In this document: piece by piece, positions 1-47,877 of the stretch
How positions within the stretch are numbered: position 1 is the stretch's first letter
Layout: each line of letters starts with the position of its first letter
Virus record (IMG/VR): IMGVR_UViG_3300049726_000068
Span: 1 to 47,877 of that record
From: a virus
DNA length: 47,877 nucleotides
Reading direction: 5' to 3' (one strand)
Position numbers and translations under genes: made by a program
Notes under the pieces: generated by a model
Database searches by the model: none
What the model saw: the letters and a program-made list of their open reading frames with translations, nothing else
Told to the model about the DNA's origin: nothing

Positions 1-338
1 TCATCATTAACCCCACTTTCAGTTGCTTTTAGTTTTTCCTGAAGAGTAATAAGTTGCTTTTGTGCCGCCGTTAAATCCTGTTCTGATACGATTGCGGCTT
101 TTCTTTCTTTAGTAGCGTTTTGCATCGCTATTTTAGTTTTAATCAACTCATCATTAACCCCACTTTCAGTTGCTTTTAGTTTTTCCTGAAGAGTAATAAG
201 TTGCTTTTGTGCCGCCGTTAAATCGTCGGATGACTTTTTATTTTTTGTTACAGAATCATCCAATATGCCAAATGCTTTTGCAAGATCATTTATCATTTTA
301 ACATATTCACGATCTATAATTTGTCCAGAATCAGCCAT
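1..338 (-). CDS. Tape measure protein, N-terminal part (continues at the other end of the window)
   Basis: This is the start of the tail tape-measure gene; the rest is at 45302-47877. The protein starts at the ATG complementary to 336-338 (MADSGQIIDREYVK) and is open at position 1. Joining the window ends with the 37-base overlap removed keeps the frame and gives one protein of about 958 residues. A 49-residue unit beginning DLTAAQKQLI is tandemly repeated here (period 147 bp), with three copies over the joined gene. The number of copies could be wrong because the contig ends fall inside the repeat. Tape-measure proteins set tail length. Confidence 0.85.
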   Translation of the reverse strand, partial: MADSGQIIDREYVKMINDLAKAFGILDDSVTKNKKSSDDLTAAQKQLITLQEKLKATESGVNDELIKTKIAMQNATKERKAAIVSEQDLTAAQKQLITLQEKLKATESGVND

Positions 339-340
339 TT

Positions 341-1072
341 TTACGCTATTTTATTGTTTTGTTGCATTTCATCCATTGCCTCTTTTTCTTCCATCGCTTT
401 TTTATCTGCAATATTTCGGTACAAGATGAATTTATAAACCTTCATTTTCTCAATTTTATCACTATCCATGTCAATTTTGAGATAACTCAAATACGATAGA
501 ACGTATTCACGGGTAGAAGAAAGCGATTTGCCTTCATTTTTATTGTTCTTTTCTTGAATGGTCCGGTTTAATTTATCGACCCTTAATTTTAATCCATCTT
601 TAAACTCAATAAAATCGTTTGAGGTTTCAAGTTTTTGCCCGGTTAACTCTTTTATATTGTTAATTGCAATTCTCAAATTATCATTGTCGCTGAATTTTAT
701 CTTATCAAGCATTTTTAAAAGTTGCTTTTTATTTTTCGGGTTATCCCTTTCGATTATCCGCTTCATTTTATCAACAATACTTTTGATCCTTATTTTTGAA
801 TCAAGATTGATAAATACAACCATGTCAGCAGCGGTTAATGATTCTATCTCAGATCTGCATTTCTCTAAATACTGATCCTCTATTTCTTTTTGCGCCTCGT
901 CGTTTTGACCCTTGTTTAATTCTGAATAAACCTCAGTTAACCGTTTTGAAATTTGCTTAACAAAAAGAATAGTGGGAAGAAAGTTCCACCACCTCTTAAA
1001 CTGATTGATTTTGTTCAGTTCCTCAACCCTCATTAAATTACCTATTGTTATATTTTCGAACGATTTAATCAT
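341..1072 (-). CDS. Putative tail assembly chaperone (243 aa)
   Basis: This charged, helix-rich protein opens MIKSFENITIGNLMRVEEL and lies directly upstream of the tape-measure gene, 2 bases away. In siphophages this is where tail assembly chaperones sit, and the opening 'sF..iTig' pattern resembles chaperone-position proteins of Bacteroidota phages. The C-terminus (MEEKEAMDEMQQN) is coiled-coil-like. No programmed frameshift was identified. The role is inferred mainly from position. It overlaps the 48-aa gene upstream by ATGA. Confidence 0.6.
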   Translation of the reverse strand: MIKSFENITIGNLMRVEELNKINQFKRWWNFLPTILFVKQISKRLTEVYSELNKGQNDEAQKEIEDQYLEKCRSEIESLTAADMVVFINLDSKIRIKSIVDKMKRIIERDNPKNKKQLLKMLDKIKFSDNDNLRIAINNIKELTGQKLETSNDFIEFKDGLKLRVDKLNRTIQEKNNKNEGKSLSSTREYVLSYLSYLKIDMDSDKIEKMKVYKFILYRNIADKKAMEEKEAMDEMQQNNKIA

Positions 1073-1215
1073 AGTATTTTGTTCGTTAATCCAATAATAA
1101 ATCGATACCTAAACATTGAAGGTAGCCATCTCATTTTATTGATCCATTTTACCCATTTCGTAACCTGGTGAATTTTATAACGATATTTTTTGGAATAAAT
1201 ATTTTTTGCTTTCAT
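1069..1215 (-). CDS. Small basic protein, 48 aa
   Basis: This short reading frame starts at ATG 1215-1213 and stops at 1071-1069, overlapping the start of the next gene in an ATGA junction, which suggests translational coupling. The product is strongly basic and aromatic (it begins MKAKNIYSKKYRYKIHQ and has several Trp residues). The family is not recognised. The coupling and the clean fit between the hairpin region and the chaperone-like gene are the only evidence that it is real. Confidence 0.5.
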   Translation of the reverse strand: MKAKNIYSKKYRYKIHQVTKWVKWINKMRWLPSMFRYRFIIGLTNKIL

Positions 1216-1272
1216 AAATTTTGTATCTTTCGTTTGTTCAACACTTGTAAGTTTTTCATAAGTTTAAGTTTT

Positions 1273-1313
1273 ACCGGGCGGGGCTGTAAGTAGTATCCTG
1301 CCCGGGTTTTTTT
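1273..1313 (+). terminator. GC-rich hairpin with T run on the plus strand
   Basis: ACCGGGCGGGG (1273-1283) pairs with CCTGCCCGGGT (1297-1307, one mismatch) around a 13-base loop. Seven T residues follow on the plus strand, running into the end of the minus-strand gene at 1312. The shape is that of an intrinsic terminator acting on plus-strand transcripts, although the neighbouring genes are all minus. On the minus strand it would be a stable stem without a U tract, just after a stop codon. Confidence 0.6.
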
Positions 1314-1755
1314 ATATCCCTACTTTTTTGCTCAATATACTTCGAAATGAATCTTTCCATATTTGTCGGGCAATTGGTTGATTTTCCTTTGCAATACCAA
1401 AACCGTTTTTATATTGGTCCGGAAGATATTTTACTAGCCAATGATAACTAGAGACAAAATACTCTTTTATATTATCCATTTGAGTGAACATTCCTTTTTG
1501 AAAATCACCGTTAACAAATAAATTTGGCTTTGTCTTTCCTGTTCGCCTTCCGTATTGTTTTGAAAGGTAAGGCGATCCGGTGCGCTCGTTAACCAAATCG
1601 TTACCGTCAAATCCTTTGCTTTGTAAAAGTTGGGTCCTGTTCAATTGGGTTATTTTGTCCTCAACTGAAGAAAGCGCCTCAATTACGTTAATATCCATAT
1701 CGCCAACAAATTGGTCTAATTTGACCCTGATAGTATGTATATCGTTTACGTTCAT
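1312..1755 (-). CDS. Hypothetical tail-module protein (147 aa)
   Basis: A protein of the tail module with no recognised domain. It contains the stretch NLFVNGDFQKGMFTQMD followed by a Tyr/Trp-rich segment and ends QIWKDSFRSILSKKVGI. Proteins with a similar 'N.f.nGdF...mf' segment recur in the tail modules of Bacteroidota phages. It lies between the 61-aa gene after the major tail protein and the chaperone-like gene. A structural or assembly role is inferred from position only. Confidence 0.6.
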   Translation of the reverse strand: MNVNDIHTIRVKLDQFVGDMDINVIEALSSVEDKITQLNRTQLLQSKGFDGNDLVNERTGSPYLSKQYGRRTGKTKPNLFVNGDFQKGMFTQMDNIKEYFVSSYHWLVKYLPDQYKNGFGIAKENQPIARQIWKDSFRSILSKKVGI

Positions 1756-1801
1756 CCTTTAATTAAAAAATGCCAGTGTATTAAGCTGGCATTTGATATG
1801 G

Positions 1802-1987
1802 TTAGTCCGAGGGTAACCCCTTTGGTTTCTTATCAGGGGGCATCTTTACCCCCAATTTGACTGCAATTTCCTCAACAGATTCATCGCAATTAATAGCAAT
1901 TTGCCCCGCAAAAGTAGCCGCAAAGTCTTTTAATTCCCATTTTGGCCACTCCATTTTTTCATTGAAATCCAAATATCCAAATTTCAT
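1802..1987 (-). CDS. Small tail-module protein (61 aa)
   Basis: A 61-residue protein beginning MKFGYLDFNEKMEWPKWEL, placed 2 bases after the putative major tail protein. The short DFAATFAGQIAINCDESVEEIAVKLGVK core looks like one compact helical domain. Its place, right after the tail-tube gene, could suit a small tail assembly factor, but nothing in the sequence proves this. The family is not recognised. Confidence 0.55.
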   Translation of the reverse strand: MKFGYLDFNEKMEWPKWELKDFAATFAGQIAINCDESVEEIAVKLGVKMPPDKKPKGLPSD

Positions 1988-1989
1988 AA

Positions 1990-2889
1990 TTATGGAGTTA
2001 CTATCGTTAATGGATTCGTGACATAGGCAACCGCTCCAGTGACCACCTTGTAGCCTTGAATGACAAAAGGCGCAGTCATTGCAGCTGCTGTATTTATAAC
2101 GGTTAAGGTATAAATACCTTGATTTGCCAAAGTAGCACCGACAACAGAGATAGCTCCTCCAGTATCACCATACGACAATAATGCCCATTCTGAAGTAGTG
2201 GTTAGAATAACTACCGGTGTACCATTTGGATTTTGCGATGTTTTGCTTCCTCTTTCGGTTACTTTGACAACTACGGTTTTTCCACCAGTTTCATAAGCTG
2301 TTACTAATTCAAGTTCGTACCCAATTGGGCATATATTTTTGAACTGAGCGATTGAAATAGCTGGTTGAACTAACAGTTTTGCATTCCATTCATCCCAATA
2401 ATCAAGAACTACGTGAATTGGATAGGCTTTGATTTTTTCAGCCCCGCCAGGAATTGTCATTGGTGACTCGAAATAGATAGTTCCTGAAAACCCTTTTTCC
2501 AATGCACCAAATAATCCAGTTTCGATTTTTCCATCATTACGCTGCAATGAAATATCCATTTTTTTACCGTCGAGATATTTAGTTGCTTCATAATCTTCTT
2601 CAGTCATCTTTGCGAATACGTGAAAATCAGGTGCAAATTGGTTTGTCCTTACAGAAATTCCAACATTTGATTCTACATATTCATCCGCTTTGGTTTTATT
2701 CTCGAAACCCCACGAAGTATCAACGTAAACCCCTGCAATGGCCGGAAGTGTAGCCGGTGCAAAAATGGTAGTCCATCCTGCAAGTGTTTTAGCGGCTACT
2801 GGCGTTTGAGTAGTCCCAGGTGTGCGAAGTATCAAACCGATTATATCACGCTTGATGCTTTCATTTTTTGATTGTCCTGTATATATCAT
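1990..2889 (-). CDS. Putative major tail (tube) protein with Ig-like C-terminal region (299 aa)
   Basis: Size and position (after the connector and terminator-like genes, before the tape-measure side) fit the tail tube protein. The first about 200 residues are a mixed alpha/beta region with a TIYFESPMTIPGGAEKIKAYP segment. The last about 100 residues are rich in Thr, Val and Gly (TGGKTVVVKVTERG, then IYTLTVINTAAAM), which resembles an immunoglobulin-like surface domain of the kind often found at the C-terminus of tail tube proteins. It follows the 176-aa gene by 2 bases. Confidence 0.6.
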   Translation of the reverse strand: MIYTGQSKNESIKRDIIGLILRTPGTTQTPVAAKTLAGWTTIFAPATLPAIAGVYVDTSWGFENKTKADEYVESNVGISVRTNQFAPDFHVFAKMTEEDYEATKYLDGKKMDISLQRNDGKIETGLFGALEKGFSGTIYFESPMTIPGGAEKIKAYPIHVVLDYWDEWNAKLLVQPAISIAQFKNICPIGYELELVTAYETGGKTVVVKVTERGSKTSQNPNGTPVVILTTTSEWALLSYGDTGGAISVVGATLANQGIYTLTVINTAAAMTAPFVIQGYKVVTGAVAYVTNPLTIVTP

Positions 2890-2891
2890 AA

Positions 2892-3422
2892 TTACATGAA
2901 TATTAATAAATTATTTATTTTAATTTCAATTGAAGAAAGCGTATCTATTTGTATATCAGTCCTAAGCCAAAAAGGATGCTCATCCAAATCAATAGTATAA
3001 CCGCTTAATGTGCTGATATTTTCATAAATTTGAATTTGATCCGAAATAGCATTGAAAATAGGGTACAAAATTGGATGAATGGTATTAGTTTCACGTTCAT
3101 CTGTATTTTGATCTTTCCCAACCAAATCACAAATAAAAATACGTGGCGAAATGTTATATTCAGCTTCATTAATAAAAGTCTGTTTATTTTCATTTCCATC
3201 CCAAACAAGCCAAACAAGCGGATATTTTAGAATCTGATTATTATCTTTAGAACTGAGTTTGCCTACTAACTCAAGATATGTTCCAAATTCATAATAAGGA
3301 ACCAATCCACCTGATTGAACTGGTGGAGTTCCTTCGGTTATGATAGGATCAATTATTAATCGAACTCGGTCGATTATCTTTTGAAACTGATAAGGGAAAT
3401 ATTTCCAATCAAATGCATTCAT
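2892..3422 (-). CDS. Putative tail completion or terminator protein (176 aa)
   Basis: A protein of neck-to-tail size between the connector-like protein and the putative tail tube. It begins MNAFDWKYFPYQFQKIIDRV and holds a VWLVWDGNE core strand and a LDEHPFWLRTDIQIDTL segment. Its start overlaps the upstream stop by an ATGA. The position is that of the tail terminator or neck protein in HK97-like siphophages; the assignment is by gene order, not by a motif. Confidence 0.5.
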   Translation of the reverse strand: MNAFDWKYFPYQFQKIIDRVRLIIDPIITEGTPPVQSGGLVPYYEFGTYLELVGKLSSKDNNQILKYPLVWLVWDGNENKQTFINEAEYNISPRIFICDLVGKDQNTDERETNTIHPILYPIFNAISDQIQIYENISTLSGYTIDLDEHPFWLRTDIQIDTLSSIEIKINNLLIFM

Positions 3423-4054
3423 ATTCCAAACATATTAATATTGCCTATTGGGTTGAAAATCCAATCTGGGTAACTATCCATATTGGCAAAAAGAAAATTG
3501 TAAAGCGAAGGATTGTTGTTGAAAATAAACATGGAATTAAAGCCCGTATATTCTCTTAAAAATGAACTACTATTATAGCCGAACATTTTTAAATTTTCTG
3601 CTGGTATTTTTCCATATAATGTCAGCATTCGATCCCATGCGGCACACATTTTGTTAATAGGTGAAATTCTTTTACCCTGATCTGAATCAATCAAAATACT
3701 ACCGACCCCCGAAAGATGATTATTTTCTCTTTCGATGTATTTGTAATATACATAATAGGCAATAAATGATTGTTTTGATTCGTTGATTAAACCTTTCCAT
3801 TTAAGCGTCTGAGTTAAACCCATAAATGTATGTTCAAATTCAGCACCATTGACCAAATCGGTATAGATTTGAGTTTGCGGTTTTCCCGAATTATCCAAAT
3901 CAGCGATCAAAAGAGAATAAAGTTTATATCCCAACGCGCTGATCAAAATTTCCTCTTCGTATTGGTCAATCGCTTGATTAATCGAAGTTGCATTCTGGTT
4001 GATGTTTGGAATATTTATTTCCCCAACTAAATATGTGCTATCAATAAAAGACAT
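3419..4054 (-). CDS. Putative head-tail connector protein (DUF6712-like, 211 aa)
   Basis: The protein begins MSFIDSTYLVGEINIPNINQN and is mostly helical, with a dense central region (QSFIAYYVYYKYIERENNHLSG). The pattern of an N-terminal 'l.G.i.ip' followed by long helices resembles the head-tail connector family (DUF6712) found after the capsid gene in Bacteroidota phages. It would act at the portal vertex of the filled head. It overlaps the next gene by 4 bases. Confidence 0.6.
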   Translation of the reverse strand: MSFIDSTYLVGEINIPNINQNATSINQAIDQYEEEILISALGYKLYSLLIADLDNSGKPQTQIYTDLVNGAEFEHTFMGLTQTLKWKGLINESKQSFIAYYVYYKYIERENNHLSGVGSILIDSDQGKRISPINKMCAAWDRMLTLYGKIPAENLKMFGYNSSSFLREYTGFNSMFIFNNNPSLYNFLFANMDSYPDWIFNPIGNINMFGI

Positions 4055-4055
4055 T

Positions 4056-4241
4056 TTACTTTTTCTTTTTGTAAGTCCTTTTTACTTTTTCCTGAATAGG
4101 TTGTGTTTCTGCTGTTTCATCCACTTCACCAATGACCTCGTATTTAGGTTGCTTAATTTCTTTTGCAACACCAACCCGGACCATTGTTTCAGCTAATTTT
4201 CCAGTAAATACTTTACCTGTACGAATAGATACGCTTTCCAT
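4056..4241 (-). CDS. Small head or neck module protein (61 aa)
   Basis: The ATG at 4241 gives MESVSIRTGKVFTGKLAETMVRVG and a 61-residue protein ending in the basic tail VKRTYKKKK. A longer frame exists upstream, but it would need a TTG start and would overlap the preceding gene, so the ATG is preferred. It is flanked by the connector-like protein and by a small secreted protein. The family is not recognised. The Lys-rich tail could bind nucleic acid, which is only a guess. Confidence 0.5.
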   Translation of the reverse strand: MESVSIRTGKVFTGKLAETMVRVGVAKEIKQPKYEVIGEVDETAETQPIQEKVKRTYKKKK

Positions 4242-4245
4242 TATC

Positions 4246-4503
4246 TTAATTTTTAGTTTTTTTAATTCCGTAAACAATTTTCAAAGAATCAAGTTGATTA
4301 ATCGTCTGTACTCCCTTTAAATCAACTGCAATTTTTTGAATTGTTGCATTTAGATTGGCATTTTGCTTTTCTAATTGTTGACAATACATCACAGAGTTGA
4401 TTAAAGCATCTTTAACCTTCTGTAAATCGTCTGTATCTTGTTCCGACGATGCCATCAATGGTAAAAATACAAGTAAAACAATTAGCAATTTGATTCTTTT
4501 CAT
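4246..4503 (-). CDS. Small secreted or periplasmic protein with coiled coil (85 aa)
   Basis: The first about 20 residues (MKRIKLLIVLLVFLPLMASS) form a classic Sec signal peptide. After it comes a heptad-like helix (LINSVMYCQQLEKQNANLNATIQKI) that should form a coiled coil. Such a protein is out of place in the middle of a head-tail module, where products normally stay in the cytoplasm. The gene lies directly downstream of the 439-aa gene, which also encodes a signal peptide. Confidence 0.6.
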   Translation of the reverse strand: MKRIKLLIVLLVFLPLMASSEQDTDDLQKVKDALINSVMYCQQLEKQNANLNATIQKIAVDLKGVQTINQLDSLKIVYGIKKTKN

Positions 4504-4521
4504 TGTCTATTTTATTAAATA

Positions 4522-5841
4522 TTACGGAGCGTCTTGCGTTGCTAACATGATCCAGTAAGGTATGCCGTTGATTAGAATTTTTAATCCTGCATTAACTGGG
4601 CCCGTCGCACCTGTTACTACCATAGTTCCGGTTGACGTTACCATGTTCGCAGGAACATTAATTGCCATTGCAACCATGTTTGACAGTTGAGCGACAGAAG
4701 TCGGAGCCGTGCCAGAAATATTAATTGCTAATGGTGCAATTTCAGTATAGGCAGTCGTATTAGTTGCGGCTCCTCCCAGGTTAATTTCAGCCTCAGCACC
4801 ATAATAAGTTCCGGCATTGGTCAAAATTCCATCAGGTAAAACTAAATTTCCACGCATACCTACGGTTAAACCTGTATTGCTTGCTCCATTTGTGGCAAGT
4901 TCGACAGAAAAGGCACCCCCAGTAATAGCATTTCCCCCGGCTGCATCTCCAACCAAATAAGCCCTACCTCTGATTACGTCACCGGAAGGGGCGGCTGAAG
5001 TCGCTGCTGTTCCGTAGTTCATATTCATGTAGTATCCTATTAGATTATCGCTTGCGGTTGTCGAGGTCGAACTCAAATAATATGAGAATGCTTTTCCTCC
5101 AGCGGCACCCAATGTTTGAGTAGCACTCGTTGAAGTTCCACCTCCACCTAAAAGTCCGGCGCTAACTACATTTGTTCCGCCCGCGATGGCTGAATTAATC
5201 GCACCAACAACGGAAACCGATCCACTTGATATAATTGTGGTAGTTCCAGTTGAAGCACCTAATGTTAGCGCACCAGTTCCGCCAGCCCGGAAAATAGCGG
5301 CTGCATTTGTATTATCATCAGCAGCCTGAATGGTTACTGTACCTGCGTCGGGCCTTGAAAACGTTACCGTTCCTGAAGTAGTAGGAATTTCAAAAGCATT
5401 AACACACTTAACTTCACAGGTTGTTATCTTTGATTTCTGAACAGCCCCAGAGGCGACAAATGTTAACATCAAATAATTATAATTTATAGGCGATGTACTT
5501 GAAATAGTGCCATTATTCGACGTAGAAGCCCAAGTAATTGGAGTACCTATCTGTACCCACGCGCTAGACGATGTCACTTTACCGAATGCGGTAATTGTAA
5601 CGCTTGGAGTAACTGCGATTTGAGTTAACGCAACAGTAAAATACTGCATTTGCGCACATCGTTGCAAATTGGTGATCATAATAGTATCAGTCGAACTTGC
5701 AATTAATGTGTCCGTACAAACAATATCCTTTGTCGGCATCGTTGTCCCAGTCTTAATAACTGGTGTCTTATAATTAGTGTTACCTGCGATGCTTATAATC
5801 GCTGCGATCAAAAGCATCAATAATACAGTGAGCTTTCTCAT
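4522..5841 (-). CDS. Secreted or head-associated protein following the capsid gene (439 aa)
   Basis: The protein opens with a signal-peptide-like leader (MRKLTVLLMLLIAAIISIAG) and continues as a Gly/Ala/Thr-rich, beta-structured chain with many short repeats (SAGLLGGGGTSTSATQ, GAATNTTAYTEIAP). The last residues, NAGLKILINGIPYWIML, look like the terminal strand motif seen in head or fibre proteins encoded just after major capsid genes. It starts 2 bases after the capsid stop. A capsid decoration or head-fibre role is inferred. The leader is odd for a virion protein assembled in the cytoplasm. Confidence 0.55.
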   Translation of the reverse strand: MRKLTVLLMLLIAAIISIAGNTNYKTPVIKTGTTMPTKDIVCTDTLIASSTDTIMITNLQRCAQMQYFTVALTQIAVTPSVTITAFGKVTSSSAWVQIGTPITWASTSNNGTISSTSPINYNYLMLTFVASGAVQKSKITTCEVKCVNAFEIPTTSGTVTFSRPDAGTVTIQAADDNTNAAAIFRAGGTGALTLGASTGTTTIISSGSVSVVGAINSAIAGGTNVVSAGLLGGGGTSTSATQTLGAAGGKAFSYYLSSTSTTASDNLIGYYMNMNYGTAATSAAPSGDVIRGRAYLVGDAAGGNAITGGAFSVELATNGASNTGLTVGMRGNLVLPDGILTNAGTYYGAEAEINLGGAATNTTAYTEIAPLAINISGTAPTSVAQLSNMVAMAINVPANMVTSTGTMVVTGATGPVNAGLKILINGIPYWIMLATQDAP

Positions 5842-5843
5842 GA

Positions 5844-7187
5844 TTATACGATATTGATAGATTGGATGTCGGTTGTTACATTACTTGAGAAAATGATACC
5901 ACCGGGTTTCCCAACTCCAAACGCAGCCCTTAAGGTGAAAATAAGGGTTCTGAAACCTTGAGAAAAATCATTTCCATCTGTTCCAATTTCAAAAGTGACA
6001 TCCTCTAAGATGCCAATCTCGGCGGCTTGATCCCACATGACCGTACAGTAGTCAACTGATTGTTTTTTGTTGGTACGAACCATTAAGCCCCAAATCGAAA
6101 CTACCTGACCATTGTTATTGTAGACAATATTGCGATCGGTTAATGAGTTACCCAATTCATCTTTTTCGTGGCGCAAACCATTCAAAAGAGAAGGGTGCAA
6201 GACTACTGTGTTAACATCTTGATCCGCAAGTTCAGCCTGAAGCACCATCTTGCCAATCAAGTTAATAATATTGGCTTTCTGAACCTTGTCACCCAATGCG
6301 GCAGTATAGGCAAAAGCGCTATAATTACCAGCATAATACATACCCCATGCTGTCGTTGAATTGTCCCCAGTTGCTGAAAACACAGCCGAATCCAACGCAC
6401 TTAATACTGAATCGGGAACGATCCTGTTAAGTTTGCTTTCAAGACGTGGCATATCACGCAAAAGGTTTTTATGAACCTTTACTTTTGCAGAATAATCCAA
6501 AACTTTGTATTCGATAGTCTTGAACTTCAAAGAAGATGCAACAGGAGAACTCCCTTGAACAGTTGCGGCGGCTCCGTCGAAATATGCGTATTCAACAAGA
6601 ACACCCATAAATTCGCCGGTGATAGGATCGGTTGGTAAAAAAGTGATAACATGTTGGTCTTTCGTAAGATTGATCTGAACATCCTGCATTTTACTGTAGT
6701 CAGTCAGATAACCGATATTTACACCAGGAATTGAGCCGGGCAGTAAGGTTAAAGCGCTGGTCATATCAATAGCGGCCTTTGTTTGAACTTTAAGATCATT
6801 ACGGTCCCAATTCTTGATAGCAATAGCTTTTTTGCCGGTCATTGCATCTAATACAACCTCTTCGATTTGCCCGCTTTTTTCAAGGGATTCACGGAAAATA
6901 GTTCCAAATCCTTTTCTTGACATTGGTTTTTCGTTACGAGAAACCTCTTTTATTGCCTTTAATTCAGCAGTTACGCGAATCAACTCTTTGTTGACTAAAT
7001 CAAGTTGAGCATTTGTGAACTCTTTTGATTTTGTTTCAAGTTCTAAAAGGGCGTTATCAACATCGATTTTCGACATTTTACCCTCGGCGGCTTTCGTTGC
7101 AATTTCCTTATATTCATCTTTGAATTTAATTATCGCATCGGTAGCCTCTTTGTTTACTTTTTCAAGTAATTCTTTTTCGTCACTCAT
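5844..7187 (-). CDS. Major capsid protein, HK97 fold (447 aa)
   Basis: The first about 100 residues are a charged coiled coil (MSDEKELLEKVNKEATDAI) like the delta domain that acts as internal scaffold and is cut off in HK97-type capsids. The rest has the features of the HK97 shell domain: a VLHPSLLNGLRHEKDELGN segment, a MVRTNKKQSVDY strand and a C-terminal FRTLIFTLRAAFGVGKPGGI. It directly follows the prohead protease gene (1-base gap), the usual order. It would form the icosahedral shell. Confidence 0.9.
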   Translation of the reverse strand: MSDEKELLEKVNKEATDAIIKFKDEYKEIATKAAEGKMSKIDVDNALLELETKSKEFTNAQLDLVNKELIRVTAELKAIKEVSRNEKPMSRKGFGTIFRESLEKSGQIEEVVLDAMTGKKAIAIKNWDRNDLKVQTKAAIDMTSALTLLPGSIPGVNIGYLTDYSKMQDVQINLTKDQHVITFLPTDPITGEFMGVLVEYAYFDGAAATVQGSSPVASSLKFKTIEYKVLDYSAKVKVHKNLLRDMPRLESKLNRIVPDSVLSALDSAVFSATGDNSTTAWGMYYAGNYSAFAYTAALGDKVQKANIINLIGKMVLQAELADQDVNTVVLHPSLLNGLRHEKDELGNSLTDRNIVYNNNGQVVSIWGLMVRTNKKQSVDYCTVMWDQAAEIGILEDVTFEIGTDGNDFSQGFRTLIFTLRAAFGVGKPGGIIFSSNVTTDIQSINIV

Positions 7188-7188
7188 G

Positions 7189-8142
7189 TTATTGAATTTT
7201 AAAATTTTTAGTTAATAAATTGAAATCAATACTATCTATCGGCTTGTCCTTTTGAGTGATTACCGGCTCAGAATTTGCAAGTGATTGTTTTGTTACTATC
7301 GAATAGCATTTTTGACATTTTACATGGTTATACATACCGGCTAAATTCAAGTCTTTTGTTGAATTGATAATATTTATTACTTCAGCCTGTATTTCTGGTT
7401 TTAATTGATTCATTTGTTGATAAACAGTATCGTCAATTGTCCACCGGATATATTGATTAATCGAATTAGCAACTAATGAATCTACGGTTACTTCATCACA
7501 ACTATTGTAATCGAAGACAAAGCCACAATTTGGACATTTAACAATACATTGATCTGCCATACTCTTTTTAATTAATTTGATGTTTTCCTCAATTGATTTT
7601 AATCGTTCATCCGTGTAGTTATACTTCAACATTTCATTAAACATTTGAACCTGCTGAAATGGATTTTCGTTTTTTAAACTCACCAACATGGTTTCAGGAT
7701 TTGCACCCATAAACGAAAGTGTTGAATATTCATAAAGGGCATATTCCAAAATGCGGGTATATTGACCCTCTGGCACCGATTTAATTGTTACTGTTCCTAT
7801 AGAATGCTCTAATGTCCTTTTGTAGTTGGCAAAGAATTTGTAGTCTTCAAATACATCTTTCGCCAAATCCTTTTTTAAATTCATTGCAGACCTAACCAGT
7901 AGCCCAAATGAATCGGGTTTCATTTCGATTGGAAGCCCTAAAAGTTTATATTGATCGTGATCTTTCAAATGTTTGATCCTTTGAATTCCATCCGATATTG
8001 TTTTATTAAAACTTTTAGGATCTGAAATTTCGTTTTGAGAATCAACATTATTGAACGCATTAACATAAATAGTCACAATGCCCTCATCTGTTACATCTTC
8101 AATTTTAGAAGAAATATCCTTGGTTTTAATTTCGTTTGTCAT
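7189..8142 (-). CDS. HK97-type prohead protease with zinc-binding extension (317 aa)
   Basis: The N-terminal about 170 residues fit the phage prohead protease family (peptidase U35/S78 type): GIVTIYVNAFNNVDSQNE, then HSIGTVTIKSVPEG with the likely catalytic His, then YEYSTLSFMGANPET with the likely catalytic Ser. It would mature the head by cleaving the capsid delta domain. Beyond the usual family length there is an extra C-terminal part with two Cys pairs (CPNC and CQKC) that should bind zinc. It is encoded between portal and capsid, as expected. Confidence 0.85.
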   Translation of the reverse strand: MTNEIKTKDISSKIEDVTDEGIVTIYVNAFNNVDSQNEISDPKSFNKTISDGIQRIKHLKDHDQYKLLGLPIEMKPDSFGLLVRSAMNLKKDLAKDVFEDYKFFANYKRTLEHSIGTVTIKSVPEGQYTRILEYALYEYSTLSFMGANPETMLVSLKNENPFQQVQMFNEMLKYNYTDERLKSIEENIKLIKKSMADQCIVKCPNCGFVFDYNSCDEVTVDSLVANSINQYIRWTIDDTVYQQMNQLKPEIQAEVINIINSTKDLNLAGMYNHVKCQKCYSIVTKQSLANSEPVITQKDKPIDSIDFNLLTKNFKIQ

Positions 8143-8236
8143 GGCTGTAGTCTTTTATTGATTTACTATCTAAATTAAGCTTCTTTAATTCCCGAAGCTT
8201 TTTTATTTCTTCCTTAGTTGGCTTTTTTGCTTTCAT
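8126..8236 (-). CDS. Small Lys-rich protein (36 aa)
   Basis: The ATG at 8236-8234 opens a 36-codon frame (MKAKKPTKEEIKKLRELKKL) that fills the gap between the portal stop and the protease start and runs 17 bases into the protease gene. The product would be one basic amphipathic helix. It fits tightly with its neighbours and lacks any competing frame, but it is too short for family assignment. Confidence 0.45.
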   Translation of the reverse strand: MKAKKPTKEEIKKLRELKKLNLDSKSIKDYSHDKRN

Positions 8237-8241
8237 GACCT

Positions 8242-9609
8242 TTAATTTATTGGTTCGATAACATTTTCATTTGCTGTCGGATTGGGAATCTGAATAACTG
8301 TCATCTCACTTTTTCTTAAATCACACCCAACAATTGGTTCCAATCCTATCATTTTTCGATATTCATTAAGTGTTATGCTGTTTGAATTCCATGCCATATC
8401 CGCCGCTTTTGAGTTAAAATTCATTGCCATTGCTTTTTCTTTGTACCCATCCTGTAGGCAGCTGATATGATCCCATTTTGTGCGAAGTTCAAACCCATAA
8501 TCACGCATCCTTAGTCGTTCGGTGAAATACTGGTCATCATTTTCAACAAGTGGAATAACCGTATTCTGATATAGCCGCCTTTCTGCTTGTACTTGATTTT
8601 CGAAGGTAGCCCCGGCGATATATGTTTTATAAAGTTCTGGTGGTATGCCAAAGCCATTTGAGATAATCATGGCATTGTTTGAAAACTCCTGATAGATTCC
8701 CAATTCCTGAGAATTCATTATTGTTTTGATGTAATCAATATCGGTATAGCTAATCAAATATTGATCTTGATTTTCACCTAACCCATATTTGTTTTTAAAA
8801 GTGTCCTGAATTTCTTTTTTTGCATCAGGGGATAATGGTATAGCCGAACCTTGGGCATCTTTATTATTTGCCTTAATAATCCCTTGCATTCCCCGACTCT
8901 TCAATATCACGTTCATTGCCTCAAAACAAAGCTGAGTATTTGTTATTGCCCACTTAAGATTTTCAAGACGAGAAGAACCAACAATTGAATTACCTATGTT
9001 GGTTATGTTAATATCATTGAAATGGATAATGTTTTTTGGTTCAAATTCCCTTGCCGGGCTTGTACCCAACAAACTATATTTCTCAATTATCCCCTCAATA
9101 TTGATCTGATCGTAAATTCTACCTGTCTGTTTTACCGTCACGTATTCCGAAGGTAAACAAATCATTGTTAATACATTAGTTATGTCAGTTTGAAAATTTT
9201 CAAGTGGATTGTTTAAATAAACATAATTATTACCAAAGATTGAAAACATAAACCTACGTTCAAAATCAAATTCTTTTTTTGATTGAAGTGGGTTAGGACG
9301 TTCGACAAATAACCGGCGGGCATTTTGCACCCCCCTAATTCCTGAAGTCCAGGGTATTTCTTTGCCTTTTAAATCGACTAAGTATTTTCGACCATTTGAG
9401 GAGGCATTTGCGAGAATATCAATACACCCGTAAAGAACAGGGTTTCCAGCAACTGCAAGTCGATATTCTGCTGCATTTGAAAGGGATAACCATGCGGGCT
9501 TATCGACAAGATATTGATAATTATATTGATTGATTTGATTTCGGGTTACTCCGGCCCTTCGTGCAAACCAGTTTGAAAGATTGTAATTAAAATTTTCAAA
9601 CATTCGCAT
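8242..9609 (-). CDS. Portal protein, HK97 family (455 aa)
   Basis: The protein has the features of phage portal proteins: YGCIDILANASSNGRKYLVD near the N-terminus, then RPNPLQSKKEFDFERRFMFSI, then NAMIISNGFGIPPELYK in the clip and stem region. It would form the dodecameric ring through which DNA is packaged. The ATG at 9609 (MRMFENF) is preferred to an upstream TTG. A Bacteroidota-type -7 box lies just upstream at 9625-9632 on the same strand. Confidence 0.9.
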   Translation of the reverse strand: MRMFENFNYNLSNWFARRAGVTRNQINQYNYQYLVDKPAWLSLSNAAEYRLAVAGNPVLYGCIDILANASSNGRKYLVDLKGKEIPWTSGIRGVQNARRLFVERPNPLQSKKEFDFERRFMFSIFGNNYVYLNNPLENFQTDITNVLTMICLPSEYVTVKQTGRIYDQINIEGIIEKYSLLGTSPAREFEPKNIIHFNDINITNIGNSIVGSSRLENLKWAITNTQLCFEAMNVILKSRGMQGIIKANNKDAQGSAIPLSPDAKKEIQDTFKNKYGLGENQDQYLISYTDIDYIKTIMNSQELGIYQEFSNNAMIISNGFGIPPELYKTYIAGATFENQVQAERRLYQNTVIPLVENDDQYFTERLRMRDYGFELRTKWDHISCLQDGYKEKAMAMNFNSKAADMAWNSNSITLNEYRKMIGLEPIVGCDLRKSEMTVIQIPNPTANENVIEPIN

Positions 9610-9624
9610 TATTTTTAGATAACG

Positions 9625-9632
9625 CAAATATA
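9625..9632 (-). promoter_or_regulatory. Possible promoter -7 box before the portal gene
   Basis: The minus strand reads TATATTTG here, matching TAnnTTTG of the Bacteroidota housekeeping sigma factor. TTTG occurs 17 and 21 bases upstream rather than at the preferred 19, so the match is partial. A second TATATTTG lies at 9838-9845 on the same strand with no fitting TTTG. The rest of the 248-base gap to the terminase gene (9610-9857) shows no reading frame or hairpin of note. Confidence 0.4.
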
Positions 9633-9857
9633 AGACTTTTTTTAATTAACAAACAAAAGAATCTTTTATCTTTTAATGTGCTTTATTTTGCTACTGAGCA
9701 AATAAGACTAATCAATTGATTATTTGATTAATGAAAATTATGTGTTTTTATGTAAAATAACATCATTCACCCTGAAAAACGTTGTAGAATTTATTTAAAA
9801 TTCAGATTAGCGAACTCCCCGCCAGTACTTCATTGTGCAAATATATAAATATTTACA

Positions 9858-11120
9858 TTAACTACCCACAAACGTGTTATGATATTTTTCCAAATACGCT
9901 GCCATCATAGCCAACGAGTCGGGTGCATCGTCCTCTTTTGTCGATGTTCTCATTAATTTGCATACTTGATTGATGAATTTTTGAAGTGTTGGCGATGGAT
10001 TTTCAGGAAAGTAGAAGTAATATTTAATGATCGGGGCCATAGCTGTAATCCTGCCCATTTTATTAGTTTTCGCTGGTTGTCCGAAGATATAACGCTTTGG
10101 TAAATCTTCCCTTATTTTACGACTCAACCATGCCCCCGCCCCGTTTGTTTCTATTACCGTTTCAGTGATATTATGCTTTTCAATAAATACTTTTGATTCA
10201 GGGAAGTAAACGTCTAAATTCTCTTTGTTTGAAAATAGTGCATCAAATATATAAACCCGGTTGCCATAAACCCGACCAGCCGGAAAAGAAAAACTATCAG
10301 TACCACTATCCGCCTGATCTAACGCACCAACTGTAAAATATTCAACATTTTCAGGAAAGTCGGTATATCTCTTGAGTGAACTTTTTGGAAAAACCAACCC
10401 GTCAACCTCGGTTATCCAACCACCCATGACTATATTTTCATATTCATCAGGATCGGTTAGTTTCATACGTTCATAATCCGCTAAAATATTGGCAGGCATT
10501 AACGAAAAGTCACAATCAAGATAACTGGAATGGATATACATCACATTGTCAATTATGCAATTATCGCCGCCATCTAACCCTTTTTTTTCAAAAAACTCCT
10601 TAAAAACCCAATGATCCTTATCGGTTGGATTAAGAATAAGTATTGAAAGGTTACGTTTGGAGGTATCTCGAATTGAATAGAATATCTTTTTGAAAGTCTT
10701 GTAGTCTGGGAGTTCCTCCGCTTCGTCATTAATAAAGCAGTTAAAACCTGACAATGATTTAAGGTTTGCCGTTGCTGACTTTTGCCCTGGCTTAATCCCT
10801 TTGAAAGCAATTCGATTATCTTTCGTTTCGATATGGCTTTCAGTATCTTTGACACAATTTTGAAAACCCAATAATTCAATTTTATCGCTGACTTCTGGCT
10901 TTACTGAATCGGTTATCGTTGAGTTCGTAAATCGGGTATAAAGGACATTCCATGAATAGTCAACCATTGCAATTAACGCAAATATTGAAACTGAATAAGA
11001 TTTAAGTGAGTATCTGCCCCCGGTTATAATTACGGTGTCTATTTCGGAATGATGATTTGAATCAAGTAGTTTGAAAAGTGGTTTAAATTTATTGGATAAT
11101 TTAATGGAAGTTTCATTCAT
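9858..11120 (-). CDS. terL: Terminase large subunit, PBSX-like (about 420 aa)
   Basis: This is the DNA-packaging motor with ATPase and nuclease domains. The Walker A-like motif GGRYSLKS lies about 35-40 residues from the start and the Walker B motif is CFINDEAEE. The C-terminal nuclease half shows acidic motifs VGALDQADSGTD, IETNGAG and DDAPDSLAM. The start MNETSIKLSNKFKPLF at 11120 fits the family; an in-frame ATG 21 bases upstream (11141) would add MNLVIPT. Either way the gene overlaps the small-subunit gene. Confidence 0.93.
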   Translation of the reverse strand: MNETSIKLSNKFKPLFKLLDSNHHSEIDTVIITGGRYSLKSYSVSIFALIAMVDYSWNVLYTRFTNSTITDSVKPEVSDKIELLGFQNCVKDTESHIETKDNRIAFKGIKPGQKSATANLKSLSGFNCFINDEAEELPDYKTFKKIFYSIRDTSKRNLSILILNPTDKDHWVFKEFFEKKGLDGGDNCIIDNVMYIHSSYLDCDFSLMPANILADYERMKLTDPDEYENIVMGGWITEVDGLVFPKSSLKRYTDFPENVEYFTVGALDQADSGTDSFSFPAGRVYGNRVYIFDALFSNKENLDVYFPESKVFIEKHNITETVIETNGAGAWLSRKIREDLPKRYIFGQPAKTNKMGRITAMAPIIKYYFYFPENPSPTLQKFINQVCKLMRTSTKEDDAPDSLAMMAAYLEKYHNTFVGS

Positions 11121-11715
11121 TGTTGGGATCACCAAATTCAATTTTTACTTTTATTGGGATTAAGTCTTTCCCATCTTTACCGGTAATTTCCCCTCTAATA
11201 GGAGCGTTATATCCCATCATTTTATTTATCTCAGAAATAGCGGCTATTTTAGGATATAATTTAACCTTAACGTATTTTATTTCAACTTCTTGTTCATCGT
11301 CCCCCTCAGTTCCATAAACCTTAGTCTCAGTTTTATAATCAATACTTTCAATTGCTGATAAAATAGTGGGGTTATTACGTTTTATTTCTTCCCAGTCGGT
11401 TAATTCTATCCAATCATTTCTAAGATGATCAATGTTAGAATAGGCAATTTTAGAAAGCTCTTCAACGTTTCTAAATTTAGAAACCCCGGTAGCTTCTTCT
11501 ATACACTCTTTGATAATTTCAATATAGTCTTTTATATTAGGTTTTGTTAGGTTCTCAGAGGCAATAGAATAGCATGATTCTGTACTATACCCGGCTTCTA
11601 TTGCAGCCCTTCCGCCGTTTCTTAAAACAATATACCGCCAACAAAAAGCGTGTTCTTTTGGCGTTAAAATTGCCTCCAGTTCTTCCCGTGTTCGTTTTAT
11701 TGTTTCTTCAGCCAT
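11113..11715 (-). CDS. terS: Terminase small subunit (200 aa)
   Basis: The N-terminal region (LTPKEHAFCWRYIVLRNGGRAAIEAGYS) is the helix-turn-helix of the Terminase_2/XtmA type that recognises packaging-site DNA: 'lt.ke..F...y....ng..Aa..AGYs'. A helical middle and a C-terminal YPKIAAISEINKMMGYNAP that could contact the large subunit follow. The start ATG overlaps the stop of the gene before by one base, and the gene overlaps the large subunit gene at its end. Confidence 0.88.
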   Translation of the reverse strand: MAEETIKRTREELEAILTPKEHAFCWRYIVLRNGGRAAIEAGYSTESCYSIASENLTKPNIKDYIEIIKECIEEATGVSKFRNVEELSKIAYSNIDHLRNDWIELTDWEEIKRNNPTILSAIESIDYKTETKVYGTEGDDEQEVEIKYVKVKLYPKIAAISEINKMMGYNAPIRGEITGKDGKDLIPIKVKIEFGDPNNE

Positions 11716-11969
11716 TATTCTTTTATTTTTGCTGCAATTGGTGATTTTGTGAATGTTCGGCTGTGACTGTTCGGCTGTGACTTATTGCTTGTTGCTCCCA
11801 AAACGAATTTAATTGCGTTCATATCCGGTTTTTCAATGAATCCGATTAAATTTCCACCTTCATCCTTAATAGGTATTCCCTTAACAAGTAAACGAAGCGA
11901 TTGTAAAGCTTCGTTTCTGTCTTCGTCGTTCAAAGACTCATTTAAATTCTTGTTTAATAAATCGCTCAT
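11715..11969 (-). CDS. Hypothetical protein upstream of terminase (84 aa)
   Basis: The ATG at 11969 (MSDLLNKNLNESLNDEDR) gives 84 residues. The chain has a short VKGIPIKDEGGNLIGFIEK hairpin and a Ser/Lys-rich tail (SNKSQPNSHSRTFTKS). It overlaps the preceding PLD-like gene by 32 bases and touches the terminase small-subunit start, so it belongs to the packaging operon. The sequence is not recognised. Confidence 0.6.
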   Translation of the reverse strand: MSDLLNKNLNESLNDEDRNEALQSLRLLVKGIPIKDEGGNLIGFIEKPDMNAIKFVLGATSNKSQPNSHSRTFTKSPIAAKIKE

Positions 11970-12537
11970 AAAATTCAAATATTTCTTTTTCTTTACTTAT
12001 CATAATATTCTCTATTCGAGGGTTATTAGATAAATTCATTGATCCCACAAAGGTATAATAATTTTCAGTTGTTTTTATCAAAATTGCTTTTGAGTGATTT
12101 TCGGTAAATTTGAAATTCACATTTTTTAAAAGAAGATTGGCTCCGCTCTCAAATACCCATTTGTATGAATAGGTTTTATCCAATAAAAGATATACAGGTA
12201 CTTTTTCACCCAATTCCTGAAATACTTGAAGTCCTCGGTCTGTTATGGCCCACGTTGAGCAGACGACTTCCTGAATAGTTTCTTTTTTGTTGATAGCGTA
12301 AATTATAGAAGGCGAATCGAAAGCGTTCGACATTAAATGAATCTGTTCGTTTTCTTTGAGCAGCTCAATCAACTCGACTATATACTTCATATCGTTTGTG
12401 GCCCGCAAGATATATCCAGGCCTTTTTTTGAGTAAGTTGTATTCAAATTTTTGACGTTTTGAAATAAGACGGGAAAGATAAGATTTTTTCTTTTCTGCTA
12501 TCTTGACTTTTGCGGCTGAAAATAGATCGTTTTCCAT
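11938..12537 (-). CDS. Phospholipase D-like protein with one HKD-type motif (199 aa)
   Basis: The C-terminal part contains NHSKAILIKTTENYYTFVGSMNLSNN, which matches the PLD superfamily pattern HxK followed by GSxNxS. Only one such motif is present, as in the small PLD-like nucleases and in some degraded members that act as dimers. The N-terminal 100 residues (AYS to KKRPGYILRATNDM) include a basic helix that may bind DNA. It sits in the packaging operon. A role as nuclease or host-takeover factor is possible; no catalytic Asp is obvious after the Lys. Confidence 0.6.
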   Translation of the reverse strand: MENDLFSAAKVKIAEKKKSYLSRLISKRQKFEYNLLKKRPGYILRATNDMKYIVELIELLKENEQIHLMSNAFDSPSIIYAINKKETIQEVVCSTWAITDRGLQVFQELGEKVPVYLLLDKTYSYKWVFESGANLLLKNVNFKFTENHSKAILIKTTENYYTFVGSMNLSNNPRIENIMISKEKEIFEFYERFIKQEFK

Positions 12538-12704
12538 TACATTTCGATTGTAAATCCGTCACTTACACTTATTCCGTTGCTCCAAATCAAGGCAATTTCG
12601 CCATTATTGTTTTTAAAAGTGGAAAAAGCTTCATTTCCTGAAACGAATGAAAAACCTGCATTTAAAACTATTTCAGAGGCTTGATTAAAAGTAGTTGCTG
12701 TCAT
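12537..12704 (-). CDS. Small protein, 55 aa
   Basis: A complete frame runs from ATG 12704-12702 to TAA 12539-12537 and overlaps the start of the PLD-like gene by one base (TAATG), which points to coupled translation. The product begins MTATTFNQASEIVLNAGFSF and ends ISVSDGFTIEM. No family is recognised. It is the first gene after the minus-strand attC-like site at 12734-12870. Confidence 0.55.
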   Translation of the reverse strand: MTATTFNQASEIVLNAGFSFVSGNEAFSTFKNNNGEIALIWSNGISVSDGFTIEM

Positions 12705-12733
12705 AATTGTATGTATTTAATTGATTAATAAAA

Positions 12734-12870
12734 GCCTAAAAATAACTTCGTATTACGGTCAAGTCTGGCAGAGTTGCGCCGCCATCATTTTAGCCCGTAT
12801 AATCTGTATTTCGGACAGACAGGAATATACTTAGCATCCAGCCCTGCCGCAATACTAGATCGTTAACGCC
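12734..12870 (-). other. Solitary attC-like integron site on the minus strand
   Basis: Read on the minus strand the site starts with the R'' box GGCGTTAAC (12862-12870), then spacer and L'' arm GTATTGCGGCAGGGCTGG, a loop, the L' arm CTGCCAGACTTGACCGTAATAC and the R' box GTTATTTTTAGGC (12734-12746). GTATTGCGG pairs with the GTATTACGGT side with one mismatch. The R'' flank AACGATCTAG and the arm CAGGGCTGG are shared with attC6 in the plus-strand array, so it belongs to the same family. The TAG stop of the 60-aa gene touches R''. Confidence 0.7.
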
Positions 12871-13052
12871 TATTTAACTGGCAGACCGAGAATCCAGTCA
12901 GCCACAAGATTAATAAGCGTTTCAATTTTTTCTTTGTGGACATCTGACACGCGATCCCTGGTAATTGACGAACGATCACTTGCAAGTGTCCGGCTGATTT
13001 CAGCGAAATTAAGGAAAGCTTTCGCTTTCCTTTTTGCTTCTTCTCTTTCCAT
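12870..13052 (-). CDS. Small protein, 60 aa
   Basis: A basic, helical protein beginning MEREEAKRKAKAFLNFAEISRT and ending ILGLPVK. Its TAG stop overlaps the R'' box of the solitary attC-like site by one base, as the stops of several array cassettes do. The start overlaps the stop of the 65-aa gene by one base, so the two form an operon and probably the content of one cassette-like unit. Function unknown. Confidence 0.55.
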   Translation of the reverse strand: MEREEAKRKAKAFLNFAEISRTLASDRSSITRDRVSDVHKEKIETLINLVADWILGLPVK

Positions 13053-13249
13053 TATGAATTGAGGTTATCATTCATAAACATTTCCAGTTCATCGGCTATT
13101 GAATCAGCCGTTTCACCTTCTTTTACTTTGCCTGAATCACCTTCAAAACCTAAGTTTCTTGTATCACTTGATACTTTGGCTGTGTATTCGCCATTATCAA
13201 CTACTACTGTTAATGTTGTGTTGTCGGTTAATGTTCTTGAAGTTCTCAT
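13052..13249 (-). CDS. Small acidic protein, 65 aa
   Basis: The first gene of the leftward late transcription unit. The 65 residues start MRTSRTLTDNTTLTVVVDNGEYTA, predicted as two or three beta strands, and end with an acidic helix (ADELEMFMNDNLNS). It faces the plus-strand early genes across a 279-base divergent control region with repeated TACAA/TTGTA dyads. Its place there would suit a regulator, but there is no DNA-binding motif that I can see. Not recognised. Confidence 0.55.
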   Translation of the reverse strand: MRTSRTLTDNTTLTVVVDNGEYTAKVSSDTRNLGFEGDSGKVKEGETADSIADELEMFMNDNLNS

Positions 13250-13299
13250 TTTGTTTGTTTTTAGTGAAACAGCTTCGTTGTTGTTTCATGATGTAAATA

Positions 13300-13358
13300 T
13301 ACAACAAATATTGTATTACTTCCAAATGTTTTGACACTTATTTACAACAATCGTTGTA
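13300..13358. promoter_or_regulatory. Paired operator-like dyads TACAA-N6-TTGTA in the divergent control region
   Basis: Two dyads with the same format lie at 13300-13315 (spacer CAAATA) and 13343-13358 (spacer CAATCG), 43 bp apart centre to centre, about four helical turns. A third, compact dyad TACAAGTTTGTA lies at 13465-13476. They sit between the leftward late genes and the rightward early genes and look like binding sites for one dimeric regulator. A minus-strand TATATTTA just beside the first dyad may be part of the late promoter. Confidence 0.5.
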
Positions 13359-13414
13359 ATTTATTATCATTCTTAATAACAAAGCCCAGCAGTTAACAAC
13401 AAATACATGTCAAC

Positions 13415-13522
13415 TTAACCACCATTTCCAGAATGAATAAGGATTGAAACGCCCGCTTAGTTCCTACAAGTTTGTAATTAAGGTACCGCCTTCACTCCTT
13501 CGGGTTTGGTTTTGGTGGTGAA
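13415..13522 (+). ncRNA. Possible structured leader RNA before the first early gene
   Basis: The bases 13415-13429 can pair with 13508-13522 (core ACCACCA with TGGTGGT), and inside this 13439-13448 (AAGGATTGAA) can pair with 13491-13500 (TTCACTCCTT) with one mismatch. The nested long stems end 6 bases before the first possible ATG at 13529. This could be a cis-acting leader or a folded DNA site. It does not match a riboswitch class that I know. Confidence 0.35.
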
Positions 13523-13528
13523 AAATAG

Positions 13529-13894
13529 ATGATTATGAGTAAAGTATCAAAAAAGGGAATTATCTTATTGGATAGTGAAGAAATTAGAGCATTAGCCGCA
13601 ATGGGCGCAATGGCTTTAGGTTGTAATAAAATATCAATTGCATTATTGCATAATAAATTCAAAATTATCATGGATTACTCAAAAATAACTAACATCGCCT
13701 TCGATGGCATAGACCATTCAGATTTCCCTGAGTTTTGCGACGCTTATATTGTGAGTGCTGAAATCGAAGGGGAACAGTTGAATTCTGATCAAATTGATGA
13801 ACTCAATGAAGATCGTGAATTCGTTTATGAAAAAAAAATGTGTTATTTATATTACCTGACAAAAGTCATCTTTTTAGTCATTTTGAAGCATTAG
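13529..13894 (+). CDS. Hypothetical early protein (121 aa)
   Basis: First rightward gene. It begins MIMSKVSKKGIILLDSEEIRAL; a second ATG lies 6 bases downstream. The N-terminal half contains a small-residue helix (AAMGAMALGCNKI), the middle is acidic (EGEQLNSDQIDELNEDRE), and the last 25 residues are hydrophobic (MCYLYYLTKVIFLVIL), possibly a membrane anchor. The position opposite the late genes suggests an immediate-early or control gene, but no known motif supports that. Confidence 0.6.
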   Translation: MIMSKVSKKGIILLDSEEIRALAAMGAMALGCNKISIALLHNKFKIIMDYSKITNIAFDGIDHSDFPEFCDAYIVSAEIEGEQLNSDQIDELNEDREFVYEKKMCYLYYLTKVIFLVILKH

Positions 13895-13927
13895 TTTTGT
13901 CATAGTTTATTGATTGATTGAAAATAT

Positions 13928-13991
13928 TTACCCCGGTTTTTTCAAATAAAAAGATTAATGGATTGACCTTCATTTTCTTTTGCCGGGGTAA
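13928..13991. repeat. Inverted repeat TTACCCCGG / CCGGGGTAA
   Basis: A perfect 9-bp inverted repeat (13928-13936 and 13983-13991) encloses 46 AT-rich bases. It follows the 121-aa gene and could form a long hairpin. A second inverted pair, GATCGAG / CTCGATC, follows at 13995-14001 and 14039-14045. The gap holds no convincing gene. Confidence 0.5.
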
Positions 13992-14073
13992 TTTGATCGA
14001 GTGTCGAATATAATAGGCGCATGATGTTCGAGTCCTCGCTCGATCACGATTTACGAATAATTTTGAAAAACAA

Positions 14074-14112
14074 AGCTCCCTGGTTCTAGTTAACCAGACT
14101 ATCCGGGGAGCT
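14074..14112 (+). terminator. Nested hairpin before the 70-aa gene
   Basis: AGCTCCC (14074-14080) pairs perfectly with GGGAGCT (14106-14112). Inside it TGGTT (14081-14085) pairs with AACCA (14092-14096). The sequence AATTTTAAC follows and the next ATG is at 14132. It may be a weak terminator or an attenuator between the 121-aa gene and the next transcription unit. Confidence 0.45.
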
Positions 14113-14131
14113 AATTTTAACAAAAAAACTT

Positions 14132-14344
14132 ATGAAAGAGAAAACAGAAAAAGCAATCAATGAGGTAATATTAGTTGAGGAACTGGATATTGCTAAAAGA
14201 ATAGCGGCGGGCAAAACCTTTGTCTTTCGTGAAAAGGCAACGGCTAAGCAGTTTGCCGATCTTTTAAAAACCTATTATTACCCGACCAATGAGGTTGACG
14301 GGAAAGGAAAAGTAATCGGAACTGTTTATTGTGTTCCCAAATAA
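14132..14344 (+). CDS. Hypothetical small early protein (70 aa)
   Basis: A 70-residue protein (MKEKTEKAINEVILVEELD) with the segment KTFVFREKATAKQFADLLKTYY and a C-terminal strand VIGTVYCVPK. It begins 20 bases after the nested hairpin. Small proteins of this type, with no known fold, are common at the start of phage early regions. Not recognised. Confidence 0.6.
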   Translation: MKEKTEKAINEVILVEELDIAKRIAAGKTFVFREKATAKQFADLLKTYYYPTNEVDGKGKVIGTVYCVPK

Positions 14345-14367
14345 CAACTTAAACTTAAACTTATTCA

Positions 14368-14886
14368 ATGAAAACAAAAATCAACAATAAATTAATCAGG
14401 TCATTTAATCCTTGTTATGACCCTTCAGAGGTCGGTATCCCTGATAATGAATCGCTAAAAATCAAAGATTGGGTAATAAAATATCGTGATCAAGTTAATA
14501 ATAAAGAAGATATTATTTGGCTTGTTTGCCGTCCTGAATTTATGACTGATCGTGATTGTCGATTGTTTGCCGTTTGGTGCGCACGGGAAGCCTTGAAATT
14601 AGTTAAGAATCCTGATCATAGAAGCATTGATGCTTGTAATGCGGCTGAAAGGTTTGCAAACGGGGAAGCAACACAAGAGGAGTTGGCTGCTGCTTGGGCT
14701 GATGCTTGGGCTGCTAGGGCTGATGCTTGGGCTGCTAGGGCTGCTGCTTGGGCTGCTAGTGATGCTGCTAGTGATGCTGCTTGGGCTGCTAGGGCTGCTG
14801 CTTGGGCTGCTAGTGATGCTGCTAGTGATGCTGCTAGTGATGCTGCTTGGGCTGCTCAAATAGATCAATTGTTAACCTATTTTTAA
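14368..14886 (+). CDS. Early protein with Ala-Trp-Ser-Asp repeat tail (172 aa)
   Basis: The N-terminal 100 residues are ordinary (IIWLVCRPEFMTDRDCRLFAVWCAREAL) and contain a Cys/Trp-rich helix. From about residue 105 the chain becomes an alanine-rich tetrapeptide repeat made of units such as AASD, AAWA and AWAA, encoded by an imperfect 12-base direct repeat (about 14686-14856). Proteins with such Ala/Trp repeat helices occur in many phages with unknown role. The repeat may expand or contract by slippage. Confidence 0.65.
   Translation: MKTKINNKLIRSFNPCYDPSEVGIPDNESLKIKDWVIKYRDQVNNKEDIIWLVCRPEFMTDRDCRLFAVWCAREALKLVKNPDHRSIDACNAAERFANGEATQEELAAAWADAWAARADAWAARAAAWAASDAASDAAWAARAAAWAASDAASDAASDAAWAAQIDQLLTYF
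14686..14856 (+). repeat. In-frame GCT-rich 12-base repeat
   Basis: Units such as GCTGCTAGTGAT and GCTGCTTGGGCT follow each other for about 170 bases, all in one frame, and encode the Ala-rich tail of the 172-aa protein. It is much more GC-rich than its surroundings. Confidence 0.85.
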
Positions 14887-14957
14887 AACCCTGACATTTG
14901 TCATATTTTTAGTCATTCCTTTAGGCTAACTTCGTCTTAACTTTTAAACTTAAAATC

Positions 14958-15323
14958 ATGAAAGAAATAGATTTACACCCGGTTTTTAGTGGTATTATTG
15001 AAGATGTTTTCGGAACGATGGCAGAGATAACCAGACCAATCCTGGAGCCAACTACACCAATGAAATTGAGCCTTGAGACTGCCATTAAAACGATGTACAG
15101 GGAAGATGACGATAGCCCATTTATCCATCAGGAAATCCATTTTGAAAACGACAATATTTACGACACCATCCAGGACGTTTATTGTTGGATTTCGACAAAA
15201 TACGATATTTCTGAATATAAAATTTCAGATATTATCTGCAAGAACATAAATCAGGATATAATCGCTTTTGACTCTGAAAAAGTAAAGCATTTCATTGAAA
15301 TCGCATTAATCAATAAAATATGA
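14958..15323 (+). CDS. Hypothetical early protein (121 aa)
   Basis: An acidic protein beginning MKEIDLHPVFSGIIEDVFGTM. It holds a KTMYREDDDSPFIHQEIHFENDN core and a YDISEYKISDIICKNINQDI segment. Its stop overlaps the ATG of a 38-aa frame (ATGA), and it precedes the recombination genes. Not recognised. Confidence 0.6.
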   Translation: MKEIDLHPVFSGIIEDVFGTMAEITRPILEPTTPMKLSLETAIKTMYREDDDSPFIHQEIHFENDNIYDTIQDVYCWISTKYDISEYKISDIICKNINQDIIAFDSEKVKHFIEIALINKI

Positions 15324-15436
15324 AAACGATGTTATTCTTTGTCAAGGAACAATTAACCGGGCATGAGTGCCGTGAATACTTTACGGTTCTATTCCCTGAA
15401 TTTGGAATCAAGAATTTTACAATCTATTTAAATTGA
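15320..15436 (+). CDS. Small protein, 38 aa
   Basis: The frame starts with the ATGA overlap at the end of the 121-aa gene and stops 7 bases before the next gene, so it fits the operon exactly. The product starts MKTMLFFVKEQLTGHECREY and ends FGIKNFTIYLN. It is a candidate small gene with no known family. Confidence 0.5.
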   Translation: MKTMLFFVKEQLTGHECREYFTVLFPEFGIKNFTIYLN

Positions 15437-15443
15437 AAATATT

Positions 15444-16628
15444 ATGGAAAATACATTACAAAAAATTGAAGGTACACAACTTGAAAGAGTTGTAAATGAA
15501 TCAGGATTAGCAATACAGGAAGGTGAAGAAATAAAACAGTCTTATTTGCCCTTTTTGAATCAATTAGCCGAAGTCCAAGATCAAGCCACAAAGATAAACT
15601 TTGAAAATCCTACCTCGCTTGACGAAAACATTGCAAGGGAATTGAGATTGAAAACCGTCAAAATTCGCACCGTGTCGAGTGACTTAAAAGACAGTCGTAA
15701 GAAAACATACCTACTCAGGGGAAACCTTGAACAGGCCGCTTACAATCTTATTGCCGCTTCATGTAAATTAGCTGAAGATACTTTTTTACAGGTTGAAAAA
15801 GCCCGTGAAATTGCAGAGGCAAAAAGAAAGATGGAATTGAAAATTGCCCGTGAAATCGAAGCTCAACAATATTCTGAATTTATTCCTTTTGGGATTGATT
15901 TGGGTAACTTGGATGAAACTGGTTATCAAAATCTACTGAACGGTGCAAAGCTTCAATTCAATGCAAAAATTGAGGCTGAAAAGAAGGCAGAAGCCGAAAG
16001 GGTTGAAAAGGAAAGAATCACAAAACTTCATCTCGAAAGGAAAGAATCTATTTTACATCTTTGGAATTTTGCAACCGAGTTTGAAAAGAGTTTGAATTTT
16101 GGCGAACAGTCCGATACTGATTTTAACAATTTTACTGAACGTCTAACTAAAGCCAAAAAATCAGAAGATGAAAGGCATACTCAAATTAAAGCCGAAAACG
16201 AACGCCTCCGTAAAGAAAATGAAGCAAAAGAAAAACAACGATTATTTGAACTTGCCGAGGCTGAAAAATTGAGGCAAAAAGCCGAATTGAAGGCAAAACA
16301 GGAGCGTGAAGCCGCTGAAGAAAAAGCAAGAATTGAGCGTGAAAAAGCCGCCGAAATACAACGTAAACAACAAATTGAGATACAACGGCAAAAAGATGAA
16401 ATTGAAGCAAGGAAAACACAAGAGGCTGCCGAATTGTTGAGAAAAAGTAATGAGGAAAAGAAAGCCGCTGATGCTCCTGACAAGGAGAAGATAATAGCCT
16501 CAGTTAATGCAATCAAATTTGAACTGCCCGTATGTAAATCAGATCAAATGCAAGCAATTGCAAACACTATCAATGAGAAGTTTGAAAACTTTAAAAAGTG
16601 GGCTATTTTGCAAACTGAAAATATCTAA
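15444..16628 (+). CDS. DUF1351-like coiled-coil protein of the recombination operon (394 aa)
   Basis: The protein starts MENTLQKIEGTQLERVVNES and has the arrangement of DUF1351-like phage proteins: a helical N-terminal domain (VKIRTVSSDLKDSRKKTYLL, an Arg/Lys-rich segment), a variable middle, and a long coiled coil (residues about 240-350, rich in EAE, KAE and QKDE). Members lie next to exonuclease and annealing genes in phages, as here. The exact activity is unknown. It is the first gene of a tight recombination operon. Confidence 0.65.
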   Translation: MENTLQKIEGTQLERVVNESGLAIQEGEEIKQSYLPFLNQLAEVQDQATKINFENPTSLDENIARELRLKTVKIRTVSSDLKDSRKKTYLLRGNLEQAAYNLIAASCKLAEDTFLQVEKAREIAEAKRKMELKIAREIEAQQYSEFIPFGIDLGNLDETGYQNLLNGAKLQFNAKIEAEKKAEAERVEKERITKLHLERKESILHLWNFATEFEKSLNFGEQSDTDFNNFTERLTKAKKSEDERHTQIKAENERLRKENEAKEKQRLFELAEAEKLRQKAELKAKQEREAAEEKARIEREKAAEIQRKQQIEIQRQKDEIEARKTQEAAELLRKSNEEKKAADAPDKEKIIASVNAIKFELPVCKSDQMQAIANTINEKFENFKKWAILQTENI

Positions 16629-16686
16629 AACACTTGTTAAATACGTTGTAATTTAGTAACTTACAGAATATTTAAAACTTAAAATC

Positions 16687-17181
16687 ATGGAAACAAAAAC
16701 TCACTGGAAAAAAGTATTCAATTCAGATTATCTCGGTTCGTGTGACCTTGAAGACGGAAAAGATTTGAAATGCGTTATTAAGTCTGTTTCAATTCAAAAA
16801 GTAAAAGGAACAGATGGGAAGCAAAAAGATTGCAATGTGGCGGTATTTACGGACACTAAAATCAAACCAATGATTTTAAACGCTACGAATTGCAAGGTTA
16901 TAAAATCATTTGTAAAAAGTGCCTACATTAACGATTGGAATAACGTTGCCGTTCAAATCTACATCAAAGGAGACGTTCAGGCTTTTGGTGATATTACCGA
17001 AGGGTTAAGAATAAGGAATACTCAGCCTTCATTGGCAAAACCAAAGTTAACACAAAACAATCCGGCGTGGAAAAATGCAATTGTATTCCTAAAGGGAGAA
17101 GGTACTATTGATCAAATAAAGGCAAAATATGACCTTTCAGAAACGGACGAACAATTACTTAAAGATGCCGTATTGTTATGA
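16687..17181 (+). CDS. Recombination-operon protein of unknown function (164 aa)
   Basis: METKTHWKKVFNSDYLGSCDL opens a beta-rich first domain (residues 1-115, ending FGDITEGLRIRN) of a kind repeatedly found between the coiled-coil protein and the YqaJ exonuclease in Bacteroidota phages. The C-terminal 40 residues (AIVFLKGEGTIDQIKAKYDLSETDEQLL) form a small helical domain. The stop overlaps the exonuclease start. A role in recombination (perhaps binding single-stranded DNA) is inferred from context. Confidence 0.6.
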   Translation: METKTHWKKVFNSDYLGSCDLEDGKDLKCVIKSVSIQKVKGTDGKQKDCNVAVFTDTKIKPMILNATNCKVIKSFVKSAYINDWNNVAVQIYIKGDVQAFGDITEGLRIRNTQPSLAKPKLTQNNPAWKNAIVFLKGEGTIDQIKAKYDLSETDEQLLKDAVLL

Positions 17182-17777
17182 TCACATTTCACGATATAGA
17201 TCAAAATTCTGAAGATTGGGATTCGTTGAGGTTAGGTAAATTTACAGCCTCAACATTTTCTGATTTATTCATGGCGAAATCGACCGCTGGATACAAAAAA
17301 GCTATCATTAAAGTAGCTTATGAGCGGGTAACGGGTGAAAGTGAAGAGTTTTACAACAACAAATGGATGCAACGAGGTCACGATAAAGAACCATTTGCCG
17401 TTGAAAATTATGAGATGCTTACTTTCAATGCAACTGAGAATGGAGGATTTTATGAATTTTCCGAGTGGGTTGGTGCAAGTCCTGACAGAAAGATCACAGG
17501 TCAAAATGGCGGGTGTGAATTTAAGTGTCCCTCTTTTCAGGTATATGATGAATATTTGATCACAAACAAAATTCCAACTTCATATTTTTGGCAGATTCAC
17601 GGTCAATTACTTTGTACCGGATGGGATTTTATCGACTACATGCCATTTTCAAGCCCAAAATTGAAACAAATACTAATCAGAGTTGAAAGGGATGAACAAA
17701 TACTATCCCAACTAAAAGAGCAGCTTGAAATAAGCATTGAAGATGTAAAAGTATTAATCAACAGAATAAAACAATAA
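17178..17777 (+). CDS. YqaJ-like viral exonuclease (199 aa)
   Basis: The protein has the YqaJ/lambda exonuclease fold motifs in order: SEDWDSLRLGKFTASTFSDL, MQRGHDKEPFAVENYE (acidic residue), VGASPDRKI (conserved Asp), and GCEFKCPS (the E-x-K catalytic pair). It would degrade one strand of double-stranded DNA to load a recombination partner. It is 199 residues, close to family size, and lies between the 164-aa and DUF3127 genes in the operon. Confidence 0.88.
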   Translation: MITFHDIDQNSEDWDSLRLGKFTASTFSDLFMAKSTAGYKKAIIKVAYERVTGESEEFYNNKWMQRGHDKEPFAVENYEMLTFNATENGGFYEFSEWVGASPDRKITGQNGGCEFKCPSFQVYDEYLITNKIPTSYFWQIHGQLLCTGWDFIDYMPFSSPKLKQILIRVERDEQILSQLKEQLEISIEDVKVLINRIKQ

Positions 17778-17779
17778 TT

Positions 17780-18109
17780 ATGCAATTTAAAGGAGCAGTA
17801 AGGCAAATAACGCAGCAGCAAACCGGGACAAGTAAGTCTGGTAAGGATTGGACAAAACAAAATATCGTGGTTGAAGAAATTGTTGATCAATTTCCAAACT
17901 CAATATTGTTTGAGGCATTCAATAAGCCTCTTGATGGCATTGGTATTGGAATGATTGTGACCGTTGACTACAATGCTAAGGTTTCTGAATATGAAGGAAA
18001 GTTTTATAATTCAATGCAAATTTGGAAGATTGAAAAAGTATTTTCCGAAATGAAAAAACCAGATTCGGCATTGAGTATTTCCAATCCTTGGGTTGTTAAT
18101 CCTTATTAA
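17780..18109 (+). CDS. DUF3127-like protein, possible single-strand DNA-binding partner (109 aa)
   Basis: The sequence MQFKGAVRQITQQQTGTSKSGKDWTKQ, with IVVEEIVDQFPNSILFEAF and a YEGKFYNSMQIWKIEKV strand, fits the DUF3127 family, an OB-fold-like protein typical of Bacteroidota and their phages. It lies directly behind the exonuclease. It may bind single-stranded DNA in recombination; that part is inferred from context. Confidence 0.7.
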   Translation: MQFKGAVRQITQQQTGTSKSGKDWTKQNIVVEEIVDQFPNSILFEAFNKPLDGIGIGMIVTVDYNAKVSEYEGKFYNSMQIWKIEKVFSEMKKPDSALSISNPWVVNPY

Positions 18110-18110
18110 A

Positions 18111-18512
18111 ATGTTCACAACCGAATTCATAAAGAAGGTTATAGAGGAGTATTTCAACCTTGCTCCGGGGTCAATTGATTCACGATCCAGGCTGAGGGAA
18201 ATAAAGGAAGCCCGGCAAATAGCGCAATATTTTGCAAGGCAATTGATTGAAAATATTACTCTAAAAACTATCGGAAAAGAAATCGGCGGAGTGAAACATG
18301 ATACTGTCATTCATTCGCTTATTTATGTGAATGAATTATTAGGACCAGATCCAAAATTTAAGTTTGATGTTGATGAAATCGAAAAGGAACTAAGAGACCC
18401 AAAACATAAATCTGAACTGATAAAAAAACAGATTGAAAAACTTACCATTGAACTTTTTGGAGAAAATTCAAATCAGTTAAAACTGATAGATCAAATACTT
18501 TGTTGTGATTAA
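18111..18512 (+). CDS. DnaA domain IV-like DNA-binding protein (133 aa)
   Basis: The ATG at 18111 is chosen over an upstream TTG because it follows the previous stop by one base. Residues about 15-85 (FNLAPGSIDSRSRLREIKEA, then LIENITLKTIGKEIGGVKHD, then TVIHSLIYVNELL) match the C-terminal helix-turn-helix of DnaA, including the H-D-TV signature used to read DnaA boxes. There is no AAA+ domain, so it would be a free-standing DNA reader. It closes the recombination operon, just before the cassette array. Confidence 0.75.
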   Translation: MFTTEFIKKVIEEYFNLAPGSIDSRSRLREIKEARQIAQYFARQLIENITLKTIGKEIGGVKHDTVIHSLIYVNELLGPDPKFKFDVDEIEKELRDPKHKSELIKKQIEKLTIELFGENSNQLKLIDQILCCD

Positions 18513-18572
18513 AAAGTTGAAAAAATCAAAGAAATGAACGAGTTAATCAATAAAATATATAAGTCATGAGTG

Positions 18573-18695
18573 ATGAAAACAATTAAAAACGACTATTGTA
18601 TTAGACAATTTGTAAGCAGCGATACATTAAGACCTGCAATGATGAATAACGCAGAAAACCCCCAATTAACTATACCACGGGTTATAGCCAGTTAA
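18573..18695 (+). CDS. Small frame running into the first half-site (40 aa)
   Basis: The ATG at 18573 opens 40 codons (MKTIKNDYCIRQFVSSDTLR) whose last residues, ITVPRV-like (TIPRVIAS), are encoded by the L'-R' half-site at the left edge of the array. The stop lies just past the R' box. It is either a truncated cassette gene or chance. No family is visible. In 18513-18707 nothing else is seen besides the half-site. Confidence 0.3.
   Translation: MKTIKNDYCIRQFVSSDTLRPAMMNNAENPQLTIPRVIAS
18659..18692 (+). other. Left boundary half-site of the cassette array
   Basis: The sequence CCCCCAATTAACTATACCAC followed by the core GGGTTATAGCCAG looks like the L'-R' half of an attC site (compare CCCAACTGTTTTATACC plus GTT in attC11). 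R' is GTTATAGCC at 18681-18689. I cannot find a matching R''-L'' half upstream, so this could be the entry (attI-like) site or an attC that lost its left half. The first cassette would begin at 18682. Confidence 0.5.
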
Positions 18696-18707
18696 TTATT
18701 TTTCATT

Positions 18708-19133
18708 ATGAATTTAAGATTTGAAATTACAATGCCAAACAACAATGCTTGGAATGGTGTTGACACAGGAAATAAAGGTGGACATTTTGCATTTAGAAAT
18801 GTTGACAAAGCAACCGCCGATAAGTTAGATGGTAAAAATTTTTACTATAATTTTGGTGATGGATGGGGTGCAAATGTTTCAATAACTAAAAACAGAAAAT
18901 GCCCGACAAGTGGATTTCGAGGTTACGAATGGATGATTGAAGAAATATTGAAATATGGTGAAATAAAAAATGTGTCAGAACGCAGATTTAACAATAAGCT
19001 GCAAGATGCTTTTAAGGTTTTTATTAAAGGCTTTATTGCTGAAAATGGATATATTAAAACTGATTCATCTTTTCAATTTGAAAAACTACATTCAATTTTC
19101 AATGCTGAAATGTACGCATCGAAGCCGTCTTAA
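18708..19133 (+). CDS. Cassette 1 protein (141 aa)
   Basis: The only gene of cassette 1. It begins MNLRFEITMPNNNAWNGVDTG and has Gly/Phe/Asn-rich beta segments (GKNFYYNFGDGWGANVSITK) followed by a helical C-terminal half ending YASKPS. Not recognised. The last codons (SKPS) and stop lie in a 33-base stretch identical to the end of cassette 10. The start lies 27 bases after the R' box of the left half-site. Confidence 0.6.
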   Translation: MNLRFEITMPNNNAWNGVDTGNKGGHFAFRNVDKATADKLDGKNFYYNFGDGWGANVSITKNRKCPTSGFRGYEWMIEEILKYGEIKNVSERRFNNKLQDAFKVFIKGFIAENGYIKTDSSFQFEKLHSIFNAEMYASKPS

Positions 19134-19150
19134 TATGGCTTATAACGGTC
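19118..19150 (+). repeat. 33-base direct repeat shared by the ends of cassettes 1 and 10 (copy 1)
   Basis: The 33 bases here are identical to 24448-24480. They cover the last codons (…SKPS and stop), the R'' box and the first bases of the spacer of attC1 and attC10. The identity ends within the spacer, where the two sites diverge. Confidence 0.85.
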
Positions 19151-19234
19151 GGCAATATGAAACGGTTGCCTTATAGTTCGTTTCAAAATATGATGCAGTT
19201 TTCTGGCAACTGTTTTATATTGCTTGTTATAGCC
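19137..19234 (+). other. attC1-like site (short loop)
   Basis: R'' GGCTTATAAC (19137-19146), L'' 19152-19170, loop, L' 19205-19223, R' GTTATAGCC (19226-19234). The L arms GCAATATGAAACGGTTGCC and GGCAACTGTTTTATATTGC pair over 19 bases with two non-Watson-Crick positions. Spacers are 5 and 2 bases. Confidence 0.85.
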
Positions 19235-19251
19235 AGTTAATTATTGATAAA

Positions 19252-19554
19252 ATGGAAGCAAAAGAAATTATAAAGTTTTTAGGTGACTTAAACGACTTAG
19301 ATTTTAGATATTTAAGAATACAAATATCAATGGCTAATGATGCAAGAACTTTAGTAAAAGACTTTAATTTAACTAAAGAACAATTTTGCGAATTAATACA
19401 AATTTCACCCAAAGAATACAATAAGTATATGACAGGTGGATTTAATTATGATATACGTAAAATGGCTTTAATTCAGGCTGCATTCTGCAAGTTACAAATG
19501 GAACGCACAAAAGAAGAAGCTGAAAAGAAGTTTACGGATATAGTCGGCGCTTAA
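19252..19554 (+). CDS. Cassette 2 protein, small HTH-like (100 aa)
   Basis: The single gene of cassette 2 begins MEAKEIIKFLGDLNDLDFRY. The middle (DFNLTKEQFCELIQISPKEYNKYM) has the spacing of a Cro/XRE-type helix-turn-helix, in which the second helix is ISPKEYNKYMTG. The rest is helical. It could be a DNA-binding regulator or antitoxin. Confidence in the fold is moderate and no partner gene is present in this cassette. Confidence 0.6.
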   Translation: MEAKEIIKFLGDLNDLDFRYLRIQISMANDARTLVKDFNLTKEQFCELIQISPKEYNKYMTGGFNYDIRKMALIQAAFCKLQMERTKEEAEKKFTDIVGA

Positions 19555-19556
19555 TT

Positions 19557-19617
19557 GGCTATAACGTTGGCAATAAGTGCCGTTTTTTATATGGCATTTA
19601 TTGCGTGTTATGGGTTG
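19557..19617 (+). other. attC2-like site (61 bases, very short loop)
   Basis: R'' GGCTATAAC (19557-19565), L'' GCAATAAGTGCC (19570-19581), L' GGCATTTATTGC (19593-19604), R' GTTATGGGTTG (19607-19617). The R'' box pairs with the R' of attC1 (start of the same cassette) better than with its own R' across the junction. Confidence 0.85.
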
Positions 19618-19738
19618 TTTATGTTTTATAACATATAAATAATCTGAAAATAATTCAGTATTTGTATTGAATATCCGAAATTAATACCGATATTTACAAA
19701 GTCAAAAGCAATGAAGCTGAGATATAATTAATAAATAC

Positions 19739-20152
19739 ATGAAAACAAAAGATGAAGTTTTCAATATTCTAATAGAAAAAAAACTATTGGATGATTGCTA
19801 CAAGCCACAATTAAGTTGGCTGAAAATAATTGATGAGGCTACACAACTCAATCTTATAGGTGGATTAGAATCTTACAAAAGCGGATTGGGAGGGTATGAA
19901 AATTACGACATATTTTATGTTTGTAATTCTAATTTCTCTGAAATAGTGCAAATTCCATATTCTGAAAGTTGTAGTACAGGATTCGCTCACTCTGTCCCTT
20001 ACGAAAAAGAGATAACTAATGAAGACATATCTTTTTTTGTTAAGAAAATTGATTTTCAAATATCTAATGTTTTACACATTTCAAGAAATGAAAATTGTAA
20101 TTCTCGTGCATTTTGGGAATTAAAACTATACACAAATCCAATATGCAACTAA
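19739..20152 (+). CDS. Cassette 3 protein A (137 aa)
   Basis: First of two overlapping genes in cassette 3, beginning MKTKDEVFNILIEKKLLDDC. It holds a Tyr-rich region (GLGGYENYDIFYVCNSNFSE) and ends with several Cys (NCNSRAFWELKLYTNPICN). No family is recognised. A 121-base AT-rich leader lies between attC2 and this start. It may be partner to the HTH-like gene that overlaps its end by 10 bases. Confidence 0.55.
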   Translation: MKTKDEVFNILIEKKLLDDCYKPQLSWLKIIDEATQLNLIGGLESYKSGLGGYENYDIFYVCNSNFSEIVQIPYSESCSTGFAHSVPYEKEITNEDISFFVKKIDFQISNVLHISRNENCNSRAFWELKLYTNPICN

Positions 20153-20340
20153 TTGAAACCCGAATAAAGCAGCTTTTCAAAACGAAGGCTGCTTTTTGTG
20201 ATGCTCAAAACATATCATACAAGGATTTTGCAAGTAAACTAAGAACGTTAAAATCAAAGATTGCTTGGTTAAATACCTTTTTAAAACCACTCAATCTTAA
20301 AATCGAGATTGTAGATGATGAAGTGGGGGGGGTTAAATAA
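20143..20340 (+). CDS. Cassette 3 protein B, small HTH-like (65 aa)
   Basis: The ATG at 20143 (MQLIETRIKQLFKTKAAFCD) overlaps the 137-aa gene by 10 bases. FKTKAAFCDAQNISYKDFASKLRTL resembles a short helix-turn-helix, and the C-terminal KPLNLKIEIVDDEVGG is a strand. The pair may be a toxin-antitoxin or regulator cassette; this is inferred only from gene size and coupling. Confidence 0.5.
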   Translation: MQLIETRIKQLFKTKAAFCDAQNISYKDFASKLRTLKSKIAWLNTFLKPLNLKIEIVDDEVGGVK

Positions 20341-20478
20341 CCCATAACGGCACGGCTATGCGCATGTTTGGCGATTACGAGAACGAATTTATCAAATTAT
20401 ACTGAATTATGAACGAAGCTACACACTTGAATAACAGACTAAACGCCAAATTGCGTATGAGCCGATGTTATGTGTACG
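20339..20478 (+). other. attC3-like site (140 bases)
   Basis: R'' AACCCATAAC (20339-20348), L'' 20353-20373, a loop of about 70 bases, L' 20444-20464, R' GTTATGTGTACG (20467-20478). CGGCTATGCGC in L'' pairs with GCGTATGAGCCG in L' with one unpaired G, as the extrahelical base of real attC sites. tRNA-Tyr starts 8 bases after the site. Confidence 0.85.
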
Positions 20479-20485
20479 TACCTTT

Positions 20486-20574
20486 TGGTGGGGTAGATAG
20501 GATTCGAACCTATAAGTTTAGCCAGTGGCAACAGATTTACAGTCTGCCCCCTTCACCAATTTGGATACTACCCC
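20486..20574 (-). tRNA. tRNA-Tyr (anticodon GTA)
   Basis: Acceptor GGGGTAG pairs with CTACCCC, followed by the discriminator A and an encoded CCA. The anticodon loop CTGTAAA is closed by a paired stem. The T arm ATAGG-TTCGAAT-CCTAT is perfect. The long variable arm fits bacterial tRNA-Tyr. It is in the cassette 4 cluster on the strand opposite to the array, and is the only one with encoded CCA. Confidence 0.93.
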
Positions 20575-20580
20575 TTATTG

Positions 20581-20663
20581 CGGAAAGTAGAGTATTCGAA
20601 ACCCAGACAGTTACGTCCAACATCCTTAGCAGGGAGTTACCGAGCCTTTCGGTTTTGCTTTCC
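20581..20663 (-). tRNA. tRNA-Ser (anticodon GCT), somewhat degenerate
   Basis: Acceptor GGAAAGC pairs with ACTTTCC except for the seventh pair. The loop CTGCTAA gives anticodon GCT, and the variable arm is long, as in serine tRNAs. Two of five pairs in the anticodon stem fail, and the usual G53-C61 pair of the T arm is T-A. No CCA is encoded. It may still function, with a lower score than its neighbours. Confidence 0.72.
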
Positions 20664-20667
20664 ATTG

Positions 20668-20750
20668 CGGAAGGTAAAAGAATCGAACTCTCAACTTTTA
20701 CATCGGCACAGTTTTCAAGACTGCTTACCCACCATTGGGTGCTACCTTCC
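20668..20750 (-). tRNA. tRNA-Ser (anticodon TGA)
   Basis: Acceptor GGAAGGT pairs perfectly with ACCTTCC. The anticodon loop CTTGAAA (anticodon TGA) is closed by GCAGT/ACTGT. The variable arm is long, and the T loop is TTCGATT. No CCA is encoded, which is usual for hosts that add CCA enzymatically. The 3' end is only 5 bases from the 5' end of the other serine tRNA. Confidence 0.9.
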
Positions 20751-20755
20751 TTTTG

Positions 20756-20828
20756 TACTCCAAGTCAGATTCGAACTGACACTTTACATGGCTTAAACCT
20801 GATGCCTCTGCCGTTGGGCTACTGGAGT
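20756..20828 (-). tRNA. tRNA with anticodon TAA (Leu by anticodon, short variable arm)
   Basis: Acceptor ACTCCAG pairs with TTGGAGT (one G-T). The D arm GCCC-AACGGCAGA-GGC and the T arm GTCAG-TTCGAAT-CTGAC are clear. By standard numbering positions 34-36 are TAA, which would read UUA (Leu). The anticodon stem pairs at only three of five positions, and the variable arm has only 5 bases, unlike bacterial tRNA-Leu. The amino acid identity is therefore uncertain. Confidence 0.8.
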
Positions 20829-20831
20829 GTG

Positions 20832-20905
20832 TGCTCTTTTTCGGATTCGAACCGAAACTTATTAGTTCCTAAGACTAACGCCTCTACCAGTTGGGCTAAA
20901 AGAGC
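20832..20905 (-). tRNA. tRNA with anticodon TAG (Leu by anticodon, short variable arm)
   Basis: Acceptor GCTCTTT pairs with AAAGAGC; the anticodon stem TTAGT/ACTAA and the T stem TTCGG/CCGAA are perfect. Loop CTTAGGA gives anticodon TAG, reading CUA (Leu). As with its neighbour the variable arm is short (class I), which is odd for tRNA-Leu. It is not a stop-codon suppressor, since it would not read UAG. Confidence 0.88.
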
Positions 20906-20910
20906 AAATA

Positions 20911-20944
20911 AAAAAGCCCCCAGAAATGAATCAGGAGGCTTTTT
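20911..20944. terminator. Bidirectional terminator-like hairpin in cassette 4
   Basis: AAAAAGCC (20911-20918) pairs with GGCTTTTT (20937-20944), extended by CC/GG across one mismatch. A T run is present on both strands. It could stop plus-strand transcription that enters from cassette 3. For the tRNA transcript it lies in the leader, between promoter and first tRNA, so an attenuator role is possible. Confidence 0.7.
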
Positions 20945-21050
20945 GAAGCTTTTAAAGCTGTATCTTAAAAGATATATGCTCTCCTGTCAGTTATTTTTGA
21001 ATAACTTAGCGACAATGAGAGACTATATAAATTTTGTGTTTTCATGTCGG

Positions 21051-21081
21051 CAAATATACGACTTAATTTTAAACACACAAA
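21051..21081 (-). promoter_or_regulatory. Bacteroidota-type promoter for the tRNA cluster
   Basis: The minus strand has TTTG (21078-21081), exactly 19 bases, then TATATTTG (21051-21058), a full match to TTTG-N19-TAnnTTTG. It points towards the five tRNA genes, with a leader of about 140 bases. It gives the tRNA cassette its own expression, independent of the array direction. Confidence 0.8.
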
Positions 21082-21120
21082 TTATTAACTCACAAAATTT
21101 GCTACGAAGCGGTTTTGGCA

Positions 21121-21260
21121 TTACACATAACGAATTGCGGTATGCTACGTGCCGGATTAAATAACGAAATACTATTAAATTATGACAGAACTTAATAAAC
21201 AGCAGGAACTTTGGCAAACCACAACACCCGGCATGGAGTATGACCGCGTGTTAGGCGTAG
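21121..21260 (+). other. attC4-like site (140 bases)
   Basis: R'' TTACACATAAC (21121-21131), L'' GCGGTATGCTACGTGCCGG, L' CCGGCATGGAGTATGACCGC, R' GTTAGGCGTAG (21250-21260). One extrahelical G in L' faces the L'' strand. R'' does not match its own R' but pairs with the R' of attC3 (GTTATGTGTACG), at the start of the tRNA cassette. Confidence 0.88.
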
Positions 21261-21334
21261 ATTTTTATTCGTTCATCAAAATATTTACCAATTATATAAA
21301 GATTTATAGAAATAGTATTGCAGAATCAAAATAA
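21182..21334 (+). CDS. Small frame starting in the attC4 loop (50 aa)
   Basis: The ATG at 21182 lies in the loop of attC4 and the frame runs through L' and R' (residues DRVLGV) into cassette 5, ending at 21334. It begins MTELNKQQELWQTTTPGMEY and continues with an aromatic, basic tail (IFTNYIKIYRN). The same layout is seen for the 141-aa gene at attC5. It is a possible chimeric small protein or a translational lead-in to the following gene. Confidence 0.35.
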   Translation: MTELNKQQELWQTTTPGMEYDRVLGVDFYSFIKIFTNYIKIYRNSIAESK

Positions 21335-21371
21335 AATATTAACTTTACTTCATAATTCAAAAACAACGATT

Positions 21372-21593
21372 ATGAAAACGAACAAACCTAAAAGAAACGA
21401 GTGGATAGAGTTTAATATTTATCCTGAACAAGAAACTGTAAAAGCCATGGCAAAAGCGAAGATTAATGATAAAAACGAACTTGAAGTAAAATTAGCTTTT
21501 ACAGCTCAACGAGGTTTTTATTATTCATTTTTAGAAGATGCAAGAATTGAAGCTCAGAGGTTATTTTGTAAATACTACAAAATAGCAGCATGA
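21372..21593 (+). CDS. Cassette 5 protein A (73 aa)
   Basis: The ATG at 21372 (MKTNKPKRNEWIEFNIYPEQ) is preferred to an upstream TTG. A basic start is followed by a beta hairpin and a helix (YYSFLEDARIEAQRLFCKYYK). Its stop overlaps the next start (ATGA). With the ribbon-helix-helix-like partner it resembles a two-gene toxin-antitoxin cassette, but neither part is a family that I know. Confidence 0.55.
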   Translation: MKTNKPKRNEWIEFNIYPEQETVKAMAKAKINDKNELEVKLAFTAQRGFYYSFLEDARIEAQRLFCKYYKIAA

Positions 21594-21751
21594 GAGGCGG
21601 AAAAAGAGAAGGTGCTGGACGTAAAAACTCCGGCACTAAAAAAACTACAAGCTTTCGATTAACATTAGAATCATATTTGAAAGCAAAAGAAATACATGGG
21701 CGAAACCTTAACAAATTAGTTGATGACTTTATAAAGTCGCTGGTTTCTTAA
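21590..21751 (+). CDS. Cassette 5 protein B, ribbon-helix-helix-like (53 aa)
   Basis: The product begins MRGGKREGAGRKNSGTKKTT, a basic arm common in small phage DNA-binding proteins, and continues SFRLTLESYLKAKEIHGRNL with a last helix, as in ribbon-helix-helix domains. It is coupled to the 73-aa gene by an ATGA overlap and ends 3 bases before R'' of attC5. A repressor or antitoxin role is likely but not proved. Confidence 0.6.
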   Translation: MRGGKREGAGRKNSGTKKTTSFRLTLESYLKAKEIHGRNLNKLVDDFIKSLVS

Positions 21752-21753
21752 AT

Positions 21754-21884
21754 TTACGCCTAACGGTGGCGGTATCAGCAGTATTTGCATCACAAAACTT
21801 AAATTGAAAAACAAATGACAAAATTAGCAAAAAACAATCCACAAGGCACGGCAAATATTGCTGATGACCGTGTGTTAGGCAACG
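21754..21884 (+). other. attC5-like site (131 bases), the clearest copy
   Basis: R'' TTACGCCTAAC (21754-21764) and R' GTTAGGCAACG (21874-21884) give a perfect 7-bp RYYYAAC/GTTRRRY pair. Spacers GGTGG and the three bases before GTT do not pair. L'' CGGTATCAGCAGTATTTGC pairs with L' GCAAATATTGCTGATGACCG with one mismatch and one extrahelical base. This is the textbook attC layout. The ATG of the next gene (21815) lies in the loop. Confidence 0.92.
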
Positions 21885-22240
21885 TTTTAATTGCCGATTT
21901 TTTAGGATGGGAAAATTATGGTGATGGTAAAACATACAAGTTTCCAAATTTATATCCGATTTACAATATAAACGATGTGGAAAATTCAGGTTGGACAAGC
22001 GACCAAATAGAAAATGCAGAATTTGATAAACGATGGGATTGGATTATGCCTGTCGTATTAAAAATAAATACAACAAGATATTTCTTTTTTATGGATAGTT
22101 ATGTTGTTAGAATTTGCAAGTTCGGCGATGGTTCTGGTGAAATAAGTAGAAAAGCATATTTTAAAAAAGAAGATGCTTTAAGTAGTGTTTATTCTGTAAT
22201 TGTAAAATGGTTGCAGTATCGCTCCTTAAATGTTGCCTAA
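21815..22240 (+). CDS. Cassette 6 protein, starts in the attC5 loop (141 aa)
   Basis: Residues 1-20 (MTKLAKNNPQGTANIADDRV) are encoded by the loop and right arm of attC5; residues LGNVLIADFLGWE onwards come from cassette 6. The body matches a type common in Bacteroidota phages: 'n.liadFlg', then FDKRWDWIMPVVLKI. No ATG is available in frame inside the cassette before this core, so translation seems to need the upstream site. The TAA stop lies within R'' of attC6. Function unknown. Confidence 0.65.
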   Translation: MTKLAKNNPQGTANIADDRVLGNVLIADFLGWENYGDGKTYKFPNLYPIYNINDVENSGWTSDQIENAEFDKRWDWIMPVVLKINTTRYFFFMDSYVVRICKFGDGSGEISRKAYFKKEDALSSVYSVIVKWLQYRSLNVA

Positions 22241-22367
22241 CGATCTAGGCTATACGTCAGGGCTGGATTACGGGCGTAAAATTGTCAAATTACTAAAAAA
22301 TTAATGCGAAATATGAAAGATAAAGAACCGATACTGCCAGACTTGCGGATAGCCGAAGTTATTGCCC
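22232..22367 (+). other. attC6-like site (136 bases)
   Basis: R'' GTTGCCTAAC (22232-22241) contains the stop codon of cassette 6. L'' GGCTATACGTCAGGGCTGG pairs imperfectly with L' CTGCCAGACTTGCGGATAGCC. R' is GTTATTGCCC (22358-22367). R'' matches the R' of attC5, not its own R'. The L arms resemble those of attC10 and of the solitary minus-strand site. Confidence 0.85.
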
Positions 22368-23047
22368 AGCCTTTCGGTACGTTCATAAATTCCGATTGTC
22401 TGTCAGTTATGAAAGGCTTTTCAGATAAGCAATTTGATCTGGCTATTGTCGATGTGCCGTATGGAATTGGCGAAGATGGAAGCCGAAATAAAACACGGAC
22501 TGGAGGTTTAGCAAAGCCTAAAGATTATAAACCTTATGCCGGAAATGATTTAACCGCTCCTGAAGCTGAATATTGGTACGAATTAAGGCGAATAAGCAAG
22601 AATCAAATTGTTTGGGGCGCAAACCACTTTATAAGCAAATTACCGATTGATAGTAGCTGTTGGATAGTTTGGGATAAAGAGAATGGTGAAACTGATTTCG
22701 CTGATTGTGAATTAGCTTGGACATCGTTTGATACTGCCGTTAGAAAATTTCGGTGGAAATGGAGCGGAATGTTGCAGCAGAATATGAAAAACAAGCAACA
22801 ACACATACACCCAAACGAAAAACCGATTGAGCTTTATGAATGGCTTTTAAAAACCTACGCAAAACCGAATGATCAAATTATTGATACTCATTTAGGTTCT
22901 GCCAGTATTGGAATTGCCGTTGATAAGGTCAATAAATTAGATCACATGAACCTTACTCTCACCGGAATCGAATTAGATTCATACTATTTTAAGAAAGCTA
23001 TGTCAAGATTAAATGAGTATTCCAGTCAGACTGCGATGTCGTTTTAA
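22304..23047 (+). CDS. DNA methyltransferase of the N4/N6 type, cassette 7 (247 aa)
   Basis: The protein has the amino-methyltransferase motifs: DLAIVDVPYGIG near residue 50 (DPPY-like catalytic motif, as DVPY), NQIVWGANHF, HPNEKPIELYEWLLKTYA, and DTHLGSASIGIA (SAM-binding motif; normally FxGxG). It would methylate adenine or cytosine amino groups in DNA. The order (catalytic motif first) is beta-like. The ATG lies in the attC6 loop; residues from about VIAQPF on come from the cassette. No cognate nuclease is nearby, so protection from host restriction is likely. Confidence 0.85.
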   Translation: MRNMKDKEPILPDLRIAEVIAQPFGTFINSDCLSVMKGFSDKQFDLAIVDVPYGIGEDGSRNKTRTGGLAKPKDYKPYAGNDLTAPEAEYWYELRRISKNQIVWGANHFISKLPIDSSCWIVWDKENGETDFADCELAWTSFDTAVRKFRWKWSGMLQQNMKNKQQHIHPNEKPIELYEWLLKTYAKPNDQIIDTHLGSASIGIAVDKVNKLDHMNLTLTGIELDSYYFKKAMSRLNEYSSQTAMSF

Positions 23048-23049
23048 GG

Positions 23050-23187
23050 TTGGCAATAACGTTGAGTATTGGCGATGTTGCCGTTTTAACAGCACTTAAT
23101 TATCAAATTACTAAACACTTTATAAAATGGAAAACACTTCAAATACCCACGAAAACGGCAATAACGCTAATACTGAGTTATGTGGCG
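23050..23187 (+). other. attC7-like site (138 bases)
   Basis: R'' TTGGCAATAAC (23050-23060), L'' GAGTATTGGCGATGTTGCCG, L' CGGCAATAACGCTAATACT, R' GTTATGTGGCG (23177-23187). R'' pairs with the R' of attC6 (GTTATTGCCC). The loop contains the ATG at 23127 that serves the next gene. Confidence 0.85.
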
Positions 23188-23423
23188 TTATTGATAAAGA
23201 ATTAGCGAACTGGATTTATTACGAAGATGGCCATATTTACTATTGTTTTGACTGCGTTCAAAAAAGGGTTGATGAAATTAATGCAAATAAAGAATTTGCG
23301 GAGGATATAGATTATGAGGGCGGTGATGACTGTGGTTATTATCAGGATTATGCAGACGACGAAGAAGCTGTTGAATGCTGCAAATGCGGTAAACCGCTAT
23401 TCTCAACTGGCGTGGATGCTTAA
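23127..23423 (+). CDS. Cassette 8 protein, Cys-rich, starts in the attC7 loop (98 aa)
   Basis: The first 17 residues (MENTSNTHENGNNANTE) are encoded by attC7, and the rest (LCGVIDKELANWIYYEDGH) by cassette 8. Cysteine pairs YYCFDC and ECCKCGKP form a likely zinc ribbon around an acidic middle. No in-frame start lies inside the cassette before WIYY. It ends directly before R'' of attC8. The cellular role is unknown; zinc-ribbon proteins of this size often bind protein or nucleic acid. Confidence 0.6.
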   Translation: MENTSNTHENGNNANTELCGVIDKELANWIYYEDGHIYYCFDCVQKRVDEINANKEFAEDIDYEGGDDCGYYQDYADDEEAVECCKCGKPLFSTGVDA

Positions 23424-23559
23424 TGCCACATAACGTTGATGCTATGAAAAGTAGCGGATTTAAAGGCACTGATTTATCAAACGAGATGAAGTAAATTAAT
23501 AGTAATAACTTGGCAATTAACACTAAACCGCTATTTTTTATAGCATGTGTTAGCTGTCG
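23424..23559 (+). other. attC8-like site (136 bases)
   Basis: R'' TGCCACATAAC (23424-23434), L'' GATGCTATGAAAAGTAGCGG, L' CCGCTATTTTTTATAGCAT, R' GTTAGCTGTCG (23549-23559). R'' and R' across this junction do not match (CACATAAC against GTTAGCTG), while R'' matches the R' of attC7. The L arms pair well. Confidence 0.85.
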
Positions 23560-23573
23560 TAATATTTTAAATT

Positions 23574-23897
23574 ATGATAAAGGTTTATATTGCAAGCCCC
23601 TACACTTTGGGAGATGTAGCAGTAAATGTAAAAATGCAAATTGATACAGTTGATGTACTAATGAATAAAGGTTTTGCACCATTTGCACCACTTTATTCGC
23701 ATTTTCAACACATGGCGCACCCAAGATCATATCAAGATTGGGTAAAAATTGATTTAGAATGGGTTAAAGTCTGTGATTGCATACTAAGATTGGAAGGTGA
23801 ATCTAAGGGTGCTGATGGAGAGGTTGAATTTGCAAAACAACTTAACATACCAGTATTTTATTCAATCGAAGAACTGTGTCTGCATTATGGCAGCTAA
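23574..23897 (+). CDS. Nucleoside 2-deoxyribosyltransferase-like protein (DUF4406-like), cassette 9 (107 aa)
   Basis: MIKVYIASPYTLGDVAVNVK opens with the YIASPYT signature of the nucleoside deoxyribosyltransferase superfamily. FAPLYSHFQHMAHPRSYQDW follows, and then CDCILRLEGESKGADGEVEF, where the SxGAxxEVE-like motif carries the usual catalytic Glu. The size fits the short DUF4406 relatives. It may act in nucleotide salvage or modification. The TAA stop is inside R'' of attC9. Confidence 0.8.
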   Translation: MIKVYIASPYTLGDVAVNVKMQIDTVDVLMNKGFAPFAPLYSHFQHMAHPRSYQDWVKIDLEWVKVCDCILRLEGESKGADGEVEFAKQLNIPVFYSIEELCLHYGS

Positions 23898-24025
23898 CGT
23901 CCGTAGGTATGGCAAGTAAAGGATTAGAAACCAGTAAACTATCAAGCTATGACGAATAGTATAGAAAACACTACCGACCGCAAACCACAGCAGCCTTTAT
24001 TTGCCATACCTGTTGTTATAAGCCG
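23889..24025 (+). other. attC9-like site (137 bases)
   Basis: R'' GGCAGCTAAC (23889-23898), L'' AGGTATGGCAAGTAAAGG, L' CCTTTATTTGCCATACCT, R' GTTATAAGCCG (24015-24025). L'' and L' pair over 18 positions with one mismatch. R'' matches R' of attC8. A short frame starts in the loop (23949-24047, 32 codons) and runs past R'. Confidence 0.88.
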
Positions 24026-24080
24026 TATTTGTTTGATTACCAACTGAAAATAAAATAATTTAAAAATAAACAGTAAATAG

Positions 24081-24111
24081 TTTGTAAATACAAAATAAAT
24101 AACTATATTTG
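24081..24111 (+). promoter_or_regulatory. Bacteroidota-type promoter inside cassette 10
   Basis: TTTG (24081-24084), 19 bases, TATATTTG (24104-24111): an exact fit to the consensus. The ATG of the 62-aa gene lies 28 bases downstream. This cassette therefore carries its own promoter, as toxin-antitoxin cassettes in integrons often do. Confidence 0.85.
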
Positions 24112-24138
24112 TTGAGTAATAATTAACAAATAGAAATT

Positions 24139-24327
24139 ATGACAGCAAATTCGGTAGTAAGTAGAGAACAGTATAACACAAGAATTGAAACTGGTGATTT
24201 TACTGAGTTAGAAAACCTAACAAAAACACAAGTAATAAAAAGCGAACAATACACTTATTACAGGTGTGAATACATTTCGCCAAATTTAAGAGTAAGTCAA
24301 ATAATAGTAGCTGTATATGAAAACTAA
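24139..24327 (+). CDS. Cassette 10 protein A (62 aa)
   Basis: A small protein beginning MTANSVVSREQYNTRIETGD with a C-terminal beta hairpin (YRCEYISPNLRVSQIIVAVY). It is driven by the promoter at 24081-24111 and overlaps the ribbon-helix-helix-like gene by 11 bases. Not recognised. The layout, small gene plus small DNA-binding gene with own promoter, is that of a toxin-antitoxin or autoregulated pair. Confidence 0.6.
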   Translation: MTANSVVSREQYNTRIETGDFTELENLTKTQVIKSEQYTYYRCEYISPNLRVSQIIVAVYEN

Positions 24328-24463
24328 AAAAGTAACAATAAGCCTGACTGCCGAACAACAGCAACAGGCAAAAACTATAAGCAAAGAGATTTTAGGAAAT
24401 GAAAATATATCTGGTTTATTCGCTTTTTGGATTAACCAGTACCTTAAATCGAAGCCGTCTTAA
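24317..24463 (+). CDS. Cassette 10 protein B, ribbon-helix-helix-like (48 aa)
   Basis: The ATG at 24317 overlaps the end of the 62-aa gene. MKTKKVTISLTAEQQQQAKT (basic strand VTISLT followed by a helix), then ISGLFAFWINQYL, fits a ribbon-helix-helix DNA-binding domain of the CopG/Arc type. The last residues, SKPS, and the stop lie in the 33-base repeat shared with cassette 1. Likely the repressor or antitoxin of the pair. Confidence 0.65.
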   Translation: MKTKKVTISLTAEQQQQAKTISKEILGNENISGLFAFWINQYLKSKPS

Positions 24464-24480
24464 TATGGCTTATAACGGTC
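24448..24480 (+). repeat. 33-base direct repeat shared by the ends of cassettes 1 and 10 (copy 2)
   Basis: Identical to 19118-19150. It spans the last codons of the 48-aa gene, the R'' box and the start of the attC10 spacer. The two unrelated genes thus end with the same residues, SKPS. Confidence 0.85.
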
Positions 24481-24607
24481 TGCAAGTACACGTCAGGGCT
24501 GGATTACGGGCTGAAACCATTATTGTCAGCGCAAAAGACCGGGCGAATAGATGCAGACCGCATCGCACCACTGCCAGACTTGCGGGTACTTTTGCTGTTA
24601 TGGGTTG
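24467..24607 (+). other. attC10-like site (141 bases)
   Basis: R'' GGCTTATAAC (24467-24476), L'' GCAAGTACACGTCAGGGCTGG, L' CTGCCAGACTTGCGGGTACTTTTGC (with a bulge), R' GTTATGGGTTG (24597-24607). The R'' matches R' of attC9. The L arms share CAGGGCTGG / CTGCCAGACTTG with attC6 and with the solitary site at 12734-12870. Confidence 0.85.
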
Positions 24608-24673
24608 TTTTATTTAGAATCAATATAAACTAAGTAAATACTTAAAATATTTTCATTTATTTTCATTTACCTA

Positions 24674-24704
24674 TTGACTGGTATTAAGTAAATGCTTATC
24701 TTTG
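24674..24704 (+). promoter_or_regulatory. Bacteroidota-type promoter inside cassette 11
   Basis: TTGA (24674-24677), 19 bases, TATCTTTG (24697-24704). The -7 box is perfect, and the -33 box differs from TTTG in two positions. The ATG of the 97-aa gene lies 31 bases downstream at 24735. Confidence 0.7.
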
Positions 24705-24734
24705 GTCTATACAAAAACAATAAAACAACACATC

Positions 24735-25028
24735 ATGGCAACTTTAGAAATCGGACAAAAAGGAAAATTAGGAAATGAAGTTTTAACAGTAGTTTCTTTT
24801 AATGAAATGACTTTCAAATGCGACAACGGCAAATCATACATGATCGCAACTGCAAGATGGATGACTGAAGGAATTGAAACAGCAGCCCCAAAAGCAAAGA
24901 AAGCAAGAAAATACAATGCAGCACCTGCCAACTACGAACAAGAAATCAATGAAAAATCAGACGTTCGCAAATTTGAAGAAATGCAAGAAAAATCAAGAAT
25001 GAATCAAAGAGGTTCTTGGATGAGATAA
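24735..25028 (+). CDS. Cassette 11 protein A (97 aa)
   Basis: The ATG at 24735 is preferred to a TTG that overlaps the promoter. The N-terminal half is a small beta domain (LEIGQKGKLGNEVLTVVSFN), like an SH3-type barrel, and the C-terminal half is a Lys/Arg-rich, probably disordered tail (PKAKKARKYNAAPANYEQ) ending with a charged helix. It could bind nucleic acid. Not recognised as a family. Confidence 0.6.
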   Translation: MATLEIGQKGKLGNEVLTVVSFNEMTFKCDNGKSYMIATARWMTEGIETAAPKAKKARKYNAAPANYEQEINEKSDVRKFEEMQEKSRMNQRGSWMR

Positions 25029-25049
25029 TAACCACTTAAAAACTAAAAA

Positions 25050-25295
25050 ATGAAAACTTACTTATTGATCAAAACAAAAGCAGGTGAACGCAAAGGAACT
25101 GAAATTTCAAATTTCATTGGTGAAAATGAGAATGATCCGAAAATGCTGGACGAAGCAAAAAGTTATTTAACTGACTGGCTGAATAGTTATACAAGCATTT
25201 CAGATGAAGAAATAGCCGATTTATTTTCTGCCTTCGCTGGCAGTTTTTCTTATGACGTTTGGAACTTTGAATTAATTGAAGAAAATGACAATTAA
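25050..25295 (+). CDS. Cassette 11 protein B (81 aa)
   Basis: An acidic protein beginning MKTYLLIKTKAGERKGTEIS, with a helix-rich second half (KSYLTDWLNSYTSISDEEIADLF). The middle gene of three in this cassette; its end overlaps the small HTH-like gene by 11 bases. Function unknown. Confidence 0.6.
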   Translation: MKTYLLIKTKAGERKGTEISNFIGENENDPKMLDEAKSYLTDWLNSYTSISDEEIADLFSAFAGSFSYDVWNFELIEENDN

Positions 25296-25476
25296 CGAAC
25301 TAAAAAAAGAACTTGGCTTAACCAATACGGAAATAGCCGAGTTCTTTGATTTGTCGCCAATTGCGTATGCAAATAGCAGCGCAAAAGTCCGTTATGAAGC
25401 TGCACTCTGTCGATTCTTTGAGGTAGTCAAAGAAAAACTCAATGTCGATGAAAAGAGCGACTTAAATAACCCATAA
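25285..25476 (+). CDS. Cassette 11 protein C, small HTH-like (63 aa)
   Basis: The ATG at 25285 gives MTINELKKELGLTNTEIAEF, a good helix-turn-helix opening: TNTEIAEFFDLSPIAYANSS. The rest is a dimerisation-type helix (AALCRFFEVVKEKL). It overlaps the 81-aa gene, and its TAA stop is inside R'' of attC11. It may autoregulate the cassette. Confidence 0.6.
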   Translation: MTINELKKELGLTNTEIAEFFDLSPIAYANSSAKVRYEAALCRFFEVVKEKLNVDEKSDLNNP

Positions 25477-25607
25477 CGGCTGCGGGTATGAAATCGGTTG
25501 GGATTGCGAAGTACAACCCTATCAAGTTGCAAGACACTTGCTATGGGCTACTAAGTTGGATTAACCACTAAAGCCCAACTGTTTTATACCACGTGTTAGT
25601 TGTCTGG
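25468..25607 (+). other. attC11-like site (140 bases)
   Basis: R'' AACCCATAAC (25468-25477), L'' GGGTATGAAATCGGTTGGG, L' CCCAACTGTTTTATACC, R' GTTAGTTGTCTGG (25595-25607). R'' pairs with R' of attC10 and not with its own R'. Its L arms are nearly identical to those of attC12, which suggests a recent common origin. Confidence 0.88.
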
Positions 25608-25667
25608 TGCGGCAATTACCACAGAACTAAAATAGAAGCACTGAATTAGTAATTTATTTTTTTAGCG

Positions 25668-26447
25668 ATGGCATTAATTTTATTTGGACACGAAGAATCA
25701 CAAGCTTGTACAATAGCATTTAGGGAACTTGGGCATGAAGCTTATTCATGTGATTTAAAACCATGTTCCGGCGGGCATCCTGAATGGCATTTACAAATGG
25801 ATGTTTTTAAAGCTGCCTGGTTGAAAAAATGGGACGCTGCTGTATTTTTCCCTGATTGCACTTATATGACATCTTCTGGATTATTCCGCAATATAAACCA
25901 CCCGATAAGGGCTGAAAAAACCGAAAAAGCACTTAGGCATGTTCGGGATTTAATGAACCTGGATATTGAGCATATAGGAATCGAAAACCCTGTTGGTTGC
26001 ATAAGTACCCGTATTTTCTGGTATGTTGGTGGTGAAAATGGGGAACCAAGATGGGAAGTTTACCCGATAGTTTTAGAACATGGTGCCAGGAAAGCTGACC
26101 AAACTATACAGCCATACCAGTTTAACGAAGATGCAAGCAAAAGAACTTGTTTATGGCTTAAAAATTTGCCTAAACTTAAACCTACTGGATTTTACCCACC
26201 GCGAATTGTTGACGGGAAACCAAGATGGAGCAATCAAACTGATAGTGGACAAAATAAACTGCCACCTTCAGAAAATAGAGCGGAATTAAGAAGTAAAACA
26301 TACTTGGGGATTGCAAAGGCTATGGCTGAACAATGGACTCCTATTCTTAACGGTTTTGAAAAAACTGCAGCGGGCGGGCAAAAAATAAATTACGGTCAAG
26401 CTCAGATGAACTTATTTTCGGAGCATGAACGTAGCACTTGCAACTAA
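25668..26447 (+). CDS. Cytosine-C5 DNA methyltransferase-like protein, cassette 12 (259 aa)
   Basis: The N-terminal ILFGHEESQACTIAFRELGH is the SAM-binding motif region. FFPDCTYMTSSG at residues 61-71 corresponds to the PPC catalytic loop (Cys64 kept, second Pro replaced by Asp), and GIENPVG at 104-110 corresponds to the ENV motif. QPYQFNEDASKRTCLWLKNL and a C-terminal SKTYLGIAKAMAEQW match the divergent phage Dcm-like family. It probably modifies phage DNA. No nuclease partner is present. The stop lies inside R'' of attC12. Confidence 0.8.
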   Translation: MALILFGHEESQACTIAFRELGHEAYSCDLKPCSGGHPEWHLQMDVFKAAWLKKWDAAVFFPDCTYMTSSGLFRNINHPIRAEKTEKALRHVRDLMNLDIEHIGIENPVGCISTRIFWYVGGENGEPRWEVYPIVLEHGARKADQTIQPYQFNEDASKRTCLWLKNLPKLKPTGFYPPRIVDGKPRWSNQTDSGQNKLPPSENRAELRSKTYLGIAKAMAEQWTPILNGFEKTAAGGQKINYGQAQMNLFSEHERSTCN

Positions 26448-26576
26448 CGGTTGGCGGTATGAAATCGGTTGGGCTTCGATGCTTGTACCTGTCAAGTTAC
26501 AACGGACTATGAAACGGGCTGAAACGCTCGAATAACCACTGACACCCAACTGTTTTATACCGTGTGTTACCGCCCG
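26438..26576 (+). other. attC12-like site (139 bases)
   Basis: R'' TTGCAACTAAC (26438-26448), L'' CGGTATGAAATCGGTTGGG, L' CCCAACTGTTTTATACCG, R' GTTACCGCCCG (26566-26576). R'' matches R' of attC11 (GTTAGTTG), while its own R' matches R'' of attC13. Confidence 0.88.
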
Positions 26577-26634
26577 TTTTTTTTGTTCTCACTAAAAATA
26601 AATAGAAATATTTTGAAAATAATTACAAAAATAC

Positions 26635-26665
26635 TTGCAAAATAGAAAAATACGTTGTATCTTTA
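26635..26665 (+). promoter_or_regulatory. Probable promoter inside cassette 13
   Basis: TTGC (26635-26638), 19 bases, TATCTTTA (26658-26665). Both boxes differ slightly from the consensus but the spacing is exact. The ATG of the 139-aa gene lies 31 bases downstream at 26696, the same distance as in cassette 11. Confidence 0.6.
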
Positions 26666-26695
26666 CTTCATCAAATAACAATAAAACATACAACA

Positions 26696-27115
26696 ATGGA
26701 ATACACAGCAAAACAAATCGAAAACGCAAAGAGAAACTACAACGCAATGATGAAAATGCAAGCTCTTTCTGATTATGATGTTGAAAATATTGGTAGAAAT
26801 ACAGCAGAACAAAGGATGGATTACCACAACAGAATAGTAAGCGAAATTCTTGCTGGCAATAAAGAATTAGAAAAAGAATGGAAATTATTTTTTTTGAAAG
26901 AAGAAGTAAAAGCAGACCAAAAAGCAGAAGCAAGCAAAGCAAAATTAAACGCAAACAAAGAAGCATCAGCCGATATTTTAGCACCTATTAAATCAATTAA
27001 AAAATTAGGTGAATTTGGAAGCTGGTTAAATACTTCTGGAAACAAATTTCGCAAAGAACATTTTTCAAAAAAATATACTCAAGAATCAGTTAACGCATTT
27101 TTATCAACTTTATAA
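26696..27115 (+). CDS. Cassette 13 protein A (139 aa)
   Basis: A helical, charged protein beginning MEYTAKQIENAKRNYNAMMK. The middle (LEKEWKLFFLKEEVKADQKA) is coiled-coil-like, and the end (GSWLNTSGNKFRKEHFSKKY) is basic. First gene of a three-gene cassette behind its own promoter. Not recognised. Confidence 0.6.
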   Translation: MEYTAKQIENAKRNYNAMMKMQALSDYDVENIGRNTAEQRMDYHNRIVSEILAGNKELEKEWKLFFLKEEVKADQKAEASKAKLNANKEASADILAPIKSIKKLGEFGSWLNTSGNKFRKEHFSKKYTQESVNAFLSTL

Positions 27116-27125
27116 AACTTACAAA

Positions 27126-27353
27126 ATGAGAACAAAAGACAAAAAAGGACTTTATTTCCAAGGCGAATTTAAAGCAAGTAATTACAGCGATGCGGTTAAA
27201 GAATTGTACCAATTAAATAAAATTCCAAGCGGATTTTGTGTGAACGAAGATTACGATGCCAATGGTTATAGCGTAGTAGATGGCAATGGAATACAACGCA
27301 TTTACGAACTTTCCCCAAAAGAATTTTATAACGCATTTATGAATTTGGAATAA
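27126..27353 (+). CDS. Cassette 13 protein B (75 aa)
   Basis: A small protein beginning MRTKDKKGLYFQGEFKASNY with a mixed alpha/beta pattern (SGFCVNEDYDANGYSVVDGN). It is coupled to the next gene by a TAATG overlap. Function unknown. Confidence 0.6.
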   Translation: MRTKDKKGLYFQGEFKASNYSDAVKELYQLNKIPSGFCVNEDYDANGYSVVDGNGIQRIYELSPKEFYNAFMNLE

Positions 27354-27526
27354 TGAACCGCCAAAACGTAATAGTAGTAATTGCTCCGACTTTAGAAGTT
27401 TGGGGCAATTTTAAAAAGTTGTGTGAGGCTAAAGGATTTGATGTTTTGCCGTATCATTCGCTAAAATCGAAGCCTTTTCCGATTATTCACAACGACTGGA
27501 TTATCCACAAAGTGCCGTTTCTTTAA
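27353..27526 (+). CDS. Cassette 13 protein C (57 aa)
   Basis: The frame starts in the TAATG overlap with the 75-aa gene and ends 1 base before R'' of attC13. The product begins MNRQNVIVVIAPTLEVWGNF and ends IHNDWIIHKVPFL, with a strand-helix-strand pattern. The position, exactly filling the space to the attC site, supports it as a real gene. Not recognised. Confidence 0.6.
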   Translation: MNRQNVIVVIAPTLEVWGNFKKLCEAKGFDVLPYHSLKSKPFPIIHNDWIIHKVPFL

Positions 27527-27527
27527 A

Positions 27528-27625
27528 TGGGCGGTAACGTTTGGTGTATGTGCCGTGCCAAACGCAGAACTTTCAAATCACGGCTAAAACTATCTGGCAT
27601 GGCATATACACCGTGTTAGGCAACG
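27528..27625 (+). other. attC13-like site (98 bases, short loop)
   Basis: R'' TGGGCGGTAAC (27528-27538), L'' GGTGTATGTGCCGTGCC, L' GGCATGGCATATACACC, R' GTTAGGCAACG (27615-27625). The L arms pair with two mismatches. R'' is complementary to R' of attC12 (GTTACCGCCCG). Confidence 0.9.
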
Positions 27626-27634
27626 TTTTTAATT

Positions 27635-27925
27635 ATGAATTATTGGTTAACCCCCACTGGACAGGTATTTCAAGGCGAAGTAGGTGGCGGTTCTTGGCAC
27701 ACAAGACTATGTAATTCATATCTTGATAAACATGAGCAGTTACAGGAACGTTTTTGGAATTGGTACGATAAAGGAATGGGATATACTCATGATTTTTTTG
27801 AAATCGAATTGAGATGGGTGAGATATTGTGATTGGGGTAAAATAGGATGGGTAGTATCTCCCGATAGAAGATTGACTAAGAAGCAAAAAGAAAAGATGTT
27901 TGAACTTACTGGTGATGTTTTTTAA
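27635..27925 (+). CDS. Cassette 14 protein (96 aa)
   Basis: The last cassette gene begins MNYWLTPTGQVFQGEVGGGS and is rich in Trp and Tyr (ERFWNWYDKGMGYTHDFFEI). LRWVRYCDWGKIGWVVSPDR is a recognisable conserved-looking core, but the family has no function that I know. It ends 2 bases before the terminal R'' box. Confidence 0.6.
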   Translation: MNYWLTPTGQVFQGEVGGGSWHTRLCNSYLDKHEQLQERFWNWYDKGMGYTHDFFEIELRWVRYCDWGKIGWVVSPDRRLTKKQKEKMFELTGDVF

Positions 27926-27927
27926 AT

Positions 27928-27937
27928 GTTGCCTAAC
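27928..27937 (+). other. Right boundary half-site of the array (lone R'' box)
   Basis: GTTGCCTAAC here is the exact complement of the R' box of attC13 (GTTAGGCAAC), so cassette 14 is intact. No L'' arm, loop or R' follows; the sequence passes directly into non-array DNA and the next gene at 27970. The site has lost its right part or the array ends by illegitimate joining. Confidence 0.75.
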
Positions 27938-27969
27938 TAGTATATATCCGTAGTTCACAATTTTGAACC

Positions 27970-28206
27970 ATGACACAACTTACAGAATATGAAAAACTTG
28001 CATTGCACAAACTTGGTGAAAGTATTCACCATGGCAGGTGGAGTAATGAGGGCATGGTTCAATTAATTGAACTGGTTGGAGATTATTTAAATCCACTGAC
28101 TATTTCGGAATATGCTGAAAAATACAAAATGAGCTATAATGGCGTGAAAAAATGTCGTAAAATAACTAAGTTATTGAAAATAAAATTAATAATTGATAAT
28201 GACTAA
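27970..28206 (+). CDS. Small HTH-like early protein (78 aa)
   Basis: MTQLTEYEKLALHKLGESIH begins a helical protein whose C-terminal half (LTISEYAEKYKMSYNGVKKCR) fits a helix-turn-helix ('a.kyg.S...V.k'). It lies just right of the array and overlaps the NinG-like gene by 8 bases. A transcription regulator is plausible. Confidence 0.6.
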   Translation: MTQLTEYEKLALHKLGESIHHGRWSNEGMVQLIELVGDYLNPLTISEYAEKYKMSYNGVKKCRKITKLLKIKLIIDND

Positions 28207-28747
28207 TCAAGAAACATATCGTCATTGTCATTGTGGAAAGAAGATTTCACCTCCACGAAATTCAACTATTTGGGCTAAGGAATGTCCGGCTTGTCAGTTT
28301 GCAGCTGTTTACGATAAAAAGAAAGCGGGCAAATCAAAGGATTCATTCTTTACTGGGAAACCAACGGTTGATAAACCGAAAAAAGGCGGCATAGACAAAC
28401 AATTAGATGATGCCTGGTCTTTGCTTGTAAAATTAAGAGCAGGGATGAAATGCGAATATTGTAAAAGTATGAAATCATTAAATAGTCATCATTTAAATTC
28501 AAGAGCTAAAAAAACAGTTAGATGGATAGCGGAAAATGGGATTTGCTTATGCGTAAATCATCATATTGGTAATGAATTTAGCACACACAAAACGAGTATC
28601 CCATTTACGATCTGGCTGATAAAATATAAAGGTCAGAAATTTATGGACGATCTTCAATGGAAATCAAACCAGACCGGTAAATACACTGAATTTGAAAAGA
28701 AAATACTATTAAACGAGTTATTAAGTCAAATAAAATCACTAACTTAG
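28199..28747 (+). CDS. NinG/Rap-like recombination endonuclease (HNH type, 182 aa)
   Basis: The ATG at 28199 (MTNQETYRHCHCGKKISPPR) is preferred to an upstream TTG. Two Cys pairs (CHCGK, CPAC) near the N-terminus, then DDAWSLLVKLRAGMKCEYC and LNSHHLNSRAKKTVRWIAEN, then GICLCVNHHIGNE, follow the pattern of lambda NinG (Rap), a structure-specific nuclease that resolves recombination joints. HNH-like His residues are present in SHH and NHH. Its presence near a NinB-like gene is typical. Confidence 0.75.
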   Translation: MTNQETYRHCHCGKKISPPRNSTIWAKECPACQFAAVYDKKKAGKSKDSFFTGKPTVDKPKKGGIDKQLDDAWSLLVKLRAGMKCEYCKSMKSLNSHHLNSRAKKTVRWIAENGICLCVNHHIGNEFSTHKTSIPFTIWLIKYKGQKFMDDLQWKSNQTGKYTEFEKKILLNELLSQIKSLT

Positions 28748-28754
28748 AATAAAA

Positions 28755-29138
28755 ATGGAAGCAAAAGAATTACGAATCGGAAATTTGGTTTACAATGAAT
28801 TCTTAGAAGAAAGGTATGTTATTAAAACATCTCCATATCATACACATGTGAGTATTTCTGGAGACGACGACGAAACGGTAAGGCCAATAATTTTAACTGA
28901 GGTTGAACCTATTCCATTAACCGAAGAATGGTTGTTAAAATTCGGTTTCAAAAAAATTAACCATATTTATAAAGAAAGTCTTTACAAAAAAGATTGGCTA
29001 GAAAGTGAAGGTCTTGTTTTTAATTGGCGTGGCGGGAATATCGGTAGAATTGAATTTGTCCACCAACTTCAAAACCTTTATTTTACATTAACTGGAAGGG
29101 AACTTGAATTAATGCAAATACCTAACAAAAGTCAGTAA
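28755..29138 (+). CDS. Conserved Bacteroidota phage protein (127 aa)
   Basis: MEAKELRIGNLVYNEFLEER, then IPLTEEWLLKFGFKKI, then FVHQLQNLYFTLTGREL. This combination recurs in many phages of Bacteroidota, where it is usually listed as hypothetical. The opening resembles a small beta-barrel domain. No function is known to me. Confidence 0.65.
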   Translation: MEAKELRIGNLVYNEFLEERYVIKTSPYHTHVSISGDDDETVRPIILTEVEPIPLTEEWLLKFGFKKINHIYKESLYKKDWLESEGLVFNWRGGNIGRIEFVHQLQNLYFTLTGRELELMQIPNKSQ

Positions 29139-29180
29139 ATAATAAAAAACTAATAACGAAATTGCAGAAAAAACAGAGTT

Positions 29181-29405
29181 ATGGAACAACCTATTTTCAC
29201 CGACTTAGAGCATCTCTACCTTATTTCGATAGGTAATGACCCGATTCATGTCAGATATGTCGGGAAATCGAAGGAAAAGCACCTGTTTGAACCTGTAAAT
29301 AATAACTTCGGGCAGCGCAAAAAGGGCAGTAAGCTAATTTTTGCCAGTAACTTCCATTTTGGGAGCGATAAAATACAAGGTAAAAGAGCAGTGGTAATTG
29401 ATTAA
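29181..29405 (+). CDS. Hypothetical small protein (74 aa)
   Basis: A mostly beta protein beginning MEQPIFTDLEHLYLISIGND with a HVRYVGKSKEKHLFEPV strand pair and a basic loop (GQRKKGSKLIF). Between the conserved 127-aa gene and a tiny Cys-rich gene. Not recognised. Confidence 0.55.
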   Translation: MEQPIFTDLEHLYLISIGNDPIHVRYVGKSKEKHLFEPVNNNFGQRKKGSKLIFASNFHFGSDKIQGKRAVVID

Positions 29406-29408
29406 ATT

Positions 29409-29528
29409 ATGGCAAATAAGATAGACTGCACCAGGTGTATTAACTATAATCCCGAAACCGAACGCATCAGGCATGGTACGAGAGATAAGTATTATTCGCC
29501 GAGCTGCTCAAAAAAAAGAATAGTTTAA
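29409..29528 (+). CDS. Tiny Cys-containing protein (39 aa)
   Basis: The ATG at 29409, 3 bases after the previous stop, opens 39 codons: MANKIDCTRCINYNPETERI, ending YYSPSCSKKRIV. The CTRC pair and a later Cys could be part of a zinc knuckle. It fits the operon spacing but is very short. Confidence 0.4.
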   Translation: MANKIDCTRCINYNPETERIRHGTRDKYYSPSCSKKRIV

Positions 29529-29590
29529 AAAGAAGGCGGTTATTATCGAAAGGAATGTGAAGATTATTTTAACCCAAATCAAAAATAATT

Positions 29591-29902
29591 ATGGCTAAAT
29601 TTTACACTTCAAATTATGAAGATGAATGTTACCAAAAGCAGCATTTTATTGAATACGTGAAAGAGAATAATTTTTCTGAAATTGAACTTACTGAAGAAAG
29701 ACAAATAATTGGATCCGGTTATTTTTGGTGTACCGAATTCGATGAGATTGGCGAGGTTGGTGAATTGTGTGGAAAAATATGTAAAAAATACATCCCCAGA
29801 AATGGTAAAAATGGAAGGTGTAAGTTTTCGAATAATGTTTATGAATCAACCGACAAAAAAATAATACTTAAAAATAAAAACTTCATTGCAAATCCAAAAT
29901 AA
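29591..29902 (+). CDS. Hypothetical Cys-containing protein (103 aa)
   Basis: It begins MAKFYTSNYEDECYQKQHFI and has Cys residues spaced as CTEF, LCGKICKKY and RCKFS, which may bind a metal. The C-terminus is basic (DKKIILKNKNFIANPK). No family is recognised. A small hairpin, AGCGG/CCGCT, lies 21 bases after the stop. Confidence 0.55.
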   Translation: MAKFYTSNYEDECYQKQHFIEYVKENNFSEIELTEERQIIGSGYFWCTEFDEIGEVGELCGKICKKYIPRNGKNGRCKFSNNVYESTDKKIILKNKNFIANPK

Positions 29903-29968
29903 AGCGTTACTATTGTATCAATAGCGGTTATGCCGCTTAAATTTGGTTGAAACTTGTTAAATATTAAC

Positions 29969-30130
29969 ATGAGAAAAATTAAGACTAAAAACATTGATCC
30001 TAATAAATTGATTACTAAATCTGAATACGCAAAACAGATTAAATCAAATCCCACTCAGGTACAACGAATGATTGACAAGGGTGAATTAACTATCATCCTT
30101 GCAAAAGGAGCAGAATTAATTCACTTGTAA
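29969..30130 (+). CDS. Excisionase/MerR-like small HTH protein (53 aa)
   Basis: MRKIKTKNIDPNKLITKSEY followed by AKQIKSNPTQVQRMIDKGEL and an end strand is the layout of a small winged-helix domain ('itk.eyAk....s...v.r.i..gel.') as in excisionases and helix_17 proteins. It lies just before the replication genes. It could regulate them or help recombination; no integrase is near. Confidence 0.6.
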   Translation: MRKIKTKNIDPNKLITKSEYAKQIKSNPTQVQRMIDKGELTIILAKGAELIHL

Positions 30131-30161
30131 TTTTTTTTGAACTTTTTTGTAAAATATTAAC

Positions 30162-30761
30162 ATGGCTGAAAATAAAAAATCATTTCTTCTTTATTGTGAT
30201 ATTATCAGTACAGTAGAAAAATTACCTAAAGAAAAAGCAGGTGAACTATTCATGTTAATTTTAAATTACGTCAATGATAAAAATCCAGAAACAAATGATT
30301 TATTATTACAGGTTGCTTTTGAACCAATAAAAATGCAGTTGAAAAGAGACCTTAAAAAATATGTTGAAATATTGAAAAAGAGAAGTTTAGCAGGTAAGGC
30401 AAGTGCAGACAAAAGACAACAAGTGTCAACACGTGTTGAAAGTGTTCAACAAACTTCAACACTTTCAACTGATAATGATAATGATAATGATAATGATAAT
30501 GATAATGTAACTGTAATAGTTAAAGAAAAAAAGAAAATAAAGAAAGTATTTATTAAGCCAACAATTGAAGAAATTAAAAAATATTGTGATGAAAGGAAAA
30601 ATGGTATTAACGCTAAATACTTTTTTGATTCAAATGAAGCTAAAGGTTGGGTAGTTGGAAAATTAAGAACTCCAATTGTTGATTGGAAGGCCGTGATTAG
30701 AACGTGGGAAAATAATAGTTCAGAAAAAAAGGGTTTACAATATTCAACTAAACTAGCATGA
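30162..30761 (+). CDS. DUF6291-like replication-associated protein (199 aa)
   Basis: The start MAENKKSFLLYCDIISTVEK, followed by LPKEKAGELFMLILNYVNDK and KKRSLAGKASADKRQQ, is typical of the DUF6291 family, which replaces replisome organisers in many phages. After it comes an (Asp-Asn) repeat encoded by GATAAT units at about 30474-30508, and then a C-terminal domain (FFDSNEAKGWVVGKLRTPIVDWKAVIRTW) of the kind found at the ends of replication initiators. The stop overlaps the start of the primase-helicase. Confidence 0.7.
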   Translation: MAENKKSFLLYCDIISTVEKLPKEKAGELFMLILNYVNDKNPETNDLLLQVAFEPIKMQLKRDLKKYVEILKKRSLAGKASADKRQQVSTRVESVQQTSTLSTDNDNDNDNDNDNVTVIVKEKKKIKKVFIKPTIEEIKKYCDERKNGINAKYFFDSNEAKGWVVGKLRTPIVDWKAVIRTWENNSSEKKGLQYSTKLA

Positions 30762-32551
30762 AATACCAAAGTTCAAATACTAAAATAATTCATGATCTTG
30801 AATTCGATCAATCAAGAAAGTTAAGGTATAAATGTCCTGAGTGTGCTGACCAACGCAAAAAATCAAAAGAAAAGGATTTAGAATTCTATCCAGATACTAA
30901 AAGAGCTTTCTGTTTTCATTGTACTTCTACTTTTTTTGAATACAAACCCTACGAACCGGAAAAACAATATACCCGGCCAGAATGGAAGAACATTACAAAA
31001 CTAACCGACAAACTTGTTAAATATTTCGAAGGCAGGATGATTAGTCAGAAAACACTCAATGAAATGAAAATTTATTCTGATTCAGAATGGATGCCACAGT
31101 TTAAAAGTCTGGTTGAAGTTATGTGTTTTCCTTACTTTCGAAATACAGAATTGATAAACATTAAATTCAGGGGAGCAAAAAAGTCTTTTAAACTTGTCTC
31201 AGGGGCTGAATTGATTTGGTATAACTTTGATGCTATTTTAGAAAATACAGAGATTATAGTTTGTGAAGGTGAAATCGATGCCTTGACATTCATTGAAAAT
31301 GGGTTTAAAAATATTATATCCGTTCCTAATGGTGCCAAAAATACCAATGAATACATCGATAATTCAATAAAACTTTTCGATAGGATTGAAAAAATATATC
31401 TCGCTACCGATATTGATGAACCCGGGATTGAATTAAAAGACGAATTAATCAGAAGGTTTGGGGCTGAAAAATGTTTATCGGTAAACTTCAAAGATTGTAA
31501 AGATGCAAATGAATACTTTTTGAAGTATGGAGGGTTTGATTTTAAAGACTTAATATCTAATTCACAACAGATACCAATTGAGGGTAATATAGAAATTCCA
31601 AGTATTTACAATGATATTATTGATCTTTATGAGAACGGATTAAAACCGGGTAAATCAATCGAATTAGATGAAATTGATAAGTATTGTACATGGGAACTCG
31701 GAAGACTGGTAATAGGAACCGGAATACCAGGATCAGGGAAAAGCGAATTTGTGGACTATTTGATTAGTAAACTAAATCTTCTTTACGGTTGGAAGGCTGC
31801 ATACTTTACACCCGAAAATTACCCGTTAAAATATCACTATGCGAAGATTCATGAAAAATTTTCCGGTTCAAAGTTTAAGAAAGAAAACGATCACACGGAC
31901 TTTTTAAACATCTACGAACATATAAAGGATAATTTTTTTTATATACTCAATGAAAAGGATCTTACCATTGAATCAATAATGAAATCCGCTAAATCGTATG
32001 TTAAACAAAAAGGTATTAAGATACTTGTTATTGATCCTTATAATAAACTGGATCATCAATTAAAAAAAGGTGAAAATGAAACTCAATACATTTCAAGGTT
32101 TTTGGACATACTTGTCAATTTTGCCCGGTTTAATAATGTTTTAGTATTCTTAATTGCACACCCGGTTAAAATTCAAAAAGGTGACATTCCAAATTTATAT
32201 TCAATTTCAGGAAGCGCACATTTTTATAATAAGGCTGATTATGGCTTTACTGTTCACCGCATATTTGATGACCGGGGAATAATGACAAATAACGTTGAGG
32301 TTCATTGGCAAAAGATAAAATTCAAACATTTAGGGGGACAGGGAATTTCTAATTTGAGTTATAATTTCAATAACGGTAGATTTGATGTTGAAAATACTTT
32401 TAATAATAAGGATTTTATTGCTCAAAAAAGATTTATCAATTATAACGAAAAATTACAAACTATTGATTTCAATAATTATAATCCTAATCAACAGTTTCAA
32501 CCAAATAGGGAATTTTTAGATGAACCAACAGAAACAGACGTACCATTTTAA
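30758..32551 (+). CDS. Primase-helicase (TOPRIM plus RecA-like helicase, 597 aa)
   Basis: The domains come in T7 gp4/Twinkle order. A zinc finger lies at residues 26-55 (CPEC … CFHC). The TOPRIM domain follows at about 160-245 (VCEGEIDALTFIENG, then YLATDIDEPGIELKDEL). A RecA-like helicase domain has Walker A IGTGIPGSGKSEF and Walker B ILVIDPYNKLDH, and a later AHPVKI motif. It would unwind the fork and prime DNA synthesis. No phage DNA polymerase is visible, so host polymerase is probably used. Confidence 0.9.
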   Translation: MKYQSSNTKIIHDLEFDQSRKLRYKCPECADQRKKSKEKDLEFYPDTKRAFCFHCTSTFFEYKPYEPEKQYTRPEWKNITKLTDKLVKYFEGRMISQKTLNEMKIYSDSEWMPQFKSLVEVMCFPYFRNTELINIKFRGAKKSFKLVSGAELIWYNFDAILENTEIIVCEGEIDALTFIENGFKNIISVPNGAKNTNEYIDNSIKLFDRIEKIYLATDIDEPGIELKDELIRRFGAEKCLSVNFKDCKDANEYFLKYGGFDFKDLISNSQQIPIEGNIEIPSIYNDIIDLYENGLKPGKSIELDEIDKYCTWELGRLVIGTGIPGSGKSEFVDYLISKLNLLYGWKAAYFTPENYPLKYHYAKIHEKFSGSKFKKENDHTDFLNIYEHIKDNFFYILNEKDLTIESIMKSAKSYVKQKGIKILVIDPYNKLDHQLKKGENETQYISRFLDILVNFARFNNVLVFLIAHPVKIQKGDIPNLYSISGSAHFYNKADYGFTVHRIFDDRGIMTNNVEVHWQKIKFKHLGGQGISNLSYNFNNGRFDVENTFNNKDFIAQKRFINYNEKLQTIDFNNYNPNQQFQPNREFLDEPTETDVPF

Positions 32552-32636
32552 ATTTTGAAAAAGAACCTTTTTTCTGATATTTATCATATTTAAAGTAAAT
32601 ACAAAATAGTAATTTCGAGAAACAAAACTCATACTT

Positions 32637-32738
32637 ATGGACTATTTAGAATTCTTGCAGAATAAAATTAAATTATCAAAAGATTCAGGTTTTATTATTC
32701 CCATCGAAGATTTAAGAAGATTTTTTAACAGAAAATGA
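32637..32738 (+). CDS. Tiny protein (33 aa)
   Basis: The ATG at 32637 opens 33 codons (MDYLEFLQNKIKLSKDSGFI, then PIEDLRRFFNRK), and the stop overlaps the NinB-like start in an ATGA junction, which supports translation. It is a single helix-turn-helix-sized peptide. Not recognised. Confidence 0.45.
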   Translation: MDYLEFLQNKIKLSKDSGFIIPIEDLRRFFNRK

Positions 32739-33172
32739 AATACAACCTTCAAAACAACCACGAATACGAACAGGCAAAAATAATGCTTGATAAATACCAT
32801 GAAAAGGGATATTTTATTGAACAAAAACGCATTTTAGCTAAGCGGACAAATCTACAAAATGCTTATTTACATTTAATCCTTGGTTGGTTTGCGATTGAAT
32901 ACGGAGAGACGATTGAATATATTAAGGTTGAATTTTTCAAAAAGAAATGCAACCCCGAAATGTTCATAATTGACCGTGTAAACCCAAAAACAGGCGAAAT
33001 AAGAAAGGATATACGTTCAAGTGTAGATTTAGACACAAAAGAGCTTACGATGGCAATAGAACGCTTTAGAAATTGGTCTGCTACTTCTGGAATTTATTTG
33101 CCGGCCCCAAATGAAGATCAATTTCTGAAACAGATTGAGTGCGATATTGAAAAATACAAAGAATATATTTGA
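32735..33172 (+). CDS. NinB-like recombination protein (145 aa)
   Basis: KRTNLQNAYLHLILGWFAIE resembles the conserved 'RT..QN.y.h.l...ia' block of phage NinB proteins, and SSVDLDTKELTMAIERFRNW with SGIYLPAPNEDQF fits their C-terminal block ('st.dls..em...ie....w....gi.lp.p'). NinB binds single-stranded DNA and works with recombination functions. The fit is by eye. The NinG-like gene at 28199 is its expected companion. Confidence 0.7.
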   Translation: MKYNLQNNHEYEQAKIMLDKYHEKGYFIEQKRILAKRTNLQNAYLHLILGWFAIEYGETIEYIKVEFFKKKCNPEMFIIDRVNPKTGEIRKDIRSSVDLDTKELTMAIERFRNWSATSGIYLPAPNEDQFLKQIECDIEKYKEYI

Positions 33173-33209
33173 TAAGTAGTTAATATTTAGTAACCTTTAA
33201 ATAAAAATC

Positions 33210-33287
33210 ATGAAAAAAAAATTATTAATTATCACAGTTGTATCCTTGATAATTTTGGGATTAATAAACTATTTTAAAATACACTGA
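33210..33287 (+). CDS. Single-span membrane peptide (25 aa)
   Basis: The frame MKKKLLIITVVSLIILGLIN plus 5 residues fills the short gap before the radical SAM gene (start 3 bases later). It is almost entirely one hydrophobic helix. Tiny membrane peptides of this kind are common in phages, but at this length chance cannot be excluded. Confidence 0.4.
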   Translation: MKKKLLIITVVSLIILGLINYFKIH

Positions 33288-33289
33288 TT

Positions 33290-34144
33290 ATGAGTAACAA
33301 TGCAATTTATCAACCGAAAGGTTCCGCACAAGAGTACGCTCAATGGGCTTGTAATTTCTATGTAGGATGTTCAAACGATTGTACTTATTGCTACTTGAAA
33401 AAAGGTATTGGGGCAAAAGTATTGGGTGGGCAGATCCCAATGTTAAAAAAGTGTTTCAAGAACGAAGAACACGCTATTGAAGTATTTGAAAAGGAATTAA
33501 AAGCAAACCTTTCTGAACTTCAGAAACATGGATTATTCTTTAGTTTCACGACTGATCCTTGTTTGCCACAATCAATAGGATTGACATTTAAGGCTGTTAT
33601 AATTTGTCAACAGTATGACGTTCCCATCAAGATACTCACCAAAATGGAAAATTTATCTGATGATGTTAAATATGGTTTTGGATTTTTACTTAAAAGGAAT
33701 TTGATTGCTATTGGAGTAACACTAACGGGGCATGATGAACTTGAACCAGGAGCAAGCCAGACACATCAAAGAATAAGGCTGCTAAAAAGAAGCAATGAGT
33801 TGGGTTTTAAAACTTTTGCTTCAATTGAGCCAATCATTGATTTTGAAAGTTCATTTAGAATGATTTGTGATACTAATTGTATTTGTGATCTGTACAAAAT
33901 AGGACTTGAAAGTGGTAAAAAATATGATAAAAAAGAACTCTTAAAATTTATTAGGGGAGTGATTGAACAGGTAGAATTTTACTGTGCTAAAGTTTATTTC
34001 AAAGATTCTCTTTTAAAAGCCGCTGGTATCGACCGTACTACCTTACCCGCCAATTGTGTCGACCGATACTTTAATCTATTTGAGCTAAGGGAAAAGGGGT
34101 CAAAACTAATTGATCCCTTTCTAAACTTACTAATCTACCTATAA
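33290..34144 (+). CDS. Radical SAM protein, spore photolyase/Rv2578c-like (284 aa)
   Basis: The motif CSNDCTYC (Cys27, Cys31, Cys34) is the CxxxCxxC signature that binds the [4Fe-4S] cluster used to cleave SAM. The following chain (FSFTTDPCLPQSIGLTFKAV, ILTKMENLSDD, GVTLTGHDELEPGA) matches the group related to spore photoproduct lyase and Rv2578c. The substrate is unknown; DNA repair or tRNA/DNA base chemistry is possible. It is the last rightward gene, facing the leftward late operon. Confidence 0.8.
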   Translation: MSNNAIYQPKGSAQEYAQWACNFYVGCSNDCTYCYLKKGIGAKVLGGQIPMLKKCFKNEEHAIEVFEKELKANLSELQKHGLFFSFTTDPCLPQSIGLTFKAVIICQQYDVPIKILTKMENLSDDVKYGFGFLLKRNLIAIGVTLTGHDELEPGASQTHQRIRLLKRSNELGFKTFASIEPIIDFESSFRMICDTNCICDLYKIGLESGKKYDKKELLKFIRGVIEQVEFYCAKVYFKDSLLKAAGIDRTTLPANCVDRYFNLFELREKGSKLIDPFLNLLIYL

Positions 34145-34165
34145 ACCTAAAACTATGAAAAAGTT

Positions 34166-34486
34166 TTATTTTGAAACTAAATCCCTGGCCGCTGCCGAAA
34201 GGTCTGTTTTCTCATTGGCATCTATTTTACTATCATCAACAGCATCGGCAAACTTTAGACATAATACCCCTAATTGCCTAATTTTAATCTTTGCTTTATT
34301 CCAAAATGCAAGAGTAGTACCTCCAAAGATGCCAATTACACCCATCGCGATATTGAAAATAGTTTTCCAGTCAAAAACACCAGAAAAGATTGATTTTTTT
34401 ACGGGTACGACAATATCTTGCCCGAAAACTACTGTTACTGACAATAGGCAAAACAACAGGATACTTAACATTTTAATTTTTTTCAT
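34166..34486 (-). CDS. Membrane protein of the lysis region (106 aa)
   Basis: A signal-like leader (MKKIKMLSILLFCLLSVTVVF GQ) is followed by a short linker, one membrane segment (FNIAMGVIGIFGGTTLAFW) and a basic, then Ala/Asp-rich soluble end. The place, last in the leftward late operon and beside the endolysin, suits a holin-like or spanin-like protein. The predicted cleavage after GQ is typical for Bacteroidota. Confidence 0.6.
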   Translation of the reverse strand: MKKIKMLSILLFCLLSVTVVFGQDIVVPVKKSIFSGVFDWKTIFNIAMGVIGIFGGTTLAFWNKAKIKIRQLGVLCLKFADAVDDSKIDANEKTDLSAAARDLVSK

Positions 34487-34491
34487 CTTAT

Positions 34492-34953
34492 TTATTTTTT
34501 GAAGTTAAAATCATAGTATTCTTTGCCTAATTTATAGGCTTCAGATATTGAAAGTTTGCCATCCGACAAATCAACGGTAAGTTCCGCTGCCAATCCTGAA
34601 AAGAACTGTGCTTTGGGGTCTCCTGAAAGCGCTTTGTAGTAATTAATTATAGCTACCAATCTATCGTTGGGATCGGTAATATTTGCGATTGAATTAACCG
34701 CATTTAAGGCAACTACTACAATGGGTAGTTTTGCCTCTATCCAAGCGTGTACTTTGTCAATGATTACTTTTGTTGCTCCGGGTAATGGGATTTCCAATAA
34801 CGAAATAATCACATCGTCTACACCTGAATCGGTAACGGCTTTAATATCGTTAACAATCTCAACCGAAATAGGTACAATGACCTTCGTTTCATCGGTCGCT
34901 AATTGAAATCCATTCTTAATGAAGTTCCAAATGTTTTGTAAAAACTTTTTCAT
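34492..34953 (-). CDS. Hypothetical lysis-region protein (153 aa)
   Basis: A mostly helical protein beginning MKKFLQNIWNFIKNGFQLAT, with an Ile/Val/Ala-rich middle (WIEAKLPIVVVALNAVNSIA) and an end SEAYKLGKEYYDFNFKK. It begins 2 bases after the endolysin stop. The hydrophobic middle may touch the membrane. No family is recognised. Confidence 0.55.
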   Translation of the reverse strand: MKKFLQNIWNFIKNGFQLATDETKVIVPISVEIVNDIKAVTDSGVDDVIISLLEIPLPGATKVIIDKVHAWIEAKLPIVVVALNAVNSIANITDPNDRLVAIINYYKALSGDPKAQFFSGLAAELTVDLSDGKLSISEAYKLGKEYYDFNFKK

Positions 34954-34955
34954 AA

Positions 34956-35498
34956 TTATACATTTATATCGTTTTGAAAATTTGGTAAATTTATAAATCC
35001 TAAAAATTTCAATCCAGTGATTACATTTTCTTTCAATGTGCGATTTTTTTCATAAATTCCATCCCCTTCCCGGCTTCCTGCCAAATTAGTATTTCCGTCA
35101 ATTGTGTTCAAATTTCCATTTTCAAAACTTTTCAAAATTGCCATATGTCCGGTTGGTTGAGGTTCGCCGTTTTCGTAGTGCTGCCAAACCACCAATGTGT
35201 TCAGGCCTGGCATTTCGGCTGTATATCCTGCCTTTTTGAAGCGATTATACGAAACAGTAGCCATCGGACTAAATAAGGGGCTTAAAACGTCTGTTTGCAA
35301 AAATTTTGCGCTGTCAAATTGGGCTAAAAATTCAAGGGTGCAAAGTTTTGCGAAAAGAGCACAATAGGCCCAGCCTAAGGTCCAACCGACATCTATCATT
35401 TTTCGCTCAAATTCTTTATTGTCCCACCCCATATTGTTAGGGATTTCTTTGATCCCAATATATTGAGCGGCTATTTCTGCCAATGGTTTTATTTCCAT
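34956..35498 (-). CDS. Endolysin, CHAP/NlpC-P60-like amidase (180 aa)
   Basis: The N-terminal EIAAQYIGIKEIPNNMGWDN resembles TIGR02594-type cell wall hydrolases. GWAYCALFAKLC carries the likely catalytic Cys (residue 46), and PTGHMAIL the likely His. The end includes NTNLAGSREGDGIYEKNR, as in this family. It would cleave peptidoglycan peptide bonds at the end of infection. No signal peptide is present, so it needs a holin; several small membrane proteins are encoded just upstream. Confidence 0.78.
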   Translation of the reverse strand: MEIKPLAEIAAQYIGIKEIPNNMGWDNKEFERKMIDVGWTLGWAYCALFAKLCTLEFLAQFDSAKFLQTDVLSPLFSPMATVSYNRFKKAGYTAEMPGLNTLVVWQHYENGEPQPTGHMAILKSFENGNLNTIDGNTNLAGSREGDGIYEKNRTLKENVITGLKFLGFINLPNFQNDINV

Positions 35499-35737
35499 AA
35501 TTTTTTGAATATTTTACTTATTTGTTCAAATTTTATTGTCTTTGAAATCCATGAAATTTTATTACCCGGTATCATTGATTTATTCGACTCGATTTTGTTA
35601 TAAGTCGAATAACCTGGGCTCCCAAAAATCCTATCTTTCTGAATTTGGTTTTGCATTCCATTTTTTTTTATTTCGGGAATATAGGCTATTCCGACTGCAA
35701 AAAGAAAAACCCCGAAAGCAATTAATATATAGATCAT
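35489..35737 (-). CDS. Small membrane-anchored protein (82 aa)
   Basis: An N-terminal membrane helix (MIYILIAFGVFLFAVGIAYI) is followed by a polar, basic stretch. It overlaps the endolysin by 10 bases and the 116-aa gene by 4 bases. This fits an inner-membrane spanin-like or holin accessory protein. It is unassigned beyond that. Confidence 0.55.
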   Translation of the reverse strand: MIYILIAFGVFLFAVGIAYIPEIKKNGMQNQIQKDRIFGSPGYSTYNKIESNKSMIPGNKISWISKTIKFEQISKIFKKLWK

Positions 35738-36084
35738 TTTATGTCTTTTATTGCTTTGATCAATTCGCGCGTTTGCTCTTTAAAATTCTCATCAATCTTT
35801 TGATTTTGAAGATTAAAATTAGCATCAATCTTTCTTTCTATTTCGCTGTGATGGTTGTTGTTTTCCTTCACCATATCATCAAAAGTAGCTTTGTCGAGTT
35901 TCTTGATGTCGAGATCGGTTACCTTTTTTTCAATTTCGCTTACTTTTGCATCCTTTGACTTTGTATCTTCGTGCTTAAACGAAAACGATAGCGTTAAAAA
36001 CATAATCGCAAAACTAGCAACAAAAGCCAAAATAGCGGAATAAAGCCTATCTTTTCCCCTTTCTGTCATCCTTCTGAATTTCAT
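35734..36084 (-). CDS. Membrane-anchored coiled-coil protein (116 aa)
   Basis: A membrane helix near the N-terminus (LYSAILAFVASFAIMFLTLS) is followed by a long charged coiled coil (KVSEIEKKVTDLDIKKLDKA, to the end). The layout resembles i-spanins or holin-linked coiled-coil proteins. Overlaps at both ends tie it to the lysis operon. Confidence 0.6.
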   Translation of the reverse strand: MKFRRMTERGKDRLYSAILAFVASFAIMFLTLSFSFKHEDTKSKDAKVSEIEKKVTDLDIKKLDKATFDDMVKENNNHHSEIERKIDANFNLQNQKIDENFKEQTRELIKAIKDIK

Positions 36085-36250
36085 ATATTAACATAATAAG
36101 TATGACACCTACAATAATAAACCCCGTATAATAATCGCTATTTATTTTTTGCGCAATACCCGGAATCGTAAATTTCAGGATATTATACGCAATTTTTGTA
36201 AATAGGATAAATAAAACTATTGTTGAAAAAACGCTTTTCACCATACCCAA
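36047..36250 (-). CDS. Putative holin, two membrane helices (67 aa)
   Basis: Two hydrophobic segments (VKSVFSTIVLFILFTKIAYN and YYTGFIIVGVILIMLIYEI) separated by a short loop and followed by a charged tail (QKDDRKGKR). This is the layout of a class II holin, which would form the hole that releases the endolysin. The gene is the first of the overlapping lysis set. Confidence 0.6.
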   Translation of the reverse strand: MGMVKSVFSTIVLFILFTKIAYNILKFTIPGIAQKINSDYYTGFIIVGVILIMLIYEIQKDDRKGKR

Positions 36251-36261
36251 AAAGATGAAAA

Positions 36262-36396
36262 TTAAAACAATAGGTAAAAAAATTGATTACAAAAAAAGAT
36301 AAAGTTCCACGTATCGCTTAATGGTTTATTTATCAATATTGTAATCATTTCAACTATAACATAAATACTTAATACTATGTTGTATTGCCTCTTCAT
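36262..36396 (-). CDS. Possible small membrane peptide (44 aa)
   Basis: In the gap between the lysis set and the lipoprotein gene, the ATG at 36396 opens 44 codons: MKRQYNIVLSIYVIVEMITI and then an aromatic hydrophobic end. It could be a small membrane protein, perhaps another holin-type product. A shorter overlapping Pro-rich frame lies just upstream. Coding status is uncertain. I see nothing else in 36251-36495. Confidence 0.35.
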   Translation of the reverse strand: MKRQYNIVLSIYVIVEMITILINKPLSDTWNFIFFCNQFFYLLF

Positions 36397-36495
36397 TTTT
36401 CAGGTGGTGGAGGCGTGGCGTTGGTGGTTTAACTGGCTGAATCATGATTTTACTTTATTAGTTTAACATTTAAAATTCAAATATACAAAAAAATA

Positions 36496-36753
36496 TTATT
36501 CATCAACCCGAAATTTTTGGAAATTGAAATCAGGATTATACTCGCGCTGATCTGTTAACGGATTCCAGTACGAATTTTTGCCCAATCCGCCGTTTTGGGC
36601 AAATTGAGAAATTGCCCGACATTGCAAATCCGACAGGTAATAAATCTTTTGAATTTTACTTAATGGGAAATAACGAGGACTTGAAATCCTTGAGGTAGTT
36701 GCACATGAACTTAGCACGACGGCAAATAACAGACTAATAAGTATTTTTTTCAT
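36496..36753 (-). CDS. Small lipoprotein (85 aa)
   Basis: The leader MKKILISLLFAVVLSSCATT contains the lipobox LSSC, so the mature protein would be lipid-anchored, probably in the outer membrane. The rest is short and polar (ISQFAQNGGLGKNSYWNPLT). Near the lysis genes this could be the outer-membrane spanin, with a coiled-coil protein as inner partner; it could also act in superinfection exclusion. Confidence 0.6.
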   Translation of the reverse strand: MKKILISLLFAVVLSSCATTSRISSPRYFPLSKIQKIYYLSDLQCRAISQFAQNGGLGKNSYWNPLTDQREYNPDFNFQKFRVDE

Positions 36754-36800
36754 AATATAAAGTTTAAAGTTATACTATATATATCAAATATTGTGCCAAA

Positions 36801-37229
36801 TTAATCAATTTTGCCCCTAATTATCAAATTACAAAATTTATTCCTGACTGATGCTGAAATGTCCAGGGTGTCATCTTTGAAAAATTCGTCGTCGTTTTGA
36901 TAATCTGCATTTTCAAGAATAAAAACAAAGAATCGATCCAAAACCATTAACCTTAAGTACTCACTTTTATATATATCTTCAAAATTGAAATTTAATTTTT
37001 TGAGTAATTTTGAAGCAAAAATCTTAAATTCAATATGGATTTCTTGAATAAAATCAATGTCCATCATTTTTAATTTCCAAATTTCTTCAAACTCAGCTTC
37101 CAATTGTTTTTGCAGCTCTTTTGATTCTGCAAACTCTTCTTCTGTTTTGCCCAATTCTTTTAGCCTGTTATTGTAAAATTCACATCGGGCATCGAGTTTT
37201 TTTGTTAGATATTTGTTAATTGTTTCCAT
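36801..37229 (-). CDS. Helical hypothetical protein (142 aa)
   Basis: A charged helical protein beginning METINKYLTKKLDARCEFYN. The first 60 residues form a coiled coil (LKELGKTEEEFAESKELQKQ). Encoded between the last tail-fibre gene and the lysis genes. It may be a fibre assembly chaperone, inferred from position only. Confidence 0.55.
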   Translation of the reverse strand: METINKYLTKKLDARCEFYNNRLKELGKTEEEFAESKELQKQLEAEFEEIWKLKMMDIDFIQEIHIEFKIFASKLLKKLNFNFEDIYKSEYLRLMVLDRFFVFILENADYQNDDEFFKDDTLDISASVRNKFCNLIIRGKID

Positions 37230-37242
37230 AGTATATTGGTTT

Positions 37243-38118
37243 TTAATCCTTTATCAATCTAACCGAAAAGGCACAGACGCCTGGCCATGAGCCAATTACA
37301 AACGTATCGAAGTCATCATAGTAATATATCCTGCAACCAGAATAGTTTGGAGAATAATACACCCCCCCCCAGAAAAAGGCATTTTTTTTAAATCCTTCAT
37401 AGCTATACCCAATAATGTAATATCCAGCCCCAAGGGCTGTAAATCCTGAAGCATTAGTAGCTGTATTACCAGGTTGCCAGTGAGTATCGCCGATTTCGCG
37501 CACTATTTTGGCCTCGTATTCGTCATGCGGACAAGGGGCTATTGAATATATATATATACCAAACGTTTGCCATTCCGCCGCCGTTGGCAGATGCCAGCCG
37601 GGTATAGTGGCTGCAACCCTGATAGCTGCCTCAATTATGTAGAGATATCCATAATCAGCAACATTGCCAAAATTGCCATTTGGCGCGTATATGCCTCCAA
37701 GGCCATCATCAATATCCAAATTCCTCAACATCCAAACCTGAGTGCCAATTGTAACTTCACCGCCATTGATTTGATAGTTTGCCGTAACATTAACCGCCCC
37801 GGCTGGAATGGTCACATTGGTGGTTGATGCGTTGAGGTCATCAATGTATTGAGTATCACCTGACCAGTGATCCCATACGTAACCAGTGGGTGGGGCATCG
37901 GCTGAAATTTCTACAACTGCATTTTCAGCGTAATTTCCTGAACCAGTACCATCGGTGACGGTTAGGATATATTGTTGGGTTTGAATTTTTACCCAAAGCG
38001 TATTTGCTCCAACCCCTGCCGAATCACACCCTTCAGGATCGTTACCTATTCCAAATTTGTCTTGTCCAAAGGAAACAAAAGACAAAAACATCGTTAATAT
38101 AAATAGCAGTTTTTTCAT
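37243..38118 (-). CDS. Secreted FISUMP-domain protein with InlB-type repeat (291 aa)
   Basis: The ATG at 38118 gives MKKLLFILTMFLSFVSFGQD, a clear signal peptide; an upstream TTG would spoil it. Residues about 45-105 (ILTVTDGTGSGNYAENAVVE, then GYVWDHWSGDTQ) match the InlB B-repeat ('Listeria-Bacteroides repeat'). The C-terminal 180 residues (VTIGTQVWMLRNLDI, WHLPTAAEWQTF, CAFSVRLIKD) form a FISUMP domain, a C-type-lectin-like fold. It may bind the host surface. I looked for a matching template repeat and a reverse transcriptase and found neither. Confidence 0.75.
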   Translation of the reverse strand: MKKLLFILTMFLSFVSFGQDKFGIGNDPEGCDSAGVGANTLWVKIQTQQYILTVTDGTGSGNYAENAVVEISADAPPTGYVWDHWSGDTQYIDDLNASTTNVTIPAGAVNVTANYQINGGEVTIGTQVWMLRNLDIDDGLGGIYAPNGNFGNVADYGYLYIIEAAIRVAATIPGWHLPTAAEWQTFGIYIYSIAPCPHDEYEAKIVREIGDTHWQPGNTATNASGFTALGAGYYIIGYSYEGFKKNAFFWGGVYYSPNYSGCRIYYYDDFDTFVIGSWPGVCAFSVRLIKD

Positions 38119-38120
38119 AA

Positions 38121-40139
38121 TTAGTTTTTTATTAGCCAAAGTGTATTAGTGTCTTTCGGGTAAATCCCATTTTTGGGTGTGTTTGCCGTCCATTCGGCTT
38201 GTGTGCCTGACCAAAAATTCATGGTTGCCATAGTGCCAAACCCTGTAACTTCTGAGCTCCCCACTTTTAATTTTGGTGTAGTGATTTGCTCGGTTGCGGT
38301 CAGTGAATCTGTTTTTATTCCCAACCCATCAACAAAAACCCCTGAATATGAGGTGTCCGTTAATGCAGTAGAATAAAAAGAAGAGGTATATGAATAAGAA
38401 GGCAAATACCCAATAGCTACATACCCGTCAAAATAATGTAAACCAATAAATCCGTTACCAGTATCATTTTGGTGATACCACCAATTAACACCTGTTTCAA
38501 TTTCAGGAATCGTATCACCTGGTAAAATCCATTTATTTGTATTTACGGAAAAAATAGAATCAGGTTTTGAAATTAAGGATAAATAATAACCTCCATAACC
38601 CCCAACTACATCAAAATCGTTCGTTGATAAGTAGGCTGCTTCTGATTTTGTACCTGTGCCCGGATTTATTAATTTGACTTTTTCATCTGGCGTGGTTAAA
38701 GAGTCTCCATTTTTCAAAGTAGTGTGATTTATTGTTATCGAATCGGAAATTGCCTTAAAATAATTCTTGCCTGAATGATTTCTAATTGTAAAATCTTTGT
38801 CATCCAAATAGCCTGCACCAGAAAGCCCCCAAGTACTTTCATTTATCATTTTTACCTTTTCATCCTTCAGTGGGGTTGTCTCATTATTGATATAAATTGA
38901 GTCAACTCTAATCGTAGTCGAATAGATTGTGTCAGAATGGAAAATATTGTTGAAAATAGTATCTAAGTGACTAACAACTGAGTAGATTGTATCAATCCTG
39001 CTGATTTGTGAATAAAATGTATGTGAATGAAAAATATTGGAATAAATTGTGTCAAGATGTGATATTTGTGAAAAAATCGTATCCGTGTGGATTATGTTTG
39101 AAAATATGGTATCCAAATGAGAAATGACCGAGTAAATCGTATCGGAATGAAAGGAGTTATTGTAAATTGTATCTAAATGGGAAACAATAGAATAAATAGT
39201 ATCGGTGTGAAAAATTTGATTATAGATTGTATCAATCCTGCTGATTTTAGAATAAATCGTATCCAGTCTACTGACCTGTGAAAAAATGCTGTCGGTTCTG
39301 ACGGTATTTGAAAATATTGTGTCGGAATGGAAAATGTGGTTAAAAATAGTATCTAAGTGGCTTGTTTGTGAAAAGATCGTGTCAGAATGTAAAACAGTTG
39401 AAAAAACAGAATCTCTGTGACTCGAAATTGTATCACCCGGTTTTAACCATTTCAAAACAGATTGATCAAAAAGAGAATCTACCGGAAAGGCAATTTTCAA
39501 TGTGTCATTTTTAATCCATTTTCCATAAAAAATTGAATCATGAACATTAGTCGAATCTCCGGGTAATTTCCATGAATCAAAAAAGAACGAATCAATTTTG
39601 ACCTGATCGGGAGTTCGCCAGCCGATATGATCACCCAAATTGATAAGGATTTTTCCGGAATCAATCGGAGCCCAAACTGAATCACCATTCACCCAAATAC
39701 TATCATATCTTAATTTAAAACTCAATTCATTCAGATAGGATACTAGGATTGAATCTGACGTTGAATTTATCGACAAATAAGGCGGAGCGGGTGGAAAATA
39801 AATAGGATCACCTGAAAATAATGAATCAAGAGTATAGGTATTGTACAACGAGAAAGGAGGCTGCATAATTATAGTATCACCACCCCGGAATATCGTGTCC
39901 CAAATTGGGGCATAATTAAGACGCAAATATCTTCTATTAACCCCAGCTAAATCATTTGTTGGATCGGTCATGTTGTTGTAATAAAATTCACCTGGATGAT
40001 ATGGATTAGGGTAAATTAAATTTTTTGTACCCGAATAGAAATCTTTTGTTACGTTTAGATATTCGTAACTCGCTGATCGTTGTTGAGAAAATCCTGAAAT
40101 TGTCAGGATTAAAGCTATTATTGTAAGTAATTTTTTCAT
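38121..40139 (-). CDS. Tail-fibre-like protein with decapeptide repeats and signal peptide (672 aa)
   Basis: The leader MKKLLTIIALILTISGFSQQ is a signal peptide. Residues about 240-420 consist of some 18 copies of a ten-residue unit, H-x-D-T-I-(F/Y)-S/N-x-x-x, alternating HLDTI and HSDTI types, which should form a long beta-solenoid or intertwined fibre shaft. The C-terminal part (YYLSLISKPDSIFSVNTNKW, later WSGTQAEWTANTPKNGIYPK) resembles tail-fibre tips. It sits among distal tail genes. Confidence 0.65.
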   Translation of the reverse strand: MKKLLTIIALILTISGFSQQRSASYEYLNVTKDFYSGTKNLIYPNPYHPGEFYYNNMTDPTNDLAGVNRRYLRLNYAPIWDTIFRGGDTIIMQPPFSLYNTYTLDSLFSGDPIYFPPAPPYLSINSTSDSILVSYLNELSFKLRYDSIWVNGDSVWAPIDSGKILINLGDHIGWRTPDQVKIDSFFFDSWKLPGDSTNVHDSIFYGKWIKNDTLKIAFPVDSLFDQSVLKWLKPGDTISSHRDSVFSTVLHSDTIFSQTSHLDTIFNHIFHSDTIFSNTVRTDSIFSQVSRLDTIYSKISRIDTIYNQIFHTDTIYSIVSHLDTIYNNSFHSDTIYSVISHLDTIFSNIIHTDTIFSQISHLDTIYSNIFHSHTFYSQISRIDTIYSVVSHLDTIFNNIFHSDTIYSTTIRVDSIYINNETTPLKDEKVKMINESTWGLSGAGYLDDKDFTIRNHSGKNYFKAISDSITINHTTLKNGDSLTTPDEKVKLINPGTGTKSEAAYLSTNDFDVVGGYGGYYLSLISKPDSIFSVNTNKWILPGDTIPEIETGVNWWYHQNDTGNGFIGLHYFDGYVAIGYLPSYSYTSSFYSTALTDTSYSGVFVDGLGIKTDSLTATEQITTPKLKVGSSEVTGFGTMATMNFWSGTQAEWTANTPKNGIYPKDTNTLWLIKN
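38884..39419 (-). repeat. Tandem 30-base repeat coding for decapeptides
   Basis: About 18 imperfect copies of a 30-base unit follow each other in one frame (core encoding DTIFS or DTIYS). A 60-base super-period is visible from alternating His-Leu and His-Ser units. Confidence 0.85.
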
Positions 40140-40152
40140 ATCTATAATTTTT

Positions 40153-41886
40153 TTACCATGCTACTAATTGTCTCCATTCACCATCTGCATAAACCTTCAA
40201 ATTGTTATCAACCGTATTTATGACAAATTCACCCTCATAGGCATTGTTGGGATTTCCGGTTGTAGTTTTCGTCACAACTCCGGCGATTGTGTTGACCGTG
40301 GCGATTGAATTAATATAATTGTCAAAAATAAAAGTGCTGTTGGTAGTAGTACCAATATGATTAATCACACCACCTTCACTAACTGCTAATGCTGTTCCAA
40401 CGTTAATTTTTAGCGGGGCGGTACTAGCAGTTGCTGTTCCTGCTTTAAGATGAAGAACTGCCGTTGGTGTCGTCGTCCCGATGCCGACGTTGCCGCCTGA
40501 TAAAATAGTAACTGCGTCCAAAGGTGTTCCGTTGTTAGATACGCCTAAATATAAATTAGTATTTAAAGTACTAGAGTAATTTGACGTTCCTTTAATATAA
40601 GAGCCCCAGGCACCATTAACGGAATAAGTACCTAATCTTAAATAATTTGATTCTACTCCATTTGTTACTGCTCTTGAAGATATAGTTCCTGCGACTTCCA
40701 GTTTTTCTATTAGACTCGTCGTCCCAATGCCGACGTTGCCATTTAAATCAATCGTCATTCTTTCTGTTCCGCCAGTTGTTGTCCCTGTAGGTGCAGTTAC
40801 AAAATGAAGTCCAGTTGCAGCATATTGTGTTCCTCCTGGAGTACCCCCAAAATAAATATCATTTAAATTTGCTCCAGTTATATCACCTGAAAATAGCATT
40901 ACATTGGTAGCCCCTGCATCAAAAGCTGGCATGACTATACGAGCTAACTTACGAACCGAAGCTGTAATAGTATTTGTGTTAACATCAGCACCGAGTTTTA
41001 AACCTCCAAACCCTGCACCAGATTGAAGTATCATTCCATTAGAACTACTTGCTTGTCCAATAACTGTAAGAGGAACACTCGGATTCGTAGTCCCAATTCC
41101 GACGTTGCCATTATTCAAAATCGTAGCGATAACAGTTGCTCCGTTAGTTCCACCTCTCCATTGATGAGCTATCCCGGTTGGGGTTCCTGTCCCGGTTGTA
41201 CTTTTGTATGTAATTTTTGAATCTGCATCCGTGCCTCCGATTATCAACGGGGTAGTAATATTTGTTTGAAAAATAGGTGTAAGTAAATTTGCCTTGGTGG
41301 CTAAATCATTAGTATGCCTCAACCGAGGTGTGAATCCAGTATTGGCAGTGCTATCTGTTTTGCTTAATTTTGCCGTCGCCTGAAATGGAGTGAAATATTT
41401 TACGGTCGAATCAGCCTGGATGACTGGGTTTGTGAGCAAGTTTTGTTTCAAACTCAAATCATGTTTTGTTGTAATTGCTTTCGTGGCCGGAATGGTATCG
41501 GACCAATGAACTATTTTTGAACTATCTGAAATGTAAAAACGAATATTTGATTTCAAAAATAAACTATCATTTTTGTAAAGCGACTCGTTTATAGTCAATT
41601 TGCATTTTAAAATAGTGTCATTTTGATAAACAATCAATGAATCATTTTGAATTCTTGTTGAATCAATCATGTATTTATCAAAATCATTTGTCCATTGCTT
41701 CCATCCCGTGCCGTCATATCTCAACAGTTGACCAGGTTCGCACGATGCTACCTTGAATTTAAATCCATTGATCCATAATTCACCAACACGTACCCTGTAA
41801 TTTGAAAGGTTTGTATATTCAAATAAACTTTGCCCAATTCCAAATAAAGGGATCATTAATAACAGATAAATAAGTATTTTTTTCAT
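40153..41886 (-). CDS. Tail-fibre protein with GNVGIGTT repeats and signal peptide (577 aa)
   Basis: The ATG at 41886 gives the leader MKKILIYLLLMIPLFGIGQ and follows the previous gene's stop by one base; an upstream TTG is less likely. The body contains at least four GNVGIGTT(N/T)P-type motifs, each before a beta-structured segment, as in fibre or adhesin proteins of Bacteroidota and their phages. The end (YEGEFVINTVDNNLKVYADG, EWRQLV) is a common fibre C-terminus. No peptidase S74 chaperone is evident. Confidence 0.7.
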   Translation of the reverse strand: MKKILIYLLLMIPLFGIGQSLFEYTNLSNYRVRVGELWINGFKFKVASCEPGQLLRYDGTGWKQWTNDFDKYMIDSTRIQNDSLIVYQNDTILKCKLTINESLYKNDSLFLKSNIRFYISDSSKIVHWSDTIPATKAITTKHDLSLKQNLLTNPVIQADSTVKYFTPFQATAKLSKTDSTANTGFTPRLRHTNDLATKANLLTPIFQTNITTPLIIGGTDADSKITYKSTTGTGTPTGIAHQWRGGTNGATVIATILNNGNVGIGTTNPSVPLTVIGQASSSNGMILQSGAGFGGLKLGADVNTNTITASVRKLARIVMPAFDAGATNVMLFSGDITGANLNDIYFGGTPGGTQYAATGLHFVTAPTGTTTGGTERMTIDLNGNVGIGTTSLIEKLEVAGTISSRAVTNGVESNYLRLGTYSVNGAWGSYIKGTSNYSSTLNTNLYLGVSNNGTPLDAVTILSGGNVGIGTTTPTAVLHLKAGTATASTAPLKINVGTALAVSEGGVINHIGTTTNSTFIFDNYINSIATVNTIAGVVTKTTTGNPNNAYEGEFVINTVDNNLKVYADGEWRQLVAW

Positions 41887-41887
41887 T

Positions 41888-43039
41888 TTATTCCTCAATT
41901 AAATATTGTATGTTAATATCAAGTTTTATTCCTATTCCCGAAACCCCAAAATAAACATGCCCCGGAATGTCATGCTGTTCAAAAGTATGCCTTTCGCCAT
42001 CTTCAATTGTACCCATGATTGCATCTACATAATCAGTGCCTCCGATAGTTGTACCGGCGATAAAAGTAGCTGCGTTGGTAGAGCTAGTTGCCGAACGCTT
42101 TACGATGATTCTATGCAACCCATAACCCTCTGGGGTGGCTTCGTCGAAATCGGTTACGACATTGTAAAAATGATGATTTAAAATCTCTCTCATGGCTACT
42201 ATTTCGTTAGTGTCAACGTCGAAAAAAAAAACTTGTTTTTCCTGCAAAGATACTTCACATTGAAAGCTCGTTGACGTTCCAAATTTACCTTTTTTTACAA
42301 CTCCATTTTTCAAATACTCAATGTCGTTTACTGTCAAGTAATCAACCAGCATTGAAGCCGAAAGCCTAGCGTACATGTACACCGGAATAGCGCAAGTCTT
42401 GAATATTTTTCCCGGTGTGAATGAACCTGAAATTATATTGCTCGACATTGAACCTTCTAAAACTTCCTGTTCTTCTTTGTCTGCTGGTTCCAAGTCCTGG
42501 CCCTCGACGTAATAAAAGAGTAGCCCGCCTGTTGAAGTCAAATCTTCCCAATCAATTAAAAAGCCATTCAAATCACTTTCAACCTCGCTTAAATTTGTGT
42601 ATTCGATTCTTTTAATTACCCCCTGCGCCAAATCTTTTGTCATATCGTAAACGAAAATAGGCTCACTGTATAGGGTGTCTGTTTCCTGAATGCAAACAAA
42701 ACTGATTTCTTTGTCGTAATATTTTGAATCAAAAGTAATTTCAAAGTTGAAAAAATATAATGTTCCGACCGACCCGACACGAGGTGAATTTGTGCCCGCT
42801 GCCCCGCCTATTGTTTCGATTTCAGTAACCCCAAAATATGAAGTCAACGTAGGTACGGTTACTAATTCACTCGAAAACTGAACCGTTACCACATCACCAC
42901 AATTGAATTTTTGTTGATAAGGAATTACATTGAAAGTTCCATGTTTTCTATCTTTATGCAGCCGATTGTAGTCATTTGGATAACTACCTCCGATTTTCTT
43001 GAAAAAGATAGGGTTTAATATACTATTTCCTAAACTCAT
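41888..43039 (-). CDS. Distal tail protein (383 aa)
   Basis: A beta-rich protein beginning MSLGNSILNPIFFKKIGGSY, with repeated strand patterns (CGDVVTVQFSSELVTVPTL, VSLQEKQVFFFDVDTNEIV). It overlaps the 754-aa gene by 4 bases (ATGA) and precedes the fibre genes. The position, between the long baseplate protein and fibres, indicates a tail-tip or fibre-attachment protein. No family is recognised. Confidence 0.6.
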   Translation of the reverse strand: MSLGNSILNPIFFKKIGGSYPNDYNRLHKDRKHGTFNVIPYQQKFNCGDVVTVQFSSELVTVPTLTSYFGVTEIETIGGAAGTNSPRVGSVGTLYFFNFEITFDSKYYDKEISFVCIQETDTLYSEPIFVYDMTKDLAQGVIKRIEYTNLSEVESDLNGFLIDWEDLTSTGGLLFYYVEGQDLEPADKEEQEVLEGSMSSNIISGSFTPGKIFKTCAIPVYMYARLSASMLVDYLTVNDIEYLKNGVVKKGKFGTSTSFQCEVSLQEKQVFFFDVDTNEIVAMREILNHHFYNVVTDFDEATPEGYGLHRIIVKRSATSSTNAATFIAGTTIGGTDYVDAIMGTIEDGERHTFEQHDIPGHVYFGVSGIGIKLDINIQYLIEE

Positions 43040-45300
43040 GATAGTGTTTGTATTTTTTCGATTATTGTTATACTCGCCTTATTTTCCATATTTTTTTTCA
43101 TTATCCCATCGCCATAAATCCACCCCGAAATAGTATCGGTAAATTTGATTAGCTTATACCGGTTTGGGATTCCATCGTCACCAGTTGCCAAAATAAAATT
43201 AAGGTCCTTATAATTGAAGTTTACGTCAACAATATGTTTGATAGGTTTCATCCGTGGAACGGGCAAAATGGTAGTATCGGAAATACGAATGTCTTGATTT
43301 TCGACGATTGTATAGCCTTCACCGGTTGTTTCAAGTCCTGAAAATTTATCCGTCGTTTGGTGCCTTAAATAATTCGATTCGTCCAACCTTAATGCAGGGG
43401 TAAATAGCTCTGAATTTCTGACCATGTTTCTGGCAGGGTCGAAAAATAGATTCAAACTTAAATCACCATAAGGACTACTGTTATTTTCAATCGAAATTAA
43501 AGCATCTGTATTGGTATCGGTTAATGGTAGTTCTGCTTTCCAATTATGGTCAGCAGGTCCTGATGTGTCGATTTGGGTTTTCAGAATAAAGACTTTTGAA
43601 TCTTCTTTTAAATCTTCAGTCCCAAATGTCGAAACGGGTTTCATTAAGCAATTGACAATCGAAGTAGTTGCGGCCACTGTGTCGGACATTAAATCCAACT
43701 TCTTATCAGAAGGGATTTGAGTTGTCCGTGTGTTTTTTATGCAATATTCATTTCGACCATTAACAGATAAAAAAACGTCATCATTAAATCCGTATTCGAT
43801 TTCTGCGTATGCCATATCGGATATGTACTCACTAATAATATCGTATTTATTTATTTTGGTTGAAAAATCCATTTCCGTTTCCTGAATGTCCTGAAAAAAG
43901 AAAGCCCGGTTTTCGATCCTTAACCGTTGACGATCACCTTTAAATTCAATTGCCCAACCGATACAGTACATTGCAGAAATATCGTGAAGAAATTTCTCAG
44001 GAATAATATTGATTTTGCCGTCCGGTTGTGAAATTGAAAGCCCCCTTAAATTTAGTCCCGAAAGTATCATAGCCATTCTTTGAGAATCTTCAGCAGAATA
44101 ATAATCTGAATCACTCCATTTGAAAGCCATTTTGCCGAAAAAATCAGAATAAAAAGCCCATTGATCATCAAAGATCATTTGGGACATTCTGTTAAGGGCC
44201 TGGTAAATTTCAAATCCATCAACATAAGCGTTTTCTGTTATCGCAGTCGTTTCTTTGATTTCTATTGAGGATTCTAAAAAATATGAATCATAAGAAAAAG
44301 TTGTTGAATCTCTTTTATAGTATAATTTCAAGCTATCACCTTCAGTTAATGTAAAAGATAATTCAGATAAATCTGTCCTTTTATATTCATCCGGGTAATT
44401 TGTCCCAGCATTGTATGACCCATAGGTTTCTATTCCTGTATTTAATCCAAAATCTCTAATAGTATTTTCCGAAATAGTAGCCCCAGTGCTGTCAACTTGA
44501 GAACAAATTAAATGAATTGGTTCACTTGAAACTAAGCTTAAATTCTGAATAAACGTTGTTACTGAAAATTTTATCGTTACGGTTTTTGATTCTGTTGCTG
44601 TTAGGAAAGGCAAAATATATGATTTGTCGCTAAATGATTGAAATGGAACGTCTGTTGTTTCTGCCCCGAAATCAGAATTACCTATAAAAAGAGGTATTGA
44701 ATTATAGCCCACCGATAAATAACAATCCGAAGCGCTAACTTTTCGTTGTAAATTTGCTTTGAAAAAACTGTTCATTCCGGGAATAAAAACTCTTGAAAGT
44801 ATAGACTTATTTTCATAGTCTGCTAAAGTGGCCCCTCCTATCGTTGAAAATGTCCCGTCTGTATTCAATTTTGTTATGTCGATGTTCGTTTTCTTCCTGT
44901 CTATAAATTTCTGTAATAGACTTGAATCGACAAAGGGGACAGAAACCCCAATGGCAAACTTTCCAATCTTAACGGTTTTGAATTTGTCTGGTTGTGCTGA
45001 ATAAATAGTCGGAAAATCAATATAGGACATCGTTTTGAAATCGAATTCTGCAATTGTCAAAGTACATGAAAATTGACCCTCTTTGAAAAGGAATAATTGC
45101 TTCAGAAATTCAGCCCCGTTACCGATAAAAGTTAAATCGGATACCTGATAAGAATTAAATACCCCGGCTGATTCCATGTCACGTGAAACCTTGGAAATAC
45201 CTTCCTTCCATTGCATCGGTGGGCGTTTGCAAATACAGGTGACCCCGTTGCCTTCTAATGTGAATTGATATTGTGGTTTTATCCTTACTTTCAGTCCCAT
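43036..45300 (-). CDS. Large tail-tip/baseplate protein (754 aa)
   Basis: Encoded immediately after the tape measure, where siphophages place the distal tail or tail-associated hub proteins. It begins MGLKVRIKPQYQFTLEGNGV, continues with many beta strands, and has a segment with INKYDIISEYISDMAYAEIE in the second half. The C-terminal PIKHIVDVNFNYKDLNFILA resembles tail-tip barrels. The hub role is inferred from order and size. Confidence 0.65.
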   Translation of the reverse strand: MGLKVRIKPQYQFTLEGNGVTCICKRPPMQWKEGISKVSRDMESAGVFNSYQVSDLTFIGNGAEFLKQLFLFKEGQFSCTLTIAEFDFKTMSYIDFPTIYSAQPDKFKTVKIGKFAIGVSVPFVDSSLLQKFIDRKKTNIDITKLNTDGTFSTIGGATLADYENKSILSRVFIPGMNSFFKANLQRKVSASDCYLSVGYNSIPLFIGNSDFGAETTDVPFQSFSDKSYILPFLTATESKTVTIKFSVTTFIQNLSLVSSEPIHLICSQVDSTGATISENTIRDFGLNTGIETYGSYNAGTNYPDEYKRTDLSELSFTLTEGDSLKLYYKRDSTTFSYDSYFLESSIEIKETTAITENAYVDGFEIYQALNRMSQMIFDDQWAFYSDFFGKMAFKWSDSDYYSAEDSQRMAMILSGLNLRGLSISQPDGKINIIPEKFLHDISAMYCIGWAIEFKGDRQRLRIENRAFFFQDIQETEMDFSTKINKYDIISEYISDMAYAEIEYGFNDDVFLSVNGRNEYCIKNTRTTQIPSDKKLDLMSDTVAATTSIVNCLMKPVSTFGTEDLKEDSKVFILKTQIDTSGPADHNWKAELPLTDTNTDALISIENNSSPYGDLSLNLFFDPARNMVRNSELFTPALRLDESNYLRHQTTDKFSGLETTGEGYTIVENQDIRISDTTILPVPRMKPIKHIVDVNFNYKDLNFILATGDDGIPNRYKLIKFTDTISGWIYGDGIMKKNMENKASITIIEKIQTLS

Positions 45301-45301
45301 T

Positions 45302-47877
45302 TTAGAATTTTCTCCTATTAACCATTATCTTAGTCATTCCCATTTGCTCGTATCCAATCGGAAGGTTATTATTTTTCTCGTAAATTGGCTTAGGTTGATT
45401 TTTCAAAACATTTTTGATTTCCATTAATTCGCTAACTATTTTTGAATCACTAAAACTCTGCCCCTCAAATCCTGAATGCATTGTGTTATTCATAAACTCA
45501 ACCGATTCACGATTAGTCAAAATATGCGATCCCTTGAATTTATTGCCCGCGAACATAGTTGGTCTATTTGCTGAAAACATTTCGCCCCCCGGAGTCTGCA
45601 TAATTTCAAAACCACGATCGCCAAATATACCCATCAAAGGTGCGTTTTTAGTTCCTGCCCAGAAAGAGGGAACGGTTGGAAGTGGTTGTTTTAAAACTAT
45701 TGCTTCCTGAATGATTCCAGACGCAATGGCTAAAGCTATCATAATAGGCGCAAGTGGTCCTGTCCCCCAGAGTTTCTGAACAGCTACGGCTGTATCAATT
45801 GCAATACTGATAGATGCCTGTTCTTTTTTTGATTTTGCTTCTTTGATTTGAATTAATGCTGTTTGTCTCGCTAACTCTTTGTTTGACAATAACCCCTTCT
45901 TATTTTTTTCTTCTAATGCTTTAATTTCATCTTCATATTTTGAATTCTGAAACTCAAATATTTTGTTTGCAAGATTTAATGATTCTTTTGCAACATCTTT
46001 CATTGATGCTTCTTTTTTCTTGTCAGTTTTTACGGTCGTATCAAGTAATAACCCGTCAAGTTGTGCATTTTCCTTTTCAATTTTTTCAGCTAATGATTTC
46101 CTTTGTTCCGCCGTTAAATCAGCAGAAGCAAGTAAAGCCATATCAGCATCCAAAGCAGACTGAATTATCTTTTTATCGAGGTCGAATTTCATTTGAGCAT
46201 ATTCCTGCTCATTTTTTGATTTAGCTTTAAGTAAAACTAATTGCCTGTCATATTCGTTTTTAGCGTCATCAATTTGACCCTGAATAACTACTTTTTGAAT
46301 ATCATCATCAATTTTCTTTTGTTCCTCAACCTTTTTCTTTTCGATTTCTTCCTGTGATTTTGCCAGTTTTTCACTTTCCGAAAGCCGTTTTTCTGAAATC
46401 TCTTTATCAATATCAACGGTTGATTGACCAAATTTTTTGAGTGCTGCCCGCTTATCTTCCAATACTTTCAGATCGTTTTTAACATCATCAGAATAGTTTT
46501 TTTCATCAATGGCCAGTTTTGCAATTTGCTGGTTATTTAAAAGAGTAGTTTGTTTTTTCGCATTATCATCAATATTTTTTAACTGTTTATCTAAAGCATC
46601 TTTTTGCGCTTTTTCCCTCTCTGCATTTTCTTTTTGGATAAATCCCGTAAATTGACTTTCAGCCCTTTTATTACCTTCAAAAAATGCAGTGTGAGCTTCA
46701 ACTCCTTTTGAAAAACTACTGATTAATTTTTCAACCCCGTCTTTTCCGATTGAATTGTAAAAATCACTGTAAACTTTTTGTGTTTTAATTGCTTCATCTT
46801 TTTCAATGCTACTCATATTCACAAAAGCTTTTATTTGCTCTTGGGTAATTCCAATTGCTTTTGTTTTATTTGCGGCTTCTTTTACATCGATATCGAATTG
46901 TCTTTCTGCAAATTTTATTTGAGTCTCTGACATTTCTTTACTCAATTCCAAAGCCTCTTTTAAATATGCCTTTCGTTCTTGAAATGTTTTTGTTTGATCT
47001 TTTGACAAAAATAAAAGTTCTTGGTATCTATCTCTTTCCTTTACCTCTTCTGCTTCATGAAAAACTAAAGCTCTATTTAACGCTAATTGCTCATCGGTTA
47101 ATTCTTTTGCGGCTTTTGCGGCTTCTGACATTTGTTTACCCATTCCCCCGAAAACTTCTTTTAACTTATCCCATGAAAAATTTTTCAAAACATCAATTAA
47201 TATTACTGCCCGTTGTCTGAAAACATCAAATATAGCCCCGACTTCTGCAAATATTTCTTTCATGAATTTTGCACCCGAAGCTGTTGAGGTAAAAACAGCA
47301 TACAGTCCAACAAATGCAGCTACAATAGCGGCTATTGGTGCAAGTATGATATACTCCCAAAGAGATAAACCCTTAAACCCTTCAACCATTCCCATAGTTG
47401 AATTAATGACATTTCCGGCAGCTGGTGATAATTGCCCCAATTGATTAGCATATCCACCAACACCCCGCGTAAATCTATTTGTTTGCTCCTCCGCTTTTCC
47501 GATTTCAAGGCTTAAAGACTTTATTTCTTTTGCGTGAGCCGCCGTCCTAGTGCCTGTGTTATCGTATGCTTTTGTAAGCTCTGACAACGTTTGACGCATT
47601 TTTACAAGCGACCCCTCCTGTGCCTGCTCTGATACAATCGCGGCTTTCCTTTCTTTGGTAGCGTTTTGCATCGCTATTTTAGTTTTAATCAACTCATCAT
47701 TAACCCCACCTTCAGTTGCTTTTAACTTTTCCTGAAGGGCGATAAGTTGTTTTTGTGCCGCCGTTAAATCCTGTTCTGATACGATTGCGGCTTTTCTTTC
47801 TTTAGTAGCGTTTTGCATCGCTATTTTAGTTTTAATCAACTCATCATTAACCCCACTTTCAGTTGCTTTTAGTTTTT
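45302..47877 (-). CDS. Tape measure protein, main part (continues at 1-338)
   Basis: A very long helical protein with extended coiled coils (NTKAKQ- and EKAQKDALDKQLKNIDDN-type segments), a hydrophobic patch (LSLWEYIILAPIAAIVAAFV, followed by LYAVF), and a second hydrophobic region (KKEQASISIAIDTAVAVQKL). This is typical of tape measures, which fill the tail and may insert into the host membrane. The 49-residue N-terminal repeat extends across the window ends. The C-terminal part ends KIMVNRRKF. It is the longest gene, as expected for a siphophage. Confidence 0.88.
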   Translation of the reverse strand, partial: KLKATESGVNDELIKTKIAMQNATKERKAAIVSEQDLTAAQKQLIALQEKLKATEGGVNDELIKTKIAMQNATKERKAAIVSEQAQEGSLVKMRQTLSELTKAYDNTGTRTAAHAKEIKSLSLEIGKAEEQTNRFTRGVGGYANQLGQLSPAAGNVINSTMGMVEGFKGLSLWEYIILAPIAAIVAAFVGLYAVFTSTASGAKFMKEIFAEVGAIFDVFRQRAVILIDVLKNFSWDKLKEVFGGMGKQMSEAAKAAKELTDEQLALNRALVFHEAEEVKERDRYQELLFLSKDQTKTFQERKAYLKEALELSKEMSETQIKFAERQFDIDVKEAANKTKAIGITQEQIKAFVNMSSIEKDEAIKTQKVYSDFYNSIGKDGVEKLISSFSKGVEAHTAFFEGNKRAESQFTGFIQKENAEREKAQKDALDKQLKNIDDNAKKQTTLLNNQQIAKLAIDEKNYSDDVKNDLKVLEDKRAALKKFGQSTVDIDKEISEKRLSESEKLAKSQEEIEKKKVEEQKKIDDDIQKVVIQGQIDDAKNEYDRQLVLLKAKSKNEQEYAQMKFDLDKKIIQSALDADMALLASADLTAEQRKSLAEKIEKENAQLDGLLLDTTVKTDKKKEASMKDVAKESLNLANKIFEFQNSKYEDEIKALEEKNKKGLLSNKELARQTALIQIKEAKSKKEQASISIAIDTAVAVQKLWGTGPLAPIMIALAIASGIIQEAIVLKQPLPTVPSFWAGTKNAPLMGIFGDRGFEIMQTPGGEMFSANRPTMFAGNKFKGSHILTNRESVEFMNNTMHSGFEGQSFSDSKIVSELMEIKNVLKNQPKPIYEKNNNLPIGYEQMGMTKIMVNRRKF

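Follow-up and report, generated by a model that had tools for sequence, protein, structure and literature searches.

An integrase-less integron cassette array in a likely Bacteroidota phage, probably served in trans by an I2-less tyrosine recombinase

The phage genome analyzed here carries a row of 14 exchangeable genes, linked by recombination sites of the integron type, and encodes no integrase of its own. The window, defined as the whole 47,877-nt stretch of IMGVR_UViG_3300049726_000068, contains 13 attC-like sites on a single strand, spanning 19140–27621. Outside them lie two unpaired boxes, GTT at 18681 on the left and AAC, ending at 27937, on the right. The original prediction of 13 such sites in one orientation, with exactly these limits, was borne out. 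On comparative sequence grounds, we consider it probable that the array is an integron cassette platform lacking a recombinase gene, in which strand exchange would be performed in trans by FAM, our name for a family of XerA/IntI-like tyrosine recombinases without the IntI-specific I2 insert. The array occupies the early region, with an exonuclease and SSB on one side and NinG and primase on the other, as had been proposed for an integrase-less array between the recombination and replication blocks; no IntI with the I2 insert was found beside it in the window. As a cluster of at least two attC sites without an integrase, it qualifies as a CALIN. The phage is likely lytic, gene inventories of phages being partial. 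In the following features, E-values refer to covariance model R1, trained on 20 sites, none of them from the window.

17178..17777, +, left flank, RecE-like exonuclease (flank matches phrog_149 1e-28, phrog_4932 2e-15)
17780-18109, left flank, SSB after the RecE-like exonuclease
18645..18689, +, left array end, attC 3' half (L' and GTT box) with the AAC-box half missing
18708..19133, +, cassette gene, 141 aa, no Pfam or PHROG match
19140..19232, +, attC-like s1 (93 bases), E 3.7e-9, DNA fold z -3.5
19252..19554, +, cassette gene, 100 aa, uncharacterized (Pfam/PHROG searched)
19559..19613, +, attC-like s2 (55 bases), E 3.4e-5, fold z -2.8
19739..20152, +, cassette gene, 137 aa, uncharacterized; the cassette also includes 20143-20340
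20342..20473, +, attC-like s3, E 1.6e-8, fold z -3.6
20486..20905, -, tRNA cassette, four genes (Tyr, Ser, Leu, Leu; ARAGORN, Rfam)
21125..21256, +, attC-like s4, E 1e-8
21758..21880, +, attC-like s5, E 2.5e-8, fold z -2.4
21815..22240, +, cassette gene, 141 aa, uncharacterized (Pfam/PHROG searched)
22235..22364, +, attC-like s6, E 1e-5
22304..23047, +, cassette gene, DNA methyltransferase (N6_N4_Mtase; PF01555 5e-10, phrog_23224 2e-35)
23054..23183, +, attC-like s7, E 4e-14; hairpin part of the next cassette, left limit of the unit shared with element G051
23061..23434, +, one whole cassette (s7 hairpin and gene 23127-23423), 89% in G051
23428..23555, +, attC-like s8, E 1.9e-14
23574..23897, +, cassette gene, nucleoside 2-deoxyribosyltransferase-like (DUF7768/DUF4406; phrog_355 2.5e-22, PF24963 2e-11)
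23892..24021, +, attC-like s9, E 3.3e-11
24470..24603, +, attC-like s10, not among the R1 matches
25471..25601, +, attC-like s11, E 1.1e-15
25668..26447, +, cassette gene, DNA methyltransferase (phrog_757 1e-49)
26442..26572, +, attC-like s12, E 4.1e-25, of a subtype frequent in phage and prophage DNA
26696..27353, +, cassette genes 26696-27115 and 27126-27353, 82-83% identity in phage contig G006
27532..27621, +, attC-like s13, E 2.1e-6
27635..27925, +, last cassette gene, 96 aa, uncharacterized (Pfam/PHROG searched), adjoining the attI-like end
27928..27970, -, attI-like acceptor end; last cassette end ...GTTGCCTAAC, then TAGTATATATCCGTAGTTCACAATTTTGAAC
28193..28747, +, right flank, NinG-like endonuclease (phrog_5034 9e-11)

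The sites display the anatomy of attC: paired R boxes (AAC and GTT), L arms with unpaired spacers, and an extrahelical base in one arm, with an extrahelical G at an unpaired position in 18 of the 20 sites of set A1. A strict scan for R boxes and L arms with G after AAC returned eight sites in the real window, all eight inside the array, versus a mean of 0.45 and a maximum of 1 per window in 20 dinucleotide shuffles. R1, whose source sites show covariation (64 cells changed on both sides compared with 26.7 in shuffles), matched 12 of the 13 sites (E 4.1e-25 to 3.4e-5), all on the plus strand, with one off-target match (E 0.06). With R1 as the covariance model, the attC layout withstood the check proposed for it. 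The sole array site that R1 failed to match, s10 (24470-24603), obeys the same-cassette box rule described below, with 10/10 matches on both sides. Bottom-strand folding, also proposed as a check, was successful in part: several sites formed the expected stem with unpaired spacers and single extrahelical bases, and four (s1, s2, s3 and s5) reached z-scores of -2.4 to -3.6, whereas the whole sequences of long-loop sites folded no better than shuffles, as expected with loops of 60–90 bases, so that whole-site folding is not decisive for them.

Within each window cassette, the 10 bases at the start complement the 10 at the end, with 133/140 matches overall, whereas 100,000 permutations reached 119 at best. 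The boxes match within a cassette rather than within a site. Adjacent pairs with at least 8/10 matches make up 35 of 42 in phages (5.1 in permutations) and 28 of 38 in chromosomes (4.2 in permutations). We read this complementarity as the mark of cassettes that were once circular. Homologous shuffling, in which hairpin repeats are recombined by the phage exonuclease, SSB and NinG without any site-specific recombinase, would fit the placement of arrays directly after exonuclease and SSB genes in the window and in phages G012 and G009. It is nevertheless highly improbable, given that the 10-base same-cassette identity requires circles closed at that point, that the rule holds in chromosomal arrays too, and that beyond three to four shared bases (AAC|G) at the ends of an exchanged unit the DNA is unrelated.

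The polarity originally assigned to the cassettes, which we at first accepted, proved to be the reverse of the functional one, because hairpins go with the DNA on the GTT side: stem identity is 0.82 with GTT-side DNA versus 0.64 (baseline 0.58), most of these pairs being contributed by a single genome with repeated cassettes. As judged from these comparisons, a cassette consists of a single attC hairpin together with the gene following on its GTT side. Independent agreement comes from the unit shared with G051.

That unit is a single window cassette found at 89% identity in G051, an otherwise unrelated 109-kb element. Both its ends fall exactly at AAC|G, and the identity is confined to AAC|G..TAAC|G between unrelated flanks, the pattern of cassettes that move as exact units between AAC|G points. 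Exchange of accessory genes had been predicted with host integrons; the one whole-cassette exchange seen is with another mobile element and none was seen with chromosomal arrays, whose gene polarity within cassettes is opposite (33:4 in phages, 1:26 in chromosomes, where the arrays are those of FAM). Because of this opposition, phages appear to have a cassette pool of their own rather than one common to phages and chromosomes.

Turnover is also evident in the sister phage G012, whose exonuclease, NinG and 33290 protein are 80%, 75% and 88% identical to those of the window. As anticipated for relatives with the same flanks, cassettes at the same locus are replaced wholesale by others, and similarity to the cassette of 19739..20152 is located elsewhere in G012. 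A fixed relic, in which an old array was acquired in a single copying event from a bacterial integron and has ceased to exchange, would account for a phage without a recombinase and for a left end that is a broken attC; the different cassettes of G012 and the single cassette shared with G051 make it the least probable reading. Site s12 is 80–90% identical to sites in G006, G010 and G011 and in prophage L266, and megablast of the array against annotated phages gave no match. A genome-wide search with an 18-base attC pattern yielded 38 matches, nearly all due to chance, with only L098 and L109 inside sites. L098 lies in a Mu-like prophage and was therefore rejected as evidence for chromosomal phage-type cassettes.

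Only one of the two array ends is a broken attC, namely the left, which over 48 bases has one mismatch to the complete attC of phage contig L040. The right end is instead an attI-like junction just before the gene at 27970; G012 shares this junction, with another cassette abutting it, and an initial reading of the end as a truncated attC was rejected.

Integrons are thought to require IntI, with its 20-residue I2 domain, for folded attC sites. The window's site family is present in 116 of 295 genomes of one Bacteroidota order, the one richest in sites, in which IntI occurs in only 5/295, and R1 matched none of 25 non-Bacteroidota genomes. Sites co-occur with FAM (Fisher p 6e-7) and not with IntI (p 0.30), and no R1 site lies on the IntI-bearing contigs of that order; 72 of 228 FAM-negative genomes, these being drafts scored at a strict cut-off, also carry sites. 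At all 19 recombinase loci with detected sites, every site lies 3' of the FAM gene on the opposite strand. An attI-like motif, TATAANN[GA]A|GTT[AG], follows FAM in 22 of 43 loci (expected, 0.06); the phage array end is similar to it but not identical, the window match being approximate. The sites near FAM genes belong to the window's family, as seen from R1 matches near 19 FAM genes and from Chryseobacterium plasmid NZ_CP041688.1, which carries a complete example.

FAM scores 167 bits against TIGR02249, below the cut-off of 265, and lacks the I2 insert. Like XerA/XerC/XerD (NF040815, TIGR02224/5), among which NF040815 gives its best score, it has the same catalytic residues and no I2; unlike them, it falls outside the Xer clade (100/99), carries IntI's tail SPxD and its QNQ motif, and is located at cassette arrays. 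Long branches meet in this tree, so an origin of IntI inside FAM is not settled by it.

CALINs in virulent phages, which the original prediction had thought perhaps undescribed, have already been published for TJE1, PH101 and Polaribacter phage P12002L, with IntI1-mediated recombination demonstrated in E. coli (Qi et al. 2023, PMC9892861). They likewise comprise attCs and cassettes, including methyltransferase cassettes, in lytic phages without an integrase; however, the figured examples are short, and that study describes no attI-like end, turnover in relatives, dedicated recombinase or polarity. P12002L gives a weak R1 match and probably has the same site family. Since IntI1 recombined one P12002L attC, IntI could also serve such sites, and the box, spacer, extrahelical G and crossover anatomy is that of attC. 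Even so, an ordinary phage CALIN, with classical attCs served by the IntI of host integrons, as first suggested and as Qi et al. 2023 propose, is unlikely. IntI is disfavored as the enzyme of these arrays, and the host probably relies on something other than an IntI integron, because IntI is so rare, its contigs are site-free, and the sites adjoin the I2-less recombinase instead, always on the same side.

The phage has no FAM gene and probably uses a FAM recombinase in trans. The enzyme could be one that sits at the head of chromosomal or plasmid arrays of this attC type in Bacteroidota, or could come from a co-resident mobile element such as G051, where a FAM-like recombinase lies roughly 1 kb from the array. 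Like IntI, the enzyme would act on attC as a folded single strand and on attI as a duplex, allowing the phage to gain and swap early genes, among them methyltransferases, tRNAs and small proteins without assigned function, probably as a counter to host defense. A close-match search of IMG/VR returned no relative of FAM. That no FAM gene was found in the window or in the other phages counts against the FAM model, as do the FAM-negative genomes bearing sites, the opposite polarity, the recombination of a P12002L attC by IntI1 and the approximate attI match.

For a broader proposal, the prospects are evenly balanced: an I2-less integron class in Bacteroidota, with phages bearing integrase-less attI-plus-cassette platforms, a pool of their own polarity and exchange between unrelated phages. 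Such a class, perhaps an outgroup of IntI integrons or an intermediate, bears, if real, on the emergence of attC and I2 and on the question of a viral source of integrons. The joint origin of attC and I2 has been termed a "chicken-and-egg paradox", with a viral origin speculated (Escudero et al. 2016, PMC4792948). The matter becomes testable with a Bacteroidota system that is common and combines attC and attI with a recombinase lacking I2. This would also explain the trade in individual early genes, for example methyltransferases or sets of tRNAs, between unrelated genomes of lytic Bacteroidota phages. Because IntegronFinder 2.0 reports almost no Bacteroidetes integrons (PMC9024848), counts to date may have missed a large reservoir of cassettes.

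IntI integrons (class 1, the Vibrio superintegron) share with the window and FAM arrays the attC and cassette anatomy, crossover at the GTT/AAC boxes and circular cassettes, and have an attI where these have an attI-like end or motif. FAM differs in lacking I2, in being transcribed towards its array, in an attI about 100 bases 3' of its gene, and in long attCs (~130 bases), IntI being very rare in the same bacteria. CTXphi and IMEX, which use host XerCD on folded single-stranded DNA, similarly depend on a tyrosine recombinase of the host to recombine a hairpin of phage DNA (Escudero et al. 2016, PMC4792948), but with one integration site, no cassette array and a stem without extrahelical bases.

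The original prediction, that this phage carries an integron-type cassette array, was confirmed as an observation. Its interpretation was correct in kind, although its outline had already been published (PMC9892861: clusters of attC sites in lytic phages, and IntI1 acting on them), and it was incomplete in that the window sites are of a Bacteroidota integron type whose putative enzyme is a recombinase lacking the IntI-specific I2 insert.

The window is a virus record from IMG/VR and is 47,877 bases long. Its left part contains terminase, portal, protease and major head protein genes, and its early region a RecE-like exonuclease, SSB, NinG and a primase/helicase. The array lies between SSB and NinG and comprises the predicted 13 complete attC-like sites (s1-s13, left to right) in a single direction and at the predicted coordinates. 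A covariance model, R1, was built from 20 sites, all from other contigs, leaving the test free of circularity. Its pairs covary (64 cells with both sides changed versus 26.7 in shuffles), pairing amounts to 81% and falls to 39% or less when the partner is slid by one column, and an extrahelical G is retained in 18 of 20 sites. The covariance search proposed in the original prediction, conducted with R1, recovered 12 of the 13 window sites at E-values of 4e-25 to 3e-5, with no other match below 0.06. Further features of the array:

19106-19150 and 24449-24480: about 31 identical bases, GAAGCCGTCTTAATATGGCTTATAACGGTC, shared by cassettes s0-s1 and s9-s10 and running through the AAC box inclusive; the genes of these cassettes are unrelated.
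20486-20905: one cassette of four tRNA genes (Tyr-GTA, Ser-TGA, Leu-TAA and Leu-TAG), on the opposite strand to the other cassette genes; no tRNA was found in any of 22 related-phage loci scanned.

In integrons, both ends of a cassette derive from one recombination box, and the ends are therefore alike despite lying in different sites. Comparison of the start and end 10 bases within the same window cassette yielded 133/140 matches (maximum of 119 in 100,000 permutations), versus 82/130 for the two boxes within the same site. The exception was the first cassette (7/10), which adjoins the broken left site. At least 8 of 10 bases matched in 35 of 42 pairs from other phage arrays (5.1 expected) and in 28 of 38 pairs from chromosomal arrays (4.2 expected). 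Judged from these sequences, the window cassettes were evidently once circles.

When the array DNA was searched against 291 genomes from a single order, one long match emerged, between window 23058-23435 and contig C48 of the unrelated element G051 (89% identity). It extends from the AACG of s7 to the TAACG of s8, with unrelated flanking DNA, and the common segment is one cassette, consisting of hairpin s7 and the gene after it. This contig is a mobile element, 109 kb long, that encodes polyvalent proteins and has a weak terminase match and its own array of eight sites. Phage record G012 is a sister of the window phage, with amino-acid identities of 80% for the exonuclease, 55% and 75% for the two genes that follow the array on the right and 88% for the 33290 protein. 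As the proposed comparison of relatives with the same flanks revealed, its array (3590-6687) occupies the equivalent location with different genes, and a homolog of cassette s2-s3 lies elsewhere in G012, adjoining a lone site at 55641. The genes of cassette s12-s13 also occur in another contig, G006, where they are 82-83% identical. The sequences show cassette units and their turnover. Sites were present in 14 of 22 phage records tested, a set picked by kinship or site pattern that gives no prevalence estimate. The G012 assembly breaks near the exonuclease, where each contig end (59478-60000 and 1-156) carries tandem repeats of 60 bases.

At the right end of the array, the window phage and G012 share ...TAAC followed by common sequence (TAGTATATATCCGTAGTTCACAATTTTGAACC and GATGTATATCATTAGTTCACAAAATTGAACC) and the same gene, while the cassettes abutting this junction differ, giving it the appearance of an acceptor site. 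Other phage arrays have similar ends, for example those of G002 (TAAC|TTGTTTATATATG) and prophage L266 (TAAC|TAGTTTATAACC). At the left end, the array has the 3' half of an attC.

The polarity originally assigned to the sites had to be reversed. Hairpin likeness was 0.82 for sites with common GTT-side DNA versus 0.64 for those with a common AAC side (baseline 0.58); it tracks the GTT side, and the hairpin therefore belongs to that side. Under the corrected polarity, 26 of 27 chromosomal cassette genes run in the usual sense, and 33 of 37 phage cassette genes in the opposite sense. Outside phages, the sites closest to s12 are in prophages (the Mu-like L265, and L266). The opposite phage polarity and these s12-like sites are taken here as a sign of a separate phage cassette pool. 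One Bacteroidetes MAG contig (L109:1151-2182), which may be prophage, carries a cassette in phage-type polarity, whose product resembles RNA ligase by eye.

To survey bacteria, 295 genomes were drawn evenly from the order of Salinivirgaceae genome G023. Of these, 116 had R1 sites with E-values no higher than 1e-8, and 5 had IntI above its cut-off; IntegronFinder 2.0 found Bacteroidetes integrons to be very rare (PMC9024848). No R1 site at this threshold was found in 25 non-Bacteroidota genomes. Genome G247, a single contig, has an array of about 55 kb, and next to one end of it lies a tyrosine recombinase of 283 aa, whose relatives (FAM) were present in 67/295 genomes of the order and 43/296 of the phylum. 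Against the G247 query, FAM proteins scored 200-634 bits, and the IntI and XerC/D proteins encoded in the same genomes at most 95. FAM retains the R, K, HxxR, H and Y residues, lacks the insert present in 4/4 IntI compared, and scores 167 bits against the IntI model, under the cut-off of 265. In the tree, Xer sequences and IntI sequences fall into two separate, supported clades, and FAM is closer to IntI than to Xer without a settled branching order. Most FAM recombinases are extended at the N terminus by about 80-280 aa (e.g., L217:2167-3264 and L263:11791-12834) relative to the G247 protein.

FAM and the arrays are co-located: 19 of 42 fetched loci had R1 sites, in all 19 located 3' of the gene on the opposite strand. 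Among the remaining 23, 18 had less than 2 kb of contig on the 3' side, as expected if repeats break assembly, and 5 had more contig and no site. The first-cassette start, located by the same-cassette rule, lies 70-165 bases past the stop codon in most loci and is preceded by the motif TATAANN[GA]A (22/43 loci versus 0.06 expected). A complete named example is the Chryseobacterium sp. SNU WT5 plasmid NZ_CP041688.1. The G051 element has a FAM relative about 1 kb from its array (36-44% identity to FAM, 24-26% to IntI); a gene between its last attC and this recombinase (L290:16471-17367, minus strand) weakly matches the CBASS effector Cap12.

FAM is probably the enzyme of these arrays. No FAM gene was found in the window or other phage loci, and the phage appears to carry an attI-like site and cassettes without an enzyme gene. 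FAM would act in trans within the host of the phage, and the phage may benefit from the array. No description of FAM arrays was found in the open-access literature searched, and their novelty is provisional. Separately, in genome G237 (C1:109073-302871), some ten near-identical pairs of genes for tyrosine recombinases (about 310 and 288 aa) are scattered across 190 kb, outside the attC arrays.
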